A DNA stretch of 64,000 bases from Nostoc sp. FACHB-280 (GTDB taxonomy: Bacteria; Cyanobacteriota; Cyanobacteriia; Cyanobacteriales; Nostocaceae): NCBI RefSeq assembly GCF_014697615.1, contig NZ_JACJSD010000003.1:1-64000 (forward strand). Reading direction: 5' to 3'. The first letter of the stretch is position 1; each line of letters starts with the position of its first letter. Under the pieces are notes generated by a model. The model did not search any database, was not told the DNA's origin, and saw only the letters and a program-made list of their open reading frames with translations. Shown in pieces: positions 1 to 64,000 of the stretch. A program made the position numbers and the translations under genes.

Positions 1-381
1 TGTTTATATTGCCAATTGCTTGTATAACTCTTTCCCTACTTGGGCTTTTGCCACCAATTACTGCTAATTCTATTGAATTATACTGATTTTATTCATGCTA
101 TTCTAGCATAGCTACTCTGGGAGAGCCAATTTCATTTATAACTAACTAATTCATTTGTCAAGACAATTGCACTATAGCAATCATCTGATATTTTGCACAA
201 TCTACGTTTAGATCCCCGACTTCTTGAAGAAGTCGGGGATCTTGTAGTTCACGCATGATTTAAAACAGATGACACAATTGTATTTACAAGTAAGCAGAGA
301 AATAAATTTTTATTCCCCTGCCTCATACACTTAATTTATTAAAAGGAAAAAAGAGACTTTTCCCACTTGTTCAAAATCTCA
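1..381. other. Intergenic left edge with one palindrome
   Basis: No confident gene. Bases 3-86 read as a short open hydrophobic tail on the plus strand, ending in tga at 84-86. That could be the C-terminus of a membrane protein that starts outside the window, but 27 codons are too few to assign. The stretch also holds the 31-bp palindrome at 211-241. The rest is AT-rich with no recognisable element. Confidence 0.4.
211..241. repeat. 31-bp near-perfect palindrome, copy 1
   Basis: Two 15-base arms (GATCCCCGACTTCTT and its exact reverse complement) flank a single central base. An identical copy lies at 901-931. The pair brackets the small peptide gene. Each would form a very stable hairpin in RNA. 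On the minus strand this copy lies about 140 bases beyond the peptide gene stop, so it could act as a terminator or as an mRNA 3'-end stabiliser. It resembles the dispersed palindromes common in Nostocales intergenic DNA. Confidence 0.85.
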
Positions 382-660
382 TTAGTCTTGACTTTGAGAA
401 CCTTGTCCGCCGTAACAACCTTGTCCGGGTAAACACTTGGCAAATGGTGTTACTGTAATGATATTACCGACAACCAGACGCACTGATGGTTGCGATGAAA
501 TTATTGGCGATGACTGTTCAGGTGATGATTCTTCTGCTGGCGATACTCCTTGAGTTGGTTGTTCACCACGACCATAATATTTACATCCCCCAGCTAAAAA
601 TTCTTGGTTTTCTGGAGATAAATCCACAAATAAATCGGATACTTTTGTTTGAAACAACAT
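382..660 (-). CDS. Small double-glycine-leader peptide, candidate RiPP precursor
   Basis: A 92-residue protein with no enzyme-like features. Residues 1-25 look like a peptide leader: an acidic/hydrophobic helix with the motif LSPENQEFLAGG ending in Gly24-Gly25, as cut by C39-type peptidase exporters. The predicted core begins at Cys26 and is rich in Pro, Ser, Gln and Gly, with two more cysteines (76 and 82) in a Gly-rich tail. A GAGG ribosome-binding site lies about 8 bases upstream of the ATG. It lies directly downstream of, and on the same strand as, a radical SAM gene, which could be a maturase, but 292 bases and a palindrome separate them. No exporter or peptidase gene is visible nearby. 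The precursor role is inferred from the leader only; a secreted or unrelated small protein is possible. Confidence 0.6.
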   Translation of the reverse strand: MLFQTKVSDLFVDLSPENQEFLAGGCKYYGRGEQPTQGVSPAEESSPEQSSPIISSQPSVRLVVGNIITVTPFAKCLPGQGCYGGQGSQSQD

Positions 661-900
661 AATCTTGACCTCACTTACGTTACATAGGTATTTGTTAATT
701 ACCTATGCTTAATTTATAGACATATTTGTGAAATCAGAAATTATTCTTTAGTTATAAAAAATTAGAATAAAATTCTATCTTTAGAGGTTGAATAAAAATA
801 TTTAGATTAATAGTTTAACATTAGATAAATATTTATTGCATCTTTTTGGATAATCAATATAATTAACCAGCGCCTTTAGTTATACATTAGTGAAAAATAA

Positions 901-931
901 GATCCCCGACTTCTTGAAGAAGTCGGGGATC
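901..931. repeat. 31-bp near-perfect palindrome, copy 2
   Basis: Identical to the palindrome at 211-241. It begins 22 bases beyond the stop of the radical SAM gene (minus strand), so it is well placed as a terminator or mRNA-stabilising hairpin between that gene and the small peptide gene. Confidence 0.85.
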
Positions 932-952
932 TGACATTGATACTCAATTACT

Positions 953-1576
953 TTAAGTTAACTCCAGTCGTCCACGATAACCGGTGACAATACGGCTACC
1001 ATCCTTGAGAATGTGGATTTCGATTTGGTCACTAGCCCAAGTAATTTGCTCGGCTAAAGCGGGGTTAAAAACGTTCACCCGTTGATTACTGGAAGAAACT
1101 GGGGAGTTGGGAGAATTAATCGCTAGGGATTCGACAAATGGCCCATCAATTAAAATATCTAATTGTGCTAATAATTCTTGTGAACCTGGAGGTGCGGAGT
1201 CGGACTGGAGTTGCTTGAGAGTAAAACCTGTAAAAGACATGACATTTAAGCCCGCAGCTTTGAGTTTACGTGCTAAAGCAGCTAAAGCAGGTGCTTGCCA
1301 AAAAGGTTCACCACCTGAGAAGGTGACACCTGTGTTTTGGGGTTTACTGAGAATTTGTTCGGCGAGGGTATCAACAGCAATTAGTTGGTTCATCTCAAAA
1401 GGCCAAGACTCAGGATTAAAGCAACCAGGACAAGCGCGGGGACAACCTTGCACCCAAATCACAGCCCGACAACCAGGGCCATTAACTTCTGACTCGTCAA
1501 CATAACCCATAATGTTGAGATAGCCAGGGGGAATTTCTAGAAGTGTGGGCGATGGGTGAGTAGGTTGAATTTCCAT
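953..1576 (-). CDS. NrdG-like radical SAM 4Fe-4S activating protein
   Basis: A 207-residue radical SAM protein. The cluster motif is C45-x3-C49-x2-C52 (GCPRACPGC), followed by the SAM-binding GGE at 88-90 (FSGGEPF). Length and layout match the short NrdG/pyruvate-formate-lyase-activase type, which has a single 4Fe-4S cluster and no SPASM extension. Family members make a 5'-deoxyadenosyl radical and typically install a glycyl radical on a partner enzyme. No NrdD-like partner gene is in the window, so the substrate is open. A strong AGGAGG site lies 7 bases before the ATG. The small double-glycine peptide gene follows on the same strand. Radical SAM identity is secure; calling it the ribonucleotide reductase activase is less so, and peptide maturation is only a context-based guess. 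Confidence 0.85.
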   Translation of the reverse strand: MEIQPTHPSPTLLEIPPGYLNIMGYVDESEVNGPGCRAVIWVQGCPRACPGCFNPESWPFEMNQLIAVDTLAEQILSKPQNTGVTFSGGEPFWQAPALAALARKLKAAGLNVMSFTGFTLKQLQSDSAPPGSQELLAQLDILIDGPFVESLAINSPNSPVSSSNQRVNVFNPALAEQITWASDQIEIHILKDGSRIVTGYRGRLELT

Positions 1577-1961
1577 CTGTTTCCTCCTGTGCTGAAATTA
1601 CCCAATACTCTTGATGCTTTGATTTGGAATTGTGGGGTGCGATCGCAATCAAAATCTATATCACAGCAATTATCGCTACCAGTCACTCGACATACTGCAT
1701 TTGATTTGACTAAACTGCTATTCTCTATAATTCCATCAACATTGAACCCGAAAAAAATGAGGAACTTGTGAAGATATCTCGCCTAATTCGTGAATCACGT
1801 TTTTTGCGGAAATCAAAAATGATTGACAACACCATTCAATTCGGCAATCAAACCAAATTACTATCTCTGCGTTATATTTATTAATAATATTCTAATTTTA
1901 TGGAAATATTTTCACTTTGATCACCGGAAATTTTTAATAAATTATAAAATTAAAAGACATT
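1577..1961. other. Divergent intergenic region
   Basis: 385 bases between the divergent radical SAM and hybrid kinase genes, presumably holding both promoters. One HIP1 octamer (gcgatcgc) lies near 1640. A 71-codon open frame here overlaps the radical SAM start, resembles no protein, and is treated as chance. No repeat or clear operator was seen. Confidence 0.4.
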
Positions 1962-4900
1962 ATGTATGATCAATCGATGAAAATTCTATTGGTTGATGAT
2001 CAGCCTACTGATTTAACTTTTTTAACTCAAATTCTTGAAGGTGAAAATTATCAGGTACAAAAAATCACTTCAGGTAAACTGGTAATTGATGCAGTACTCA
2101 AAACATTGCCTGATTTAATTTTACTGGACATTCTCATATCAGACATGGATGGTTATGCAGTCTGTCAATATCTCAAAAATCATCCACAAACTCAAAATAT
2201 TCCGGTTATTTTGCTCAGTTCCCTAGAATCTTTGCAAGACAAAGCGAAATTCTTTGAATTAGGTGCTGTTGACTATATTACCAAGCCACTGTGCGCTCCC
2301 GAAATTTTAATCCGCGTCCAGAGCTGCATTCATCGTCAACAACAGCATCAGCAACTAGAGTTGGCCTCAACAGAAAGTACATCTCAGGCACAAGCTTTAC
2401 AACTACTTAATATTAAACTGCGTAACCACTATTTAGTATTAACAGAATTAGCCAAAAATCAAATATTATATCAAGGTGATATCAAGAAAGCATTTGGAGC
2501 CATTACAGAAGCAGCTACCAAAAACTTGGAAACGGAACGAGCTAGTGTCTGGTTATATAATCAAACTTCAACTGCAATCTCTTGTGTAGATTTATTTAAG
2601 CAAAGTCATCAGCAACATAGTGAAGGACGTACTTTAGCTGTAGTAGATTATCCAATTTATTTTCAAGCTTTGCAGCAAGAAGAAGTAATTGCGGTGGAGA
2701 ATGTTCAAACTGATCCACGAACGCAAGAATTTGCTCAACCTTATGCTGCCCTCGACATTACTTCGATTTTAGATATACCAATTCGATCAGTCGGCAAAAC
2801 AGTGGGAGTTTTGTGTTTAGAAGCGGTGGGAGGATTGCGGACTTGGACATTAGAAGACCAAAACTTTGCCCGTTCCCTGGCAAACATAGCATCTTTAATA
2901 CTGGAAGCACGGGAACGTCAACTTGCCGAAACCGCACGTCAAGCTTCTGAAGCCAAGTTAGCATCCGCCTTTAAAGCCTCCCCTGACCCAATTATCTTGT
3001 GTAAACTGCCAGAAACTCGCTACATCGAAGTTAATGATAGCTTTTGTCGGCTATTTGGTTATTCTCGTAATCAAGTCATTGGTCACACTGATCAAGAATT
3101 GCAGATTTGGGCTAATTCGCAAGAAAGTGTGTTTCTGACGCAAATTTTGCAACAAACCAAATCTTTACGCAATTATGAAGTTGATTTCCGTACCGCCAAT
3201 AGAGAAATCAAAACCATGTTGTTCAGTGCGGAAATGATTGAAATTGATGGGCAGAAATATGTGTTAGCCACAGCTAAAGATATTACAGATCGTAAGCAGG
3301 CAGAAAATGAAAGTCGGCTACTACTTTTAACATCTCAAGCTATTACCCGCGCGTTGGATGTGAATAGTGCTTTAAAAGTGGTGTTGCGTTTAATTTGTCA
3401 TTCCATCAATTGGGATTTTGGTGAAGCATGGCTACCGAGTAAAGATGGGAGATTTTTAGAACACAGTTTGGTGTGGTATGGAGAAGAAAGCAGTTTAGGA
3501 CAATTTTCGCTCAATAGCCAAACAGTCAAGTTTGTCTTGGGTGAGGGACTCCCTGGGCGGATTTGGGAAGCGAGACAACCAGAATGGATTGAAGATGTTT
3601 CTGCGGCTACGCAACCAGTATTTTTGCGATCGCCACAAGCTGCCAAGGTAGGATTAAAAGCAGCCTTTGGTATGCCAATTTTAGCTGAGGGTGAAGTATT
3701 AGCAGTTTTAGTATTCTTTAAACGCACTGCCGCATCCATTGATAAGCGTTTATTGATGTTAGTTGGCGCTGTTGCTACCCAGTTAGGCAGTTTAATTCAA
3801 CGCAAAATGATCGAAGCTGCACACAGACAAAGTGAAGAACGTTTACAACTTGCCTTAGAAGCCAGTGACTTGGGTTTGTGGGATCAAAATCTGATCACAG
3901 ATCAAGCTTATTGTAGCTGGCAGTGGGAACACATACTGGGGTACGAAAGCAACTATCTGACAAATACTTCTCAAGCACTTGAGCAATATATCCATCCAGA
4001 AGACTTACCAGCAGTCAGTTCTGCTTTAAAAGGCCATCTCCAAGGAATGAGTCCGGTTTATGAAGTTGAGTATCGGATGCGCTGTGCTAATGGTGAATGG
4101 AAATGGATTCAGTCTCGCGGGAAAATTGTTGAATGTGATGATTGGGGTCAGCCATTACGGATGATCGGTACTCATAAAGATATTACAGAACGCAAGACTT
4201 TAGAGAGAGAATTAGCACTGCGAGAAGCGCGTCTAAATGCTTTTTTCAGCAGTGCGCCTGTGGGGATGAAAATACTCGATCACCAATTGCGATATGTACA
4301 GGTAAATCAAGTTTTAGCTGACATTCACGGATTATCCCCAGAAGAACATATTGGCAAAACAATATACGAAGTTATACCCCAAACTGCACCATTAGTAGTG
4401 CCATTTTATGAACATATACTATCGACTGGCGAAAAGATTCTGAATATAGAAATTTGTACACCCACACCCAAGCAACCAGAAACATTGAGTTATTTTTTAA
4501 CTTCATATTTTCCGATTCCCGATGAAGACAATCGCATTTCTGGAGTGGGTACAGTGGTAGTAGACATTAGCGATCGCAAACGTGCAGAACTGGCTTTGCA
4601 AGAAAGTCGGTTACGCTATCAAACCTTAGCCGATGCTTCACCAGTCGGTATCTACCATACAAACAACTTGGGTCATTGTATCTACCTGAATCAGCGTTGG
4701 TGTGACATTACTGGTTTAGAACAAGCAGAAGCAATGGGGACTGGGTGGGCAGCAGCTTTGCATCCAGATGATCGCGATCGCGTTTTCGCTACCTGGAATG
4801 AAGCCGCCGCCACCAAATCTTTATATACTTGTGAACATCGTTTTCTGCGTCCTGATGGAAAAAGCGTTTGGGTGATTTGCCAAGCCATCCCCGAACTGGA

Positions 4901-7070
4901 TGAACATGGAGAAATTACCGGACACATAGGGACAATTACAGATATTACCGAGACTAAACTCGCAGAAGCCGCTTTGCGGGAGAGTGTCGAACGGGAAAAA
5001 GCAATTGCCCAAGTTATTCAAAGAATGCGCCAAACTTTAGACTTACAGACAATTTTTGCTGCGACAACTGAAGAATTACGCCAAGTATTAAATTGCGATC
5101 GCGTGGTTGTCTATCGTTTTAATCCTGATTGGAGTGGTGAATTTGTCTCAGAATCCATGAGCGAAGGTTGGATTTCTTTAATGTTAGAACAAATCAGTGA
5201 TCCCATCATTGCCAACAATGTTTTAGAAGATGGTCGCTGTCTAGAAAAGATTTTACAAAGCGCCGCTTATCCCATTCAAGATACCTATCTGCAAGCCAAT
5301 CAAGGCGGTGTATATAACCAAGATATCAATTTTCGCTCTGTACCAGATATTTACAAAGCCGATTTTGATTCTTGTTATTTAGATTTATTAGAACGTTTTC
5401 AAGCCAAAGCTTATATTATTGTCCCAATTTTCTGCGGTAGCAAACTGTGGGGCTTACTAGCCAGTTATCAAAACTCTAGTCCACGAGAATGGAAAACTGG
5501 CGAAATTAACATTGTTGTGCAAATTGGCAATCATCTGGGAATTGCTTTACAACAAGCCGAACTGCTGGCACAAACCCAAAGACAATCACAAGCACTACAA
5601 GCCGCAGTGATTACTGCTGATGCTGCCAACAAAGCCAAAAGCGAATTTCTCGCTAACATGAGTCACGAATTACGCACACCACTAAATGCGATTCTTGGCT
5701 TTACCCAAGTTATGAGCTATGACAATCAACTGTCAACAGAACACCAACAACACCTAGCAATTATTAATCGTGCTGGTGAGCATTTGCTGAACTTAATCAA
5801 CGACATCTTAGAAATGTCTAAAATCGAAGCTGGCAGAACAACATTAAACATCAGTCATTTTAATTTAATTGCCTTATTAAACAATCTAGAAGAAATGTTG
5901 CGTTTACGCGCTGAATCAAAAGGGTTACAACTGCACTTTGAATATCCACCACAGCTACCTCAATATGTGGAAACAGACGACAACAAACTACGGCAAGTTT
6001 TACTCAACCTCTTAGGCAATGCCATTAAATTTACTGCTCAAGGTAGCGTGACATTGCGTGTCAAGTTAGCCCAAAAAACACAGGAAAAAATAGATAATAT
6101 TTCCCGACATTTTTTGATATTTGAGGTACAAGATACAGGTGTTGGTATTTCTCCCCAAGAAATTGGTTTGTTATTTCAAGCCTTTGGACAAACTGAAATT
6201 GGACGCAAATCTCAACAAGGAACTGGACTTGGTTTAGCCATTAGTCGTAAATATGTACAGTTGATGGGAGGAGATATCACTGTTACCAGCCAACAAGGTG
6301 TTGGCACTACTTTTATCTTTCAAATTGAAATTGGTCTTGCTTCGACTAGTCAAGTTATAGTTAAACAAAATCAACATCAAATTTTGTGTTTAGCACCAGG
6401 ACAAACTGAGTACAGAATTTTGATTGTAGATGATGTTTTAGAAAACCGTTTAGTACTGGTTAAATTGCTACAAATGAGAGGTTTTGTAGTGCGCGAAGCT
6501 ACAAATGGTCAGGAAGCAATTACCTTATGGCAAGAATGGCAACCACATCTGATTTTTATGGATATGCGTATGCCTGTAATGGATGGCTATGTAGCGACCA
6601 ATGTGATTAAAAATACAAATAAAACAGCAGTTTTGTCTTCTGTTAATTCGACTGTTATTGCTTTAACTGCCCATGCTTTTGAAGAACAAAGAGAAGCCAT
6701 AAGAGCAGCAGGCTGTGATGATTTAATTAATAAGCCATTTCGTGAAGAAGAAATTTTGGAAAAAATTCAAAAATATTTAAGTGTTCAATATATTTATCAG
6801 GAAGAAAGTCAACTATTTGCTCATGAAATCCAATCAAATACGAATTACAATACCATGCACAATGAGGTGTTGGATTGGTTAACCCAAATGCCAGATGAAT
6901 GGCTGACAAAACTACATAACGCTGCTGCTCAGTGTAGTGATGATTTAATTTTCAAGTTAATTTCAGAAATCCCGATTAAGAATTCTATATATCAAAAGTA
7001 TTTGGCAAATTTAGCTCACAACTTTCAGTTTGAAAAAATTATGGATTTGGCTAGTAAAAAATTAAATTAA
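1962..7070 (+). CDS. Multi-PAS/GAF hybrid sensor histidine kinase
   Basis: A 1702-residue soluble hybrid kinase with no membrane segment. Approximate order: receiver domain (6-125, phosphoacceptor Asp56, Lys108), GAF (150-320), PAS (330-450), GAF (455-625), three PAS domains (635-755, 765-885, 895-1010), a phytochrome-type GAF (1030-1205), HisKA with His1235 in SHELRTPLN, HATPase (1335-1455), a second receiver (1485-1610, Asp1534 in MDMRMP), and a short helical tail. The third GAF has the CDRVVVYRF start common in phytochrome and cyanobacteriochrome GAFs, but I did not find a convincing chromophore cysteine. It should sense cytoplasmic signals and pass phosphate through its own C-terminal receiver to an Hpt or regulator encoded elsewhere. 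Translation could begin at Met1 or Met6. It appears to be a single-gene unit. Confidence 0.92.
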   Translation: MYDQSMKILLVDDQPTDLTFLTQILEGENYQVQKITSGKLVIDAVLKTLPDLILLDILISDMDGYAVCQYLKNHPQTQNIPVILLSSLESLQDKAKFFELGAVDYITKPLCAPEILIRVQSCIHRQQQHQQLELASTESTSQAQALQLLNIKLRNHYLVLTELAKNQILYQGDIKKAFGAITEAATKNLETERASVWLYNQTSTAISCVDLFKQSHQQHSEGRTLAVVDYPIYFQALQQEEVIAVENVQTDPRTQEFAQPYAALDITSILDIPIRSVGKTVGVLCLEAVGGLRTWTLEDQNFARSLANIASLILEARERQLAETARQASEAKLASAFKASPDPIILCKLPETRYIEVNDSFCRLFGYSRNQVIGHTDQELQIWANSQESVFLTQILQQTKSLRNYEVDFRTANREIKTMLFSAEMIEIDGQKYVLATAKDITDRKQAENESRLLLLTSQAITRALDVNSALKVVLRLICHSINWDFGEAWLPSKDGRFLEHSLVWYGEESSLGQFSLNSQTVKFVLGEGLPGRIWEARQPEWIEDVSAATQPVFLRSPQAAKVGLKAAFGMPILAEGEVLAVLVFFKRTAASIDKRLLMLVGAVATQLGSLIQRKMIEAAHRQSEERLQLALEASDLGLWDQNLITDQAYCSWQWEHILGYESNYLTNTSQALEQYIHPEDLPAVSSALKGHLQGMSPVYEVEYRMRCANGEWKWIQSRGKIVECDDWGQPLRMIGTHKDITERKTLERELALREARLNAFFSSAPVGMKILDHQLRYVQVNQVLADIHGLSPEEHIGKTIYEVIPQTAPLVVPFYEHILSTGEKILNIEICTPTPKQPETLSYFLTSYFPIPDEDNRISGVGTVVVDISDRKRAELALQESRLRYQTLADASPVGIYHTNNLGHCIYLNQRWCDITGLEQAEAMGTGWAAALHPDDRDRVFATWNEAAATKSLYTCEHRFLRPDGKSVWVICQAIPELDEHGEITGHIGTITDITETKLAEAALRESVEREKAIAQVIQRMRQTLDLQTIFAATTEELRQVLNCDRVVVYRFNPDWSGEFVSESMSEGWISLMLEQISDPIIANNVLEDGRCLEKILQSAAYPIQDTYLQANQGGVYNQDINFRSVPDIYKADFDSCYLDLLERFQAKAYIIVPIFCGSKLWGLLASYQNSSPREWKTGEINIVVQIGNHLGIALQQAELLAQTQRQSQALQAAVITADAANKAKSEFLANMSHELRTPLNAILGFTQVMSYDNQLSTEHQQHLAIINRAGEHLLNLINDILEMSKIEAGRTTLNISHFNLIALLNNLEEMLRLRAESKGLQLHFEYPPQLPQYVETDDNKLRQVLLNLLGNAIKFTAQGSVTLRVKLAQKTQEKIDNISRHFLIFEVQDTGVGISPQEIGLLFQAFGQTEIGRKSQQGTGLGLAISRKYVQLMGGDITVTSQQGVGTTFIFQIEIGLASTSQVIVKQNQHQILCLAPGQTEYRILIVDDVLENRLVLVKLLQMRGFVVREATNGQEAITLWQEWQPHLIFMDMRMPVMDGYVATNVIKNTNKTAVLSSVNSTVIALTAHAFEEQREAIRAAGCDDLINKPFREEEILEKIQKYLSVQYIYQEESQLFAHEIQSNTNYNTMHNEVLDWLTQMPDEWLTKLHNAAAQCSDDLIFKLISEIPIKNSIYQKYLANLAHNFQFEKIMDLASKKLN

Positions 7071-7084
7071 ATCATATAGTAAAA

Positions 7085-7570
7085 CTACCAAAGCTTCATT
7101 AATTGTTTACTCTGCAAAAACAAATCAAATCTATGAATATCTTTTTCACTTTCAAAGGCAGTAACTGGTAAATAATAGAATTGGATTTTAGTCAGGTAGA
7201 GAAAATAATAGTCTGCATTTTTTATGACTTGAATAAAGTTTGAGTAATTAATTTTAACAATACTGCCATCTTCATAAAAGACTGCAAAGAAGTTTTCATC
7301 AATTTCACAGTAGCGATTTTGAAACTCTAATGTAGAACTGCGCTTCTGTACTTTAAAGAGCAAAGGTAAGGAGGCCAAATATGCTACTGAACCTGCAAGA
7401 TATATTAACCACCAATCAAAGCGATTCTGCAATATAGAAATAACAATATAGATTACTAATAAAGGTACTAAGAGAATAAAAAAAAATCTCATCCGCTTGT
7501 AATAGATAGCAGTTAAGATTCCGCCTAATTCTTTTGGTGTAATTTGAAAAGTTTTGGTTTTGATGTACAT
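7085..7570 (-). CDS. YcxB-like membrane protein
   Basis: A 161-residue protein from the ATG at 7570. A longer frame reaches upstream but overlaps the preceding gene, and MYIKTKTFQITPKEL is a natural N-terminus. Two adjacent hydrophobic segments (roughly residues 30-50 and 55-72) form a membrane hairpin, followed by a soluble beta-rich C-terminal domain with the fold pattern of YcxB-like proteins (FYEDGSIVKINYSNF, then an aromatic-rich strand and FLQSKQL). The function of this family is unknown. The start lies 5 bases after the stop of the CocE-type hydrolase gene, so the two are probably co-transcribed and translationally coupled. Family call is by pattern and moderately sure. Confidence 0.7.
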   Translation of the reverse strand: MYIKTKTFQITPKELGGILTAIYYKRMRFFFILLVPLLVIYIVISILQNRFDWWLIYLAGSVAYLASLPLLFKVQKRSSTLEFQNRYCEIDENFFAVFYEDGSIVKINYSNFIQVIKNADYYFLYLTKIQFYYLPVTAFESEKDIHRFDLFLQSKQLMKLW

Positions 7571-7575
7571 ACTAT

Positions 7576-9216
7576 TTAAACCACTGGTAAGAAAATTTGA
7601 GAATTGCGATCGCCACCACAATGTACTGTCAATGTGATAACCTGAGCATTGCCGAAATCATGGCTGTTCAGCACTGCGCCATTACCAGAGTTCATGGCGT
7701 AGGAGGGAAAACAAGCGGCGCTCAAACTCAAACGCAAAGCATTACCTTTGGCAATGCGTACACAAGTCGTTTGCAGTTGAATTTTAATCGGAACGGCAGT
7801 GTTTGGTGGGCAATGTATATAACCTTGGGTCAAATTATATACTTTGCCATCAGGCTGCACTTGGGATAATACAGCGCATAGATCATAACTAGGCTGGTCA
7901 GCAAAGCAATCAATTTCTACCACTACGTCCCCCAGGATATGCAGGTCTTCGGTGAGTTGTTGGCTAGTATAAGTTAACACATCAGAACGACAATCAAGAT
8001 GCGATCGCTCAAATACACCTGCTGGTAATCCTGCATGACCACCTAAAGACGGTACAGGTCGCCAAGGGTCGTGGACTAAAACATCCTGAGTGCTGAGTTC
8101 TGAGTGCTGTACACTGAGCGTAGTCGAAGTGTGAGTGCTGAGTATTCCTGAGTCTTCGCGGATGCTGGCGAGTCCGGTAGTTGACAGAAAATAAGATTTT
8201 TGGTTATCTGTATTTAAACTGGGGAAAGTGCGCCAAATATTACTTCCCATTTCAAACAGACAAATAGAAGACTCCCGCAACAAGCCTGTATCTATATCTT
8301 TCAAAAATTGATCAAACCAGCGAATTTGCATTCTATCTACAGGGCTGGCGGCTTTCGCACCAAAGTCAACTTCGCCGACTTTTCTTCCCCAAGGCAAATG
8401 CGCCCAAGGGCCGACTAATAAGTGTTGGGGTTGGGTACTGCGGGCTGCTATATCTTGGTAAAAACCCAGAGTACCACGCAGATAAGTATCAAACCATCCA
8501 CCGATATGAAATATTGGCAAGTCCACAGCTTGTAAGTGGCGCTTGGGTGAAAGTTCTTCCCAATAATTATCTGCTTGGGGATGGGCTACCCATTCATGAT
8601 AAAAGGACTCTGGGGCAAGTTGTTGGAGAATTTCAGGATTATTTATGGGTAAATTGCGTGCCGCAGTCAATAAAGCTTGATAAGCTGTTTGATCATGGCG
8701 GAGACGCGCGGTTTCTGTGGCTAATTGAATTGCCCAAGCAAGATTAGTTTGTAAACAGAATGCGCCACCTTCATAAGCCCAATCTGTATATAAATCATAA
8801 CCAATCATGGCGGGACAAATTGTTTTTAACGCACTGGGTTTAGCAGATGCGGCGTAGAGTTGAGTCATTCCTTGATAGGAAAAACCATACATCCCGACTT
8901 TGCCATTACTTCCAGGTAAATGTGCTGCCCAATAAATGCTATCTTCACCATCAGCAATTTCATGGGCAAATAACTTAAATTCCCCAGCAGAAGTCCCACG
9001 TCCGCGAACATCTTGAATCACGACAATATAACCTTGGGACGCATACCAACTAGGATGAGCATAGACTACAGTTGATGCGATCGCTCTACCATAAGGTTGT
9101 CGCATTAATAATACCGGAAAATTCTCTGCTGCATCAGGGCGATAAATATCTGCATCCAGCCTGACACCATCGCGGGTGTACATAGATGCAGTTTGTTTCG
9201 GAAGAACTTTATACAT
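7576..9216 (-). CDS. CocE/NonD family (peptidase S15-like) hydrolase
   Basis: About 546 residues from the ATG at 9216; a TTG seven codons upstream (9237) is a weaker alternative. The N-terminal half is an alpha/beta hydrolase: TRDGVRLDADIYRP, then VVIQDVRGRGTSAG, and the nucleophile elbow GFSYQG (Ser113 from this start). The C-terminal half is the jelly-roll domain typical of X-Pro dipeptidyl peptidase and cocaine esterase relatives (the DLCAVLSQVQPDGKVYNLTQG stretch). Such enzymes hydrolyse acyl, peptide or ester bonds, and the substrate cannot be told from sequence. No signal peptide is evident, so it is probably cytoplasmic. Around 8089-8165 the gene carries a low-complexity segment made of gagtgctgag-type repeats, encoding about 26 residues that look inserted between the two domains. 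It is followed by a YcxB-like gene. Confidence 0.88.
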   Translation of the reverse strand: MYKVLPKQTASMYTRDGVRLDADIYRPDAAENFPVLLMRQPYGRAIASTVVYAHPSWYASQGYIVVIQDVRGRGTSAGEFKLFAHEIADGEDSIYWAAHLPGSNGKVGMYGFSYQGMTQLYAASAKPSALKTICPAMIGYDLYTDWAYEGGAFCLQTNLAWAIQLATETARLRHDQTAYQALLTAARNLPINNPEILQQLAPESFYHEWVAHPQADNYWEELSPKRHLQAVDLPIFHIGGWFDTYLRGTLGFYQDIAARSTQPQHLLVGPWAHLPWGRKVGEVDFGAKAASPVDRMQIRWFDQFLKDIDTGLLRESSICLFEMGSNIWRTFPSLNTDNQKSYFLSTTGLASIREDSGILSTHTSTTLSVQHSELSTQDVLVHDPWRPVPSLGGHAGLPAGVFERSHLDCRSDVLTYTSQQLTEDLHILGDVVVEIDCFADQPSYDLCAVLSQVQPDGKVYNLTQGYIHCPPNTAVPIKIQLQTTCVRIAKGNALRLSLSAACFPSYAMNSGNGAVLNSHDFGNAQVITLTVHCGGDRNSQIFLPVV

Positions 9217-9439
9217 ACGATAACTACAGATGAGCAAGATGAAATCAGGTAGATTATGAGATGTATCTATTGGGGGAATTATCTCTGCATCTATGATATG
9301 GCTTACTGCTCAAATTTCAGCAATTAGATGTATGTACGATATTTGGCTGAATGTTTTAATGGAATTAATGTGCTAGAACTACATTCGAGCAGAGAATTTG
9401 TATCAGTTAATTAATTTTTAGTTAAATAGAAATTATCTT

Positions 9440-9727
9440 ATGGAAAATACAGACAGTACATTATTTGATAAAATTTTTCGAGACAGTAATTGCAATATTG
9501 TCATTGCCCAAGCGCCAAACCCACCACTAATTCTCTGGGTAGTAGCAGGTTTGTTAAGCTTAATTATTCCCAGTGGCACACTCAATACAGTGTTTCAAAT
9601 ACTTGCCAATGGTGCTTTATTTACTTGGGCATGGCTGGAATTATTTCAAGGCGTTAATTATTTTCGCAGAGCATTAGGTCTAGTGGTTCTAATTGGTTTA
9701 ATTGCATTCCAAATTCAGAATTTGTAG
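9440..9727 (+). CDS. Small membrane protein, unknown
   Basis: A 95-residue protein not recognised as a named family. A polar N-terminus of about 28 residues is followed by two or three hydrophobic segments (PPLILWVVAGLLSLIIP at about 31-47, then a central helix, then LGLVVLIGLIAFQI at 79-92). It stands alone between the divergent hydrolase and convergent plsY. A hairpin with a T tract follows its stop. It is probably a real inner-membrane protein, and no function is proposed. Confidence 0.65.
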   Translation: MENTDSTLFDKIFRDSNCNIVIAQAPNPPLILWVVAGLLSLIIPSGTLNTVFQILANGALFTWAWLELFQGVNYFRRALGLVVLIGLIAFQIQNL

Positions 9728-9789
9728 GGTAGACCATGTCTTGCTGGGATCGTTTGTTCATATCTCAAATAGGACTGCTATAGATATTC

Positions 9790-9826
9790 AGATACCCAAC
9801 TTCTCAAAGAATTCGGGTATCTTTTT
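9790..9826 (+). terminator. Rho-independent-type hairpin with T tract
   Basis: GATACCC pairs with GGGTATC across an imperfect inner stem and a short loop, followed directly by CTTTTTG. It lies about 60 bases after the small membrane protein gene and points the right way to terminate it. The arms resemble a diverged version of the 31-bp palindromes at the left edge, so it may be a repeat used as a terminator. Confidence 0.6.
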
Positions 9827-9966
9827 GTTCATACAGCAATCCTAAATTATTTATCAACATCTCTCTCCCTTGTCTACCCTGTCTTCCTTGTCTCCTTTGT
9901 CTTTGTTATTCACATATCAACTAGGAATGCTATATATATCGCGATATTAAATAACTACATCAACAA

Positions 9967-10656
9967 TTAAACAGTCTGTTCTGTTGTTTCGGTTTCTGTA
10001 ACTACCTTCTGTCCAATTTTGGGTTCAGTCCCAGCTAAAAGGCGCTCTATATTACTGCGGTGACGGATAATTACATAAAAACCGCCAAGAATACTAAATA
10101 AAATATAAGGCAATGGTTGATGGAAAATTACCATAAAAATAGAGACAGCGATCGCACCAGAAATTGAACTTAACGACACAATTCTGGAAATAGCGACAAC
10201 AACAGCAAATACGCCTAAAGTTGCTAAACCCACTTGCCAACTCATCGCCAATAATATTCCTAAGCTGGTAGCCACAGATTTACCACCAGTAAAACCGAGA
10301 AATATTGATTTACTGTGTCCCAAAATTGCCGCTAACCCCGCTAAAGTTACCATCCAGGGTTGCCATAATTTTACATCTACAGTTGTGGGAATTAACTCGG
10401 AACTACCAACAAAATTAAATAAAGCATAAACTAAAGCGATCGCTAATACTCCTTTTAAGCAATCAACTCCTAAAACAAATGCGCCTGGCCCTTTACCCAA
10501 AGCTCTTAATACATTAGTCGCCCCCGTTGAACCAGAACCCACTTCTCGAATATCAATACCTTTTAGCTGCTTCACGGCAATATAACCAGTGGGAAAGGAA
10601 CCGAGCAAGTAAGCCACTACAAAAATTGCTCCACACAAACTTAACCAAATAGCCAT
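9967..10656 (-). CDS. plsY: Acyl-phosphate:glycerol-3-phosphate acyltransferase PlsY
   Basis: A 229-residue polytopic membrane enzyme from the ATG at 10656; an upstream TTG at 10671 would add five residues. It transfers the acyl group of acyl-phosphate to glycerol-3-phosphate, the first committed step of phospholipid synthesis, at the cytoplasmic membrane. Family motifs are clear: LLGSFPTGYI near the N-terminus, REVGSGSTGATNVLR, GHSKSIFLGFTGGKSVAT (the Gly-rich phosphate-binding loop), and IIRHRSNIERLLAGTEPK near the C-terminus. Length is normal apart from a Thr/Glu-rich tail. It is transcribed alone, away from the peptide cluster. Confidence 0.95.
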   Translation of the reverse strand: MAIWLSLCGAIFVVAYLLGSFPTGYIAVKQLKGIDIREVGSGSTGATNVLRALGKGPGAFVLGVDCLKGVLAIALVYALFNFVGSSELIPTTVDVKLWQPWMVTLAGLAAILGHSKSIFLGFTGGKSVATSLGILLAMSWQVGLATLGVFAVVVAISRIVSLSSISGAIAVSIFMVIFHQPLPYILFSILGGFYVIIRHRSNIERLLAGTEPKIGQKVVTETETTEQTV

Positions 10657-10671
10657 AAACCATCCATACAA

Positions 10672-11227
10672 GAGTCCGTAGTCAATAGTTTAACGGGGAA
10701 CAGGGAACAGAGAATAGAGACCTGTCTGTGTCGAGGTGTTATACCGTTAGACGAGCAGAGAGAGCAGACCCAGTGATTTGTATCAAGCATTCGGAACTAT
10801 TCGCAGCATTAGCATCTTGTCAACTACAAAGTAAAAACATCTGACGAAATCCTGACTTTTCTTAACAAATCTTAATTAATCTTTACAATATATTTGATCA
10901 TCTATTTAACTGTCTTAAATGTCTTAACTAACTTCCTTAACTGTCTTAAATATCTTAACTGTCTACTGAAATTGTTGACTTTCATCTTTTAAATATCTAC
11001 TTAACTGGTTTAATCGCGGTTGCATTTTCTTGATAAAACTGAGACCATCTATCTGATGAAATAATTGTAAAAGACAATAAGCAAAAAATATAAACCTTAT
11101 GATTTTAATTAGAATTACATTACATTCATTAATATTCAAATTTAAAGGATATTAAAATAATGCAATTAGGTAATCAACGATATATTTATTTCTTTAAAAA
11201 TTAGATTTCAGCTTTGACAATTTCCGA
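10672..11227. other. Upstream region of the apt cluster
   Basis: 556 bases between divergent plsY and hphB. This is the only long non-coding stretch in front of the peptide cluster, so it probably contains the cluster promoter. The one structured element is the direct repeat at 10905-10960. The rest is AT-rich without a clear sigma-70 consensus that I would defend. Confidence 0.5.
10905..10960 (+). promoter_or_regulatory. Tandem 25-bp direct repeat upstream of apt cluster
   Basis: Two near-identical 25-base units (10905-10929 and 10936-10960; two differences) are spaced 31 bases start to start. Each contains several ttaa cores about 9-11 bases apart, so the binding face would repeat roughly once per helical turn. 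The repeat is about 270 bases before hphB. It could be a regulator binding array or merely a short tandem repeat of the kind frequent in Nostocales; a regulatory role is inference. Confidence 0.45.
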
Positions 11228-12355
11228 ATGTATGAAGCCTCATCAATTAATGAATCCGGAAAAATGAAGTTTTTTAGTAATCCTTCTTATCGCATTGTCT
11301 GTATTCCAGGAGAAGGAATCGGCCCAGAAGTTGTAGAAGCTGCTTTAAAAGTTCTGCAACAAGTCGCTAAACTGGAAGGATTTACCTTGCAAGTAGATTA
11401 TGGTTGGCTTGGTAACACAGCTTTAGAACAATTTGGTAGTTATTTTCCGCAGGCCACAATTGAACTATGTGATGGCTCTGATGGCATTTTATTTGGTGCA
11501 GTGACTCAAGGTGGACTGCTAGAACTACGAAAACACTACGACTTTTTTTGTAATTTGCGTCCAATTCGGATTGTTGATAGTTTGCTGCATAAATCTAGTC
11601 TCAGACCAGAAAAAGTTAAAGGGCTAGATATACTCGTCATTCGAGAATTGGTTAGTGGTATTTATTTTGGCCCTAGCGGCAGGTTTGAAGATGAGCAGGG
11701 AGCTTATGGCTACCACACCATGCTTTACTACGACGAAGAAATCCGGCGCATCGCTCGCCAAGCTTTGCGAAAGGCTCAACAGCGTCGAGGACGGCTCACT
11801 GTAGCGCACAAAGAAAATGCCTTACCTCATTTGCCTTGGACTCGTATAGTGCAAGCAGAAGCTATTAATTTTCCTGGTGTGATAGTCGAACCAATGTTGG
11901 TGGATAACTTAGCCATGCAAATGGTGTTAAATCCCCAACGATTTGATGTGATTTTGGCTAGTAATTTGTTTGGGGATATTCTCAGCGATATTGGCGGTGC
12001 TTTAGTAGGTTCTCTGGGCTTATTGGGATCAGCCAGTCTGAACGCGGATGGATTTGGACTATATGAACCGATTCACGGTACAGCCCCAGATATTGCAGGG
12101 TTAGGAATTGCCAATCCATTGGGAACCCTTGGAGCTTGTGTTTTAATGCTTCAGCAGTGGGGAGAAGCTGGTGCTGCCCAACGCATTCTGGTAGCCCAAG
12201 ATAAAGTTTTAGCCAAAGGATATCGGACAGCCGATTTATCTCCGCAAGGGTCAGAAATATTAGTCAATACAGAAGAAATAATTGACCTGTTGTTAGCAGA
12301 AATTTGTAGTGAAAAATATTCAGAATCTGGGGTGCTTTATGAGTCATACAAATAA
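11228..12355 (+). CDS. hphB: HphB, isopropylmalate dehydrogenase-like enzyme
   Basis: A 375-residue member of the isocitrate/isopropylmalate dehydrogenase family. It shows VCIPGEGIGPEVV at the N-terminus, the substrate-binding LRKHYDFFCNLRPI stretch, the family Lys in AHKENALP, the metal-binding SNLFGDILSDIGG, and the NAD-binding EPIHGTAPDIAGLGIANP. In this setting it most likely oxidises and decarboxylates 3-benzylmalate-type intermediates in the homologation of phenylalanine or tyrosine, as established for the hph genes of Nostoc punctiforme. The context (fused hphCD next, anabaenopeptin NRPS genes after) separates it from housekeeping LeuB. The start is uncertain: ATG at 11228 or Met13 at 11264, which has a weak GGAAAA upstream. 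Its 3' end overlaps the hphCD start by 17 bases, implying coupled translation. Confidence 0.85.
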   Translation: MYEASSINESGKMKFFSNPSYRIVCIPGEGIGPEVVEAALKVLQQVAKLEGFTLQVDYGWLGNTALEQFGSYFPQATIELCDGSDGILFGAVTQGGLLELRKHYDFFCNLRPIRIVDSLLHKSSLRPEKVKGLDILVIRELVSGIYFGPSGRFEDEQGAYGYHTMLYYDEEIRRIARQALRKAQQRRGRLTVAHKENALPHLPWTRIVQAEAINFPGVIVEPMLVDNLAMQMVLNPQRFDVILASNLFGDILSDIGGALVGSLGLLGSASLNADGFGLYEPIHGTAPDIAGLGIANPLGTLGACVLMLQQWGEAGAAQRILVAQDKVLAKGYRTADLSPQGSEILVNTEEIIDLLLAEICSEKYSESGVLYESYK

Positions 12356-14054
12356 GGTTTTATATCTAGGAGATGACATCAATACCGATGATATTATTCC
12401 TGCCAATCGAGCTACTACATACGATCCAGAAAAGCTGAAAAACTATGCTTTAGAACATTTGATTGGCATCGGGGAACTACAGAAATATAACGTGATTGTC
12501 GCTGGGAAAAATTTTGGTTGTGGTTCTAGTCGAGAAATTGCGCCTGTTGCCCTAAAAGCGGCAGGGATTGAAAAGATTCAAGCGCAATCTTTTGCAGAAA
12601 TTTTTTATCGTAATAGCATCAATATTGGACTGACCCTAGAAATTTTGGGAGAAAAACCAGAGAATCCTGTTGTAGATGCGATCGCTCAAGCAGGTGGATT
12701 GATAGCTTTTAATCAAATGCGTCGTCAGGGGAAAATCACTATTCCGCAAAGTCTGACCCCAAAACGACCCATGACTTTAGTTGAAAAACTTTTAGCTAAA
12801 GCCTCTGGTAACAACTATGTTCGTCCTGGGGAAGTAGTTTTTGCTCAGGTCGATTTAGCTTTATCTCATGATGCTGTGGCTGGGCCTGTCGCCGCGACAT
12901 TTTATAAACACTATGGAGAAGCTACCAAGCTGTGGGACGCGCAAAAGGTAGTTCTGGTAGCAGACCATTTTATCCAAGTCAATGACATTCGTAGCGATCG
13001 CAAAGCCAATGTCATGTATGAAGAGATGATTCAGTTTGCCCAAGAGCAAGGCTGTCATTTATTTGACATGGTTTCCCCTGGCGAAGCTGCGGGTATCTGT
13101 CATGTTTTACTCCCAGAAAAAGGACTTGTCCGACCAGGAATGATCATTGCGGGAACAGACTCCCACACCTGTACCTACGGCGCGTTAGGAGCTTTTTCCA
13201 CCGGGGTTGGTACTACAGATATGGCCAATATCTATGCAATGGGGGATATGTGGATTCGAGTTCCCTCAACATTAGTATTCGACTTGTCTGGAACTTTACC
13301 TCCTTATATCAGCGCCAAAGATATTATTTTGTTTATTCTGGGGCAAATCGGTTGTGCTGGGGCGACTGGTAAAGTGATGGAGTTTCGCGGCTCAATCCTT
13401 GCACAACTGCCCTTTGATGAACGATTGACTCTAGCGAATATGGCCGTTGAGTGTGGTGCTATCTGTGGGTTGATTGTGCCAGATGAGACAACCAAAAATT
13501 ATGTGAAAAGTCGCTCTAACCAGGAATTTACAGAAATTATTGCCGATACTGATGCGGAGTACGAAAAAATTTATCAATTTGACCTCAGCCATCTAGAACC
13601 GCAAGTTGCCCGTCCCCCAAAACCAGATCAAGTAGTTCCCATTAGTGAGTTAGAAGAAGTTCCTATCACCAAAGCTTTTATTGGCTCTTGCACAGGTGGC
13701 AAACTCTACGATTTAGCACAGGCGGCTGAAGTTTTGCAGGGTCGCCAACTCGCAGATGGCGTGAATTTATTTATTGTCCCGGCCAGCGTAGAAATCAGAG
13801 AACAAGCCCAAGAGTTAGGTTATCTCGATATTTTTGCCCAAGCAGGCGCACAAATTCTCAAATCTGGTTGTGGTGCTTGTATCAATTCTGGAATTGGGGT
13901 TTTAGATAAAGAAGAAACGGGGATTTATGCAACCAATCGTAATTTTAAAGGACGCAGTGGTGATCCTACTGGTAAAAACTATTTAGCCTCCCCCAGAACG
14001 GTGGCAATATCAGCAATCAAAGGCAAAATTAGCTACTCTCTTGATGAAAAATAA
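12339..14054 (+). CDS. hphCD: HphCD, fused isopropylmalate isomerase-like dehydratase
   Basis: About 571 residues from the ATG at 12339 (an in-frame ATG at 12309 lies deeper inside hphB and is less likely). The N-terminal 165 residues are the small LeuD-like swivel subunit (YLGDDINTDDIIPA; GKNFGCGSSREIAP). The rest is the LeuC-like aconitase subunit with cluster cysteines in SHTCTYGALG, GSCTGGKLYD and SGCGACINSG. Housekeeping isopropylmalate isomerase is normally two separate polypeptides; the small-then-large fusion is characteristic of HphCD. It should isomerise the hydroxy-acid between the HphA and HphB steps to make homophenylalanine or homotyrosine. It lies between hphB (overlapping by 17 bases) and aptA (33-base gap). 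Confidence 0.87.
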   Translation: MSHTNKVLYLGDDINTDDIIPANRATTYDPEKLKNYALEHLIGIGELQKYNVIVAGKNFGCGSSREIAPVALKAAGIEKIQAQSFAEIFYRNSINIGLTLEILGEKPENPVVDAIAQAGGLIAFNQMRRQGKITIPQSLTPKRPMTLVEKLLAKASGNNYVRPGEVVFAQVDLALSHDAVAGPVAATFYKHYGEATKLWDAQKVVLVADHFIQVNDIRSDRKANVMYEEMIQFAQEQGCHLFDMVSPGEAAGICHVLLPEKGLVRPGMIIAGTDSHTCTYGALGAFSTGVGTTDMANIYAMGDMWIRVPSTLVFDLSGTLPPYISAKDIILFILGQIGCAGATGKVMEFRGSILAQLPFDERLTLANMAVECGAICGLIVPDETTKNYVKSRSNQEFTEIIADTDAEYEKIYQFDLSHLEPQVARPPKPDQVVPISELEEVPITKAFIGSCTGGKLYDLAQAAEVLQGRQLADGVNLFIVPASVEIREQAQELGYLDIFAQAGAQILKSGCGACINSGIGVLDKEETGIYATNRNFKGRSGDPTGKNYLASPRTVAISAIKGKISYSLDEK

Positions 14055-14087
14055 ATTTACTAATTTATCAATTTATATCCAAAATTT

Positions 14088-17000
14088 ATGAAAGAAATGG
14101 TGATCAACTCTACGCGTGATATTCAAAATTTGTCTGCTTTAACTGAGCAGGAAAGACACAAAATCTTGGTGGAATGGAATAATACATCTGTAGATTATCA
14201 TCAACATTTGTGCATACAAGAATTATTTGCGGCACAAGTAGCGAAAACACCAGATAATATTGCGATCGCCTTTGAAGGTCAACAACTTACTTATCAAGAG
14301 TTGAATCACCGAGCTAACCAAGTAGCTCATTATTTACAATCTTTGGGTGTAAAACCAGACGTATTAGTCGGGATTTGTCTTGAGCGTTCCCTGGAAATGA
14401 TCATCGGACTCTTAGGAATCCTCAAGGCTGGTGGTGCATATCTACCGTTAGATTCGACATATCCCCAAAACCGTCTGTCTTTCATGTTGTCAGACTCACA
14501 AGCGTCATTACTGTTAACTCAGCAAAAGTTTGTGGAAAAGTTTGCGGCAAGTGATATTAAGACTGTCTGTTTGGATGCGGACAGAGACTTAATTGATTCT
14601 CAAAGCCCAGATAATCCTCATAGTGATGTCACCTCAGAAAATCTGGCTTATGTAATTTATACATCTGGTTCCACAGGCACACCCAAAGGCGTTGCTGTCC
14701 CCCATCGGGCTGTAAATCGGCTAGTCTGCAACACCAATTATGTGCAGTTTACATCTGCTGAACGTACAGCCCAAGCCTCGAATACTTCCTTCGATGCCGC
14801 CACCTTTGAGATTTGGGGTTCATTGCTGCATGGGGCGACCTTAGTGGGTGTTCCGCAGAATGTTCTGCTCTCACCCCTGGATTTTGCCGCCTACATCCGT
14901 GAGCATAAAATTAATGTATTATTTTTAACTACTGCTTTATTTAATCAATTAGCTAATATTGCACCCCAAACATTCCAAGACTTGCGCTACTTGCTATTTG
15001 GTGGCGAGGCTGTAGACCCCAAGTCTGTGAAAGCAGTTCTAGACAATGGCGCACCACAGCATTTGCTGCACGTTTATGGCCCAACTGAAAGTACAACTTT
15101 CTCTTGTTGGTATCAAGTTGAGGATGTTCCAGAAGGGGCTACAACTTTACCCATTGGTCGCCCGATATCGAATACACAAATCTATATACTAGACTCCCAA
15201 CTACAACCTGTTCCTGTTGGTACTCCTGGGGAAATTTACATTGGTGGCGATGGTTTAGCAAGAGGCTACCTCAACCGTCCAGAGTTGACTGAAGAAAGAT
15301 TTATTCTGCATCAGTTGGCAGAGGTAGGAGAAACTAGATTATATAAAACCGGAGATTTAGGACGTTATTTACCAGACGGAAATATCGAGTTTGTCGGGCG
15401 AGTCGATAACCAAGTGAAGATTCGCGGCTTCCGCATTGAATTAGGAGAAGTCGAAGCAGCTTTACATCAACACCCAGACATACAGCAAGCGGTGGTAATT
15501 GTCCGCGAAGATGTTCCTGGTGATAAACGGTTGGTTGGCTATATCGTTCCTCAGCCAGAATCAGGAGTCAACGCCACAACTGTAAAACGCTTTCTAGAAG
15601 AAAAGTTGCCTACCTATATGGTGCCAGCAGCTTTGATGATGCTTGACTCCTTACCTTTGACCCCCAATGGTAAGCTAGACCGCCGCAGTCTCCCAGCCCC
15701 AGCACGGACACGCCCCGATTTAGAAGAAGCTTTTATTGCACCTCGTAACCCAGTTGAAGAGAAGTTAGCTACTATCTGGGCAGAATTATTGGGACTGGAT
15801 GTAGTAGGAATCAATGATAATTTCTTCTGTTTGGGTGGTCATTCTCTGATTGTGACTCAGATGCTTTCTCGTGTGCGGGAAGTTTTCGCGGTTCACATAT
15901 CCTTTACTCAGATATTTGCCAATCCCACCATAGCTGCTGTAGCTCAACTCATAGTCCAAGGTGGGGAAGAATCACAATGGCAACGTCCTGTCATCCAACG
16001 CATTTCTCATGAAGGACTTGTACCAGTTTCTTTTTCGCAAGAGCGTATCTACTTCGTCCATAAATTAGCACCAGAAAATAGTGCTTATCAATTCCAAGCC
16101 ACGATGGAAATTAAAGGTGTCTTGAATATTGCAGCACTACAACGCTCTTTAGATGAGATTGTCAAGCGTCATGAAATCTTCCGCACAACTTATCAGGAAG
16201 TAAATGGTCGCCTATATCAAGTAATTCACCCCCATCCAGGAGCCGCTTTTAGAGTCGTTGACTTGCGAGGAATTCCCGAAGCTGAAAGGGAAATAGAAGC
16301 GCAAAAGTTAGTTGAGGAAGAAGTTCTCACACACCTAGACCTGACACAACTACCCATAGTTCAATGGGCTGTATTTCAGTTGAGCGACCAGGAATATATA
16401 TTGACCCATGTTGAGCATCACATGGCGCATGATGGCTGGTCTTTTAATGTCTTTTTGGGTGAGTTGGTAGCACTGTATGAAGCTTTCTCGGCGGGTAAAC
16501 CTTCCCCACTACCTGAATTAAGTTATCAGTTTGCAGATTTTGCTACTTGGCAGCGTGAATGGGCGAAAACTCCAGAAGCGCAAGCCCAGTTGGCTTATTG
16601 GCAACAAAAATTAGCAGGAATTCCGCCGTTGTTGGAATTACCTTACGATCGCCCACGCCCGAAAGAACAAACTTATAATGGCGATCACGTCAGGATGGAA
16701 TTACCTGTCGATTTGTGTGAAGACTTGAGAGTTTTCAGTCATCAAGAAGGTGCAACCTTATTTATGACGATGCTGGAAGCTTTTATCATCCTGTTGCATC
16801 GATACATTGGGCAAGATGATATTTTTATCGGGTCTGCGGTGGCGAATCGCCGGATACACCAAATCGAGAAGATTATGGGGATGATTGTCAATAACTTGGT
16901 GTTACGCACCGATGTATCAGGTAATCCCACCGTGCGGGAATTACTCGACCGTGTGCGCCAAGTGACAATGGAAGCTTACGCCAACGAAGACGTACCTTTC

Positions 17001-20000
17001 GATAAAGTTGTAGAAGCGATTAGACCAGTCCGTAACCTGAGCCATAATCCTCTGTTTCAGGTGATGTTCAGTTTCCATAACTCCGCCAAGCCATATCTGA
17101 AGTTCCCTGGCTTTGACTTCTTCTTACATGAACCGGCGAGTAACAAATCTGCGAAGTTTGATATTGACTTCCTCGTTATTCCACGGTTTGAACAAAGCGT
17201 ACAACACGGCGCGAAAACTGGAGCTAAAGGAATTACCTTAGTTTTGGAATATAACAGCGACCTGTTTGATGCTGACACCATGCAAGAGATGTTAGAGCAG
17301 TATCAACAGGTACTAATTGAGATGCTTGCCAACCCAGAGCAGCAAATTGGGCAAATACCTCTGGTCACGCCATCTCAGCAGCAATTACTAGAAGAATGGA
17401 CGCAAAAATACCGAGAATATACACAGAAAGAGTGTATCTATAAGTTATTTGAGCAGCAAGTAGAATTAACACCCGATGCTGTAGCTGTAGAACAAGACGG
17501 GCATAAATTAACTTACCGCGAATTGAGCGATCGCGCCAACCAAATCGCCCACTATCTGCAAAGTTTGGGAGTGAAGCCAGAAACCTTAGTAGGTTTGTGC
17601 GTTGAGCGTTCCCTGGATATGATTGCAGGTTTACTGGGCATTCTCAAAGCTGGTGGTGCTTACGTTCCCCTTGACCCTGCTTATCCCCAAGAACGCATCA
17701 CTGAGATTGTGACCGATACCCAGCTTGGTATTTTGCTCACACAAGCGCGATTCCAAGATAAATTAGCAGGTTATACAGGCAAAACAATTTGTTTAGACAC
17801 AGATTGGCAATTAATAGCCACCCACAGCACAGCTAATCCAGTTAGTGATGTGCAACTAAATCACCTGGCTTACATTATTTATACCTCTGGCTCTACAGGT
17901 AAACCCAAGGGCGTAATGATTGAGCATCGCTCATTGCAAAACTTTGTCCTCACTGCCATTGATAAGTATGGAATCAATGCTCAAGATAAGGTGCTGCAAT
18001 TTGCCTCAGTTTGTTTCGATACATCTATTGAAGAAATTTTCCCCTGTTTGTGTGTTGGTGCAACCTTAGTTTTACGCACCGAAGCCATGCTCAACTCTAG
18101 TGATGACTTTTGGCAATGTTGCCAAAAATCACAGTTGACTGTGTTGGATTTACCGACAGCATATTGGCATCAATTAGTCGCAGAATTGCAACCCCAAGAC
18201 TCGCGCATTCCCGCCAGTTTGAGGACTGTAATTATCGGTGGTGAAGAAGCCCAACTAGAAAAAGTGCAACGTTGGCACAGTAGCATTGCTCATCTTGAGC
18301 CATCACCCCAATTATTTAACAGCTACGGCCCAACAGAAGCCACAGTCGTCACCACCCTAGAACGCCTCACCCCAGAATTAACCTCCATCAGCATTGGTAA
18401 ACTAATTAGCAATGCTCAACTTTATGTTTTAGACCAATATCTGCAACCCTTACCCATAGGAGTCCCAGGAGAACTGCATATTGGAGGAGCAGGACTAGCC
18501 AGAGGCTACTGGCAACGTCCTGAACTCACAGCCGAGAAATTCATAGAGTTTTCCTCCCCCACACCGCTAAAACTCTACAAAACCGGCGATTTAGTCAGAT
18601 TGCGGAAAGATGGCAATCTAGAATACCTGGGACGAGTTGACAACCAAGTGAAAATTCGCGGCTTCCGCATTGAGTTGGGCGAAATTGAAGCAGTATTACG
18701 ACAACATCCCCAAGTGTCGCAAGCTGTGGTAATTGCCCATGAAGAAGTTCCCGGACAAAAGCGGCTCGTGGCTTATGTTGTACCTCACTACCCCTCTCCC
18801 AACCTCTCACGCCAGTTTGCTCAAGTCGGGAAACCCGCCCACGCAACTGGCTCCCCTACAAGGAGAGAGGCTTCAGATATTCCCCCTTCCCTTATAGGGA
18901 AGGGGGCTAGGGGGTTAGGTTCCGTGGACGAATTGCGCGATTTCCTCAAACAAAAACTGCCGCATTTCATGATTCCGGCGGCGTTTATGTTGCTGGAAAG
19001 CATTCCGATGACTCCTAACCAAAAGGTAGACTATCGCGCTTTACCAACACCTGACTTTTCTCGCAGTGCGGAAGATAAATTTGCTGCACCCCGCACACTA
19101 ATAGAAGAGAAATTAGTAGCAATTTGGTCGGAAGTCCTCAGAATAGAAAATGTTGGCATTCACGATAACTATTTTGAATTGGGTGGCGACTCAATTCTGA
19201 GTATTCAGCTAGTTTCCAAAGCTAATCAGGCGGGTATCCAAATTGCAGCTAAACAGCTATTTAAATATCAAACCATTGCTGAGTTAGCCACTGTAGTGGG
19301 TATCACTCGCAAAATCAATGCTGAACAGGGATTAGTCGCCGGTGATGTAGGATTAACACCGATTCAACAATGGTTTTTCGAGCAGAAATTATCCCAACCC
19401 AATTACTTTAACCAGTCAGCATTACTGGAAGTACCAACAGATGTACAACCTGAGTTATTACAGCAGGTAATTCAACAACTGTTATTACATCACGATGCTT
19501 TACGTCTGCGGTTTGTGCAGCAAGGTGAAACCTGGGAGCAAATTCACACCACCCAGGAAACTGTACCACTGAGCATTTTTGATTTATCCCATCTTGCACC
19601 AGCAGAACAAGACGCTGCTATCAAAGCTCAAGACGCTGAACTCCAGGCGAGTCTGGATTTAACCACCGGAAAAATCGCACAATTCGCCTTATTCCAACTA
19701 GGAAGCGATCGCCCCAGTAGTTTACTTTGTATCATCCATCACTTAGCCGTTGACGGAGTTTCCTGGCGGATTTTACTGGAAGACTTAGCCACTGCTTACC
19801 AACAAATTAGCCGGGGTGAGGCGATTAAACTACCAGCCAAGACAACATCATGGCAATATTGGAGCGATCGCTTAACAGCATACGCCCAAACCGAAGCCGT
19901 CAAACAATTGGATTACTGGCTGAGTCAATCTGATATTCCAGTTACACCCTTACCAGTAGACTATCCATCTGATAACGAAAATAACACCGTCGCCGCAACT

Positions 20001-20753
20001 GCATCTGTGTCGCTGGCGTTGACTGAAGAACAAACCCGCGCCCTATTACAAGATGTACCTTCAGCCTACAACACTCAAATTAACGACGTACTTTTAACAG
20101 CCTTAGTACAAAGTTTTGCCCAGTGGACAGGCGAAAATTCTTTAGTCGTCGATTTAGAAGGACATGGAAGGGAAGACTTATTTGAAGATGTAGACTTGTC
20201 GCGGACTGTTGGCTGGTTTACCACCTTATTTCCCGTCGGGTTACAACTCAAAGACAGTGAAAATTTAGGAGACGCTTTAAAGTCAGTCAAAGAACAACTG
20301 CGACAAATTCCCCACCGAGGAATCGGTTATGGCGTACTGCGATATCTGCACGCAAACCCCACCATCCGCGAAAAATTAGCATTTCGACCACCAGCACAAG
20401 TTAGTTTTAACTACCTTGGTCAATTTGATCAAGTGCTGAGAGCATCTGCAAACCTGGGTGCAGCCCAAGAATTCAAATCAGAACAAAGCTCACTCAATAC
20501 ACGCTCTCACCTGTTAGGAATAAGCGGCTTTATTCGTGCAGGAAAACTAGAAATGACCTGGAGTTATAGCGAAAAAATCCACAAACGAGAAACCATTGAA
20601 AAATTAGCTGCAAAATTCATAGAAGCCCTAACAAATCTCATAGCCCACTGTCAATCAAAAGACTCCCAAAGCTATACCCCCTCCGACTTTTCCGCCGCCA
20701 AACTTAACCAAAAACAACTAGACAAATTCCTCACCAAAATCAGCAAAAAGTAG
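14088..20753 (+). CDS. aptA: AptA, anabaenopeptin synthetase starter plus D-Lys module
   Basis: A 2221-residue NRPS with order A-T-C-A-T-E. A1 spans about 45-540 (core motif near 185-203), T1 carries the phosphopantetheine Ser586, C has HHMAHDG at 777-783, A2 spans about 1110-1655 (core motif near 1261), T2 has Ser1702 in GGDS, and the epimerase has HHLAVDG near 1884. By my hand alignment the A1 pocket reads D-A-F-F-L-G-V-T-F-K, an Ile-type code, and A2 reads D-T-E-D-I-G-S-V-V-K, a Lys-type code. Starter, Lys and epimerase match the exocyclic residue and D-Lys of anabaenopeptins; the ureido bond is presumably made at this C domain. A2 has a variant A10 motif (NQK for NGK, Lys retained) and a 45-residue repeat-derived insertion at 1568-1612. 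Confidence 0.92.
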   Translation: MKEMVINSTRDIQNLSALTEQERHKILVEWNNTSVDYHQHLCIQELFAAQVAKTPDNIAIAFEGQQLTYQELNHRANQVAHYLQSLGVKPDVLVGICLERSLEMIIGLLGILKAGGAYLPLDSTYPQNRLSFMLSDSQASLLLTQQKFVEKFAASDIKTVCLDADRDLIDSQSPDNPHSDVTSENLAYVIYTSGSTGTPKGVAVPHRAVNRLVCNTNYVQFTSAERTAQASNTSFDAATFEIWGSLLHGATLVGVPQNVLLSPLDFAAYIREHKINVLFLTTALFNQLANIAPQTFQDLRYLLFGGEAVDPKSVKAVLDNGAPQHLLHVYGPTESTTFSCWYQVEDVPEGATTLPIGRPISNTQIYILDSQLQPVPVGTPGEIYIGGDGLARGYLNRPELTEERFILHQLAEVGETRLYKTGDLGRYLPDGNIEFVGRVDNQVKIRGFRIELGEVEAALHQHPDIQQAVVIVREDVPGDKRLVGYIVPQPESGVNATTVKRFLEEKLPTYMVPAALMMLDSLPLTPNGKLDRRSLPAPARTRPDLEEAFIAPRNPVEEKLATIWAELLGLDVVGINDNFFCLGGHSLIVTQMLSRVREVFAVHISFTQIFANPTIAAVAQLIVQGGEESQWQRPVIQRISHEGLVPVSFSQERIYFVHKLAPENSAYQFQATMEIKGVLNIAALQRSLDEIVKRHEIFRTTYQEVNGRLYQVIHPHPGAAFRVVDLRGIPEAEREIEAQKLVEEEVLTHLDLTQLPIVQWAVFQLSDQEYILTHVEHHMAHDGWSFNVFLGELVALYEAFSAGKPSPLPELSYQFADFATWQREWAKTPEAQAQLAYWQQKLAGIPPLLELPYDRPRPKEQTYNGDHVRMELPVDLCEDLRVFSHQEGATLFMTMLEAFIILLHRYIGQDDIFIGSAVANRRIHQIEKIMGMIVNNLVLRTDVSGNPTVRELLDRVRQVTMEAYANEDVPFDKVVEAIRPVRNLSHNPLFQVMFSFHNSAKPYLKFPGFDFFLHEPASNKSAKFDIDFLVIPRFEQSVQHGAKTGAKGITLVLEYNSDLFDADTMQEMLEQYQQVLIEMLANPEQQIGQIPLVTPSQQQLLEEWTQKYREYTQKECIYKLFEQQVELTPDAVAVEQDGHKLTYRELSDRANQIAHYLQSLGVKPETLVGLCVERSLDMIAGLLGILKAGGAYVPLDPAYPQERITEIVTDTQLGILLTQARFQDKLAGYTGKTICLDTDWQLIATHSTANPVSDVQLNHLAYIIYTSGSTGKPKGVMIEHRSLQNFVLTAIDKYGINAQDKVLQFASVCFDTSIEEIFPCLCVGATLVLRTEAMLNSSDDFWQCCQKSQLTVLDLPTAYWHQLVAELQPQDSRIPASLRTVIIGGEEAQLEKVQRWHSSIAHLEPSPQLFNSYGPTEATVVTTLERLTPELTSISIGKLISNAQLYVLDQYLQPLPIGVPGELHIGGAGLARGYWQRPELTAEKFIEFSSPTPLKLYKTGDLVRLRKDGNLEYLGRVDNQVKIRGFRIELGEIEAVLRQHPQVSQAVVIAHEEVPGQKRLVAYVVPHYPSPNLSRQFAQVGKPAHATGSPTRREASDIPPSLIGKGARGLGSVDELRDFLKQKLPHFMIPAAFMLLESIPMTPNQKVDYRALPTPDFSRSAEDKFAAPRTLIEEKLVAIWSEVLRIENVGIHDNYFELGGDSILSIQLVSKANQAGIQIAAKQLFKYQTIAELATVVGITRKINAEQGLVAGDVGLTPIQQWFFEQKLSQPNYFNQSALLEVPTDVQPELLQQVIQQLLLHHDALRLRFVQQGETWEQIHTTQETVPLSIFDLSHLAPAEQDAAIKAQDAELQASLDLTTGKIAQFALFQLGSDRPSSLLCIIHHLAVDGVSWRILLEDLATAYQQISRGEAIKLPAKTTSWQYWSDRLTAYAQTEAVKQLDYWLSQSDIPVTPLPVDYPSDNENNTVAATASVSLALTEEQTRALLQDVPSAYNTQINDVLLTALVQSFAQWTGENSLVVDLEGHGREDLFEDVDLSRTVGWFTTLFPVGLQLKDSENLGDALKSVKEQLRQIPHRGIGYGVLRYLHANPTIREKLAFRPPAQVSFNYLGQFDQVLRASANLGAAQEFKSEQSSLNTRSHLLGISGFIRAGKLEMTWSYSEKIHKRETIEKLAAKFIEALTNLIAHCQSKDSQSYTPSDFSAAKLNQKQLDKFLTKISKK
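18789..18923 (+). repeat. Repeat-derived 135-bp in-frame insertion within aptA
   Basis: Exactly 45 codons interrupt the usual passage from YVVPH to VDELRDFLKQKLP in the A2 C-terminal subdomain of AptA. The core 18809-18854 matches the intergenic 44404-44449 at 44 of 46 bases. The flanks are C-rich runs and ccctt/aaggg inverted segments typical of non-coding Nostocales repeats. The insert has no stop codon in this frame, so the NRPS stays open. Its sequence is low-complexity and unlike the surrounding A domain. Confidence 0.85.
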
Positions 20754-20847
20754 TCAACAGTCAATAGTCATTAGTCATTAGTTTTTTCTCCCTTGTCTCC
20801 CTTGTCCCCCTTGTCTACTTTTCCCCATTCCCAACCCAGAGGTAATA

Positions 20848-23800
20848 ATGCAAAACATCGAAGACCTTTATGAACTTTCACCGATGCAACAAGGGATGTT
20901 GTTTCATACCCTTTATGCACCAGAGTCAGAAGTTTATTTTGAGCAGTTAGTTTGCATACTCTCTGGGGAATTGAATTTTCCGGCGTTCCAAACAGCTTGG
21001 GAACAAGTTGTGGCGAGACATTCAGTGTTACGTAGTTCCTTTTATTGGGAAGAGATAGAAAAACCCTTGCAAGTGGTGAGTAAGCAGGTGGATCTTCCTT
21101 GGGAGAAGCTGGATTGGCGGAATTTCGCACCTGATGAACAACAGCAGCAGTTAGAAGAGTGGTTAAAAAGCGATCGCCAAAAGGGATTTACTCTCAATCA
21201 AGCCCCCCTGATGCGCTTTACCATCATTCAATTAGGAGAGCAAACCCACCAGTTTATTTGGAGTCATCATCACATTCTTTTTGATGGCTGGTCAATGCAA
21301 ATCGTTCTCAAAGAAGTCTTAGCTTTGTATGAAGCTAGTCAGCGAGGTGAAAATTTACGTCTCCCTGGAGTTCGCCCCTATCGAGAATATATTGAGTGGT
21401 TACAGCAACAAGATATTGAGCAAGCAAAAAACTTTTGGTGCAAAACTCTTCAAGGTTTAGAAGTTCCTACTTTATTGGGGAATTGGGGATTAGGGACACT
21501 TCGACAAGCTCAGTGCATCGCTGGGGACTGGGGACTGGGAAGATACAAGGAGCAACATTTTCAATTATCACCAACGGTAACTGAAAAATTGCAATCTTTG
21601 GCGCGACAGCACCATTTAACTTTGAATAATTTAGTGCAAGGCGCATGGGGATTACTAATTTCCCGCTATAGTTCGACTTCGCTCACTATAAACAGTGGTG
21701 AAAATGATGTGGTTTTTGGTGCAACTGTATCCGGTCGTCCCGCAACTCTAGAAAAAGTAGATTCAATGGTAGGGCTATTAATTAATACCCTACCAGTCCG
21801 ATTACAAATTACAGCCAAGACAGAATTATTAACCTGGCTCCAACAATTACAAACCCAAGCCTTAGAACAAGAACAATATGCTTATTGTTCCCTAGCAGAA
21901 ATTCAACAAATGAGTGAGATTCCCCCAGGAATGTCACTGTTTGATAGTCTTTTAGTATTTGAGAATTATCCAGTAGATTCAAGTAAACAAGCAGCTCAAA
22001 AAACTTTAGAAGTTCAGCTAATTAGTTGTTTTGAACGCACTAATTATCCTCTGACTTTAGTAATTAATCCTGCTGTCCAATTAGCTGGCAGGTTTGTTTA
22101 CGATACTAGCTGTTTTGATGGGCAAACAATTAACCGAATGATTGGGCATTTCCAAACATTGCTCACAAACATAGCAGCTAATATACAACAAAAAGTTGCT
22201 CAATTATCATTACTCAGTGTAGAAGAAGAAGCGCAATTAATTCAGCTAGAGAATCATCAAACAGCAGATTCTCTTAATTATAAATGTCTTCATGTTTTAT
22301 TTGAGGAACAGGTAAACAAAACACCTGATGCAATAGCACTTACATATAAACAGGAAAATTTAACTTACAGAGAATTAAATCACCGCGCTAATCAATTAGC
22401 TCATTATTTAAAATCATTGGGAATTAAACCAGAAGTCCGGGTGGGAATTTGTGTTGAGTGTTCCTTAGAAATGGTGATTGGAATACTCGCTATTCTCAAA
22501 GCTGGTGGGGCTTATGTACCAATAGATCCAGCTTATCCGACTGAAAGACTAGCTTTAATAATCGAAGATACACAAACACCCATCTTATTAACTCAAACTC
22601 ATTTAAAAAATAGACTCCCAATTAATCATCAAACTGTAGTGGATTTTGATACAGACTGGGAAATTATTGCTCAATATTCACAAGATAATTTACTCAGTGA
22701 AGTTACTCCAGAAAATTTAGCATATATTATTTATACCTCCGGCTCAACAGGAACACCAAAAGGAACAGAAGTTCCTCATCGCAGCTTCATCGGTTTTATG
22801 TTTGGGGTGGATTATATTCACTTTGATGAAACCCAAGTTTGGCTACAACATTCATCTATTTCTTGGGATGGACTCACCTTAGAAATGTGGCCAGCACTGC
22901 TGTATGGTGGACGCTGTGTACTGTATCCCGAAAAGATTCCTACACCAGAAAGTTTAAGCCAAATTATTCAAGAACAAAAAGTTAACACCCTTTGGTTAAC
23001 TTCCGCCTTGTTCAATCTAATCATTGACCAAATACCCCAAAGTTTATTAGGTGTTAAACAACTGCTGATAGGTGGAGAATCTTTGTCTGTAGATCATGTC
23101 CGTCGCGCCTTAAAACTACTACCAGAAACTCAAATAATTAATGGTTATGGGCCTTCGGAATGTACAGTATTTACCTGTTGTTATCCCATTCCTCAACAAC
23201 TATCTGAAAATCTCAGTTCTATTCCTATTGGTAAACCCATTGGCGATCGCACAACTTACATCCTAGATGAAAATTTACATAGAGTTCCAGTTGGTGTAGT
23301 CGGTGAACTGTATGTGGGTGGAGCAAGTGTTGCTAGAGGTTACTTAAATCAACCAAAATTAACTAGTGAACGATTTATTCCCAATCCTTTCATTTTAGAA
23401 GATACACTTTACAAAACAGGTGATTTAGTCCGTCGTTTACCTGATGGAAATTTAGAATTTATTGGACGAATTGACACACAAGTCAAAATTCGTGGTTTTC
23501 GCATTGAATTAACAGAAATTGAGGCTGTTTTGATTCAGCATCCCGACATTCAGCAAGTTGTAATGATGGTGCGGGAAGATGAACCAGGGAAGAAATTATT
23601 AGTAGCTTATTCAGTAGCGCAAATTAATACGCCAACTCCTAAGAGTTTACGAAATTTCCTCAAGGAAAAGCTTCCAGATTATATGATTCCTACTGCTTTC
23701 GTATTTCTGGAAGCACTACCCCTAACTCCTAACGGTAAAGTTAACCGCCGTGCTTTACCTCTTCCTGATCAAACCCAAAGAAATCTAGAGATTGATTTTA

Positions 23801-24123
23801 TTGCTCCTAGCACACCAATTGAAAAAGAATTAGCCACGATTTGGACTGAAGTTCTGCAATTACAACAGGTAGGAGTTCACGATAACTTTTTTGAGTTGGG
23901 GGGACATTCTTTACTAGCTACTCAAGTTATTTCTCGCTTAAGGGAAGTTTTTAATTTAGATTTCCCTTTGCGTTATTTGTTTGACAATCCTACTATTGCT
24001 GAACTGGCTCAAAAAGTCATGGAACAGCAAATTGAGCAAGCAGAAAATGACGATTTAGCAAGAATTTTGGCAGAGGTAGATCAGTTATCAGAAGAGGAGG
24101 TGACACAGCAGTTAATGTTTTGA
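20848..24123 (+). CDS. aptB: AptB, single-module anabaenopeptin synthetase (C-A-T)
   Basis: A 1091-residue NRPS module. The condensation domain (about 5-440) starts with the LCL/DCL-type DLYELSPMQQGMLFH and has HHILFDG at 141-147. The adenylation domain (about 465-975) has the pocket D-G-L-W-L-G-G-V-F-K by my alignment, close to Val/Ile-type codes. The carrier domain has Ser1021. This fits the third, usually aliphatic, residue of anabaenopeptins, accepted after the D-Lys made by AptA. A C-terminal acidic helix (LSEEEVTQQLM) probably docks to the N-terminal helix of AptC. The start is supported by AGAGGT upstream of the ATG. Two odd segments in the C domain, near residues 210-235 and 272-284, look like intergenic repeat DNA read in frame. 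Confidence 0.92.
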   Translation: MQNIEDLYELSPMQQGMLFHTLYAPESEVYFEQLVCILSGELNFPAFQTAWEQVVARHSVLRSSFYWEEIEKPLQVVSKQVDLPWEKLDWRNFAPDEQQQQLEEWLKSDRQKGFTLNQAPLMRFTIIQLGEQTHQFIWSHHHILFDGWSMQIVLKEVLALYEASQRGENLRLPGVRPYREYIEWLQQQDIEQAKNFWCKTLQGLEVPTLLGNWGLGTLRQAQCIAGDWGLGRYKEQHFQLSPTVTEKLQSLARQHHLTLNNLVQGAWGLLISRYSSTSLTINSGENDVVFGATVSGRPATLEKVDSMVGLLINTLPVRLQITAKTELLTWLQQLQTQALEQEQYAYCSLAEIQQMSEIPPGMSLFDSLLVFENYPVDSSKQAAQKTLEVQLISCFERTNYPLTLVINPAVQLAGRFVYDTSCFDGQTINRMIGHFQTLLTNIAANIQQKVAQLSLLSVEEEAQLIQLENHQTADSLNYKCLHVLFEEQVNKTPDAIALTYKQENLTYRELNHRANQLAHYLKSLGIKPEVRVGICVECSLEMVIGILAILKAGGAYVPIDPAYPTERLALIIEDTQTPILLTQTHLKNRLPINHQTVVDFDTDWEIIAQYSQDNLLSEVTPENLAYIIYTSGSTGTPKGTEVPHRSFIGFMFGVDYIHFDETQVWLQHSSISWDGLTLEMWPALLYGGRCVLYPEKIPTPESLSQIIQEQKVNTLWLTSALFNLIIDQIPQSLLGVKQLLIGGESLSVDHVRRALKLLPETQIINGYGPSECTVFTCCYPIPQQLSENLSSIPIGKPIGDRTTYILDENLHRVPVGVVGELYVGGASVARGYLNQPKLTSERFIPNPFILEDTLYKTGDLVRRLPDGNLEFIGRIDTQVKIRGFRIELTEIEAVLIQHPDIQQVVMMVREDEPGKKLLVAYSVAQINTPTPKSLRNFLKEKLPDYMIPTAFVFLEALPLTPNGKVNRRALPLPDQTQRNLEIDFIAPSTPIEKELATIWTEVLQLQQVGVHDNFFELGGHSLLATQVISRLREVFNLDFPLRYLFDNPTIAELAQKVMEQQIEQAENDDLARILAEVDQLSEEEVTQQLMF

Positions 24124-24177
24124 TAACTAGTTTTAGCGATTTAATGTCACAAATGCAAAATTCCCAGGATGAAGAAT

Positions 24178-24558
24178 ATGTCACAGACTATTACCTTATC
24201 GAATCTTGCCGACAAAAAGGAATTGATAGTTACTTTATTTTCTGCCGTTGATTCCTCGGATTGGAATTTACTTAAAAATTGCTTTGACGACAATATTATT
24301 TATGAACGTCCTGGTTATCAGCCTTTTATTGGGCTTGATAAATTACTCAAATTTTATCAGTATGAGAGAATTATTGCCTCTGGAAAACATCACATCGAAT
24401 ATATTGCAATTGATAATAATTATGGTGCTTGCTGGGGCAATTTTATTGGTGTACATAAAAATGGTTCAAAAATTAATGAGCGTTTCGCAGATGTTTATTC
24501 GTTTGAAGATGGTAAATTTAAAACTCGACGCAGCTATTTTTTTAGACCCGCAGTATAA
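24178..24558 (+). CDS. SnoaL/NTF2-like protein inside the apt cluster
   Basis: About 126 residues from the ATG at 24178, chosen because AGGA lies 8 bases upstream; an ATG at 24169 has no such site. The pattern is that of the cone-shaped NTF2/SnoaL fold: N-terminal helices (LIVTLFSAVDSSDWNLLKNCFDDNIIYERPGY), a central LLKFYQYERIIASGKHHIEYI stretch, and C-terminal strands (RFADVYSFEDGKFKTRRSYFF). It lies between aptB (55 bases after its stop) and aptC (102 bases before its start) on the same strand, so it is likely co-transcribed. It could be a small tailoring enzyme, a binding protein or a chaperone-like factor. I know of no established role for such a protein in anabaenopeptin synthesis. Confidence 0.75.
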   Translation: MSQTITLSNLADKKELIVTLFSAVDSSDWNLLKNCFDDNIIYERPGYQPFIGLDKLLKFYQYERIIASGKHHIEYIAIDNNYGACWGNFIGVHKNGSKINERFADVYSFEDGKFKTRRSYFFRPAV

Positions 24559-24659
24559 GTTATATACAATATCTTGGACGTTCTAAATTACTTATAATAA
24601 TCTCTTTGCTCTCCATTCTCGACTGTTCTTTTGAAAGTTAAATTTTTACAATAAATATT

Positions 24660-27600
24660 ATGAGCGATTTGCTAAAGCGTCTTGAAAGCCTATCACCAGA
24701 AAAACGAGAATTAGTTTTACAAAAATTAAAACAGCAGCAGAAATCACCCGTCCTCACATCGGTATCAAGGGAACAAAATCTTCCTCTGTCTTTTGCTCAA
24801 CAAAGACTATGGTTTATTGACCAATTAGAGGACAAAAATTGTGTCTATAATGTCCCGTTTTTCTGGCAAATTGAAGGTTTACTAGATATCAATGCTTTAG
24901 AAAAAGCCATTTTAGAAATTGTGCAGCGTCATGAGGTCTTACGCACTAGTTTCTCTATGGTCGATGAGTCACCCATACAGGTAATTCATGCTCATCCACA
25001 AGTGCAAATGCAGGTGCTAGACTGGCGACAAGTCCAAGAAACAGAACAGTTAAGCAAGACGCAACATTTAGCAACAACAGAATTACAACAGCCTTTTGAT
25101 TTATCAAACCCGCCTTTACTACGAGTCAAGCTGTTAAAACTAGCTGAAAAATCTCATCTACTGTTGTTGGTCATTCATCACATAGTTTGTGATGGTTGGT
25201 CAATGGATATTTTCCGTCAGGAATTGTTCAATTTATACAAAGCCTTTTGTGCGGGGGAATCGTCACCTTTACCAGCGTTATCTCTACAATACGCCGATTT
25301 CGCCCACTGGCAAAGACAATACTTACAGGGAGAGGTACTGCAAAATCAACTCAATTACTGGCGAAAACAATTAGCAGATGTCCCGCCACTGTTAGAATTA
25401 CCGACAGATCACCAGCGTCCCTCAGTCCAGAGTTTTCGGGGAAGCAGTGAGTTTTTAGCAATCAGTCAAGAACTAACACAGAAATTAAAGCGGTTAAGTC
25501 AGGAGTCTGGAACTACTTTGTTTATGACTTTACTGGCGGTGTTTGCACTATTACTGTCGCGCTACAGTGGACAAAAGGATATTGTCGTTGGTTCTGCGAT
25601 CGCCAATCGTAACCGTAGAGAAATAGAACCATTAATTGGCTTTTTTGTCAATACCCTGGCTTTGCGTACCAACCTGGAAGGAAATCCCAGTTTCTTAGAA
25701 TTACTGCAAAGGGTGAAGCAAGTAACCCTAGATGCTTATGATCATCAAGATTTACCTTTTGAGAAATTAGTAGATGAATTAGGATTAGAGCGATCGCTTG
25801 CTCATCATCCCCTATTTCAAGTCGCTTTTGGTTTACAAAGTGGAACTCCAAAACAACTGGAAATTCCTGGGTTAACTCTCACCAGATTTGAGTGGGAAAA
25901 CACTACAACCCTGTTTGATTTATCGCTGATTTTCCGGGAAACTCCCCAAGGTTTAATCGGTGAATGGGAATATGCAACCGATTTGTTTGCGGCTGAAACT
26001 ATTCAAAGGATGACAGAACATTTTGCAGTTCTAATTAAGCAAATTATTGATAATCCCAATCAATCAATTAATAATCTATCCTTGCTGACTGAAGATGAAA
26101 TTCAGCAACTACAAAACTGGAATCAAACACAAACAGAATATACCCAAAATAAAACTTTAGTTAACTTATTTGAACAACAAGTAGCAAAAAATTCTGACAA
26201 TTTAGCTGTAGTTTTTGCATCCCAAAGCCTAACTTATCAACAATTAAATGAAAAAGCCGAGCAATTAGCTGATTATTTAATTGCAAGATACCAAATTCAA
26301 CCAGATACCTTAATTGGTATTTCTGTGGAACGCTCTTTAGAAATGATAATTGGTGTCCTGGGTATTCTTAAAGCTGGTGGTGCTTATGTACCGATTGACC
26401 CCAATTATCCCCCGGAACGTATTCTCTTCATGTTAGAAGATTCGGGGATATCGGTTTTATTAACCCAAAGTTATTTAGTAAATAAATTACCTTTAGATAG
26501 TTTAGAAAATCCAGTTGAAGTTGTTTATTTAGATGATAGTTCACGCATAGATGTAGAGAAGCAAAGCAAAATAAGTAAAAATCAAGTTAAGCCTGATAAT
26601 TTAGCTTATGTTATCTACACTTCTGGTTCTACTGGAAAACCCAAAGGGGTAATGATTGAACATCAAGCAATTGTGAATTTAGCTTTAGGCTGGGTGGAAA
26701 CTTTTCAATTTCAACCCCACAATCGCTTGCTGCAATTTGGTTCTTTTAGTTTCGATTTATCTATTGGTGAAATTGCAACTGCTTTATCAGCGGGTGCTTG
26801 TTTATATTTAGCTAATCAAGAAACTTTATTACCCAGTCAAACCTTAGTTGATTTTTTAACTGAACATAAAATTACCCATCTCTTTTTACCGCCATCGGCG
26901 TTAGCGACATTACCAAAAGCAACTCTGAGCAATTTACAATCAATCGGCGTTGGTGGCGAAGCTTGTCCGGCGGAATTAGTGAGTGAGTGGGGAACGGGAC
27001 GACGTTTCTATAACTGTTACGGGCCGACAGAATGTACAGTTATTGCGGCAATATCCCTTTGTCAACCCAATGGGAAAAAACCACTAATTGGTAAACCTTC
27101 GCCTAATCTCCGCATTTATATTTTGGATGCAAATAATCAACCATTACCCCCAGGAATACCAGGGGAATTATGTGTTGCGGGAGTAGGTTTAGCTAGAGGT
27201 TATCTCAACCGTCCCGAAATTACAGCCGAAAAATTTATTGAAATTGATTTATTCGGTAAAACTGAGCGCATTTATAAAACAGGTGATTTAGCCAGGTGGG
27301 ATAATGATGGTCATTTAGAATATTTAGGTCGGATTGATGAGCAGGTAAAATTACGCGGTTTTAGAATTGAACTGGGTGAAATTGAATCACTTTTATTACA
27401 ACATCCATTAGTTCAAGAAGCTGTTGTTATTTTGTCTGAAACTGATAACAATTCTAGATTAGTAGCTTATATTACGACAACGGAAAAATCCGCTAATGTA
27501 GCTGAAGAAGTGAGGGAATACCTCAAAAATCGCTTGCCAAATTATATGATTCCTAGCCAGATTATGGTTTTGGATCAATTTCCTCTAACTGCTAACGGTA

Positions 27601-30600
27601 AACTAAACCGCCGAACATTACCAGCACCAAATACAACTGTTTCCACTGCTTTGGAGATGCCAATAACTTCCACAGAAGAGTTGCTGGCTAGTTTATGGCA
27701 AGGTTTGTTAAAAATTCAGTCTGTAGGTCGCTCTGATAACTTCTTTGAACTGGGTGGACATTCCCTGTTAGCAACTCAATTAGTTGCCCGCATTCGTGAT
27801 AGTTTCGGGGTAGAGTTACCTGTTCGTAAGATATTTGAGCAAAGCATTTTATCTGAGTTGGCGAGGGAAATTGATAAAGCATCTGCGAGTGTTGCTTTAC
27901 CTCCTATTTCACCCCAGTCAGAAAATGAACCAAAAACTCTTTCTTTTGCCCAATCAAGACTTTGGTTTATCGCTCAACTGGAAGGAAAAGGAACTTCTTC
28001 TACCTATAATATGCCGATCGCACTCCAACTAAACGGCAAATTAAATGTAGAGGCTCTCCGACAAAGTTTAACTTATTTGCTAGAACGGCATACAAGTTTA
28101 CGCTCTTATTTCCCAGCCTTAGAGGGAGAACCCCAAGTAGTAGTTCAAAATATTGAAGATATAGAAGTATTAGAAATTGCGGACTTACAAACACTCGATC
28201 CTCAGACACAAGCGGAAACTGTACAACGGTTAGCAGATAGCCATGCACAAGCACCCTTGAACTTAAATACTGGCCCCCTGTTCAAAGCCAAACTACTGCA
28301 ACTAAGCCAGCAAAAAAATGTCCTGCTGATTAATATGCACCACATTATCAGTGATGGCTGGTCAATGGGTGTATTTAAGCGGGAATGGGAACAAGCTTAT
28401 GCTGCTTATGCTGTGGGTTCTACTCCCAACCTATCACCATTACCAATTCAATATAGTGATTATGCAGTTTGGCAGCGCAATTGGTTAAAAGGGGAAATTT
28501 TAGCCAGCCAAGAAAATTATTGGCAACAACAACTAGGTGATGCGCCTCGTGTGCTGGATTTACCGACTGATTACCCCCGTCCAGCACAACAAAGTTATCA
28601 GGGTGAACATGAGGAATATTGTTTAAGTAAGGAACTAACACAGCAACTCAAAGTCCTGAGTCAAAAACACGGGGTAAGTTTGTTTATGACCCTGTTAACG
28701 GCTTTTAGTATCTTACTATCGCGTTACAGCCGCCAAGAAGATTTATGTATTGGTAGTGCGATCGCTAACCGCACCCATAGCTATACAGAAGGGTTAATCG
28801 GCTTTTTTGTCAATACCTTAGTATTGCGGAGCAAAATCAAGCCAGAGCGAAGCTTTAGTGAATTACTGCAACAAACGCGCCAAACTTGCTTAGATGCTTA
28901 TGCTCATCAAGACATTCCCTTTGAGTATCTGGTAGAAAAACTACAACCAGAACGCAGCTTGAGCCGTAATCCCCTCTGCCAAGTGATGATAGCTTTACAA
29001 AACACCGAAGGCGTAGGGGAAAATGTTAGTTTACCTGGGTTAGATATTCAAACATTCGAGCAAAGTTTCCCGTTTGCTAAATTTGACCTGGGACTTGATC
29101 TGCGGGAACATAACAACCAACTTAACTGTGTCTGGGAATACACAACTGATTTATTTGCGGCGGACACAATTAAGCATATGGCGAGACACTTTGAAGTCTT
29201 GCTGACAGCAATTACCGCAAATCCCCAACAGCCTATTAGTAAGCTACCGCTCATCAGCACAGCAGAAATTCAACAGTTGCAAACGTGGAATCAAACAGAT
29301 ACCGATTACCCGCAAGACCAAACACTGGTAACTCTGTTTGAACAACAAGCCGCAAAAAACCCTGATCAAACTGCAATAGTTTTTGCAGATAGCAGCCTTA
29401 CCTATCATCAGTTAAATCAAAAAGCCAATCAACTGGCTCATTACCTAATTCAAAATCACCAAATTCATCCAGATACCTTAATTGGTATCTGCGTCGAACG
29501 CTCTTTGGAAATGATTATTGGTGTACTCGGTATCCTCAAAGCAGGTGGCGCATACCTACCGATTGATCCCAATTATCCCCAAGAACGAATTAAGTTCATG
29601 TTAGAAGATTCTGGGACATCGGTATTATTAACCCAAAGTTTCCTCAAACACCAATTACCAACCAATCAACTAGAAAACCCACCTCAAGTAATTTGTTTAG
29701 ATCAGGAAACGTTTGCTCAGGAGTCAACAAAAAATCCCCTGTCTCAAAGTACACCCAATGATTTAGCTTATGTCATTTACACCTCTGGTTCTACAGGACA
29801 GCCCAAAGGGGTAATGATTGAGCATCGCGCAATTGTCAATTTAAGTTTGGCTTGGGCGCAGACTTTTCAAATTCAACCCCAAAATCGCTTGTTGCAATTT
29901 GGTTCTTTTAGTTTTGATTTGTCTATTGGTGAAATCGCCACTAATTTAGTCAGTGGTGCTTGCTTGTATTTGAGTGATAAAGAAACTCTGTTACCCGGTC
30001 AAAGCCTAGTAGACTTTTTAATTGAAAACAAAATTACTCACAGTTTTCTTTCTCCTTCAGCCTTATCTGTCTTACCAAACGTGAGTTTCCCTGATTTGCA
30101 ATGTGTGACTGTTGGCGGAGAGGCTTGTACTGCTGAATTAGTTAACCAATGGGGAACAGAACAACGTTTATATAATTGCTACGGGCCGACAGAAACCACG
30201 GTGACTGCTGCCTTAGCTCCTTGTCAACCTAATGGCAAAAAACCACCTATCGGTCAACCAATATCTAATCTCCGCATCTATATATTAGATCCACACAACC
30301 AACAATTACCCCCAGGAATACCAGGGGAATTGTGCATTGCTGGTGTGGGTTTAGCCAGAGGTTATCTCAACCGCCCGGAATTAACAGATGAAAAGTTCGT
30401 TGAAGTTGAGTTATTTGGTAAAACTGAGCGAATTTATAAAACTGGTGATTTAGCCCGTTGGCTACCTGACGGCAATTTAGAATACTTAGGCCGCATTGAC
30501 CATCAAGTTAAAGTCCGTGGTTTCCGCATTGAATTAACTGAAATTGAAGCGACATTAGTTCAACATCCCAAAATTCAGGAAGCAGTTGTCACTGTTCGGG

Positions 30601-32348
30601 AAGAAACTGATCTGGATAAACGGTTGGTAGCTTATGTTGTGCCGACACTAACAGAAGACAACACAAACCCAGATGAATTGGTGGAATTATGGGAAGACAT
30701 TTTTAATACTAACTATGCTCACCAAACAACGCCCACTGACGACCCCACCCTAAATATAGTCGGTTGGAATGATAGCTACACAGGCCAACCCATTCCGCCA
30801 GAAGCAATGCAAGAATGGCGAGATACAACCGTTGAGAAAATTCTCGAACTTCAACCCGAAAGAGTTTGGGAAATCGGCTGCGGTTCAGGGATGTTATTGT
30901 TTAAAGTCGCGCCCCATTGTCAGCATTATTTTGGTACAGATTTTGCGCCAGAGGCATTGCAGTACATATCACAATATCTAGAACAGCAGTCACTTCAAGA
31001 AAAAGTTACCTTAAAAACTGGTGCTGCTCATCAGTTTGATGGTATTGAAACCAATGCTTTTGACTTAGTAATCATCAATTCTGTAATTCAATATTTCCCC
31101 TCTTTGGATTACTTGTTGTCAGTTATTGAAGGAGCAATCAAAACTGTTAGAAATCAGGGCAAAATCTTGATTGGAGATGTGCAAAATCTCCACTTATTAG
31201 AGGCTTTCCACACCGCAGCCGATTTTTATCGCGCCCCTGATGATTTATCAATTCAGGACTTGCGCCAACAAATTCAAAACAGTATTCGCACCGAAGAAGA
31301 ATTATTAATTGATCCTGATTTCTTTATTGCCCTCAAGCAAAGATTTCCTCGGATTAGTCATGTGCAAATTGAACTAAAACGGGGTTACAGTCATACGGAA
31401 ATGAGCCGTTTTCGTTATGACGTTGTTTTGTACTTAGATCGGGCAGATATTACCCTGAAGCAACCGGAATGGTTAAATTGGCAAGGGCAACAGTTGAATC
31501 TGGAAACAATCGAGAGAATTTTAACCACCCAGCAACCAGACTTACTAGGGATTAAAAATATTCCTAATGCTCGTCTCACTCCTGAAATGGCGTTGTTAGA
31601 ACAAATACCTCAATTAGATGGTACTGTCAAAAACTTAAAAGCAGTAATTTCCCAAGCCCAATCAGGTATAGAACCAGAAACACTCCGAAATCTAACGCGA
31701 GATTTGCCCTATAAGGCGTTTATTCAATATAGCTCCACAGGATTTGCTGATTATGATGTTGTGTTTCAACGCCATATTCCTGGAGAGGAGACAGTACCAA
31801 AATTTGCGACAAAAGGCAATTGGCGGCTGAAACCTTGGCAAAATTACGCCAACCAACCTTTACAATATCGCAGTCATCAAGTTGATCCAGCTTTATTAAC
31901 AGAATGGCGGGATTTTCTGGGCAAAACTCTGCCTGATTATATGATTCCCAGCCATTTCATCGTCTTGGAAAAACTGCCACTGACACCAAATGGCAAAATA
32001 AACCGTAAAGCCTTACCTGCACCGGATCAAATTGTCACTACAAAAGATATTGAATTACCTGTTACAGAAACAGAAAAATCACTGGCGCAGATATGGGCAA
32101 AGTTACTCAAATATGAAGCGATCGCCCGACAAGATAATTTTTTCAACTTGGGGGGACATTCATTACTTGCTACCCAACTTTGTTATCGCATCCGTGACAC
32201 ATTCAACATAGAACTGCCACTGCGTCAAGTATTTGAGACTCCCAACTTAATGGACTTGGCAAGTTATATAGATAGCTTCCTGTGGGTTAATGCCGCTACC
32301 GCAGATATAGAACCTTTAAACTCAGACGAAGAGGAAATCGAACTATGA
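24660..32348 (+). CDS. aptC: AptC, two-module synthetase with N-methyltransferase
   Basis: A 2562-residue NRPS with order C-A-T-C-A(nMT)-T. C1 has HHIVCDG from His173, T1 Ser1035, C2 HHIISDG from His1227, T2 Ser2501. The second A domain is split by an N-methyltransferase (about 2000-2330) with the SAM-binding VWEIGCGSGMLLF near 2068. Pockets by my alignment: D-L-G-F-G-G-C-V-I-K (module 1) and D-L-G-F-T-G-C-V-T-K (module 2), both of the DLGF type I associate with homotyrosine, which fits the hph genes. The two A domains are strikingly alike, as after recent duplication or conversion. It should add residue 4 and the N-methylated residue 5. The tail ends in an acidic DEEEIEL motif that suits docking to AptD. 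The stop overlaps the aptD start (ATGA). Confidence 0.92.
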   Translation: MSDLLKRLESLSPEKRELVLQKLKQQQKSPVLTSVSREQNLPLSFAQQRLWFIDQLEDKNCVYNVPFFWQIEGLLDINALEKAILEIVQRHEVLRTSFSMVDESPIQVIHAHPQVQMQVLDWRQVQETEQLSKTQHLATTELQQPFDLSNPPLLRVKLLKLAEKSHLLLLVIHHIVCDGWSMDIFRQELFNLYKAFCAGESSPLPALSLQYADFAHWQRQYLQGEVLQNQLNYWRKQLADVPPLLELPTDHQRPSVQSFRGSSEFLAISQELTQKLKRLSQESGTTLFMTLLAVFALLLSRYSGQKDIVVGSAIANRNRREIEPLIGFFVNTLALRTNLEGNPSFLELLQRVKQVTLDAYDHQDLPFEKLVDELGLERSLAHHPLFQVAFGLQSGTPKQLEIPGLTLTRFEWENTTTLFDLSLIFRETPQGLIGEWEYATDLFAAETIQRMTEHFAVLIKQIIDNPNQSINNLSLLTEDEIQQLQNWNQTQTEYTQNKTLVNLFEQQVAKNSDNLAVVFASQSLTYQQLNEKAEQLADYLIARYQIQPDTLIGISVERSLEMIIGVLGILKAGGAYVPIDPNYPPERILFMLEDSGISVLLTQSYLVNKLPLDSLENPVEVVYLDDSSRIDVEKQSKISKNQVKPDNLAYVIYTSGSTGKPKGVMIEHQAIVNLALGWVETFQFQPHNRLLQFGSFSFDLSIGEIATALSAGACLYLANQETLLPSQTLVDFLTEHKITHLFLPPSALATLPKATLSNLQSIGVGGEACPAELVSEWGTGRRFYNCYGPTECTVIAAISLCQPNGKKPLIGKPSPNLRIYILDANNQPLPPGIPGELCVAGVGLARGYLNRPEITAEKFIEIDLFGKTERIYKTGDLARWDNDGHLEYLGRIDEQVKLRGFRIELGEIESLLLQHPLVQEAVVILSETDNNSRLVAYITTTEKSANVAEEVREYLKNRLPNYMIPSQIMVLDQFPLTANGKLNRRTLPAPNTTVSTALEMPITSTEELLASLWQGLLKIQSVGRSDNFFELGGHSLLATQLVARIRDSFGVELPVRKIFEQSILSELAREIDKASASVALPPISPQSENEPKTLSFAQSRLWFIAQLEGKGTSSTYNMPIALQLNGKLNVEALRQSLTYLLERHTSLRSYFPALEGEPQVVVQNIEDIEVLEIADLQTLDPQTQAETVQRLADSHAQAPLNLNTGPLFKAKLLQLSQQKNVLLINMHHIISDGWSMGVFKREWEQAYAAYAVGSTPNLSPLPIQYSDYAVWQRNWLKGEILASQENYWQQQLGDAPRVLDLPTDYPRPAQQSYQGEHEEYCLSKELTQQLKVLSQKHGVSLFMTLLTAFSILLSRYSRQEDLCIGSAIANRTHSYTEGLIGFFVNTLVLRSKIKPERSFSELLQQTRQTCLDAYAHQDIPFEYLVEKLQPERSLSRNPLCQVMIALQNTEGVGENVSLPGLDIQTFEQSFPFAKFDLGLDLREHNNQLNCVWEYTTDLFAADTIKHMARHFEVLLTAITANPQQPISKLPLISTAEIQQLQTWNQTDTDYPQDQTLVTLFEQQAAKNPDQTAIVFADSSLTYHQLNQKANQLAHYLIQNHQIHPDTLIGICVERSLEMIIGVLGILKAGGAYLPIDPNYPQERIKFMLEDSGTSVLLTQSFLKHQLPTNQLENPPQVICLDQETFAQESTKNPLSQSTPNDLAYVIYTSGSTGQPKGVMIEHRAIVNLSLAWAQTFQIQPQNRLLQFGSFSFDLSIGEIATNLVSGACLYLSDKETLLPGQSLVDFLIENKITHSFLSPSALSVLPNVSFPDLQCVTVGGEACTAELVNQWGTEQRLYNCYGPTETTVTAALAPCQPNGKKPPIGQPISNLRIYILDPHNQQLPPGIPGELCIAGVGLARGYLNRPELTDEKFVEVELFGKTERIYKTGDLARWLPDGNLEYLGRIDHQVKVRGFRIELTEIEATLVQHPKIQEAVVTVREETDLDKRLVAYVVPTLTEDNTNPDELVELWEDIFNTNYAHQTTPTDDPTLNIVGWNDSYTGQPIPPEAMQEWRDTTVEKILELQPERVWEIGCGSGMLLFKVAPHCQHYFGTDFAPEALQYISQYLEQQSLQEKVTLKTGAAHQFDGIETNAFDLVIINSVIQYFPSLDYLLSVIEGAIKTVRNQGKILIGDVQNLHLLEAFHTAADFYRAPDDLSIQDLRQQIQNSIRTEEELLIDPDFFIALKQRFPRISHVQIELKRGYSHTEMSRFRYDVVLYLDRADITLKQPEWLNWQGQQLNLETIERILTTQQPDLLGIKNIPNARLTPEMALLEQIPQLDGTVKNLKAVISQAQSGIEPETLRNLTRDLPYKAFIQYSSTGFADYDVVFQRHIPGEETVPKFATKGNWRLKPWQNYANQPLQYRSHQVDPALLTEWRDFLGKTLPDYMIPSHFIVLEKLPLTPNGKINRKALPAPDQIVTTKDIELPVTETEKSLAQIWAKLLKYEAIARQDNFFNLGGHSLLATQLCYRIRDTFNIELPLRQVFETPNLMDLASYIDSFLWVNAATADIEPLNSDEEEIEL

Positions 32349-35300
32349 CTATGACACAAAATCAGCAAGTAGTTTCTTTAATGCTTCGTTTGCAGAATAT
32401 GGGCTGCCGAATTTGGGCTGAAGATGATAAGTTACGGATTCGTACTAGCAAAAACGCTCTGACTGCGGAACTTAAGCAGGAAATTCAAGATCACAAAGCT
32501 GAGATTCTCGCTTTCTTACAAGCTGCTAAAACACAAGTTGTTTCCACAGCAGAAATTCCGGCTTTAAGTCCTGACTCTCCCAAACTGCTTTCCTTTGCTC
32601 AACAACGTCTCTGGCTGTTAGCACAACTCCAGGGATCATCAGCCGCTTACAATATGCCGATCGCTCTCCAATTAAACGGCAAACTAAATATTGAGGCTCT
32701 GCGCTCTAGTTTGGCTTATCTGCTTAATCGCCACGAGAGTCTGAGGATGTATTTTCCCACGGTGGCTGGAGAACCCCAAGTCGCAATCCGCAATTTAGAC
32801 GAAATCGAAGTTTTAACAGTACAAGATTGCCGGGAACGAGGGACTGGGGACTCAGATTCCCAATGCCCAAATATCCAAAATTTAATTGATGCTCATGCTC
32901 AAGAACCCTTTGACTTAAATACTGGCACTTTATTTAAAGCTAAACTGCTGCAATTGCAAGAGCAAAAATCTGTGTTGGCAATTAATATGCACCACATTAT
33001 CAGTGATGGCTGGTCAATGGGTGTATTTGTGCGGGAGTTACGGCAAGCTTATAGTGCTTATTCTCAAGGTCAGACCCCAAATCTTGCTCCCTTACCCATT
33101 CAATACAGCGATTATGCAACTTGGCAACGCAACTGGTTACAAGGGGAAGTATTAGAAAAGCAGATTAATTACTGGAAACAGAAACTTCAGGATGCTTCGC
33201 AATTACTGGAATTACCTACAGATTATCCCCGTCCAGCACAGCAAAGTTACAGAGGCGATCGCTATATTTATTCTCTTACACCAGAATTAACTGCTGCCGT
33301 TAACGCTTTTAGCCAACAGCAAGGCGTGAGTCTATATATGACTCTGTTGGCTACGTTGAGTATTTTACTAGCTCGTTACAGTCGGCAAGAAGACTTATGT
33401 ATTGGTTCTCCCATTGCTAACCGCACCCATAGCCAAACTGAAGGGTTAATTGGCTTTTTTGTCAATACTTTGGTTATGCGTCAGCAAATCAAAGCAGAGC
33501 AAAATTTTATTGAGTTATTGCAACAAACTCGCCAAACTTGTTTAGATGCGTATGCTCATCAAGACGTTCCCTTTGAGGTGTTGGTAGAAAAGTTAAGACC
33601 AGAACGCAGTATGAGCTATAACCCCTTATTCCAAGTCATGTTTGCTCTGGAGAATAATGCAAGTCCAGACTTGGATTTATCAGGGTTAGACATTGAATGG
33701 CTCGGAGTCAAGGGTGCGATCGCCAAGTTTGACTTAACTCTATTGGTAACGGAGTCTGACAACCAGTTACATTGCTCTTGGGAATACGCCACCGATCTGT
33801 TTGCAAAGGTTACTATCCAACGGATGGCGGAACAGTTTGCAGTTCTGCTCCAGGGAATTATTGATCATCCTCACCAATCAATTCATACTTTGCCTTTGAT
33901 GACAGCAGCCGAACTGCAACAATTACAAACCTGGAATCAAACTCAAACTAATTATCCTCACGATAAAACTTTAGCTGAACTGTTTGAACAACAAGCCGCA
34001 AAAACCCCCGATACTGTTGCAGTAATTTTTGACAACCACAGCCTAACTTACCAAGAACTGAATCAAAAAGCTAATCAATTAGCTCATTATTTAAGGCAAA
34101 ATTACCAAATTCAGCCAGACACTTTAATTGGTATCTGCGTTGAACGGTCTACAGAGATGGTGATTGGGTTACTTGCCATCATCAAAGCAGGTGGTGCTTA
34201 TGTGCCAATTGATCCTAATTATCCCCAAGAGCGTATCGGGTTGATGTTAGCAGATTCTAGGACATCGGTGTTACTAACTCAGAGTTTCCTCGTAGACAGA
34301 TTACCCCTATCTAAACTGCAAAACCCACCGCAAGTAATTTGTTTAGATGAGGAAATTTTTGCTCAGGAGTCAACAGCAAATCCCCTTCCTCAAAGTACAG
34401 CTGATAATTTGGCTTATGTAATTTATACCTCTGGGTCTACAGGAACACCAAAAGGGGTAACAGTTCCTCAAAAAGCTGTTAATCGGCTGGTGTTGAACAC
34501 TAACTATGTGCAGATCCAATCTACAGACCGAGTTGCTCAAGCTGCGAACATTGCTTTCGATGCGGCTACCTTTGAAATTTGGGGAGCAATCTTGAATGGA
34601 GCAACGCTTGTGGGAGTTAATCAAGATGTACTGCTTTCACCCCAAAAATTTGCTACGTACATCCGAGACACAGAAATTAGCATTCTGTTCTTAACCACAG
34701 CTTTATTTAATCAGTTAGTTAGTGCTGTCCCCCAGATATTTAGTTCCCTGCGATGTTTGTTGTTTGGTGGGGAGGCTGTTGATCCTAAAACTGTGGAACA
34801 GGTAATTAATCAAGGTTCTCCCCAAAGATTGCTTCATGTATATGGGCCGACGGAAAACACCACATTTTCCTCTTGGTACTTGGTAGAGGATGTACCAGCA
34901 AAAGCTATTACCATTCCCATCGGTAGAGCGATCGCTAACACCCAACTCTACATCTTAGACAAATATCTGCAACCTGTACCCATTGGTTTACCAGGAGAAT
35001 TACACATCAGTGGTGCTGGTTTGGCGCGGGGTTATCTCAACCGTCCCGATTTGACTGCCGAAAAATTTATCGAAATTGAATTATTCGGCAAAACTGAGCG
35101 CATTTACAAAACTGGAGACTTAGTAAGATGGAATCCTGATGGCAACATCGAGTTTATTGGTCGTATTGATAACCAAGTTAAACTCCGTGGTTTTCGCATA
35201 GAATTGGGTGAAATTGAATCAGTCTTGTTGCAATACCCTGCTGTTCAAGAAGCGATCGTTACTGTACATAAAACTGAAAATAACCAAACTTTAATTGCAT

Positions 35301-36565
35301 ATCTAACAGGAATTACCCCTGATTCATCGCCCCAATTGAAAAATTACCTGAAAACCCGTCTACCCGATTATATGATTCCGTCTCAGATCATGGTCTTAGA
35401 CGATTTACCCTTAACCCCCAATGGCAAAATTGACCGTCAATCTTTACCTGTTCCTAATATTAGGTTTCAAGGTTCATACACACCACCACACAACAAAATC
35501 GAATCACAATTAGCGCGAATTTGGTCTGTTATTCTTGAATGTCAAGAAATTGGCATTTATGATAATTTTTTCGACTTGGGTGGACATTCTTTATTAGCAG
35601 TTAAATTGCTTAATCTTGTGCAACAAGAATTTGGGCAACAACTGGCTTTAAGCAGTTTATTTCAGAACCCCACCATCACTCAATTAGCACAACTATTAGG
35701 CAATAAAGAGATTCAACAGTCAAATCCTGATTTAGTAACGATTCAGCCTCTAGGAGATGCAACCCCCCTATTTTGTGTATCTGGTTCCAACGGACACGGT
35801 TTCTATTTTCGAGATTTGGCAATCAATTTAGGCACTGAACGTCCCATCTATGGACTCGATGCTCCAGGAAGAGACGGACTGAGCTTACTCCCTCAGTCAG
35901 TATCTGACCATGCAAGTCAACTAATCGCCCAATTCCGTCAACAGCAACCACAAGGCCCATACATATTGCTAGGGTACTCTTCAGGTTGTAGTGTAGCTTT
36001 TGAAATTGCTTCCCAACTGGAGCAGCAAGGCGAAAAGGTAAGTTTACTAGCTATTTTGGATTCGGGATTGGTGAATAATCCCGAATATTTCAAGAGTAGA
36101 GCAGATATCGATTGGATTTGGCAAATAATCGAACGAATCGAAGCGTTAAAAGGAGTCTCTCTAGGTTTAGAATACGCTGATTTAGCTGCCCACAGCGATG
36201 ATCAAGCTCGTTGGGATTTAGCAGCAGATTATTTATACCGTCACAATGTCCTACCGGAACACTCAAGCTTGGCTTTACTCAAAACCAATATGCAAGTAAT
36301 GAGAGTGCAGACGCTCAATTACGTGAACTATCAGCCTGTTCATCGAATTGCTGCGCCAATTGCTTTATTCCGCGCACAAGAAGTGCCTGAAATAGTTGTG
36401 CGAGAACTCCAAGCTCTCACCGATTACGATTTACCGGATTGGGGATGGCAAGCATACACCCAAAATCCGGTCAAGGTAATATCTGTACCTGGAAACCACG
36501 GTCAAATGCTTTATGAGCCAAATGTCAAAATTTTAGCCTCACAATTACGGTTAATGATGACTTAA
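32345..36565 (+). CDS. aptD: AptD, terminal module with thioesterase (TubC-C-A-T-TE)
   Basis: A 1406-residue terminal NRPS. Residues 1-60 form a TubC-type N-terminal docking domain (LMLRLQNMGCRIWAEDDKLRI then LTAELKQEIQDHKAEILAFL). The C domain follows (HHIISDG from His216), then A (core motif near 689), T (Ser1082) and a type I thioesterase at about 1145-1400 with nucleophile Ser1212 in GYSSG, a LDS acidic turn and the terminal PGNHGQM histidine. The A pocket reads D-A-F-F-L-G-V-T-F-K, the same Ile-type code as AptA A1. The thioesterase should close the ring onto the Lys side chain. The start overlaps aptC by 4 bases, so translation is coupled. Residues about 164-180 of the C domain are low-complexity and may be repeat-derived. 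Confidence 0.92.
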   Translation: MTMTQNQQVVSLMLRLQNMGCRIWAEDDKLRIRTSKNALTAELKQEIQDHKAEILAFLQAAKTQVVSTAEIPALSPDSPKLLSFAQQRLWLLAQLQGSSAAYNMPIALQLNGKLNIEALRSSLAYLLNRHESLRMYFPTVAGEPQVAIRNLDEIEVLTVQDCRERGTGDSDSQCPNIQNLIDAHAQEPFDLNTGTLFKAKLLQLQEQKSVLAINMHHIISDGWSMGVFVRELRQAYSAYSQGQTPNLAPLPIQYSDYATWQRNWLQGEVLEKQINYWKQKLQDASQLLELPTDYPRPAQQSYRGDRYIYSLTPELTAAVNAFSQQQGVSLYMTLLATLSILLARYSRQEDLCIGSPIANRTHSQTEGLIGFFVNTLVMRQQIKAEQNFIELLQQTRQTCLDAYAHQDVPFEVLVEKLRPERSMSYNPLFQVMFALENNASPDLDLSGLDIEWLGVKGAIAKFDLTLLVTESDNQLHCSWEYATDLFAKVTIQRMAEQFAVLLQGIIDHPHQSIHTLPLMTAAELQQLQTWNQTQTNYPHDKTLAELFEQQAAKTPDTVAVIFDNHSLTYQELNQKANQLAHYLRQNYQIQPDTLIGICVERSTEMVIGLLAIIKAGGAYVPIDPNYPQERIGLMLADSRTSVLLTQSFLVDRLPLSKLQNPPQVICLDEEIFAQESTANPLPQSTADNLAYVIYTSGSTGTPKGVTVPQKAVNRLVLNTNYVQIQSTDRVAQAANIAFDAATFEIWGAILNGATLVGVNQDVLLSPQKFATYIRDTEISILFLTTALFNQLVSAVPQIFSSLRCLLFGGEAVDPKTVEQVINQGSPQRLLHVYGPTENTTFSSWYLVEDVPAKAITIPIGRAIANTQLYILDKYLQPVPIGLPGELHISGAGLARGYLNRPDLTAEKFIEIELFGKTERIYKTGDLVRWNPDGNIEFIGRIDNQVKLRGFRIELGEIESVLLQYPAVQEAIVTVHKTENNQTLIAYLTGITPDSSPQLKNYLKTRLPDYMIPSQIMVLDDLPLTPNGKIDRQSLPVPNIRFQGSYTPPHNKIESQLARIWSVILECQEIGIYDNFFDLGGHSLLAVKLLNLVQQEFGQQLALSSLFQNPTITQLAQLLGNKEIQQSNPDLVTIQPLGDATPLFCVSGSNGHGFYFRDLAINLGTERPIYGLDAPGRDGLSLLPQSVSDHASQLIAQFRQQQPQGPYILLGYSSGCSVAFEIASQLEQQGEKVSLLAILDSGLVNNPEYFKSRADIDWIWQIIERIEALKGVSLGLEYADLAAHSDDQARWDLAADYLYRHNVLPEHSSLALLKTNMQVMRVQTLNYVNYQPVHRIAAPIALFRAQEVPEIVVRELQALTDYDLPDWGWQAYTQNPVKVISVPGNHGQMLYEPNVKILASQLRLMMT

Positions 36566-36630
36566 CCTATCAACCACAAGCAATTAATAATCCGAATCAC
36601 TTTATTTTGAATTTTAATTGGTATAAAAAA

Positions 36631-37809
36631 ATGCAAACTCTTCCAATCAAAATTTCCGATGAAACCCTAAGAGATGGTGAACAACAAGTAGGTATTTTCT
36701 TCCCTTATGCAACTAAACACAAACTTGCCCATCTGATTGCTCAAACAGGAGTTGATGGACTTGCCATTATGCCAAGTGTTTGTGAACAAGAAGCAGAGCT
36801 AGTCAAATCCTTAGTATCAGAGGGATGGGACGATTTGATTACAGCTGATACGATGATGGGAAAAGAGTATATTGAGCAGGCGAAAAGCTGCGGCGTAAAG
36901 CGCATTATTCTTTTCCATGCTGTTTCCGATCGCTTGCTGTTTTTACGCAATCCCCAAGTTCGCCTGATGAGCGAATATCAAGGAAAAACCATTGATGACG
37001 ATATTCCATCTCATATCATCAATAAAATTCGTCAAGATGCTCTTGATGTGATTGTGGAAAATCTGCACTATGCTACACAAGTCGCCGGACTCAGAGTGGA
37101 TTTTGCGGCGGAGGATGCTTCTAGAGCCGATTTTGACTTTTTAGTGGAATGTATTCGCTCGTGCAGTCCTTATATTGAACACTTCTTACTGTGTGATACT
37201 GTGGGGGTTTTGAGTCCAGAAAAGAGTTATATCTGGGTTAACGACTTGCTGCAATCTACAACAGGGGTAGCATTGGGAGTACATTATCACAACGATATGG
37301 GCTTGGCTCTAGAAAATACTCTCCAGTCTCTGATGGCAGGGGCAATTTTAGTATCGGGGACATTTTGTGGTTTGGGGGAGCGAGCCGGAAATGTTGCACT
37401 GGAGCAAGTATTAAATGGTTTACGAGTCCGTTTTGGCATTGAAGTTGAGGGTATCGATTACGATGCTGTAGCCGCAGTGACTAATTACATCGAGCAGATG
37501 GGGATTCGTCCTGCACCCCCCTATTCTCAAACTGCACAACGTCACGAATCTGGTATTCATGTTAATTCTTTGTTTCGTGACTCCAAAAGCTATGCCATCT
37601 TTCCCCACAATAGGATAGATGTTGTATTTGGCAAATGGAGCGGAGTCAGTAATTTCCAATATCTATTTGAAAAGCATCTGCAAAATCCACAACCCAGACA
37701 AAAGTATGAGAAAATGCGTTCTGTCATCAAATCATTGGCCGCGGAACAAGAACGCTATTTTACAGCCAACGAAGTATTAAAACTATGGAAAGATGGTATC
37801 TTTGAATAG
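36631..37809 (+). CDS. hphA: HphA, isopropylmalate synthase-like enzyme
   Basis: About 392 residues from the ATG at 36631 (an upstream TTG at 36607 is less likely). It is a DRE-TIM barrel acyltransferase of the isopropylmalate/homocitrate synthase class: SDETLRDGEQQVGI at the N-terminus, VDFAAEDASRADFDF, HYHNDMGLALENTLQSLMAGA with the metal-binding HxH-like motif, and FCGLGERAGNVALEQVL. At this length it lacks the LeuA regulatory C-terminal domain, as expected for a secondary-metabolism enzyme. It should condense acetyl-CoA with phenylpyruvate or 4-hydroxyphenylpyruvate, the first step to homophenylalanine or homotyrosine. It lies 65 bases after aptD and 236 bases before aptE, more than 20 kb from its pathway partners hphB and hphCD. 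Confidence 0.87.
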   Translation: MQTLPIKISDETLRDGEQQVGIFFPYATKHKLAHLIAQTGVDGLAIMPSVCEQEAELVKSLVSEGWDDLITADTMMGKEYIEQAKSCGVKRIILFHAVSDRLLFLRNPQVRLMSEYQGKTIDDDIPSHIINKIRQDALDVIVENLHYATQVAGLRVDFAAEDASRADFDFLVECIRSCSPYIEHFLLCDTVGVLSPEKSYIWVNDLLQSTTGVALGVHYHNDMGLALENTLQSLMAGAILVSGTFCGLGERAGNVALEQVLNGLRVRFGIEVEGIDYDAVAAVTNYIEQMGIRPAPPYSQTAQRHESGIHVNSLFRDSKSYAIFPHNRIDVVFGKWSGVSNFQYLFEKHLQNPQPRQKYEKMRSVIKSLAAEQERYFTANEVLKLWKDGIFE

Positions 37810-38045
37810 TCTATTGTGTGAATTGACAACTTAGAATTCCGAATAGTTAGAGACTGAGAAAAACAGTAGCTCAAACTTGAGTTGATTGCCAATTATAGTT
37901 GGTTATTTCTGTGTATTAATACAGGAATATCTTTTAATTTTGTTGGCGTAGCCTGGGCTTTTGCTGACAAACTATTTATACATTGATTAGCCTTTTTTAG
38001 TGTTCTCTGTTATCTACCTCAAAAGACTAAAATAATTTTTTTCAG

Positions 38046-40070
38046 ATGCAAGCGACAACTGTTATTAATAAATCCGCAAATCATAATCCTGCTCCGGATA
38101 CTAATCAATTTTGGAAAAATTTCCAAAATACTATCAGTCCTTACTGGTATCCCACAGAGGCAAATGGTAGAGCCTTTTCCGATGTAATTCGCACATGGGG
38201 GATGCTGATTCTCCTGGTCTTATTAATCCTTGCACTCGTGGGCGTAACTGTTTTTAATAGTTTTGTCAATCGCTTTTTGCTTGATGTTATTACTAAAGAA
38301 AAAGATTTAAAGAAGTTTACGGATATATTGTTGCTTTATGGCGGTGCTTTAGTTTCGGTAACAATTTTAGTCGGATTTTCTAAATATGTGAGAAAGCAGA
38401 TTGCTCTTGATTGGTATCAATGGCTCAATAATCATATTTTATCAAAATATTTAAGCAATCGTGCCTATTATAAAATAAACTTTAAATCTGATGTTAATAA
38501 TCCAGATCAACAAATAGCGCAAGAAATTGAGCCTTTAACCAGCAATGTTATGAGCTTTTCAGCTACATTGCTAGAAAAAATTATAGAAATGACAGCTTTT
38601 TTAATCATTCTCTGGATACTGTCTCCATTTGTAGCAATTGCTTTAGTCTGTTATACTATTGTCGGTAATTTAATTGCTCTTTATTTAGCTCAACAACTAA
38701 ATAAAATTAAACAAGAAGAACTAGAATTTACAGCAGACTATACATATAGCTTAACTCATGTTCGTAATCACGCTGAATCAATCGCTTTTTTCCAGGGGGA
38801 AGACCAAGAATCAAATATTATTCAGCGTAGATTTAATAAAATTATTCAAGGTGTGAAACATAGAATTAATTGGGAGAGAAGTCAGGATATTTTTAATCGA
38901 GGATATCAGTCCGTTATTCAAATATTTCCATTTATAGTATTCGGGCCTTTACAGATTAAGGGAGAAATTGATTTTGGGGAAATTGCCCAAGCTAGTTTAG
39001 CTTGTAATCTATTTGCCAATGCAATGGCAGAATTAATCAGAGAATTTGCAACTTCAGGACGTTTTTCCAGTTACATTGAACGTTTAGCTGGACTATTGGA
39101 AGGGTTAACAGTTGCAACTGAACAACCAGAAAATGTTAGTACGATTAAGACAGTAGAAGAAAAAAGACTAGCTTTTGAGAATGTGACTTTACAGACTCCC
39201 AATTATGAACAGGTAATTGTCGAAGATTTGTCTGTATCTGTTCAACCTGGAGAGGGTGTATTGATTGTTGGCCCTAGTGGTCGAGGGAAAAGTTCTTTAT
39301 TGAGAGCGATCGCCGGTTTATGGAATGCAGGAACTGGTCGTGTAGTGAGACCTCCTCTAGAAGACGTATTGTTTTTACCTCAACGTCCTTACATCATTTT
39401 AGGAACTTTGCGTGAACAGTTACTCTATCCCCATACAAAACAGGGAATGAGCGATCGCGAACTAGAAGCAGTTTTACAACAAGTTAATCTGCAAAACTTA
39501 ATCAGTCGAGTAGATAATTTTGATACAGAACTTCCTTGGGAAAATATTCTGTCATTAGGAGAACAACAACGTCTAACATTCGCACGTTTGTTAGTAAGTC
39601 ATCCTCGCTTCACGATATTAGATGAAGCAACGAGTGCTTTAGATTTAAAAAATGAAGCAAGTTTATATCAACAGTTACAAGCAACAAAAACCACATTTAT
39701 TAGCGTTGGACACCGAGAAAGTTTATTTGATTATCATCAATGGGTTCTAGAACTGACACAGGATTCTAGTTGGCGGCTTTTGACTGTACAAGATTATCGC
39801 AATCAAAAAACAGTTCCTAGCAATTCTCCAGAAAATGTTGTGATTACTACAGACAGCTTACCTAATGATGAATATCGCAGCCCATCAAAAATATTGCCGC
39901 AAAATTTTACCAATGAAGGACTTTCTCATAAACAAATGAGCGAATTCACCTCATACACTATTAGTACTATTAGAAGTAAGGCAAGCAAAGGAGATACTAT
40001 TACGGCTCAAGATGGCTTTACCTACCGCTATGACAAAGATCCTCGTGTTCTGAAATGGATTAGAGTTTAA
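38046..40070 (+). CDS. aptE: AptE, ABC exporter (SbmA/YddA-like half transporter)
   Basis: A 674-residue fused permease-ATPase. The N-terminal half has several membrane segments and the pattern of the ABC_membrane_2 (SbmA/YddA/ABCD) family, including DYTYSLTHVRNHAESIAFFQGE. The ATPase at about 375-575 has Walker A GPSGRGKSS, signature LSLGEQQR (Leu-Ser-Leu-Gly rather than LSGG), Walker B FTILDEATSALD and switch His in SVGHRES. It probably works as a homodimer in the cytoplasmic membrane, exporting the finished peptide, as proposed for AptE in anabaenopeptin clusters. A polar C-terminal tail of about 75 residues, ending in a Tyr/Arg-rich motif, goes beyond the usual ATPase end and has no function I recognise. 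It is the last gene of the cluster; a MITE-like element begins 5 bases after its stop. Confidence 0.9.
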   Translation: MQATTVINKSANHNPAPDTNQFWKNFQNTISPYWYPTEANGRAFSDVIRTWGMLILLVLLILALVGVTVFNSFVNRFLLDVITKEKDLKKFTDILLLYGGALVSVTILVGFSKYVRKQIALDWYQWLNNHILSKYLSNRAYYKINFKSDVNNPDQQIAQEIEPLTSNVMSFSATLLEKIIEMTAFLIILWILSPFVAIALVCYTIVGNLIALYLAQQLNKIKQEELEFTADYTYSLTHVRNHAESIAFFQGEDQESNIIQRRFNKIIQGVKHRINWERSQDIFNRGYQSVIQIFPFIVFGPLQIKGEIDFGEIAQASLACNLFANAMAELIREFATSGRFSSYIERLAGLLEGLTVATEQPENVSTIKTVEEKRLAFENVTLQTPNYEQVIVEDLSVSVQPGEGVLIVGPSGRGKSSLLRAIAGLWNAGTGRVVRPPLEDVLFLPQRPYIILGTLREQLLYPHTKQGMSDRELEAVLQQVNLQNLISRVDNFDTELPWENILSLGEQQRLTFARLLVSHPRFTILDEATSALDLKNEASLYQQLQATKTTFISVGHRESLFDYHQWVLELTQDSSWRLLTVQDYRNQKTVPSNSPENVVITTDSLPNDEYRSPSKILPQNFTNEGLSHKQMSEFTSYTISTIRSKASKGDTITAQDGFTYRYDKDPRVLKWIRV

Positions 40071-40075
40071 TAATC

Positions 40076-40189
40076 TAGGACTTACGTAAAAATTGCTAAA
40101 AACCCGCAGGGTACCGCCAATTCACATGAGAATCAAAGTCTTCCTGTAGGGTAAAATGCCAAGGAATCGTAGAATCTGCGTAAGTCCTA
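40076..40189. mobile_element. MITE-like element with 13-bp terminal inverted repeats
   Basis: A 114-bp non-coding element bounded by TAGGACTTACGTA and TGCGTAAGTCCTA, which are inverted repeats with one mismatch. It has no open frame, so it would depend on a transposase elsewhere. It begins 5 bases after the aptE stop, marking the right edge of the peptide cluster. A matching single terminus (TGCGTAAGTCCTA) occurs alone at 63954-63966. Confidence 0.75.
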
Positions 40190-40341
40190 AATTTGCTGAT
40201 GTGAATATGCTTCTGCACAATCGCCAATAGCTTGTCACTGTAAATCACTCATAACGTATGATTTCAAGCATCAAGTTGCCGTTGCGGCAAAGATATACTT
40301 TAAATCACAAGACCAATAATTAGTCACTGTACATTAGGACA

Positions 40342-40415
<74 letters not shown>

Positions 40416-40477
40416 TTAACCACACAATCGTCGATGATAGCGCATATTTTTTATATAGTCAAGCACTAGAATATTTT

Positions 40478-41563
40478 TTATAAATCAACTTGTTTTCTGG
40501 TACTGGCTAACTCAGTGGCTAATTGGATTGCGGCTTTCATACTGGTGGAGTCAGCAATTCCTTTACCTGCAATATCAAATGCTGTACCGTGGTCAGGTGA
40601 AGTCCGCACAAATGGTAAACCAATGGAAGTATTAACGGCGCGGTCAAAGGCCATAAGTTTGACAGGAATTAAGCCTTGGTCGTGGTAAAGTGCCAGGTAA
40701 GCATCGGCTGGATGATTTATGGAAGAGTTGCCATACCAAGCTTGACCAGGTTTCACCCACATTGTATCGGGAGGAATTGGCCCTTCTAAGAGCAATTGAG
40801 GGTGTTTTTGCTGTTCTTGTTTGATCCAAGGAATCAACCAATCGAGTTCTTCAGTTCCTAGTTGTCCTTGTTCGCCACTGTGGGGATTTAACCCGGCGAT
40901 CGCAATTCTGGGTTTACTAATACCAAAATCTGTTTGTAAGCACTCTACCAATAAATCTAGTTTTTGGCTGAGTAATTGAGGTGTGAGTGTATCTGCTACT
41001 TGGCGCAGGGGAATATGTGTCGTAGCTAACAGGGTGCGGATTGTCCAAGCAGTGTAAGGCGATCGCGCTACAAATAACATCCCGTATCGCTCTACATTTG
41101 ATTTTTCTGCCAACAGTTCTGTTTGACCTGGATAATTATAACCTGCGGCTTTCCAAGCCGATTTTGCAATGGGCGCTGTGACTATACCATCAAATTCACC
41201 TGCTAATGTTTGGGCGATCGCATATTCCATATAAGCAAAACTCGCCGCACCACTCACCCCATTACCCACACCTGGAACAATTTCATTTAGATTTTGATGC
41301 AACGGCACATCAATAACTTTTAAGCTGTTGGGATTTGCCAACGCAACTAAATTACCCGATAAATTTAATTGGTCATAAGTCTGCACTAACCAATCTTGAT
41401 TTCCTACTACCGTGACATCACAATTTTGAGTTACTTCTGGATCAGCTAAAGCTTTTAAGATGACTTCTGTCCCAATTCCGGCGGGATCTCCCAATGTCAG
41501 TGCTAATCGAGGCCGAATTGCTTTGTGTGATTTTGCTATGAGTGTTGACTCGCTTTGATACAT
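40478..41563 (-). CDS. pdxA: 4-hydroxythreonine-4-phosphate dehydrogenase PdxA
   Basis: A 361-residue PdxA. It shows [20 protein letters not shown] at the N-terminus, [18 protein letters not shown], the metal-binding His in [27 protein letters not shown], and [13 protein letters not shown] with [19 protein letters not shown] near the end. The enzyme oxidises 4-phosphohydroxy-L-threonine with NAD in the cytoplasm during pyridoxal phosphate synthesis by the DXP-dependent route. Length is slightly above the usual 330-345 residues because of a short polar N-terminal extension; the true start may be a few codons downstream. It is divergent from petM and appears to be transcribed alone. Confidence 0.95.
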
Positions 41564-41824
41564 AAGGCTAATTTATCTCGATTTGTGATGGAATTGGCTT
41601 GATCCCGCAATCGTCGGGATTAACCATCAAACTAGTTTAGAATTGTTTACACAGGTCTAATTCAACGGTAGCTGTTGAGTAACTTCAGTCTATCTGGGGT
41701 CATTGGTAAAAGTAAAACTTCTACTCCTGATTTACCAGATGACAACAAACAGCCCAAATTATATGCAATCTAAAGGTTAGCCTTTAGAATTATGACAAAC
41801 GATTCACAAAGGAGACACACAACA

Positions 41825-41929
41825 ATGGGTGGCGAAATTTTCAGTACAGCTTTTCTGGCTTTTAGTTTAATCTTCGTGGGTTGGGCTTTAGGTGCTTTAT
41901 TGCTGAAAATTCAGGGTGCAGAAGAATAA
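41825..41929 (+). CDS. petM: Cytochrome b6f complex subunit PetM
   Basis: A 34-residue single-helix membrane protein, the small subunit VII of the cytochrome b6f complex in thylakoids. The start [15 protein letters not shown] and the end [13 protein letters not shown] match the conserved cyanobacterial PetM almost throughout. AAAGGAG lies about 14 bases before the ATG. A bulged hairpin with a T tract follows the stop, so it is probably a monocistronic transcript. It is easily missed because of its length. Confidence 0.95.
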
Positions 41930-41951
41930 TCTCTCTGAAGTCTGAAAAAAT

Positions 41952-41985
41952 AGCGTGTCCGGACAACGGACAACGCTGTTTTCTT
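41952..41985 (+). terminator. Rho-independent terminator after petM
   Basis: AGCGTGTCCG pairs with CGGACAACGCT (ten pairs with one bulged A) around a GACAA loop, followed by GTTTTCTT. It starts 23 bases after the petM stop and points the right way. Confidence 0.8.
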
Positions 41986-42091
41986 AGTTTTCAGGTATTA
42001 ATTAATTTCTAAGAAAAGTGTAAACTTTTGTTTACGGATATAATTCTGTTAAGATTCTTTTCATAAAACATTAAGATTTAATACAGCCCTC

Positions 42092-43081
42092 ATGACATTA
42101 CTAATAGTCGGTGCCACTGGCACCTTAGGAAGACAAGTGGCTCGTCGTGCGATCGATGAGGGGTATAAAGTGCGTTGTCTTGTCCGCAGTAGTAAAAAAG
42201 CGGCGTTTCTCAAAGAGTGGGGTGCGGAACTCGTTCTCGGAGATTTGTGTTACCCCGAAACCCTACCAGCCGCACTAGAAGGAGTCACCGCAATTATTGA
42301 TGCGGCTACCTCCCGTGCCACCGATTCTTTAACAATCAAGCAGGTAGACTGGGAAGGGCAAGTAGCCTTAATTCAAGCGGCCAAAGCGGCAGGTGTGGAA
42401 CGTTTTATTTTCTTCTCTATAATTGATGCCGAAAAATATCCAGAAGTACCCCTAATGGAAATTAAGCGGTGTACAGAATTATTTTTAGCTGAATCTGGAC
42501 TCAATTACACAGTTTTACGTTTAGCTGGCTTTATGCAAGGGTTAATCGGTCAATATGGCATCCCGATTTTAGAAGCACAACCAGTGTGGGTAACTGGCGA
42601 GTCATCACCCATTGCTTATATGGATACTCAAGACATTGCGAAATTTGCTGTGCGGGCTTTGAGTGTACCAGCCACAGAAAAAAAAGCTTTCCCGGTTGTT
42701 GGCACTCGTGCTTGGAGTGCAGAAGAAATTATTAGCTTGTGTGAACGCTTGTCTGGCAAAGATGCTAAAGTCACAAGAATGCCGTTAAATTTATTGCGGA
42801 CTGTGCGCCGATGTGTCCGCTTCTTTCAGTGGGGATGGAATGTGGCAGACAGACTGGCGTTTACTGAAGTTTTAGCCAGTGGCAGACCATTAAACGCCCC
42901 AATGGATGAAGTATATCAAGTTTTTGGTTTAAATCAACAAGAAACAACGACTCTCGAAGTTTATCTACAAGAGTATTTCAGTAGAATTATGAAAAAGCTC
43001 AAAGAGCTAAACTACGAAAAAACCAAGACCAAAAAGCAAAAAGACAAACGATCGCCATTTAAAAAAGTTAATAGTCAATAG
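42092..43081 (+). CDS. ycf39: Ycf39/HCF244-like NmrA-family protein
   Basis: A 329-residue atypical short-chain dehydrogenase. The N-terminal Rossmann motif VGATGTLGRQVARRA binds a dinucleotide, followed by VRCLVRSSKKAAFLKEWGAELVLGDL and the conserved AAGVERFIFFSI. The catalytic YxxxK of classical SDRs is absent, as in the NmrA group. Cyanobacterial Ycf39 forms a complex with HliD-type proteins and helps deliver chlorophyll during photosystem II reaction-centre assembly. The C-terminus is Lys-rich and low in complexity (KKLKELNYEKTKTKKQKDKR). Its place after petM supports a photosynthesis role. Confidence 0.88.
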   Translation: MTLLIVGATGTLGRQVARRAIDEGYKVRCLVRSSKKAAFLKEWGAELVLGDLCYPETLPAALEGVTAIIDAATSRATDSLTIKQVDWEGQVALIQAAKAAGVERFIFFSIIDAEKYPEVPLMEIKRCTELFLAESGLNYTVLRLAGFMQGLIGQYGIPILEAQPVWVTGESSPIAYMDTQDIAKFAVRALSVPATEKKAFPVVGTRAWSAEEIISLCERLSGKDAKVTRMPLNLLRTVRRCVRFFQWGWNVADRLAFTEVLASGRPLNAPMDEVYQVFGLNQQETTTLEVYLQEYFSRIMKKLKELNYEKTKTKKQKDKRSPFKKVNSQ

Positions 43082-43213
43082 TCAATCGTGCTGAGTAAAA
43101 AATGCTAGTCCCTAGCCTCTAGTCTCTAGCCTCTTTTTGACTTTTGCTCATGGACTCAAAATATGTCAGGATTACATAGTACAAAGCATCGCTAAAAGTT
43201 TGGATATTTGAAT

Positions 43214-44131
43214 GTGCCGAAAGCAGGCATTATCTACAATGATTTAAAACCGGTAGCTAGTCGCATCGCTATCGAACTAGAAGAGAAAATCACCGCTGCG
43301 GGTTGGGATGTATGTGTCACCAGTAGCATCGGTGGAATACTGGGCTATGCTAATCCCGAAAGTCCTGTATGCCACACTCCGGTTGATGTTTTAACACCCC
43401 CTGGGTTTGACTCAGACATGAAGTTTGCAGTTGTCCTGGGAGGAGACGGTACTGTTTTAGCTGCATCTCGTCAAGTTGCACCACTGGGTATTCCTTTGTT
43501 AACGGTGAATACCGGTCACATGGGGTTTTTGACAGAAGCTTATCTTAATCAACTCCCCCAAGCCTTGGAACAAGCAATGGCGGGTGAGTATGAAATTGAA
43601 GAACGGGCAATGCTGACTGTTAAGGTATTGCGAGGAGAGTCGGTTCTCTGGGAAGCCCTGTGCTTGAATGAAATGGTGCTGCATCGAGAACCGTTAACTA
43701 GTATGTGTCATTTTGAAATTGCTATTGGTCGGCACGCGCCAGTAGATATTGCCGCCGATGGCATAATTGTTTCGACACCTACAGGTTCTACGGCTTATTC
43801 CCTCAGTGCAGGCGGCCCCGTAGTCACTCCTGGGATACCAGCTTTACAGTTAGTACCGATTTGTCCGCATTCCTTAGCTTCTAGGGCTTTGGTGTTCCCA
43901 GATACGGAGACTGTCAATATTTATCCGGTCAATATTCCGCGTTTGGTGATGGTAGTCGATGGCAATGGTGGGTGTTATGTGTTTTCGGAAGATCGAGTAT
44001 ATTTAGAGCGATCGCAATATAGTGTCCGATTTATTCGTCTACAACCGCCAGAGTTTTTCCGCATCTTACGCGAAAAACTCGGCTGGGGTCTACCCCATAT
44101 CGCCAAACCCACCTCTGTGGAATTACCGTAA
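43214..44131 (+). CDS. nadK: NAD kinase
   Basis: About 305 residues from the GTG at 43214, which gives the usual PKAGIIYND start of cyanobacterial homologues; a TTG two codons upstream is the alternative. It phosphorylates NAD to NADP in the cytoplasm. Motifs: [11 protein letters not shown] (the GGDGT ATP site), [37 protein letters not shown], and [16 protein letters not shown]. Length is normal. It lies 132 bases after the ycf39-like gene on the same strand. Confidence 0.94.
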
Positions 44132-44160
44132 TGGTCAATGGTTAATAGTTGAGGACTGAG

Positions 44161-44243
44161 GCACCAAGATTGTCTGTGAAGACTGAGTATAGGGGTGAAA
44201 GGGTATGGGGTGTAAGCGTTTGAGATACATACACCCTTACACC
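44161..44243 (-). repeat. 83-bp dispersed repeat family A, copy 1
   Basis: The reverse complement of this stretch aligns over 83 bases, without gaps and with about nine mismatches, to 63874-63956. It is non-coding, with gggtgtaa-type runs and a conserved end reading cacagacaatcttggtgc. It lies just after the NAD kinase gene. Confidence 0.85.
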
Positions 44244-44403
44244 CCTATACCCATGATCAATAGACAACCTTCACCTGAGTCAAAATTGTTTCTTTGGGTT
44301 TTTTCCCGAATTACTGGTTTATAAATAGAATTAAAAAGCAAAGTTATCGCCAAGTGCTGATACCAATTCACGAAATTACTGATACAAATCACTTCCTCTG
44401 CAC

Positions 44404-44449
44404 ACGCCAGTTTGCTCAAGTCGGGAGACCCGCCCATGCAACTGGCTCC
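44404..44449 (+). repeat. 46-bp repeat shared with the aptA insertion
   Basis: Matches 18809-18854 inside aptA at 44 of 46 bases, in the same orientation. It begins acgccagtttgctcaag and ends gcaactggctcc; the inverted ccagt/actgg ends could form a hairpin. A shortened relative occurs near 63013-63032. Confidence 0.85.
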
Positions 44450-44547
44450 TCTGCTCCCTCTGCTTGCCTGTGTGTATCATTTTGAAAGTGAAATGGTATG
44501 AGTGCTACTCCTGTTGACCATTGACCATTGACTTTTGACTAAAATTT

Positions 44548-45234
44548 ATGACAGTTGCTCACAGTCCCTGTGTGTTGGTGATTGAAACTGATGAAAGCCT
44601 TGCAAATCAGCTATCTTCTGATTTACAAGAAGCTGGTTATGATGCGATTTTAGCCCACGATGCCGCCAGTGGTTTGCAATATAGCCGTGATTGTCAACCT
44701 GCTTTAATTGTTTTAGACCGGATGTTGGCAGGTGAATCTGGACTATCCTTGTGTAAAAATATCAGAAGTACTGGGATGCGTTCTCCAGTGCTGGTTTTAA
44801 TGGCGCGAGATACCGTTGATGACCGTGTAGCTTGTCTAGAAGCTGGCGCTGATGATTATATTCTCAAACCTTACCGCCCAGAAGAATTTTTAAAGCTAAT
44901 TCGCCTGTATTTAAAACCTGATATTGATACAACAGAACAGTTGCGTTTTGGGGATTTAGTTTTAGATATTTCAACCCGCCGCGCTATTCAAAATGGCAGG
45001 GTAATTGATTTAACGATGAAAGAATTTGAGTTATTGAAGTTTTTAATGGAACATCCCCGTGAAGTATTAACCCGCGAACAAATATTAGAAAATGTGTGGG
45101 GTTACGACTTTATGGGTGAGTCAAATGTGATTGAAGTTTATATTCGTTATCTGCGCCTGAAAATTGAAGATGAAGGTCAAAAACGCCTGATTCAAACAGT
45201 GCGGGGTGTGGGATATGTCTTGCGAGAATCTTAG
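44548..45234 (+). CDS. nblR: OmpR-family response regulator, NblR-like
   Basis: A 228-residue response regulator. The receiver spans 1-120 with phosphoacceptor Asp57 and Lys107 (DDYILKPYRPEEF), though the acidic pocket is partly altered (ETDE where DD is usual). The winged-helix DNA-binding domain spans about 130-227 with LTMKEFELLKFLMEHPREVLTREQILENVWGYDF and a recognition helix in SNVIEVYIRYLRLKIE. Overall pattern matches NblR, which controls phycobilisome degradation and survival under nutrient or high-light stress in cyanobacteria. No partner kinase is adjacent. Other OmpR-type cyanobacterial regulators are similar, so the symbol is less sure than the family. A dispersed repeat starts 2 bases after its stop. 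Confidence 0.78.
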   Translation: MTVAHSPCVLVIETDESLANQLSSDLQEAGYDAILAHDAASGLQYSRDCQPALIVLDRMLAGESGLSLCKNIRSTGMRSPVLVLMARDTVDDRVACLEAGADDYILKPYRPEEFLKLIRLYLKPDIDTTEQLRFGDLVLDISTRRAIQNGRVIDLTMKEFELLKFLMEHPREVLTREQILENVWGYDFMGESNVIEVYIRYLRLKIEDEGQKRLIQTVRGVGYVLRES

Positions 45235-45235
45235 A

Positions 45236-45347
45236 TAGAGCAGTAGCCAATTTGCTTAGGACATAGATAAATAATAAAACTGAGACAGCACAAAGCTTTT
45301 AACCCTGTCACCTGTCACCTGTCACCTATTGCCTGTCCCCTGCTATA
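45236..45347 (-). repeat. Dispersed MITE-like repeat family B, copy 1
   Basis: About 112 bases whose reverse complement matches 53158-53262 along its length: tagcaggggacag, then caataggtgacaggtgacag, then tttattatttatctatgtcctaa, then gctactgctc. The ends are short inverted repeats of the TATAGCAG type, here slightly decayed at one side. It begins 2 bases after the nblR-like stop. Confidence 0.8.
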
Positions 45348-45369
45348 ATTCGGAATTTGGTGACGCAGC

Positions 45370-45645
45370 CTAAATTTCTCTGGGTTCGGCTGATTTCATC
45401 CGTTCTTCGCCAACTTCTGCCCTAGCTTCAGCAATGATATCGTCCCAGACTTCGCTGACTTCTGCGATCGCAGCTTTGCTCTGTTCATAGAACAATATTC
45501 CTTTTTTCACAACTGCTTTGGCCACTGGTCTACCAACACCAGCTACCACTGGCAACAATACAGGCACCAGCACAACCCCAACAATACCTGTAACTCCTAA
45601 TCCTTCCGCTAAATCTCCAAGGTCTGGTAAAAGTTTTATCGACAT
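45370..45645 (-). CDS. DUF5132-type small protein
   Basis: A 91-residue protein. A hydrophobic segment (VTGIVGVVLVPVLLPVVAG, about 18-36) is followed by GRPVAKAVVKKGILFYEQSKAAIAEVSEVWDDIIAEARAE, the pattern of DUF5132 proteins, and a charged tail. Function is unknown; members are often membrane-associated. A strong GGAGGTG site lies about 8 bases before the ATG, supporting expression. It lies between the nblR-like gene and ndhH. Confidence 0.78.
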   Translation of the reverse strand: MSIKLLPDLGDLAEGLGVTGIVGVVLVPVLLPVVAGVGRPVAKAVVKKGILFYEQSKAAIAEVSEVWDDIIAEARAEVGEERMKSAEPREI

Positions 45646-45929
45646 AATATGTTCACCTCCCTGGTTTTCCTCAATTTATTTTAATTCTTTTTTGTTAATA
45701 CTCAGGCAAATCAGCTTTCAGTTGCAAAGTAATGTAACAGAGGCCAAGAGGCTAGTAGAGGTCGGTGTAAATAAACAGATCATTAAGAAATTGCTAAAAG
45801 GCTTGTAGTATCGTTATTCTTTTTTTCCTTTTGCCTTTTTACTTTTGCCTTGTTGTACTAGTTTTATTACTCTGAATATTACTTGGTGTGTTTGGGCAGG
45901 CAAAATGCCTACCCTACAAGAATCATCGC

Positions 45930-47114
45930 CTATCTGTCTACAGATCCCATGATTACGTCAATACTACCGAGGATGACCACAATATCTGCAACTTTCACAC
46001 CCCGCAATAAGTGAGGTAGAATTTGCAGGTTGTTGAAATCTGCGGGGCGAATTTTCCAGCGCCAAGGGAAGACATTATCATCACCAACCAGATAAATGCC
46101 TAGTTCACCTTTACCGCTTTCCACACGGGCATAGATTTCGCCTTTGGGCATTTTGAAGGTGGGGGCTACTTTTTTACCAATAAACTGGTAATCAAAATCA
46201 TCCCACTCGGATTTTTTGCCAGCAGCTAGGCGTTTAGCTTCCAGGTTTTCGTAGGGGCCGCCAGGTAATCCTTTCAGGGCTTGCTTGAGAATCTTCACAG
46301 ACTCGCGCATTTCCCGCATCCGTACCATATAACGGGCTAAACAATCACCGGCAGTTTCCCACTGAACTTCCCAGTCAAAATCGTCGTAGCACTCGTAATG
46401 GTCAACTTTACGCAAGTCCCACTTCACGCCAGAAGCACGTAACATCGGGCCAGATAACCCCCAGTTAATTGCTTCTTCGCGGGTAATTGTACCAATACCT
46501 TCAACACGACGGCGGAAGATGGGGTTATTGGTAACTAACTTTTCGTATTCATCAACTACAGGTAAGAAGTAGTCGCAAAATTCTTCACATTTATCTACCC
46601 AACCATAAGGTAAATCGGCAGCCACACCGCCAACGCGGAAGTAGTTGTTATTTACCATGCGGTAGCCTGTAGCTGCTTCCCACAAATCGTAAATCATCTC
46701 CCGTTCTCGGAATTGGTAGAAGAAGGGAGTTTGTGCGCCTACGTCAGCTAGGAACGGGCCAAACCATAGCAAGTGGTTGGCGATGCGATTCAGTTCCAGC
46801 ATAATGACGCGGATGTAGCTGGCGCGTTTGGGAATAGCAATCCCAGCTAACTTTTCGGGGGCGTTAACTGTGACAGCTTCGTTAAACATTCCGGCTGCGT
46901 AGTCCCAGCGACTAACGTAGGGAACATACATAACAGTGGTACGGTTTTCGGCAATTTTTTCCATCCCTCGGTGTAAATAGCCGATTACCGGTTCACAATC
47001 AATGACATCCTCGCCATCCAAGGTGACAATTAGCCGCAGAACCCCGTGCATTGAGGGGTGGTGTGGCCCCATGTTCAGCACCATTGGTTCAGTACGGGTT
47101 TCTATTCTGGCCAT
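45930..47114 (-). CDS. ndhH: NAD(P)H-quinone oxidoreductase subunit H
   Basis: A 394-residue NDH-1 subunit H, the 49-kDa/NuoD-type subunit of the photosynthetic complex I hydrophilic arm at the thylakoid membrane. It has [44 protein letters not shown], and the conserved end [38 protein letters not shown]. Length is exactly typical. It takes part in respiration, cyclic electron flow and CO2 uptake with the other Ndh subunits, which are encoded elsewhere. It appears monocistronic. Confidence 0.97.
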
Positions 47115-47727
47115 AAATTCCGTGTTCTCCCATGATCAAAAATTGAAAGGAACCGCGTAGATGCCAACCAGACCGATAAAATCGTGTCTGCCAAAATGTA
47201 AGTTTGTAAGGACAATATTTTGCGGGTAAACCCTGCATCTATTGTCAATACCGGAGTTTGTTGGAGAAGATGTGGCAGCAGAGAGATTTTACGATGTTTC
47301 GTTTTGTTTCACTTCTTCAACTATTATATGGAGCTTGAGTTGCCGGAAATTCAGGCATCGGAATTTTTTCCATTCTGCTTGTGTTGGAGTGCGATCGCTT
47401 TCTTTACAATACGTTAAGTACAAGCACAGTAGCTTTTACAGCAATATGGTACTTAGAATTAAGTGTCAGGGTGATCTTCTTAAAAAGCTTGGTAATTTAC
47501 GGAATTTAATTAACCTTGCCATAAGCCGAAATTGTTTGTTTGAAATCTGCCTTTTTATATTTCTATCAGTTTTACCTGCAATTTTTACCTTAAAAAACTG
47601 ATAGGAGGCATTAATAACTTACATAATTGTGATCATTGCCAGAACACTGGGAATAATTAAACTAGTAACTCTTCCATAATTAGCGAAGATTTTATTTTAA
47701 TTTGTGTTCCTTTAAAACTAAAAACCA
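47115..47727. other. Divergent intergenic region without a supported gene
   Basis: 613 bases between divergent ndhH and the large kinase gene. It should contain both promoters. Two overlapping open frames of 65 and 119 codons occur in the middle, but neither has a good ribosome-binding site or recognisable protein pattern, and I leave them out. One gcgatcgc octamer lies near 47391. An isolated aggagg at about 47604 has no start codon behind it. Confidence 0.4.
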
Positions 47728-50700
47728 ATGCCACATCTTACAGAATATCCCATCCTCTCTACTCTCCATGAAGGACTGCAAACGATTATTTATCGCACAC
47801 ACATACCAGCAACTAAACAATCAGTTATTCTCAAGCTGTTGAAAAAAGAATATCCCACCCTAGAAGCTTTTACCCGCCTCAAAAATGAATATCTGATTCA
47901 ACAAACTTTAGACTCTCCCTATATTGTCAAAGCCATTAGGTTAGAAAATTTTGAGCATCGTGTCGGTCTCTTACTCGAAGATTTTGGTGGTCAATCTTTA
48001 GCCCAATTTATCCAGACAAATACCCTTGACTTAATTCAAACTTTAAAAATTACAATTGAATTAACTAAAGCTTTAGAACATCTTCATCAACAGCAAATTA
48101 TTCATAAAGATATCAAACCCAGCAACATTATCATTAACTTACAAACTAATATTGTTAAACTTGCTGACTTTGGTATCGCTTCTCGTTTAAATAAAGAAAC
48201 TCCCCAATTTACCAATCCTAACTGTGTAGAAGGGACACTTGCTTATATGTCTCCCGAACAAACAGGGAGAATGAATCGCATTCTAGACTATCGTAGCGAT
48301 TTTTACTCCCTGGGTGTGACTTTATATGAAATGCTGACTCAGCAAATCCCATTTTTCAGCCCAGATCCTCTAGAAGTTGTTTATCGACATATTGCAGTTC
48401 CAGCAGTCAATCCTCAGTCATTGAACCCTGACATTCCCGATGCAGTTTCAGAAATTGTCATGAAACTGATGGCGAAAAATGCCGAAGATAGATATCAAAG
48501 TGCAACAGGATTATTAGTTGATTTAGAAAATTGTCTGGAACAATTAGAAACTAAAGGGGAGATTAATAACTTTATTCCTGGTCAGTTAGATATTTTAAGT
48601 CAGTTATTAATACCACAAAAGTTATACGGTAGAGAAACCCAAGTTAATGAACTTTTAGCAGCCTTTGAGCGGGTGAATTCTGGTACTAGCGAAATTATGC
48701 TAGTCTCTGGATATTCTGGGATTGGTAAATCTGCATTAGTTAATGAAGTCAATAAACCCATTACCCAAAGACAAGGCTACTTTATTTCTGGTAAATTTGA
48801 CCAACTCAAGCGGAATATTCCCTACGCTTCATTAATTCAGGCTTTTACCTATTTAGTACGCTGTTTATTAACAGAAAGTCCAGAAAAAATCGCCGTCTGG
48901 AAAAGCAAGATATTAGCAGCCTTAGGAACCAATGGAAAAGTAATTACTGAGGTGATTCCCGAAGTCGAATTAATTATTGGGAAACAACCAGAAATACCAG
49001 AACTAGGTGCAGCCGAGTCGCAAAATCGCTTTCACCGTGTTTTTGAAGAGTTTATCCAAGTTTTTACTCAGAGGGAACATCCATTAGTCATATTCTTAGA
49101 TGATTTACAATGGGCAGATTCGGCTACTTTAAACTTAATCAAACTCCTAACCACAAACCCCAACAGCAAATATTTATTATTCATTGGTGCATACAGAGAT
49201 AATGAAGTCAGCCCCACCCATCCTTTAATTCAGACAATCACTGAAATTGAGAGTGTCAGCACAATTGTCAATAATCTGGTTTTACAACCTTTAAATTTAA
49301 ATCACGTTAACCAACTAATTGCAGAGACTCTACAAGCCAGTCGCCATACTAGCAAACAGGATATCATATCTCAAGCATTTGCACAGCAAATTTTTCAACT
49401 AGCTGAATTAATTTTTAATAAAACAGGTGGTAATCCATTTTTCTTAACTCAACTACTGCAAGCACTTTATCAAGAAAACTTATTGTTATTTGATTTTAAT
49501 AGTCAACAATGGCAATGGGACTTAGAAAAAATTCAAGCAATTGGCATTACTGATAAAAATGTTGTCGAATTAGTTGCTAGTCGTCTAGAAAAACTTCCTC
49601 CTGCTACTCAGGAGATTTTAAAATTAGCCGCTTGTGTCGGAGATAGATTTAGCCTAGATGTGTTGACAATTATCAATGAAAAAGCACCGTCAATCACAGC
49701 TAACGAATTATATCCAGCGTTACAAGCTGGTTTGATTCTTCCTTTAAATGAAAGTTACCGAATTCCTTTAGTTTTCAATCAAGAAGAGGCTGTCAAATTA
49801 AAATTTGAAACTTCTACAATTAGTTATAAATTTTTACATGACCGAGTACAACAAGCAGCTTACTCGTTAATTCCAGCATCTCAAAAGCAAGACACTCATT
49901 TAAAAATTGGGCAGTTGCTGGTTAAAAATATCCCTCAAGCAGAAATTGAAACTCATATTTTTGATATAGTCAATCAGCTAAATGTCGGGGTTAATTCTAT
50001 ATTTGAGCAATCGCAAAAGACAGAATTAGCCAAGTTTAATTTAATTGCGGGACGTAAGGCGAAAGCTTCTACAGCTTATGAAGCAGCTTTGAAGTATTAC
50101 AAAATTGGCATAGAACTGTTAAGCACAGATGTTTGGCAAACAGAATATCAGTTAGCACTAAGTTTATATGAAGGTGGTGCTGAAGTTGCTCATTTGGGGG
50201 GTAACTTTGATCAGATGTTGGAATGGGCTGATGTTGTGTTGTTGGAGGCGCAAACTTTACTCGATAAAGTCCATGTTTATGAAGTGCAGATTATCGCCTC
50301 GATTATTCATAAACAACAACGAAAAGCAATTCAAATCGCATTATCAACCCTAGATTTATTGGGAATTAAAATTCCAGAGCAACCAACAGCCTTGGAATAT
50401 GAACTCAGGGTAGAAGAGATTACTGCTAATTTACAAACCAGAGCGATCGCAGATTTAATTAATCTACCATTAATGACCGATCCCCAAAAGATAGCAGCAA
50501 TGAGAATTTTGATGGGAGTCCTCCCCGCAGCATTTCAAACTGCACCTGAGTTAATGCCCCTCATTGCCTATGAAATGGTGATTTTATCCTTAAAATATGG
50601 CAATACATCTGTTTCTGCTTATGGCTACAGCTTATATGGATTACTGCTTTGCGGAGTTCAAGGCAAAATTGATGTCGGCTATGAATTTGGGAAATTAGCA

Positions 50701-53157
50701 TTAAATGTAGTCTCACAATTTAATGCTGAAGAATTAAAACCAAAAATTCTCACAGTAGTTAGCGCCCATGTGATGCACTGGCAAGAGCATATTCAAGAAA
50801 CCTTAATTACGTCTAAACAAGGATTTGCCAGTGGTTTAGAAACGGGAGATTTAGAATATGCTGGTTATTGTGGATATATCTATCCTTATCACTCTTTTTG
50901 GCTGGGTAAAGAACTCTGGATTTTAGAAAAAGAACTGGTTGCTTATTGTGAATCACTGAAAAAAATTCAGCAACAAGTCGCCTTTACTTGGAATTCTATA
51001 TATCTGCAAACAGTATTGAATTTGAAAGGCAGTCCAGAGAATGTTTACTATTTAATGGGCGAAGCTTACGATGAGCAAGTGATGTTACCTACTCATCAAC
51101 AGGTGAATGATTTGTACACTATGAATCACCTGTTTGTTAATAAGTTGATGCTGGCTTATTTATTTGGTGAATATCAGCTTGCTGTTGAGTATGCAGCAAT
51201 GGCAGAAAAATCATTAGGTGGTGTCACCGGATTATTTGTAGTTCCCTTGTTCTATTTTTATGATTCATTAGCACAACTGGCAAATTATCAAACAGCTTCC
51301 GAAGCAACACAGACAGAAATTTTAGCCAAAGTCAGAAATAATCAGCAAAAAATGGAACTCTGGGCGACTCATGCACCGATGAATCACCTGCATAAATTTT
51401 ATTTGGTGGAAGCAGAAATACAGAGAGTTTTACAGCGCCATTTGGAGGCGATGGATTACTATGAACTGGCTATTCAAAAAGCCCAAGTTAATGGTTATCT
51501 GTTAGATGAGGCTTTAGCATACCAGTTAGCGGGTGAGTTTTATCAGTCTGTAGGGAAAGAATTAATTCAGCAAACTTACATTACTAAGGCTTATTATGCC
51601 TGTATTCGCTGGGGTGCGATCGCTAAAGTTAAACACTTAGAAATCCAATATCCTTTTTTAGTCAAACAAACGACAGCCCCCGAAACTGGTACTCTCAAAG
51701 TAGATGTTATCCGCACCACAACTCACACTACTACCAGTAGTGGTTTAAGTGATTTCTTGGACTTAAATACCTTCATTAAAGTTTCGCAAGCAATCACCCA
51801 TGAAATTGTTTTAGAAAACTTGTTAAGTAAGTTAATCAAGATTTTACTAGAAAATGCTGCCGCCCAAAAAGCCGTATTACTACTGGTAAAAGAAAATCAG
51901 CTATATATCGAAGCTGCTGGTAATGCTGTGGATGATATGGTCACAGTTTTACAATCACTTCCTATCAATAGCTATCCCGATTTACCTTCATCTGTGATTA
52001 ATTATGTTTTCCGCACCCAAGAAAATCTCATTTTAAATGATGCAGCCGCAACTGAACCTTTTAGCCTTGATAGCTATATCCAAGCAGCAAAATCCAAATC
52101 AATTCTTTGTCTGCCAATTATTTATCAATCACAAATTACAGGGATTATTTATTTAGAGAATAAATTGTCCACAGGGGCATTTATGCCTGAAAGAGTCAAA
52201 GTATTGAAAGTTTTGATTTCTCAAATGGCGATCGCAATTGAAAATGCTCGCTTATATGCCAACGAACAAGATAAATCAAGACAATTATCCCAATCTCTAC
52301 AAGACTTACAAGCAGCACAATTACAAATTATCCAAAGTGAAAAAATGTCATCTTTAGGTAATTTAGTTGCTGGTGTTGCCCATGAAATTAACAACCCACT
52401 CAGCTTTATTTCTGGTAATCTAGATTTGGCTAAAGATGCTGTGACTGATTTAATTAATTATCTCCAACTTTATCAGTCTACTTTTCCCAATCCAGGCAGT
52501 GAAATTAATGATAAAGCTGAAGAAATAGATATAGATATCCTGTTAGAAGAATTGCCCAAAATGATTAATGGGATGAAAACAGGGACAAAACGAATTCGAG
52601 AAATTAGTACTTCTTTGCGGACATTTTCTCGCGCGGATACTAAATCTAAAGTATCAGCCAATATTCATGATGGGATTGATAGTACTTTGATGATTTTACA
52701 ACATCGCTTAAAAGCTAATTATGATCATCCAGGTATCAAAGTTATTAAAGAGTATGGCAACATTCCTTCAGTAGAATGTTATTTAGGACAGCTAAATCAA
52801 GTTTTTATGAATGTCTTGGCTAATGCCATTGACGCTTTAGAAGAAGCCTACTCTTCCCGGCTATTAGCAGATAACACAGCAGATATCACGAATACAATTA
52901 CTATCAAAACAGAGGTTGATCAAGTGAATCAACAGGTGGTAATTAAAATTAAAGATAATGCTAAAGGGATGACAGAAGAAGTTAAAGCATCTATTTTTGA
53001 TCACTTATTTACTACTAAGAATGTGGGTAAGGGTACAGGTTTGGGTTTATCTATAAGTCGGCAAATTATTGTCGATAATCATAATGGCAGTTTAACTTGT
53101 GAGTCAGTTTTAGGAGTAGGCACAGAATTTATCATTTCCATTCCTATTTCTGGTTAA
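47728..53157 (+). CDS. Ser/Thr kinase-AAA ATPase-GAF-histidine kinase
   Basis: A 1809-residue dual kinase. The N-terminal Hanks-type kinase domain (about 8-270) has the catalytic loop HKDIKPSN at 126-133, LADFGIASRL and the APE-like YMSPEQTG. A predicted ATPase (about 290-600) follows with Walker A SGYSGIGKSA near 327 and VIFLDDLQWAD as Walker B. A long alpha-helical, TPR-like region reaches about 1320. Then come a GAF domain (about 1350-1510), a coiled segment, HisKA with His1552 in AHEINNPLSF, and a HATPase ending at the C-terminus. The N-box and glycine motifs are present (GLGLSISRQ), with KDNAKGM in place of the usual DNGxGM. Such proteins occur in Nostocales and are linked to stress or developmental signalling. 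Its partner regulator is not in the window. Confidence 0.92.
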   Translation: MPHLTEYPILSTLHEGLQTIIYRTHIPATKQSVILKLLKKEYPTLEAFTRLKNEYLIQQTLDSPYIVKAIRLENFEHRVGLLLEDFGGQSLAQFIQTNTLDLIQTLKITIELTKALEHLHQQQIIHKDIKPSNIIINLQTNIVKLADFGIASRLNKETPQFTNPNCVEGTLAYMSPEQTGRMNRILDYRSDFYSLGVTLYEMLTQQIPFFSPDPLEVVYRHIAVPAVNPQSLNPDIPDAVSEIVMKLMAKNAEDRYQSATGLLVDLENCLEQLETKGEINNFIPGQLDILSQLLIPQKLYGRETQVNELLAAFERVNSGTSEIMLVSGYSGIGKSALVNEVNKPITQRQGYFISGKFDQLKRNIPYASLIQAFTYLVRCLLTESPEKIAVWKSKILAALGTNGKVITEVIPEVELIIGKQPEIPELGAAESQNRFHRVFEEFIQVFTQREHPLVIFLDDLQWADSATLNLIKLLTTNPNSKYLLFIGAYRDNEVSPTHPLIQTITEIESVSTIVNNLVLQPLNLNHVNQLIAETLQASRHTSKQDIISQAFAQQIFQLAELIFNKTGGNPFFLTQLLQALYQENLLLFDFNSQQWQWDLEKIQAIGITDKNVVELVASRLEKLPPATQEILKLAACVGDRFSLDVLTIINEKAPSITANELYPALQAGLILPLNESYRIPLVFNQEEAVKLKFETSTISYKFLHDRVQQAAYSLIPASQKQDTHLKIGQLLVKNIPQAEIETHIFDIVNQLNVGVNSIFEQSQKTELAKFNLIAGRKAKASTAYEAALKYYKIGIELLSTDVWQTEYQLALSLYEGGAEVAHLGGNFDQMLEWADVVLLEAQTLLDKVHVYEVQIIASIIHKQQRKAIQIALSTLDLLGIKIPEQPTALEYELRVEEITANLQTRAIADLINLPLMTDPQKIAAMRILMGVLPAAFQTAPELMPLIAYEMVILSLKYGNTSVSAYGYSLYGLLLCGVQGKIDVGYEFGKLALNVVSQFNAEELKPKILTVVSAHVMHWQEHIQETLITSKQGFASGLETGDLEYAGYCGYIYPYHSFWLGKELWILEKELVAYCESLKKIQQQVAFTWNSIYLQTVLNLKGSPENVYYLMGEAYDEQVMLPTHQQVNDLYTMNHLFVNKLMLAYLFGEYQLAVEYAAMAEKSLGGVTGLFVVPLFYFYDSLAQLANYQTASEATQTEILAKVRNNQQKMELWATHAPMNHLHKFYLVEAEIQRVLQRHLEAMDYYELAIQKAQVNGYLLDEALAYQLAGEFYQSVGKELIQQTYITKAYYACIRWGAIAKVKHLEIQYPFLVKQTTAPETGTLKVDVIRTTTHTTTSSGLSDFLDLNTFIKVSQAITHEIVLENLLSKLIKILLENAAAQKAVLLLVKENQLYIEAAGNAVDDMVTVLQSLPINSYPDLPSSVINYVFRTQENLILNDAAATEPFSLDSYIQAAKSKSILCLPIIYQSQITGIIYLENKLSTGAFMPERVKVLKVLISQMAIAIENARLYANEQDKSRQLSQSLQDLQAAQLQIIQSEKMSSLGNLVAGVAHEINNPLSFISGNLDLAKDAVTDLINYLQLYQSTFPNPGSEINDKAEEIDIDILLEELPKMINGMKTGTKRIREISTSLRTFSRADTKSKVSANIHDGIDSTLMILQHRLKANYDHPGIKVIKEYGNIPSVECYLGQLNQVFMNVLANAIDALEEAYSSRLLADNTADITNTITIKTEVDQVNQQVVIKIKDNAKGMTEEVKASIFDHLFTTKNVGKGTGLGLSISRQIIVDNHNGSLTCESVLGVGTEFIISIPISG

Positions 53158-53262
53158 TATAGCAGGGGACAGTTAATAGGTGACAGGTGACAGCTTTAAC
53201 AGCTTTATGTTGTCTAATTTTTATTATTTATCTATGTCCTAAACAACTTGACAACTGCTATA
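53158..53262 (+). repeat. Dispersed MITE-like repeat family B, copy 2
   Basis: 105 bases bounded by perfect 8-bp inverted ends TATAGCAG and CTGCTATA, starting at the first base after the kinase stop codon. The inside matches the reverse complement of 45236-45347. It has no coding capacity. Confidence 0.82.
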
Positions 53263-53291
53263 AATAATTAACAGCAAGTTGCAGCCGAAGC

Positions 53292-53315
53292 AGAGACGTT
53301 GTATACAACGTCTCT
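53292..53315. repeat. 24-bp perfect palindrome, possible terminator
   Basis: AGAGACGTTGTA is followed by its exact reverse complement with no spacer. A run of TATTTATTT follows on the plus strand, so it could end transcription of the large kinase gene. Similar agagacgtt palindromes are frequent in Nostocales intergenic DNA, so it may simply be a repeat. Confidence 0.7.
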
Positions 53316-53677
53316 ATTTATTTGGGATTGTTTTTCGCCTATTTGCCTTTAAGAGATGGGTATTATTTTTTCATATTCTATTTATGAATTTTTTATAGAT
53401 TGAAAGTGTTTTTACAGAAAATATCTGATTTTTTTGTACAAAAATAGATTTAATTTAGTAATTAAAAATTGGTTGTAATTATCAGTTCCATCCAACATAG
53501 AAATTGTTATTAATATTGATATGACCAAAAACAATTAAATAACTTCTTTGGCATAGTTTTTTACTGATACAGGTAACAGAATCTAGCTAATTAAAATTAG
53601 CTAGATAAGCGCCAGCTTGCAGTAAGAATTACCAGCGAAAATCCAGACACTTATATAGGCATTGAGACGTTAATTAT

Positions 53678-54376
53678 ATGAAAAAAGGCAGAGAAATTCA
53701 GCAGGTTGCATCAAATTTAATGTCATTTTTTGTCAAGCGGTTAAGCTTGATTTTGCTGGCTGGTGTGATGGTTATTTTCGTGGGAAGTAAATTCGATGTC
53801 GCCAGTGCATCACAACCAAATGCAGAATCAGAAATTGAAAGTTTGTCAGTTTGTTACGCATTAGGAACTGATGCTATCGGTCGCGGGAATCTACAAGAAG
53901 GTATAAATACTTACCAAAAATGTTTTACTCCTGATGCTAAAATAACTGCGATTTTTCCTAATGGCGCTCAGGCAACATTTATTGGTGCAGTTAATTGGGC
54001 TAATTTTGTCTCTTCAGTATTTACAACTAATGGATATACTGCTACTCAACATTTGCTAGGTAGTTTCAAGATAGATATCAACAATAATACAGCAATTATG
54101 TCCTCTTACCTCCATGCAACTCATAAGCTTTCCGATACCAGCATTGACGTTGCTAATGGTACCTATGTAGATAAAGTTGTCAGTAAAAATGGTAAATGGC
54201 TAATTAAAGAACGTGTTCTGACATTGATTGATTTCTTAAATCTTTCTTCTCCTGCTTCTCCTGAAGCGGAAGTTTCTTCAGCAGCTAGAAGTAGTAATTC
54301 TGTTTCTAATACTTCCTCTAATGATTCTAATAATTCCAAAAAACCACATAAACCACATGTTCCTGGTTATATGTAA
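53678..54376 (+). CDS. Exported NTF2/SnoaL-like protein
   Basis: A 232-residue protein. Residues 1-45 form a signal or membrane anchor: charged start, hydrophobic LSLILLAGVMVIFVGS, then a possible cleavage at ASASQ. The central domain (about 50-185) has the NTF2-like pattern: a helix with YALGTDAIGRGNLQEGINTYQKCFTPDAKI, then TATQHLLGSFKIDINNNTAIMSSYLHATH and KNGKWLIKERVLTL. The tail (about 190-232) is Ser/Asn-rich and ends in a Lys-Pro-His repeat. It probably works in the periplasm or thylakoid lumen. NTF2-like proteins range from enzymes to binding proteins, and no substrate can be named. It is unrelated in context to the apt-cluster NTF2-like gene. Confidence 0.75.
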   Translation: MKKGREIQQVASNLMSFFVKRLSLILLAGVMVIFVGSKFDVASASQPNAESEIESLSVCYALGTDAIGRGNLQEGINTYQKCFTPDAKITAIFPNGAQATFIGAVNWANFVSSVFTTNGYTATQHLLGSFKIDINNNTAIMSSYLHATHKLSDTSIDVANGTYVDKVVSKNGKWLIKERVLTLIDFLNLSSPASPEAEVSSAARSSNSVSNTSSNDSNNSKKPHKPHVPGYM

Positions 54377-54578
54377 GAAAGTTACACAGAGTTTAATTTG
54401 GGATTAGTCAACAATTAGGACAGGTATTTTACCTGTCCTAAAAAGTATCAATTCCAAGCATTATATATTTACGTAGAATGGCACAAAGAATAAATGACTG
54501 AATAGTTCTGCATTTTTACGTAAGTCAAGCATATATGGTGTCAGCTATATTGCAAATTGAACAAGCTAGTAAACATCT

Positions 54579-56489
54579 ATGGCTTTCGATCAACAGCGTT
54601 TTGATAAGCTAATTCAGAGATTAGAAATTTTTGCTAGTCAACAGCCAACTCTTTATAGATTTCACGTTGCATGTCTGGCTGTGTTAGGTTACGCCTACAT
54701 AGTCATGATTTTAGCTGTAAGTGTGGCATTACTGCTAACTATTGGCTGGTTGATGTTCAATGCTAGATCATTTAGCCGTGGAACTATTAAAGGTGTGATT
54801 TTTTTACTAGCGATCGCTATTATATTATTGCGATCGCTTTGGGTATCAGTTCCCCCACCTACAGGGTTAGCATTACGCCGCAAAGATGCACCTAGCTTGT
54901 TTTGTTTGGTTGATGATCTCACTACAAAATTAAAGGCTCCGAGATTTCATCATATCTTACTTACCACAGATTTTAATGCCACCGTTGTGCAGAGACCACG
55001 CTTAGGTTTATTTGGCTGGTATCAAAATTACCTGATTGTTGGTTTGCCATTAATGTTAGCATTGCCACCTGAACAATTTCGGGCGGTTTTAGTTCATGAG
55101 TTGGGACATTTATCAGGAAATTATCATCGCTTCAGTGCTTGGATTTATCGTCAACGTCTCATTTGGTATCGGATTCAAGAATTACTAGAACAAAGTCGCA
55201 ATGAATCATTGTGGGTAGTTTTTCATAAGTTTTTACAGTGGTATATTCCATTTTTTTCAGCTTATTCTTTTGAATTAGCCAGACTACACGAATATGAAGT
55301 TGATAGATTGGCTGTGGAAATCACAGGCGTAGAAAACACCGCCAAATTTTTGATGAATCGCAAGGTAAAAATTAGATTTTTAGAAAACTATTTTTGGTCT
55401 AATATTTATCATCAAGTTCAAACAGAAGTTGAGCCACCAAAAACGAGTTATACCGCTATGCAAACAGCTTTAACTCAAGGAGTACCTCTGAGAGAAGCCA
55501 GTATTTATTTAGCACAATCACTAACAGAAAAAACGAATTATACAGATACTCACCCTTCCCTCACAGATAGATTACAAGCTTTAGGCTTTGTTCCTGGTAT
55601 TCAAGAAGAATTATCAGTTGCTGCACCAATGCTGATTAGTGCAGCACAAGAATATTTAGGTCACGCTTTTGAACAAGTTAGAGATAATTTTAGTCAGACT
55701 TGGTGTGAGAAAATCGCCACACCTTGGAGACAAAAATATGCTGAAGTGCAACAATCATTAGCTATCTTAGATAAACTCAACTCTAAGGCTGAAAAACAAA
55801 CGCTATCATTAGGAGAAGCAACGACAAGAGCGTTGTTAACATTTGAGTTAGAAGGTGAAGAAGCAGTCATACCATTGTTGCGCGAAGTAATTAAATTAGA
55901 TCATACCCACGCTTCCGCAAATTACCTATTAGGGCAAATACTATTAAAACAACAAGATGCTAGTGGCATAGAACATATTGAAAGAGCGATCGCCAAAGAT
56001 ATAGACATTGCCATTGATGGTTATCAAATAATTGGTGCTTTCCTCAAACGACAAGGACAAGATGATCGAGCAGAACTATATCATGAGCTTGCCGAAGAAC
56101 ATTATGATTTGCTCTTACGTGGTCAAGAAGAACGCGCTAGTTTAAATGTAACTGATGAATTTAAAACCCATAGTCTTGCTGATGCAGAAATAACTCATCT
56201 ACGTCAGCAATTATCTCGCTATCCCAATATTACAACGGCTTATCTAGTCCAAAAAGTTGTGCAGTATTTTCCCGAAAAACCACTGTATATCCTGGCTGTA
56301 ATGCGAAAATTCAGCTTTTGGGAAAGCAATCACGAAACCGATAACGCACAACTTGTTGACGCACTGTTAAAAGAAATTGAATTACCAGGAGCAGTATTTT
56401 GCTTTATTTTGAATACTAATCTCAATTTTGAGAAGAAGTTTAAACAAATACCAGAGGCAACTATTTACCAACAGAAAATTAAAAAATGA
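54579..56489 (+). CDS. M48-family membrane metallopeptidase with helical repeat tail
   Basis: A 636-residue protein. Two membrane segments lie at about 35-58 and 70-90. The zinc motif HELGH is at 173-177 (VLVHELGHLSG), with the third ligand probably the Glu in LHEYEVDRLAVE downstream, as in M48 (HtpX/Ste24-like) peptidases. From about residue 400 to the end, TPR-like helices follow (ASANYLLGQILLKQQDASGIEHIERAI), which may present substrates. It likely degrades or processes membrane proteins with the active site facing the cytoplasm. It stands between the exported NTF2-like gene and rsmH. Confidence 0.87.
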   Translation: MAFDQQRFDKLIQRLEIFASQQPTLYRFHVACLAVLGYAYIVMILAVSVALLLTIGWLMFNARSFSRGTIKGVIFLLAIAIILLRSLWVSVPPPTGLALRRKDAPSLFCLVDDLTTKLKAPRFHHILLTTDFNATVVQRPRLGLFGWYQNYLIVGLPLMLALPPEQFRAVLVHELGHLSGNYHRFSAWIYRQRLIWYRIQELLEQSRNESLWVVFHKFLQWYIPFFSAYSFELARLHEYEVDRLAVEITGVENTAKFLMNRKVKIRFLENYFWSNIYHQVQTEVEPPKTSYTAMQTALTQGVPLREASIYLAQSLTEKTNYTDTHPSLTDRLQALGFVPGIQEELSVAAPMLISAAQEYLGHAFEQVRDNFSQTWCEKIATPWRQKYAEVQQSLAILDKLNSKAEKQTLSLGEATTRALLTFELEGEEAVIPLLREVIKLDHTHASANYLLGQILLKQQDASGIEHIERAIAKDIDIAIDGYQIIGAFLKRQGQDDRAELYHELAEEHYDLLLRGQEERASLNVTDEFKTHSLADAEITHLRQQLSRYPNITTAYLVQKVVQYFPEKPLYILAVMRKFSFWESNHETDNAQLVDALLKEIELPGAVFCFILNTNLNFEKKFKQIPEATIYQQKIKK

Positions 56490-56593
56490 ACCTAAGAATT
56501 CAGGAATCAGGAATCAGAATTCAGAATAGTTAGTAACTCTTTGTCTCGCATGTCTATACAATAGGACTACTACAGATTTTTGCTTTAAGTCTA

Positions 56594-57490
56594 ATGAATT
56601 CTGATTCTTCCTCATCGCTGATTATTGACGAACAGATATTTTCTCATTTACCTGTGTTACCGCAAGAAGTAATTGCAGGTTTAGCGGTGTCTGCGGGAGG
56701 TCATTATCTGGATACAACTGTCGGTGGTGGTGGCCACAGTCGGTTGATTTTACAAGCTTCACCGGATGTACAGTTAACGGCTATTGACCAAGATGAGGAT
56801 GCTTTAGCCGCAGCAAAGAAAGAATTAGCGGAGTTTGGCGATCGCGTAGAATTTATTCAAAGTAACTTTGCAGCTTATTCTTTTCCCTCAGCTACTTTTA
56901 ATGGTATTCTCGCCGATTTGGGAGTAAGTTCTTATCAGTTAGATACTCCCGCACGGGGTTTTAGCTTTCGCAACACTGCAAGTTTAGATATGCGGATGAA
57001 TCAACAAGCTTCCCTAACTGCGGCGGATGTAATTAATGAGTGGGAGGAAGCGGAACTTGCAGATATTTTCTTTAAATACGGTGAAGAAAGATTATCTCGA
57101 CGTATAGCTAGACGCATTGTCGAACGCCGTCCCTTTGATACAACAACAGCATTAGCGGAAGCGATCGCCTCTGCTGTTCCTCCCAAATACCGTTATGGTA
57201 GAATTCACCCAGCAACCCGCGCCTTTCAAGCTTTGCGAATTGTGGTCAATGATGAGTTAAAGTCTTTAGAAACTTTTTTAGCAAACGCGCCGAATGCCCT
57301 GGTTCCTGGTGGGAGAATTGCGGTAATTAGTTTTCATAGTTTAGAAGACCGCTTAGTTAAGCATGGTTTACGCAATTCTCCACTGTTGCGAGTAATCACC
57401 AAAAAGCCAATCACTGCACAAGAGTTAGAGATTAGTAATAACCCGCGATCGCGTTCTGCCAAACTGAGAATAGCAGAAAGAGTTAACTGA
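56594..57490 (+). CDS. rsmH: 16S rRNA m4C1402 methyltransferase RsmH
   Basis: A 298-residue RsmH (MraW). It adds the N4-methyl group to C1402 of 16S rRNA in the ribosomal P site, using SAM. Motifs: [13 protein letters not shown], the SAM-binding [69 protein letters not shown], and the [13 protein letters not shown] end. Length is typical. In many bacteria it heads the division/cell-wall cluster; here it stands apart from such genes, as usual in cyanobacteria. Confidence 0.96.
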
Positions 57491-57530
57491 ATATTCAAGC
57501 ATAATTAAAATAAAAACAGAGTTAGGAACA

Positions 57531-57782
57531 ATGCACATCCTCTCCCTGCAATATCCTGATGACTTACTTATTACTTCTGGTAAATCACCCCAAGCTTTAG
57601 AAGCAGAACTCACGTTTTTGCTTGCTGTTAAATTATTTGAGTTACGAAGACTCTCACTCGGTAAAGCAGCGGCTTTTTGCAATATGAACAAACCCCAGTT
57701 TATGTACGAACTAGGACGTTTACAAGTTCCTGTGATTAACCTTGATGATGACCAAATCGCTGACGAATTGAGCGATGACTAA
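57531..57782 (+). CDS. UPF0175 family small protein
   Basis: An 83-residue protein with the UPF0175 pattern: hydrophobic N-terminal strand, FLLAVKLFELRRLSLGKAAAFCNMNKPQFMYELGRLQVPVINLDDD, which contains a helix-turn-helix-like segment, and an acidic end. Family members are often found as antitoxins beside PIN or DUF3368 toxins. No toxin gene follows: the next gene is convergent. AGGA lies 4 bases before the ATG. It may be an orphan antitoxin or a small DNA-binding regulator. Confidence 0.8.
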   Translation: MHILSLQYPDDLLITSGKSPQALEAELTFLLAVKLFELRRLSLGKAAAFCNMNKPQFMYELGRLQVPVINLDDDQIADELSDD

Positions 57783-57840
57783 CTCTGCCATTGTTGCTGA
57801 GTTTCTACTCAGCACTCAGCACTCAGCACTTTTAATATCA

Positions 57841-58479
57841 TTAAAATTTATCTCTCCTTTCATAACGGCGGCGATAGAGTAACTCTAACTGTCCACCATA
57901 CTCTTGAATGCGTGCTAGTTGACGCTGGTAGAGTCCTCGGAAGGTGTTTGCAAACAACAGGGTAAAAATAGCCACGACTAATCCTGATGCGGTGGATACC
58001 AAAGCTTCACTAATCCCCGCAGTGACACCTACTGTTTTTGTACTACCTACATCACCAATATTTAGCGAAGCAAAGGAAGTAATTAAGCCTAAAACTGTAC
58101 CCAACAAACCTAATAATGGTGCAAGACCAATGATTGTATCAAAAATGTTTTGAAAGCGTTTGAGTAAGGGTATTTCGGCTTGTGCTTCACTTTCTAGCGC
58201 CAAACGAAACTCTTCTGGTGTTGGTTCTTCTAATTCTAAAGCGGCGAGAAAAATTCGGGCGATGGGTAAATCTGTATTTTGCTGTAATTTGTTTAAAGCA
58301 CCAACTACATTATCTGAACGATAAAGCTTGAGTACTTCTTTGACAACAGGATTTTGGCGATTGGTAATTTTAATCCAAAAGAAAATACGTTCAAGAATCA
58401 AAGCCACTGCTAACAGAGAGAACCCCAGCAGCGGCCACATCACTACGCCACCAGCCGCGAATAAATTGCTAATTTGCAT
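57841..58479 (-). CDS. MotA/TolQ/ExbB-type proton channel protein
   Basis: About 212 residues from the ATG at 58479; a TTG three codons upstream (58488) is the alternative. Three membrane segments: an N-terminal one (PLLGFSLLAVALILERIFF) and a close C-terminal pair (TIIGLAPLLGLLGTVLGLITSF and GLVVAIFTLLFANTF). The LLGLLGTVLGLI pattern and the following ISEALVSTASGLVVAI are typical of ExbB/TolQ. With an ExbD/TolR partner this channel uses the proton gradient to energise outer-membrane transport or envelope integrity. No exbD-like gene is adjacent. The gene is convergent with the UPF0175 gene. Confidence 0.88.
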   Translation of the reverse strand: MQISNLFAAGGVVMWPLLGFSLLAVALILERIFFWIKITNRQNPVVKEVLKLYRSDNVVGALNKLQQNTDLPIARIFLAALELEEPTPEEFRLALESEAQAEIPLLKRFQNIFDTIIGLAPLLGLLGTVLGLITSFASLNIGDVGSTKTVGVTAGISEALVSTASGLVVAIFTLLFANTFRGLYQRQLARIQEYGGQLELLYRRRYERRDKF

Positions 58480-58552
58480 TTTCGTCAAGAGTCAATTGTC
58501 AATTTTTCATTGTCAATTGTCACTGGTCATTTGTCATTAGTTTGCTTTTTTA

Positions 58553-58735
58553 TAATTAAGCCGAACGACTAGAAGTCGCGGCTACAAGAACAACGCCTGC
58601 CTAGCCTATCGGCAACAGCAAAGCCGAACCCAGGCTATTTGCATATATTAGTCCGCGTAGGCGGACTTCGTTTGTGTAGCCCCAGACTTCCAGTCTGAGG
58701 GGCATTTTGCTGGGGGGTTAGGTTTTTGATTACTG
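58553..58735. repeat. Composite intergenic repeat region
   Basis: Non-coding DNA built of short inverted segments: gcgactt-type ends (gactagaagtcgcggc), tccgcgtaggcgga (an inverted pair), and cagacttccagtctgag (another). This mosaic type is frequent between Nostocales genes. It lies between convergently placed ExbB-like and devA-like transcription units and has no open frame of note. Confidence 0.6.
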
Positions 58736-58750
58736 AATCGATGCTCTACT

Positions 58751-59503
58751 TTAGTGCATTGTTGTTGCTACATCTACACCATCACTTTTGAGTATTCCAT
58801 CTTCCATATAAATGATGCGATCGGCAATATCTAAAATCCGGTTGTCATGGGTAACTAGCAAAATTGTACAGCCTTGTTCTTTAGCGAGTTTCTGCATTAA
58901 TTCCACAACATCGCGTCCAGATTTTTTATCGAGTGCGGCTGTTGGTTCGTCTGCTAAGACAATTTTAGGATGACTGACTAAGGCACGAGCGATCGCTACC
59001 CGTTGTTTTTGTCCACCGGAAAGTTTCTCTGGGTAATAGTTTACACGTTCGCCTAAGCCAACTGTTTCTAGCATAGCGATCGCTTTGGCATCCATATTTT
59101 CATTCAGGTATTCATCATGCAATTCTAAAGACATACGGACATTCTCTCTGGCTGTGAGAAAGGTCATCAAGTTATGCGCCTGAAAAATATAGCCAATTTG
59201 ACGACGTAGCACTGTTAATTTGCGTTTACTCGCACCACAAATTTCTTGTCCTAAAATTTTTAAACTGCCTTCTTGGGCAGATCGTAGCCCCCCTAATAAT
59301 GTTAACAAAGTGGTTTTACCGGAACCAGAGGGGCCAGTCATAATTACAATTTCACCAGCATTAATCTCTAAATTAATATCAAATAAAACCTGTTTTTTTA
59401 AACTACCTTCCCCAAAGTAATGGTTTAATTGATGAACGGTAATTACAGGTTCTAAATTACCCAGTGAGTCGGAGGAATTTACAGGCAGAGATTCTTGTAA
59501 CAT
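58751..59503 (-). CDS. devA: DevA-type ABC exporter ATPase
   Basis: About 250 residues from the ATG at 59503; longer in-frame starts overlap the devC-like gene and are less likely. ATPase motifs: Walker A GPSGSGKTT, Q-loop RQIGYIFQAHNL, signature LSGGQKQR, Walker B IVLADEPTAALD, and switch His in LLVTHDNRI. It belongs to the MacB/LolD-like class used by DevBCA exporters. It powers the DevC permease, coupled to the DevB adaptor and a TolC-like outer-membrane channel encoded elsewhere. The start is 13 bases after the devC-like stop, so the genes form an operon. Nostocales have several devBCA paralogues, so this need not be the heterocyst glycolipid exporter. Confidence 0.87.
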   Translation of the reverse strand: MLQESLPVNSSDSLGNLEPVITVHQLNHYFGEGSLKKQVLFDINLEINAGEIVIMTGPSGSGKTTLLTLLGGLRSAQEGSLKILGQEICGASKRKLTVLRRQIGYIFQAHNLMTFLTARENVRMSLELHDEYLNENMDAKAIAMLETVGLGERVNYYPEKLSGGQKQRVAIARALVSHPKIVLADEPTAALDKKSGRDVVELMQKLAKEQGCTILLVTHDNRILDIADRIIYMEDGILKSDGVDVATTMH

Positions 59504-59516
59504 AAAATTTGGATGG

Positions 59517-60677
59517 TTAGAAAATATCAGCAGGGTCAGCAGCACTGAGTTTACGCATCGCGATCGCACCTGAGCCTGTACACATAATTAACGTCAAAAC
59601 AAATACATTAATAGCCCGTTGCGAACTCATCACGATAGGCAGCATAGTGGCAGCATAGGTAAGTTTGTATAGGCCAATAGATAGAAAAAATGCTGGCAGA
59701 AAGCCTAAAATAGCCAGAAATAATGCTTCTTGGAACAACACTACTAACAAATAGCGATCTGTATAACCCATTGCTTTTAAAGTTGCATATTCTGGCAAAT
59801 GGTCGGAAACATCGGAATAAAGAATTTGGTAAACAATGACGATACCAACAATAAAACCAACTCCTACACCTAACCCAAAAATAAAGCCAATTCCTGTACC
59901 ACTAGACCAGTAGGCTTTTTCAATTTGGGCAAATTCTTCTGGAGTCAGGACAACAACATCTTTGGGTAATCCTGCAATCAGTTGCGCTTGTAATTTTTTT
60001 GGATCTGCGTCTGGTTTGAGAGCAATTAACCCAACTTCAATACTCTCTGCTTTGCGTTGGGGAAAAATTTGTAAAAAGGTAGAGTCACTGGCAATCACAT
60101 TACCATCAGCAGCGAAAGACGCACCATTACTAAACACACCCTTGACGCTGACATTTTTACTGTTCAATTCCGTTTCAAACTTGCCAGTTTTCTGAAAAAT
60201 CTCCCCTACAGCGCCATATTCTGGACGACCTGCTTGGTCGAACAGCACTTGATTCAATTGTTTAATTTGGTCTAGGTTGTTTTGAATTTCGGGAAAATTA
60301 AAAACAGATTTCGCTGGATCAATCCCCCAAACTAAAATGGCACGTTCTAATCGGGTGTCGGGATTGCGCCATTGTCCAGTGCCAATATAAACTGGGCTTA
60401 CCGACTGCACACCCTCATAACCTAATGTTTGGTACAGTCGCTCTCTGGAAAAGCTTTTAACAGAGAACAGGGTTTGAAATTGGGGATTAATTAATACCAA
60501 ATCTGCTTGTAAACTGCGATGTGGTTTGATAGCCGCATCAAATAATGCTCCTTCAAACCCCATCTGAATAAATATCAGCATATCGGCAAAGGTAATACCT
60601 GCGACTGCTACTAAGAGGCGAGTTCTTTCTTTTAATAATTGTCGCCATGCTAATGGCGTTTTGAGAAATAGTTTCAT
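59517..60677 (-). CDS. devC: DevC-type ABC exporter permease
   Basis: A 386-residue MacB/FtsX-type permease. One N-terminal membrane segment (LLVAVAGITFADMLIFIQMGF) is followed by a large periplasmic domain (about 45-255) and three C-terminal membrane segments (GIGFIFGLGVGVGFIVGIVIVYQI, VVLFQEALFLAILGFLPAFFLSIGLY, INVFVLTLIMCTGSGAIAM). DHLPEYATLKAMGYTDRYLL is typical of DevC. It forms the membrane channel of the DevBCA exporter with the devA- and devB-like products. It lies 59 bases downstream of devB on the same strand. Confidence 0.88.
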   Translation of the reverse strand: MKLFLKTPLAWRQLLKERTRLLVAVAGITFADMLIFIQMGFEGALFDAAIKPHRSLQADLVLINPQFQTLFSVKSFSRERLYQTLGYEGVQSVSPVYIGTGQWRNPDTRLERAILVWGIDPAKSVFNFPEIQNNLDQIKQLNQVLFDQAGRPEYGAVGEIFQKTGKFETELNSKNVSVKGVFSNGASFAADGNVIASDSTFLQIFPQRKAESIEVGLIALKPDADPKKLQAQLIAGLPKDVVVLTPEEFAQIEKAYWSSGTGIGFIFGLGVGVGFIVGIVIVYQILYSDVSDHLPEYATLKAMGYTDRYLLVVLFQEALFLAILGFLPAFFLSIGLYKLTYAATMLPIVMSSQRAINVFVLTLIMCTGSGAIAMRKLSAADPADIF

Positions 60678-60736
60678 ATTGGTTATTTGTCATTTGTTAT
60701 TTGTCATTGGTGTAACTTTCCCCCACTCCCTACTCC

Positions 60737-62026
60737 CTAAATTTCAATGGCTGTTTGCACTTGCAAGTTTGTCAAACCTGCAACTTTTTTACTATCTTCA
60801 GGATTGAGGCGAATTTTGACTTCTATAACTCGGCTATCTAAGTTTTCTCCGGGTTCGTTGCTAAATACGTTTTGGCGGTTGACTTGTAAGCCAACATAGT
60901 AAACTTCACCGCGCAGTTCGCCGTTAAATGCTGGACTGGTGACTGTGGCTGTTTGTCCGAGTTTGACTTTGCCGATGTCTGTTTGATAAACTTCGGCAAC
61001 TGCAATCATTTGTTCGGTTTGCGCTAAGTCTGCAATGCCCTTGTCACTCATTTTTTCACCCACTCTGGTGTGAATCTTGAGGATTTGTCCAGTCATTGGC
61101 GCTCTAATATAAGCTGCTTGTAGGTCAGTCTGGGCGCGTTTGAGTGCGGCGATCGCATTTTCTACTTCCATTCTGGCGGCTTGCACATCCACAGGACGGA
61201 CTTCGGCAATACTGGTGAGTGTGGCTTTGGCTTCGGTAACTTGTTTGTTCCCAGTGGCGTTAATCCGCGCTAAAGAAACTTTCGCTTCTGCTAGTTGTCT
61301 GCTGGCGGTGGAGTTAATTCGCCCTAAAACTGCTTTGGCTTCGTCTAGTTGTTGTTTGCTTGTTTCAACAATCAAGCGTTTACTGTCAAAGGCAGAGTTA
61401 GAAATTGCGCCTTCGGTATACAGTTTTTGATAACGTTCATATTCAGCTTGGGCGTTGCGGAGTTCTGCTTCCAGTTTCCGAATGCTGGCGGCTTGGGCGA
61501 TTCGATCGCCTTCCCATTGCGCTTCAATCCGGGCGATCGCTTCCCGTTGTCCGATAAAATCTCCTACAGATTGAGCCTGTAAACGCTCGACGTTGGCTCT
61601 TTGTGCTTGAATTTCCCCAGCTTTTGCACCTGCTTTAACTTGATCCAGTCTGGCTTGGGCGACACGCACTTGTTTCTCTGCTTGGAGTACGGCAGTTTCT
61701 AAGCGATCGCGCGAATCTAAAATGGCGATGATCTGTCCAGGTTTGACAATATCACCTTCTTGCACCCGAATTTCCTGGAGGCGATCGCCATCCAAAACTA
61801 AGGGCGCAGATAAGCTAATCACTTCTGCTTCTGGTTCGAGTCTGGCTAAAGCTGAAACCTTTGGTACTGAGGCGGTTACAGTCGTCGGTTCTTGAGAAGC
61901 TGTGCGTCCAATTAACCCAAATTGCGAAACACCATAAACCACAATTCCCCCAGTAATAGCCGTAGCCCCAATCACTAAACCCAATAATTTTTTATTGGCA
62001 GATTTCAATAGTAGATTTTGTCCCAT
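60737..62026 (-). CDS. devB: DevB-type HlyD-family membrane fusion protein
   Basis: A 429-residue periplasmic adaptor. A membrane anchor lies near the N-terminus (LLGLVIGATAITGGIVVYG). A lipoyl-like half motif (RLQEIRVQEGDIVKPGQIIAILDSRDRL) follows, then a long coiled hairpin with internally repeated SRQLAEAKVSLARINATGNK units, the second lipoyl half (YIRAPMTGQILKIHTRVGEKM), and a beta-barrel domain. It links DevC to an outer-membrane TolC-like protein. AGAGGGG lies just before the ATG. It is the first gene of the devBCA-type operon, 24 bases downstream of the TetR gene, so the regulator and exporter are probably co-transcribed. Confidence 0.88.
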   Translation of the reverse strand: MGQNLLLKSANKKLLGLVIGATAITGGIVVYGVSQFGLIGRTASQEPTTVTASVPKVSALARLEPEAEVISLSAPLVLDGDRLQEIRVQEGDIVKPGQIIAILDSRDRLETAVLQAEKQVRVAQARLDQVKAGAKAGEIQAQRANVERLQAQSVGDFIGQREAIARIEAQWEGDRIAQAASIRKLEAELRNAQAEYERYQKLYTEGAISNSAFDSKRLIVETSKQQLDEAKAVLGRINSTASRQLAEAKVSLARINATGNKQVTEAKATLTSIAEVRPVDVQAARMEVENAIAALKRAQTDLQAAYIRAPMTGQILKIHTRVGEKMSDKGIADLAQTEQMIAVAEVYQTDIGKVKLGQTATVTSPAFNGELRGEVYYVGLQVNRQNVFSNEPGENLDSRVIEVKIRLNPEDSKKVAGLTNLQVQTAIEI

Positions 62027-62050
62027 ATTCCCCTCTAGAAATTCAAATTG

Positions 62051-62638
62051 CTAATTCTGAATTGTGCTGTTTTGTTGCAAATAAGCTGTCAACATTTTCC
62101 CCAGCAACGTACATTGCTCTACAAAATCAATAGTTTCATCTCCACATAATTTCTCCAAAATTAATCCATTTACAAAGCTCAAGACAAAAGAAGCTAAAAC
62201 CTGATCTTGAACTCCCAAAAAACTACAAGCAGCTTGTTGATAGCGTTGATTAGCACGTTTAAAAACACTGCTTTGATGTCGCAGTTTCTCTGAGTCTTGA
62301 TGTTGACAAAAATCAACCCAAACAAATGTCCACTTAATAAAGTAATCCTCGTTTTTTACTAGATATTTCCCTAAAGCTGTCATTGCTTCTGACAGAGTTT
62401 CTTTACCTTCTAGTTCTGCCAAAGCCGCACTCACATCTTGCTGTGAAATTTCCTCTACTAATTGTTCAAATAAGGCTTCTTTACTAGAAAAGTAGTGATA
62501 CAAAGTCCCTGTCGAAACCCCCATTTCTTGAGCAATCTGCCGCATAGTCACCGAGCCATAACCTTTTTGAGCAAATAAATCAAAGCATTTGCTGAGAAGT
62601 TCTTTCCGGTATTGGTCATGGTCAACAATTTTGGGCAT
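62051..62638 (-). CDS. TetR-family transcriptional regulator
   Basis: A 195-residue repressor. The N-terminal TetR helix-turn-helix is clear: KELLSKCFDLFAQKGYGSVTMRQIAQEMGVSTGTLYHYFSSKEALFEQL. The C-terminal helices (about 70-195) form a ligand-binding and dimerisation domain with two cysteines in the DFCQHQD and KLCGDETIDFVEQC stretches. It lies directly upstream of the devBCA-type operon on the same strand and probably controls it and itself through the palindrome in front of the gene. The ligand is unknown, perhaps an exporter substrate. Confidence 0.92.
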   Translation of the reverse strand: MPKIVDHDQYRKELLSKCFDLFAQKGYGSVTMRQIAQEMGVSTGTLYHYFSSKEALFEQLVEEISQQDVSAALAELEGKETLSEAMTALGKYLVKNEDYFIKWTFVWVDFCQHQDSEKLRHQSSVFKRANQRYQQAACSFLGVQDQVLASFVLSFVNGLILEKLCGDETIDFVEQCTLLGKMLTAYLQQNSTIQN

Positions 62639-63062
62639 AAGTCAAATGATTGTGGATTTGGGATGTAAATCTGGGGGCGATCAGTTTTTATATCGAACGT
62701 TCGTTATTTATAAATCACTACGTAAGAACATGCTTACACAAGGCATTAATGAAAACATAGGCTACACAGAAAAAAGTGAAATCCGTTGGTCTGATGTAGT
62801 GTGGTTTAACTATGAATAGGTTTTGAATACAGGCAACTTGCTAATTCACAGCAGTCTATTAGCAGTAAATGTTCAATTTACACTTATATACACTTCTTAA
62901 TGTAGGCTTTACTGTTGGCGATGTCAAGCAGAATCACATTCGCATTTAGGGTGCTTATTTTATGTCTTATTTTCTCTGACAAAGTTCTGAGCAGAAAGCC
63001 TTCGAGCAACGCCAGCTCGCTCAAGCAACTGACTCGACTTTAAGCTTTGTCAGTACAAAGGA
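62639..63062. other. Intergenic region upstream of tetR
   Basis: 424 bases holding the tetR operator candidate (62694-62703). Near 63013-63032 is a fragment related to the 46-bp repeat of 44404 (gccagctcgctcaag then caactgactc). A 76-codon open frame across the operator has no protein-like features and is left out. Confidence 0.5.
62694..62703. promoter_or_regulatory. Candidate TetR operator palindrome
   Basis: CGAACGTTCG is a perfect 10-bp palindrome with AT-rich flanks, about 56 bases before the tetR start. On the minus strand it is followed at once by ATATAAAA, a possible -10 region, so a bound repressor would block transcription. Position and symmetry suit autoregulation of the tetR-devBCA unit. 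The assignment is inference. Confidence 0.6.
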
Positions 63063-63755
63063 CTAATGACTGTTTGATTCCATTATTTGGTTTAACTGTT
63101 GTACAAAAGCTTTATGCTCAGGAGAACTCAGGCCTGTCTGTAATACAGTTAATACCTGCTGCATATCACCTGCTAACAATGCCGACCTATCTAACCACAA
63201 GCCTGGAAAGACTTGGCTTTGAAATATCCCAGCTTGATTCGGTTGCAGATTCACATATTCTCCTGCTTCCAAACAGAACCAATCAATCTGCTGGTCAAAG
63301 ACTTGCCAGACAATATACTCTTTAATGCCATTGCGCCGATAAGCACGCTTTTTGTCACCTAAATCAACTGTGGCACTACTGGCGGCAATTTCGGCAATTA
63401 ATTCTGGTGCGCCTTCTATATAACCATCCTGGCTAAAACGAGATTGTCCCCCAGCTTGAGCATCAATCAATAACAGCGCATCGGGTTGGGGTTCATTGTC
63501 TAAATCAAGGCGCACAGTCGGGTTATCACCGAGGCGTACTCCTGGGGTTGCAATTTTGTAATTCCATAACCAGCCCATTAAGTCGGCGTGGGGTTCAGCA
63601 TGGGGTTCAAAACGCAGAGGTGAAGCCATGTAGACAGTTCCTTCAATTAATTCAGCTTTTTTTAACTTAGGCATGGCATTGTAACGCCGTTCAAATTCAA
63701 AGCGAGTCAAGCGATCGCCATTTTCTAAGGGAGGAACTGTCAAACGTAGAACCAT
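63063..63755 (-). CDS. Uma2-family (DUF820) endonuclease-like protein
   Basis: About 230 residues from the ATG at 63755 (MVLRLTVPPLENGDRLTRFEFERRYNAMP); a longer open frame upstream runs through repeat DNA and is rejected. It has the Uma2/DUF820 restriction-endonuclease-like core: ELIEGTVYMASP, a VRLDLDNEPQPDALLL stretch with the predicted metal-binding Asp, PELIAEIAASSATVDLGDKKRAYRRNGIKEYIVW with the E-x-K-like site, and a C-terminal extension. These proteins are abundant in cyanobacteria, often in dozens of copies, and their function is unknown. It is flanked upstream by family A repeat DNA. Confidence 0.9.
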   Translation of the reverse strand: MVLRLTVPPLENGDRLTRFEFERRYNAMPKLKKAELIEGTVYMASPLRFEPHAEPHADLMGWLWNYKIATPGVRLGDNPTVRLDLDNEPQPDALLLIDAQAGGQSRFSQDGYIEGAPELIAEIAASSATVDLGDKKRAYRRNGIKEYIVWQVFDQQIDWFCLEAGEYVNLQPNQAGIFQSQVFPGLWLDRSALLAGDMQQVLTVLQTGLSSPEHKAFVQQLNQIMESNSH

Positions 63756-63873
63756 AATTATGGCCGCAACCTTTATTTTTATCCTAATTAATACCCTTTC
63801 ACCCCCACACCCAATCCCTGACAGGTGTAGGTTTTTTACGTTATGCTCCAAAAACCTTGATTTAGGGTGTAAG

Positions 63874-63956
63874 GGTGTAAGGGTGTATGTATCTAAAACT
63901 CCTACACCCCATACCCTTTCACCCCTAAACCCGACCTCCACAGACAATCTTGGTGC
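63874..63956 (+). repeat. 83-bp dispersed repeat family A, copy 2
   Basis: Matches the reverse complement of 44161-44243 without gaps and with about nine mismatches. Its left side is extended by tandem agggtgta units (from about 63864). At its right end it joins directly to a MITE terminus (63954-63966). Confidence 0.85.
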
Positions 63957-63966
63957 GTAAGTCCTA
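63954..63966 (+). repeat. Solo MITE terminus
   Basis: TGCGTAAGTCCTA is identical to the right end of the MITE-like element at 40189. No matching left end was found nearby inside the window, so this is either a solo terminus or the end of an element whose other terminus is diverged. Confidence 0.55.
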
Positions 63967-64000
63967 TATATCTAGGCAGTCACTTCTTCTGGCTGTTGCT

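What the first reader, a model, noticed from the sequence alone, without database searches (positions are those of the whole stretch)
18789..18923. Intergenic repeat inserted in frame in the AptA Lys-type A domain
Exactly 45 codons of repeat DNA interrupt the A-domain C-terminal subdomain, just before the conserved DELRDFLKQKLP helix. A 46-bp core is 44/46 identical to an intergenic element 25 kb away. The insertion keeps the frame and adds a low-complexity loop, so a mobile non-coding repeat has become part of a working megasynthase, or has damaged it.
Basis: seen in the sequence. Interest (0 to 1): 0.7.

Follow-up and report, generated by a model that had tools for sequence, protein, structure and literature searches.

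The report
Nested repeats inside a peptide-making enzyme
Two different pieces of dispersed repeat DNA, one sitting inside the other, lie in frame in a cyanobacterial enzyme gene and probably form a floppy loop that the enzyme tolerates, which gives a natural example, with its order of events visible, of repeat DNA becoming protein.

Summary
The insert in AptA's second A domain is two dispersed repeats, one inside the other: a degraded MITE core (B, 86 bp) carrying a 45-bp hairpin repeat (A). Net gain over the empty site is 40 codons. The order is visible: G270 is empty; G273, G040 and G036 carry B without A; this genome carries both. B's patchy spread (own and G273 but not G270; G040 and G036 but not G085 or G200), and its 95% identity beside 80% identical flanks, point to sideways spread of the B-bearing segment or repeated acquisition at one site. 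The gene remains under purifying selection (dN/dS 0.07-0.13 after B between two carriers; up to 0.29 between two others). The insert is modelled as disordered, in the loop that a methyltransferase interrupts in AptC of the same cluster. This genome's only ileS over the family cut-off also carries A nested in another repeat, in frame. Most likely a tolerated loop in a working synthetase; product and activity were not tested. In-frame MITEs are a known kind; the nesting, the visible order and the NRPS site are the variant.

The parts
14088..20753 (+). aptA ORF, two-module NRPS, carrier of the insert
   Evidence: Pfam AMP-binding, Condensation and PP-binding with 2 stretches each; AMP-binding_C passes on its own in the first A domain only
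18791..18921 (+). B element: degraded core of a MITE (86 bp once A is left out), read in frame
   Evidence: shared with AptA of G040, G036, G273
18809..18853 (+). A element: 45-bp hairpin repeat nested in B (end placement ambiguous by the 3 bases CTC: 18806-18850 fits equally)
   Evidence: pre-insertion site in G273; covariation of the stem
18882..18906 (.). perfect inverted repeat CCCCCTTCCCT-TAT-AGGGAAGGGGG in B
   Evidence: RNA fold of 18785-18925, z = -3.17
18922..18928 (+). CCGTGGA, read as a remnant of the 3' end of the B element (GTGGA shared with G040, G036 and G273; absent from the empty sites aligned)
44403..44452 (+). copy of A between genes in the window (94% over 50 nt)
30510..32019 (+). 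A-domain region of AptC in which a methyltransferase domain interrupts the homologous loop (VAYVVP ... RDFLGKTLPDYMIP)

Best explanation
The segment is a two-step, in-frame, nested insertion of dispersed repeats into a surface loop of the C-terminal subdomain of AptA's second A domain. Step 1 (shown by comparison): a degraded core of a MITE-type element (B) came to lie in the loop between the strand KRLVAYVV and the helix DELRDFLKQKLP, in place of about 5 native codons. Step 2 (shown by comparison): in this lineage a 45-bp hairpin repeat (A) entered B. Both kept the frame. The extra residues form a disordered loop at the place where another A domain of the cluster carries a methyltransferase (model and homology). 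The B-bearing version moved sideways between aptA genes of different genera, probably by short-tract homologous recombination (inferred). The loop is tolerated and near neutral, neither adaptive nor destructive (inferred from purifying selection on the rest of the gene).
For: Frame and ORF. Two dispersed families. Empty sites in AptA of G270, G085, G200 and others. B without A in G040 and G036 and G273 (exactly 45 bp). B as MITE core with inverted ends in relatives, read by eye. A as a covarying hairpin: (93.2% of cells paired v 81.3 +/- 1.3 in shuffles; 26 cells changed on both sides v 8.7 +/- 2.1; 0 of 500 shuffles reach either; the structure was taken from the own copy). dN/dS after B, own v G273: 0.069 for 160 codons, 0.131 for 609; own v G270 0.06-0.13 over four regions. 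AF2: pLDDT below 50 at residues 470-506 of a model whose insert is 464-508, mean 79.9, pTM 0.66; A-domain fold matched to ApnA A1 structures. Lateral spread: B differs at 4 of 86 positions between own and G040 while the 1827 nt after B are 80.4% identical (binomial P 7e-5), and the tree puts own beside G270+G273. Homologous loop interrupted in AptC. Parallel: the only ileS over the family cut-off carries A in another repeat, +48 bp in frame v G009.
Against: No expression, product or enzyme data. dN/dS covers the time since the split from G273; A is younger and its effect cannot be separated. Between the B carriers G040 and G036 dN/dS is higher: 0.098 (157 codons after B), 0.189 (A2 before B), 0.291 (C/E). 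Pfam's AMP-binding_C does not pass on its own in the second A domain, as expected of a split profile. The insert has no homologous rows in the alignment, which by itself lowers pLDDT. The AptA copies of B are truncated and no target duplication is visible, so the insertion mechanism is not shown. Sideways transfer would need a tract hardly longer than the insert, since G270 and G273 share SNPs right beside it. The long loops of other NRPSs came partly from a query that held the insert.
Confidence: 0.85

Rival explanations
1. The insert has damaged AptA: the gene is a recent pseudogene that still reads through.
For: A is found only in this genome among the AptA loops read, so too little time may have passed for decay; MITEs in cyanobacteria do make pseudogenes (Anabaena sp. 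90, passages of PMC3542288) and have inactivated mcy clusters (passages of PMC10969869).
Against: Intact 2221-aa ORF and long downstream ORFs; low dN/dS after B between own and G273; disordered loop; the homologous loop takes a methyltransferase in AptC.
Confidence: 0.1
2. The segment is an ancestral protein loop of AptA.
For: B is in AptA of four genomes of four genera (own, G273, G040, G036).
Against: Nearest relatives have a 12-residue loop; the DNA is a dispersed repeat.
Confidence: 0.03
3. B was acquired independently several times at the same place because the loop DNA is a preferred target.
For: Patchy distribution; other repeats sit in or near the same loop in other synthetases; B-type repeats recur in unrelated genes.
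Against: The four AptA copies share CTTCAGA and truncated ends at the same place; in 217 family genomes the core pattern at up to 3 mismatches gave 12 places, and only these four have CTTCAGA.
Confidence: 0.25
4. The insert has a selected role, for example as a hairpin in the mRNA that slows ribosomes near the end of the A domain.
For: The RNA folds better than shuffles: -58.9 v -45.85 +/- 4.12 kcal/mol, z -3.17, 2 of 200 shuffles as good.
Against: Any palindromic repeat would fold well; B carriers and non-carriers coexist among close relatives.
Confidence: 0.07

Closest known systems
Rickettsia palindromic elements (RPE) and other MITEs fused in frame with genes (ERIC, Correia 107 bp, Coxiella QMITE)
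   Same: Short repeats, dispersed, found both between genes and in frame inside unrelated genes; a product can stay active (Rickettsia gmk). Passages read in PMC2229807, PMC10969869 and PMC5896051.
   Different: Other phylum; here one repeat is nested in another within the same codons, the order of steps is shown by relatives, and the host is an NRPS A domain. Sequences were not compared with RPEs.
Small dispersed repeats (SDR) of Nostoc (Elhai et al. 2008)
   Same: Recalled only: hairpin repeats of Nostocales with compensatory changes and nested insertions, as seen for A.
   Different: Recalled SDR units are 21-27 nt; A is 45 nt. The paper was not held, so identity with an SDR was not tested.
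Interrupted A domains (methyltransferase embedded in the A domain)
   Same: Same loop, between the VAYVVP strand and the RDFL..LPxYMIP helix, as in AptC of this window. Passages on embedded MT domains read in PMC6670151.
   Different: The AptA insert is about 45 residues of low-complexity sequence without a recognised domain.
MITEs of bloom-forming Anabaena
   Same: Non-autonomous repeats with inverted ends, 77-541 bp (Anabaena sp. 90, passages of PMC3542288).
   Different: In the passages read, MITEs inside ORFs there led to pseudogenes; here the frame is kept.

Membership tests
MITE (B element) | multicopy, no transposase gene, short | tested here: met
   20 places of the hairpin in this genome; 9-45 matches per genome in 10 relatives, about 40 candidates scored in each of the richer ones; core about 92 nt, no room for a transposase
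MITE (B element) | terminal inverted repeats | tested here: met
   by reading the flanks of relatives' copies: TGACTTTTCACG ... CGTGAAAAGTCA around the core; the AptA copies themselves are truncated and lack the 5' end
MITE (B element) | target-site duplication | tested here: inconclusive
   some copies look flanked by short direct repeats (by eye); none visible in AptA
Rickettsia palindromic element | in-frame presence in unrelated genes | tested here: met
   15 of 60 sampled B copies lie in long ORFs, 10 of them in the AptA frame; varied Pfam content of 20 ORFs
Rickettsia palindromic element | sequence of an RPE family | not tested
   no RPE sequence was compared; no claim of membership is made
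Nostoc SDR (A element) | hairpin with compensatory changes | tested here: met
   7 of 14 pairs with a change on both sides v 3.8 +/- 0.9 shuffled, 2 of 500 shuffles as high
Nostoc SDR (A element) | published SDR sequence and unit size (recalled as 21-27 nt) | not testable with these tools
   paper not held; A is 45 nt
Interrupted A domain | insertion between the VAY strand and the helix before LPxYMIP | tested here: met
Interrupted A domain | inserted catalytic auxiliary domain | tested here: not met
   Pfam finds no domain in the insert of P0001 at E 1e-6; pLDDT below 50

The most novel reading that the evidence does not exclude
The loop before the LPxYMIP helix is a general landing port of NRPS A domains. 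Mobile repeats keep entering it in frame, insert into each other there, and travel between synthetases by short-tract recombination at the repeat; such disordered loops could be the raw material from which interrupted A domains (methyltransferase, PilZ) arise.
Probability: 0.2. Interest if true: 0.75.

Novelty: new variant of a known kind. Interest (0 to 1): 0.52.

Why it matters
In-frame repeats in bacterial genes are known from Rickettsia and others, but the order in which they arrive, and how well they are tolerated, is seldom visible. Here empty, half-filled and fully nested alleles of one megasynthase exist side by side, so the effect of each step on an assayable enzyme can be measured with natural alleles. 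The site coincides with the place where an A domain of the same cluster took up a whole domain, which links repeat DNA to how interrupted A domains might begin.

Tried and rejected
Ancestral loop: rejected by empty sites. One single 135-bp repeat: rejected, two families and nested. A known structured RNA: only a chance-level match to a miRNA family (23.1 bits v gathering 72).

Frame choice: I first put the recurrent frame of B down to stop codons alone, since by eye only two of six frames of the AptA-type sequence are open. One search does not fully bear this out: the AptA frame was open in 31 of 60 copies and served 10 of the 15 long ORFs; one antisense frame was open in 37 of 60 and served none; another antisense frame, open in 21, served 4; one more sense frame, open in 8, served 1. 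Why the AptA frame is favoured is open. One antisense use exists in this genome (L301).

Hot-spot rate: the first impression from genome-search hits was biased by the insert in the query. In the search for related loci set, whose patterns lay outside the insert, 1 of 92 A domains caught by my regex had a loop of 30 residues or more (L132, PilZ), 6 of 92 had 17 or more, and 3 of 92 had a lengthened neighbouring loop. Of 11 loop inserts, the best 20-mer of 7 (L084, L015, L095, L025, L024, L027, L079) was found in more than one other locus at up to 2 mismatches, though for L079 these may be homologous coding sequence; L031 had one other locus besides an overlapping fetch, L030 one hit, L011 only its own re-fetch, L029 none.

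Regex losses: L023, L190 and L202 were missed by the pattern and read or the printed text; the table shows 24 of 32 AptA loci, the rest lost to the regex or to duplicate keys. One search lists 47 places; those without a locus were not read for their loop, only covered by the pattern search.

Papers: Elhai 2008 could not be read. I do not claim that anything is absent from print; searches on in-frame repeats in cyanobacteria, A domains or MITEs were made, in the held open-access library only.

Full report
What is there. AptA (14088-20753, 2221 aa) is read without a stop through 18789-18923. The genome is a 7.64-Mb, 113-contig assembly. The 135 nt give 46 matches in it (self and reverse-strand hits included, 40 of 79 candidates scored), in two blocks: query 20-71 (family A) and 63-133 (family B); one other place, C81:190410, spans both. 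Pattern scans with up to 3 mismatches give 42 A cores and 20 B hairpins, none for reversed controls. Of 42 distinct places fetched with flanks, 36 have no open frame of 120 codons or more through the element; the other 6 are AptA, L040, L041, L042 (near the start of an ORF, doubtful), L060 and L077.

The nesting. Own B is CCCCTCTCCCAACCTCTC, then A, then CCCTACAAGG...GGTTAGGTT. In G040 and G036 AptA, B is present without A. In G273, whose contig holds only the last 681 codons of the ORF and which is 93.9% identical in DNA to own after B, B has the same 3' end as own and no A; the difference is exactly 45 bp. So A came after B. Another B copy in this genome (C81:190410, L056) and a WD40 protein of G001 (L178) carry an A-like element at the same point in B, the latter in frame in a 1962-aa ORF.

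What B is. In relatives the core often sits between inverted ends (TGACTTTTCACGGGATCTGG ... CGTGAAAAGTCA), about 145 bp in all, and the core also occurs with other ends (read by eye). The AptA copies lack the 5' end and keep a remnant of the 3' end. Peptide matches to B occur in 62 of 150 genomes at E <= 0.01. Of 60 copies taken from the first 64 rows (two AptA copies and two partial matches left out), 15 lie in ORFs of 200 codons or more, 10 of these in the AptA frame; the sample leans to copies most like the AptA one. Of 20 ORFs fetched because B is in frame in them, 11 are STAND, CHAT, TPR, NB-ARC or WD40 proteins, 3 are NRPS or hybrid proteins (L172, L177, L179), 4 are a penicillin-binding protein, a pseudouridine synthase, a histidine kinase and an FGE-sulfatase-domain protein, and 2 had no Pfam match.

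What A is. Twenty distinct copies align without gaps over 46 nt; the inner part is nearly fixed and the outer stem covaries (93.2% of cells paired, no shuffle of 500 as high; 7 of 14 pairs changed on both sides, 2 of 500 as high). The structure came from one of these sequences and the rows are related, which can inflate such counts. It is a hairpin repeat.

The empty site and the spread of B. The A2 C-terminal region was searched in 217 family genomes; 42 have a match at E <= 1e-75, not all of them AptA. I read the loop in 32 AptA-type loci and in G273: B is in own, G040, G036 and G273, not in the other 29. G270, with 93% DNA identity to own in A2, is empty. In the tree of the 1827 nt after B, G270+G273 (96.6/98) lie beside own; G040, G085, G200 and G036 form a clade (100/100), within which the grouping of G200 with G040+G085 is weak (62.5/65). 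G085 and G200 are empty. B differs at 4 of 86 positions between own and G040, at 80.4% identity after it (P 7e-5); G040 v G036 2 of 86 at 91.8% (P 0.024); own v G273 2 of 86 at 93.9% (P 0.10, not unusual). These P values take sites as independent and B as neutral. In 217 genomes the B core pattern gave 12 places at up to 3 mismatches; CTTCAGA is in these four AptA copies only. I read this as one insertion followed by sideways movement of a short tract. G270 and G273 share SNPs within about 40 nt 3' of the insert, so the tract must be short, and repeated acquisition at a favoured site stays possible.

Is the enzyme working? dN/dS (Nei-Gojobori, own script) after B is 0.069 for 160 codons and 0.131 for 609 codons between own and G273, both B carriers; 0.06-0.13 between own and G270 over four regions; and 0.098, 0.189 and 0.291 between the carriers G040 and G036 after B, in A2 before B and in C/E. 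Downstream ORFs of the cluster are long; of those scanned, 20848-24120 is an NRPS module and 38046-40067 an ABC transporter. The model puts residues 470-506 of the 464-508 insert below pLDDT 50; the insert has no homologous rows, which also lowers it. The fold matches solved A domains. In AptC of the same cluster a methyltransferase interrupts AMP-binding_C between VAYVVP and RDFLGKTLPDYMIP, the homologous place. Pfam's AMP-binding_C does not pass on its own in AptA's second A domain.

A parallel in a housekeeping gene. The only gene of this genome over the ileS cut-off has A, in the other orientation, inside a TCACGCAGAGACGC-type repeat, in frame, 48 bp longer than in G009, where the outer repeat alone is present; G001 and G002 have neither. 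A also lies in frame in a CheA-like protein (L300), and B in a U32-peptidase-family protein (L301) and a STAND protein (L302); the last insertion is shared with G004.

Limits. No transcript, protein, product or enzyme test was possible. A cannot be dated beyond being later than the split from G273. Loop statistics from genome-search hits are biased by the query; the less biased set gives 1 of 92 loops of 30 residues or more.

Comparison. In-frame MITE or RPE insertions are known in Rickettsia, enterobacteria, Neisseria and Coxiella (passages). This case works like them and is not claimed as an RPE. It adds nesting, a visible order of steps, spread across genera and a site that a natural domain insertion also uses.

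Noticed in passing
G000:C20, L299 / L305 (own ileS): The only IleRS gene over the family cut-off carries an A repeat nested in a TCACGCAGAGACGC-type repeat, in frame, +48 bp against G009.
   Followed up: partly
L132:7098-8204: An A domain of Amazonocrinis nigriterrae CENA67 has a PilZ domain (Pfam PF07238, 5.3e-9) in the homologous loop.
   Followed up: partly
L300, L301, L302 (own genome C53, C30, C92): In-frame A in a CheA-like protein, B on the opposite strand in a U32-peptidase-family protein, and B in a STAND protein shared with G004.
   Followed up: partly
L178 (G001:C107): A-like repeat nested in B at the same point, in frame, in a 1962-aa WD40 protein.
   Followed up: partly
L015, L095, L084, L024, L025, L031: Other repeats in frame in the same or the neighbouring A-domain loop of other synthetases; for L031 the best 20-mer had only one other locus.
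   Followed up: partly
L223-L282: Among 15 long ORFs with B, the AptA frame served 10, while an antisense frame open in 37 of 60 copies served none; unexplained.
   Followed up: no
window 11228-12355, 12309-14054, 36607-37809: Isopropylmalate-dehydrogenase-like, aconitase-like and HMGL-like genes flank the NRPS genes; recalled as resembling the homo-amino-acid pathway (hph genes), not tested.
   Followed up: no
window 210-242, 900-932, 9790-9822: Palindromic repeat AGATCCCCGACTTCTTGAAGAAGTCGGGGATCT, two identical copies and one at 82%.
   Followed up: no
window 44152-44260 and 63857-63965; 45231-45335 and 53163-53267: Two pairs of 105-109 nt inverted repeats at 81-85%, perhaps further repeat elements.
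   Followed up: no
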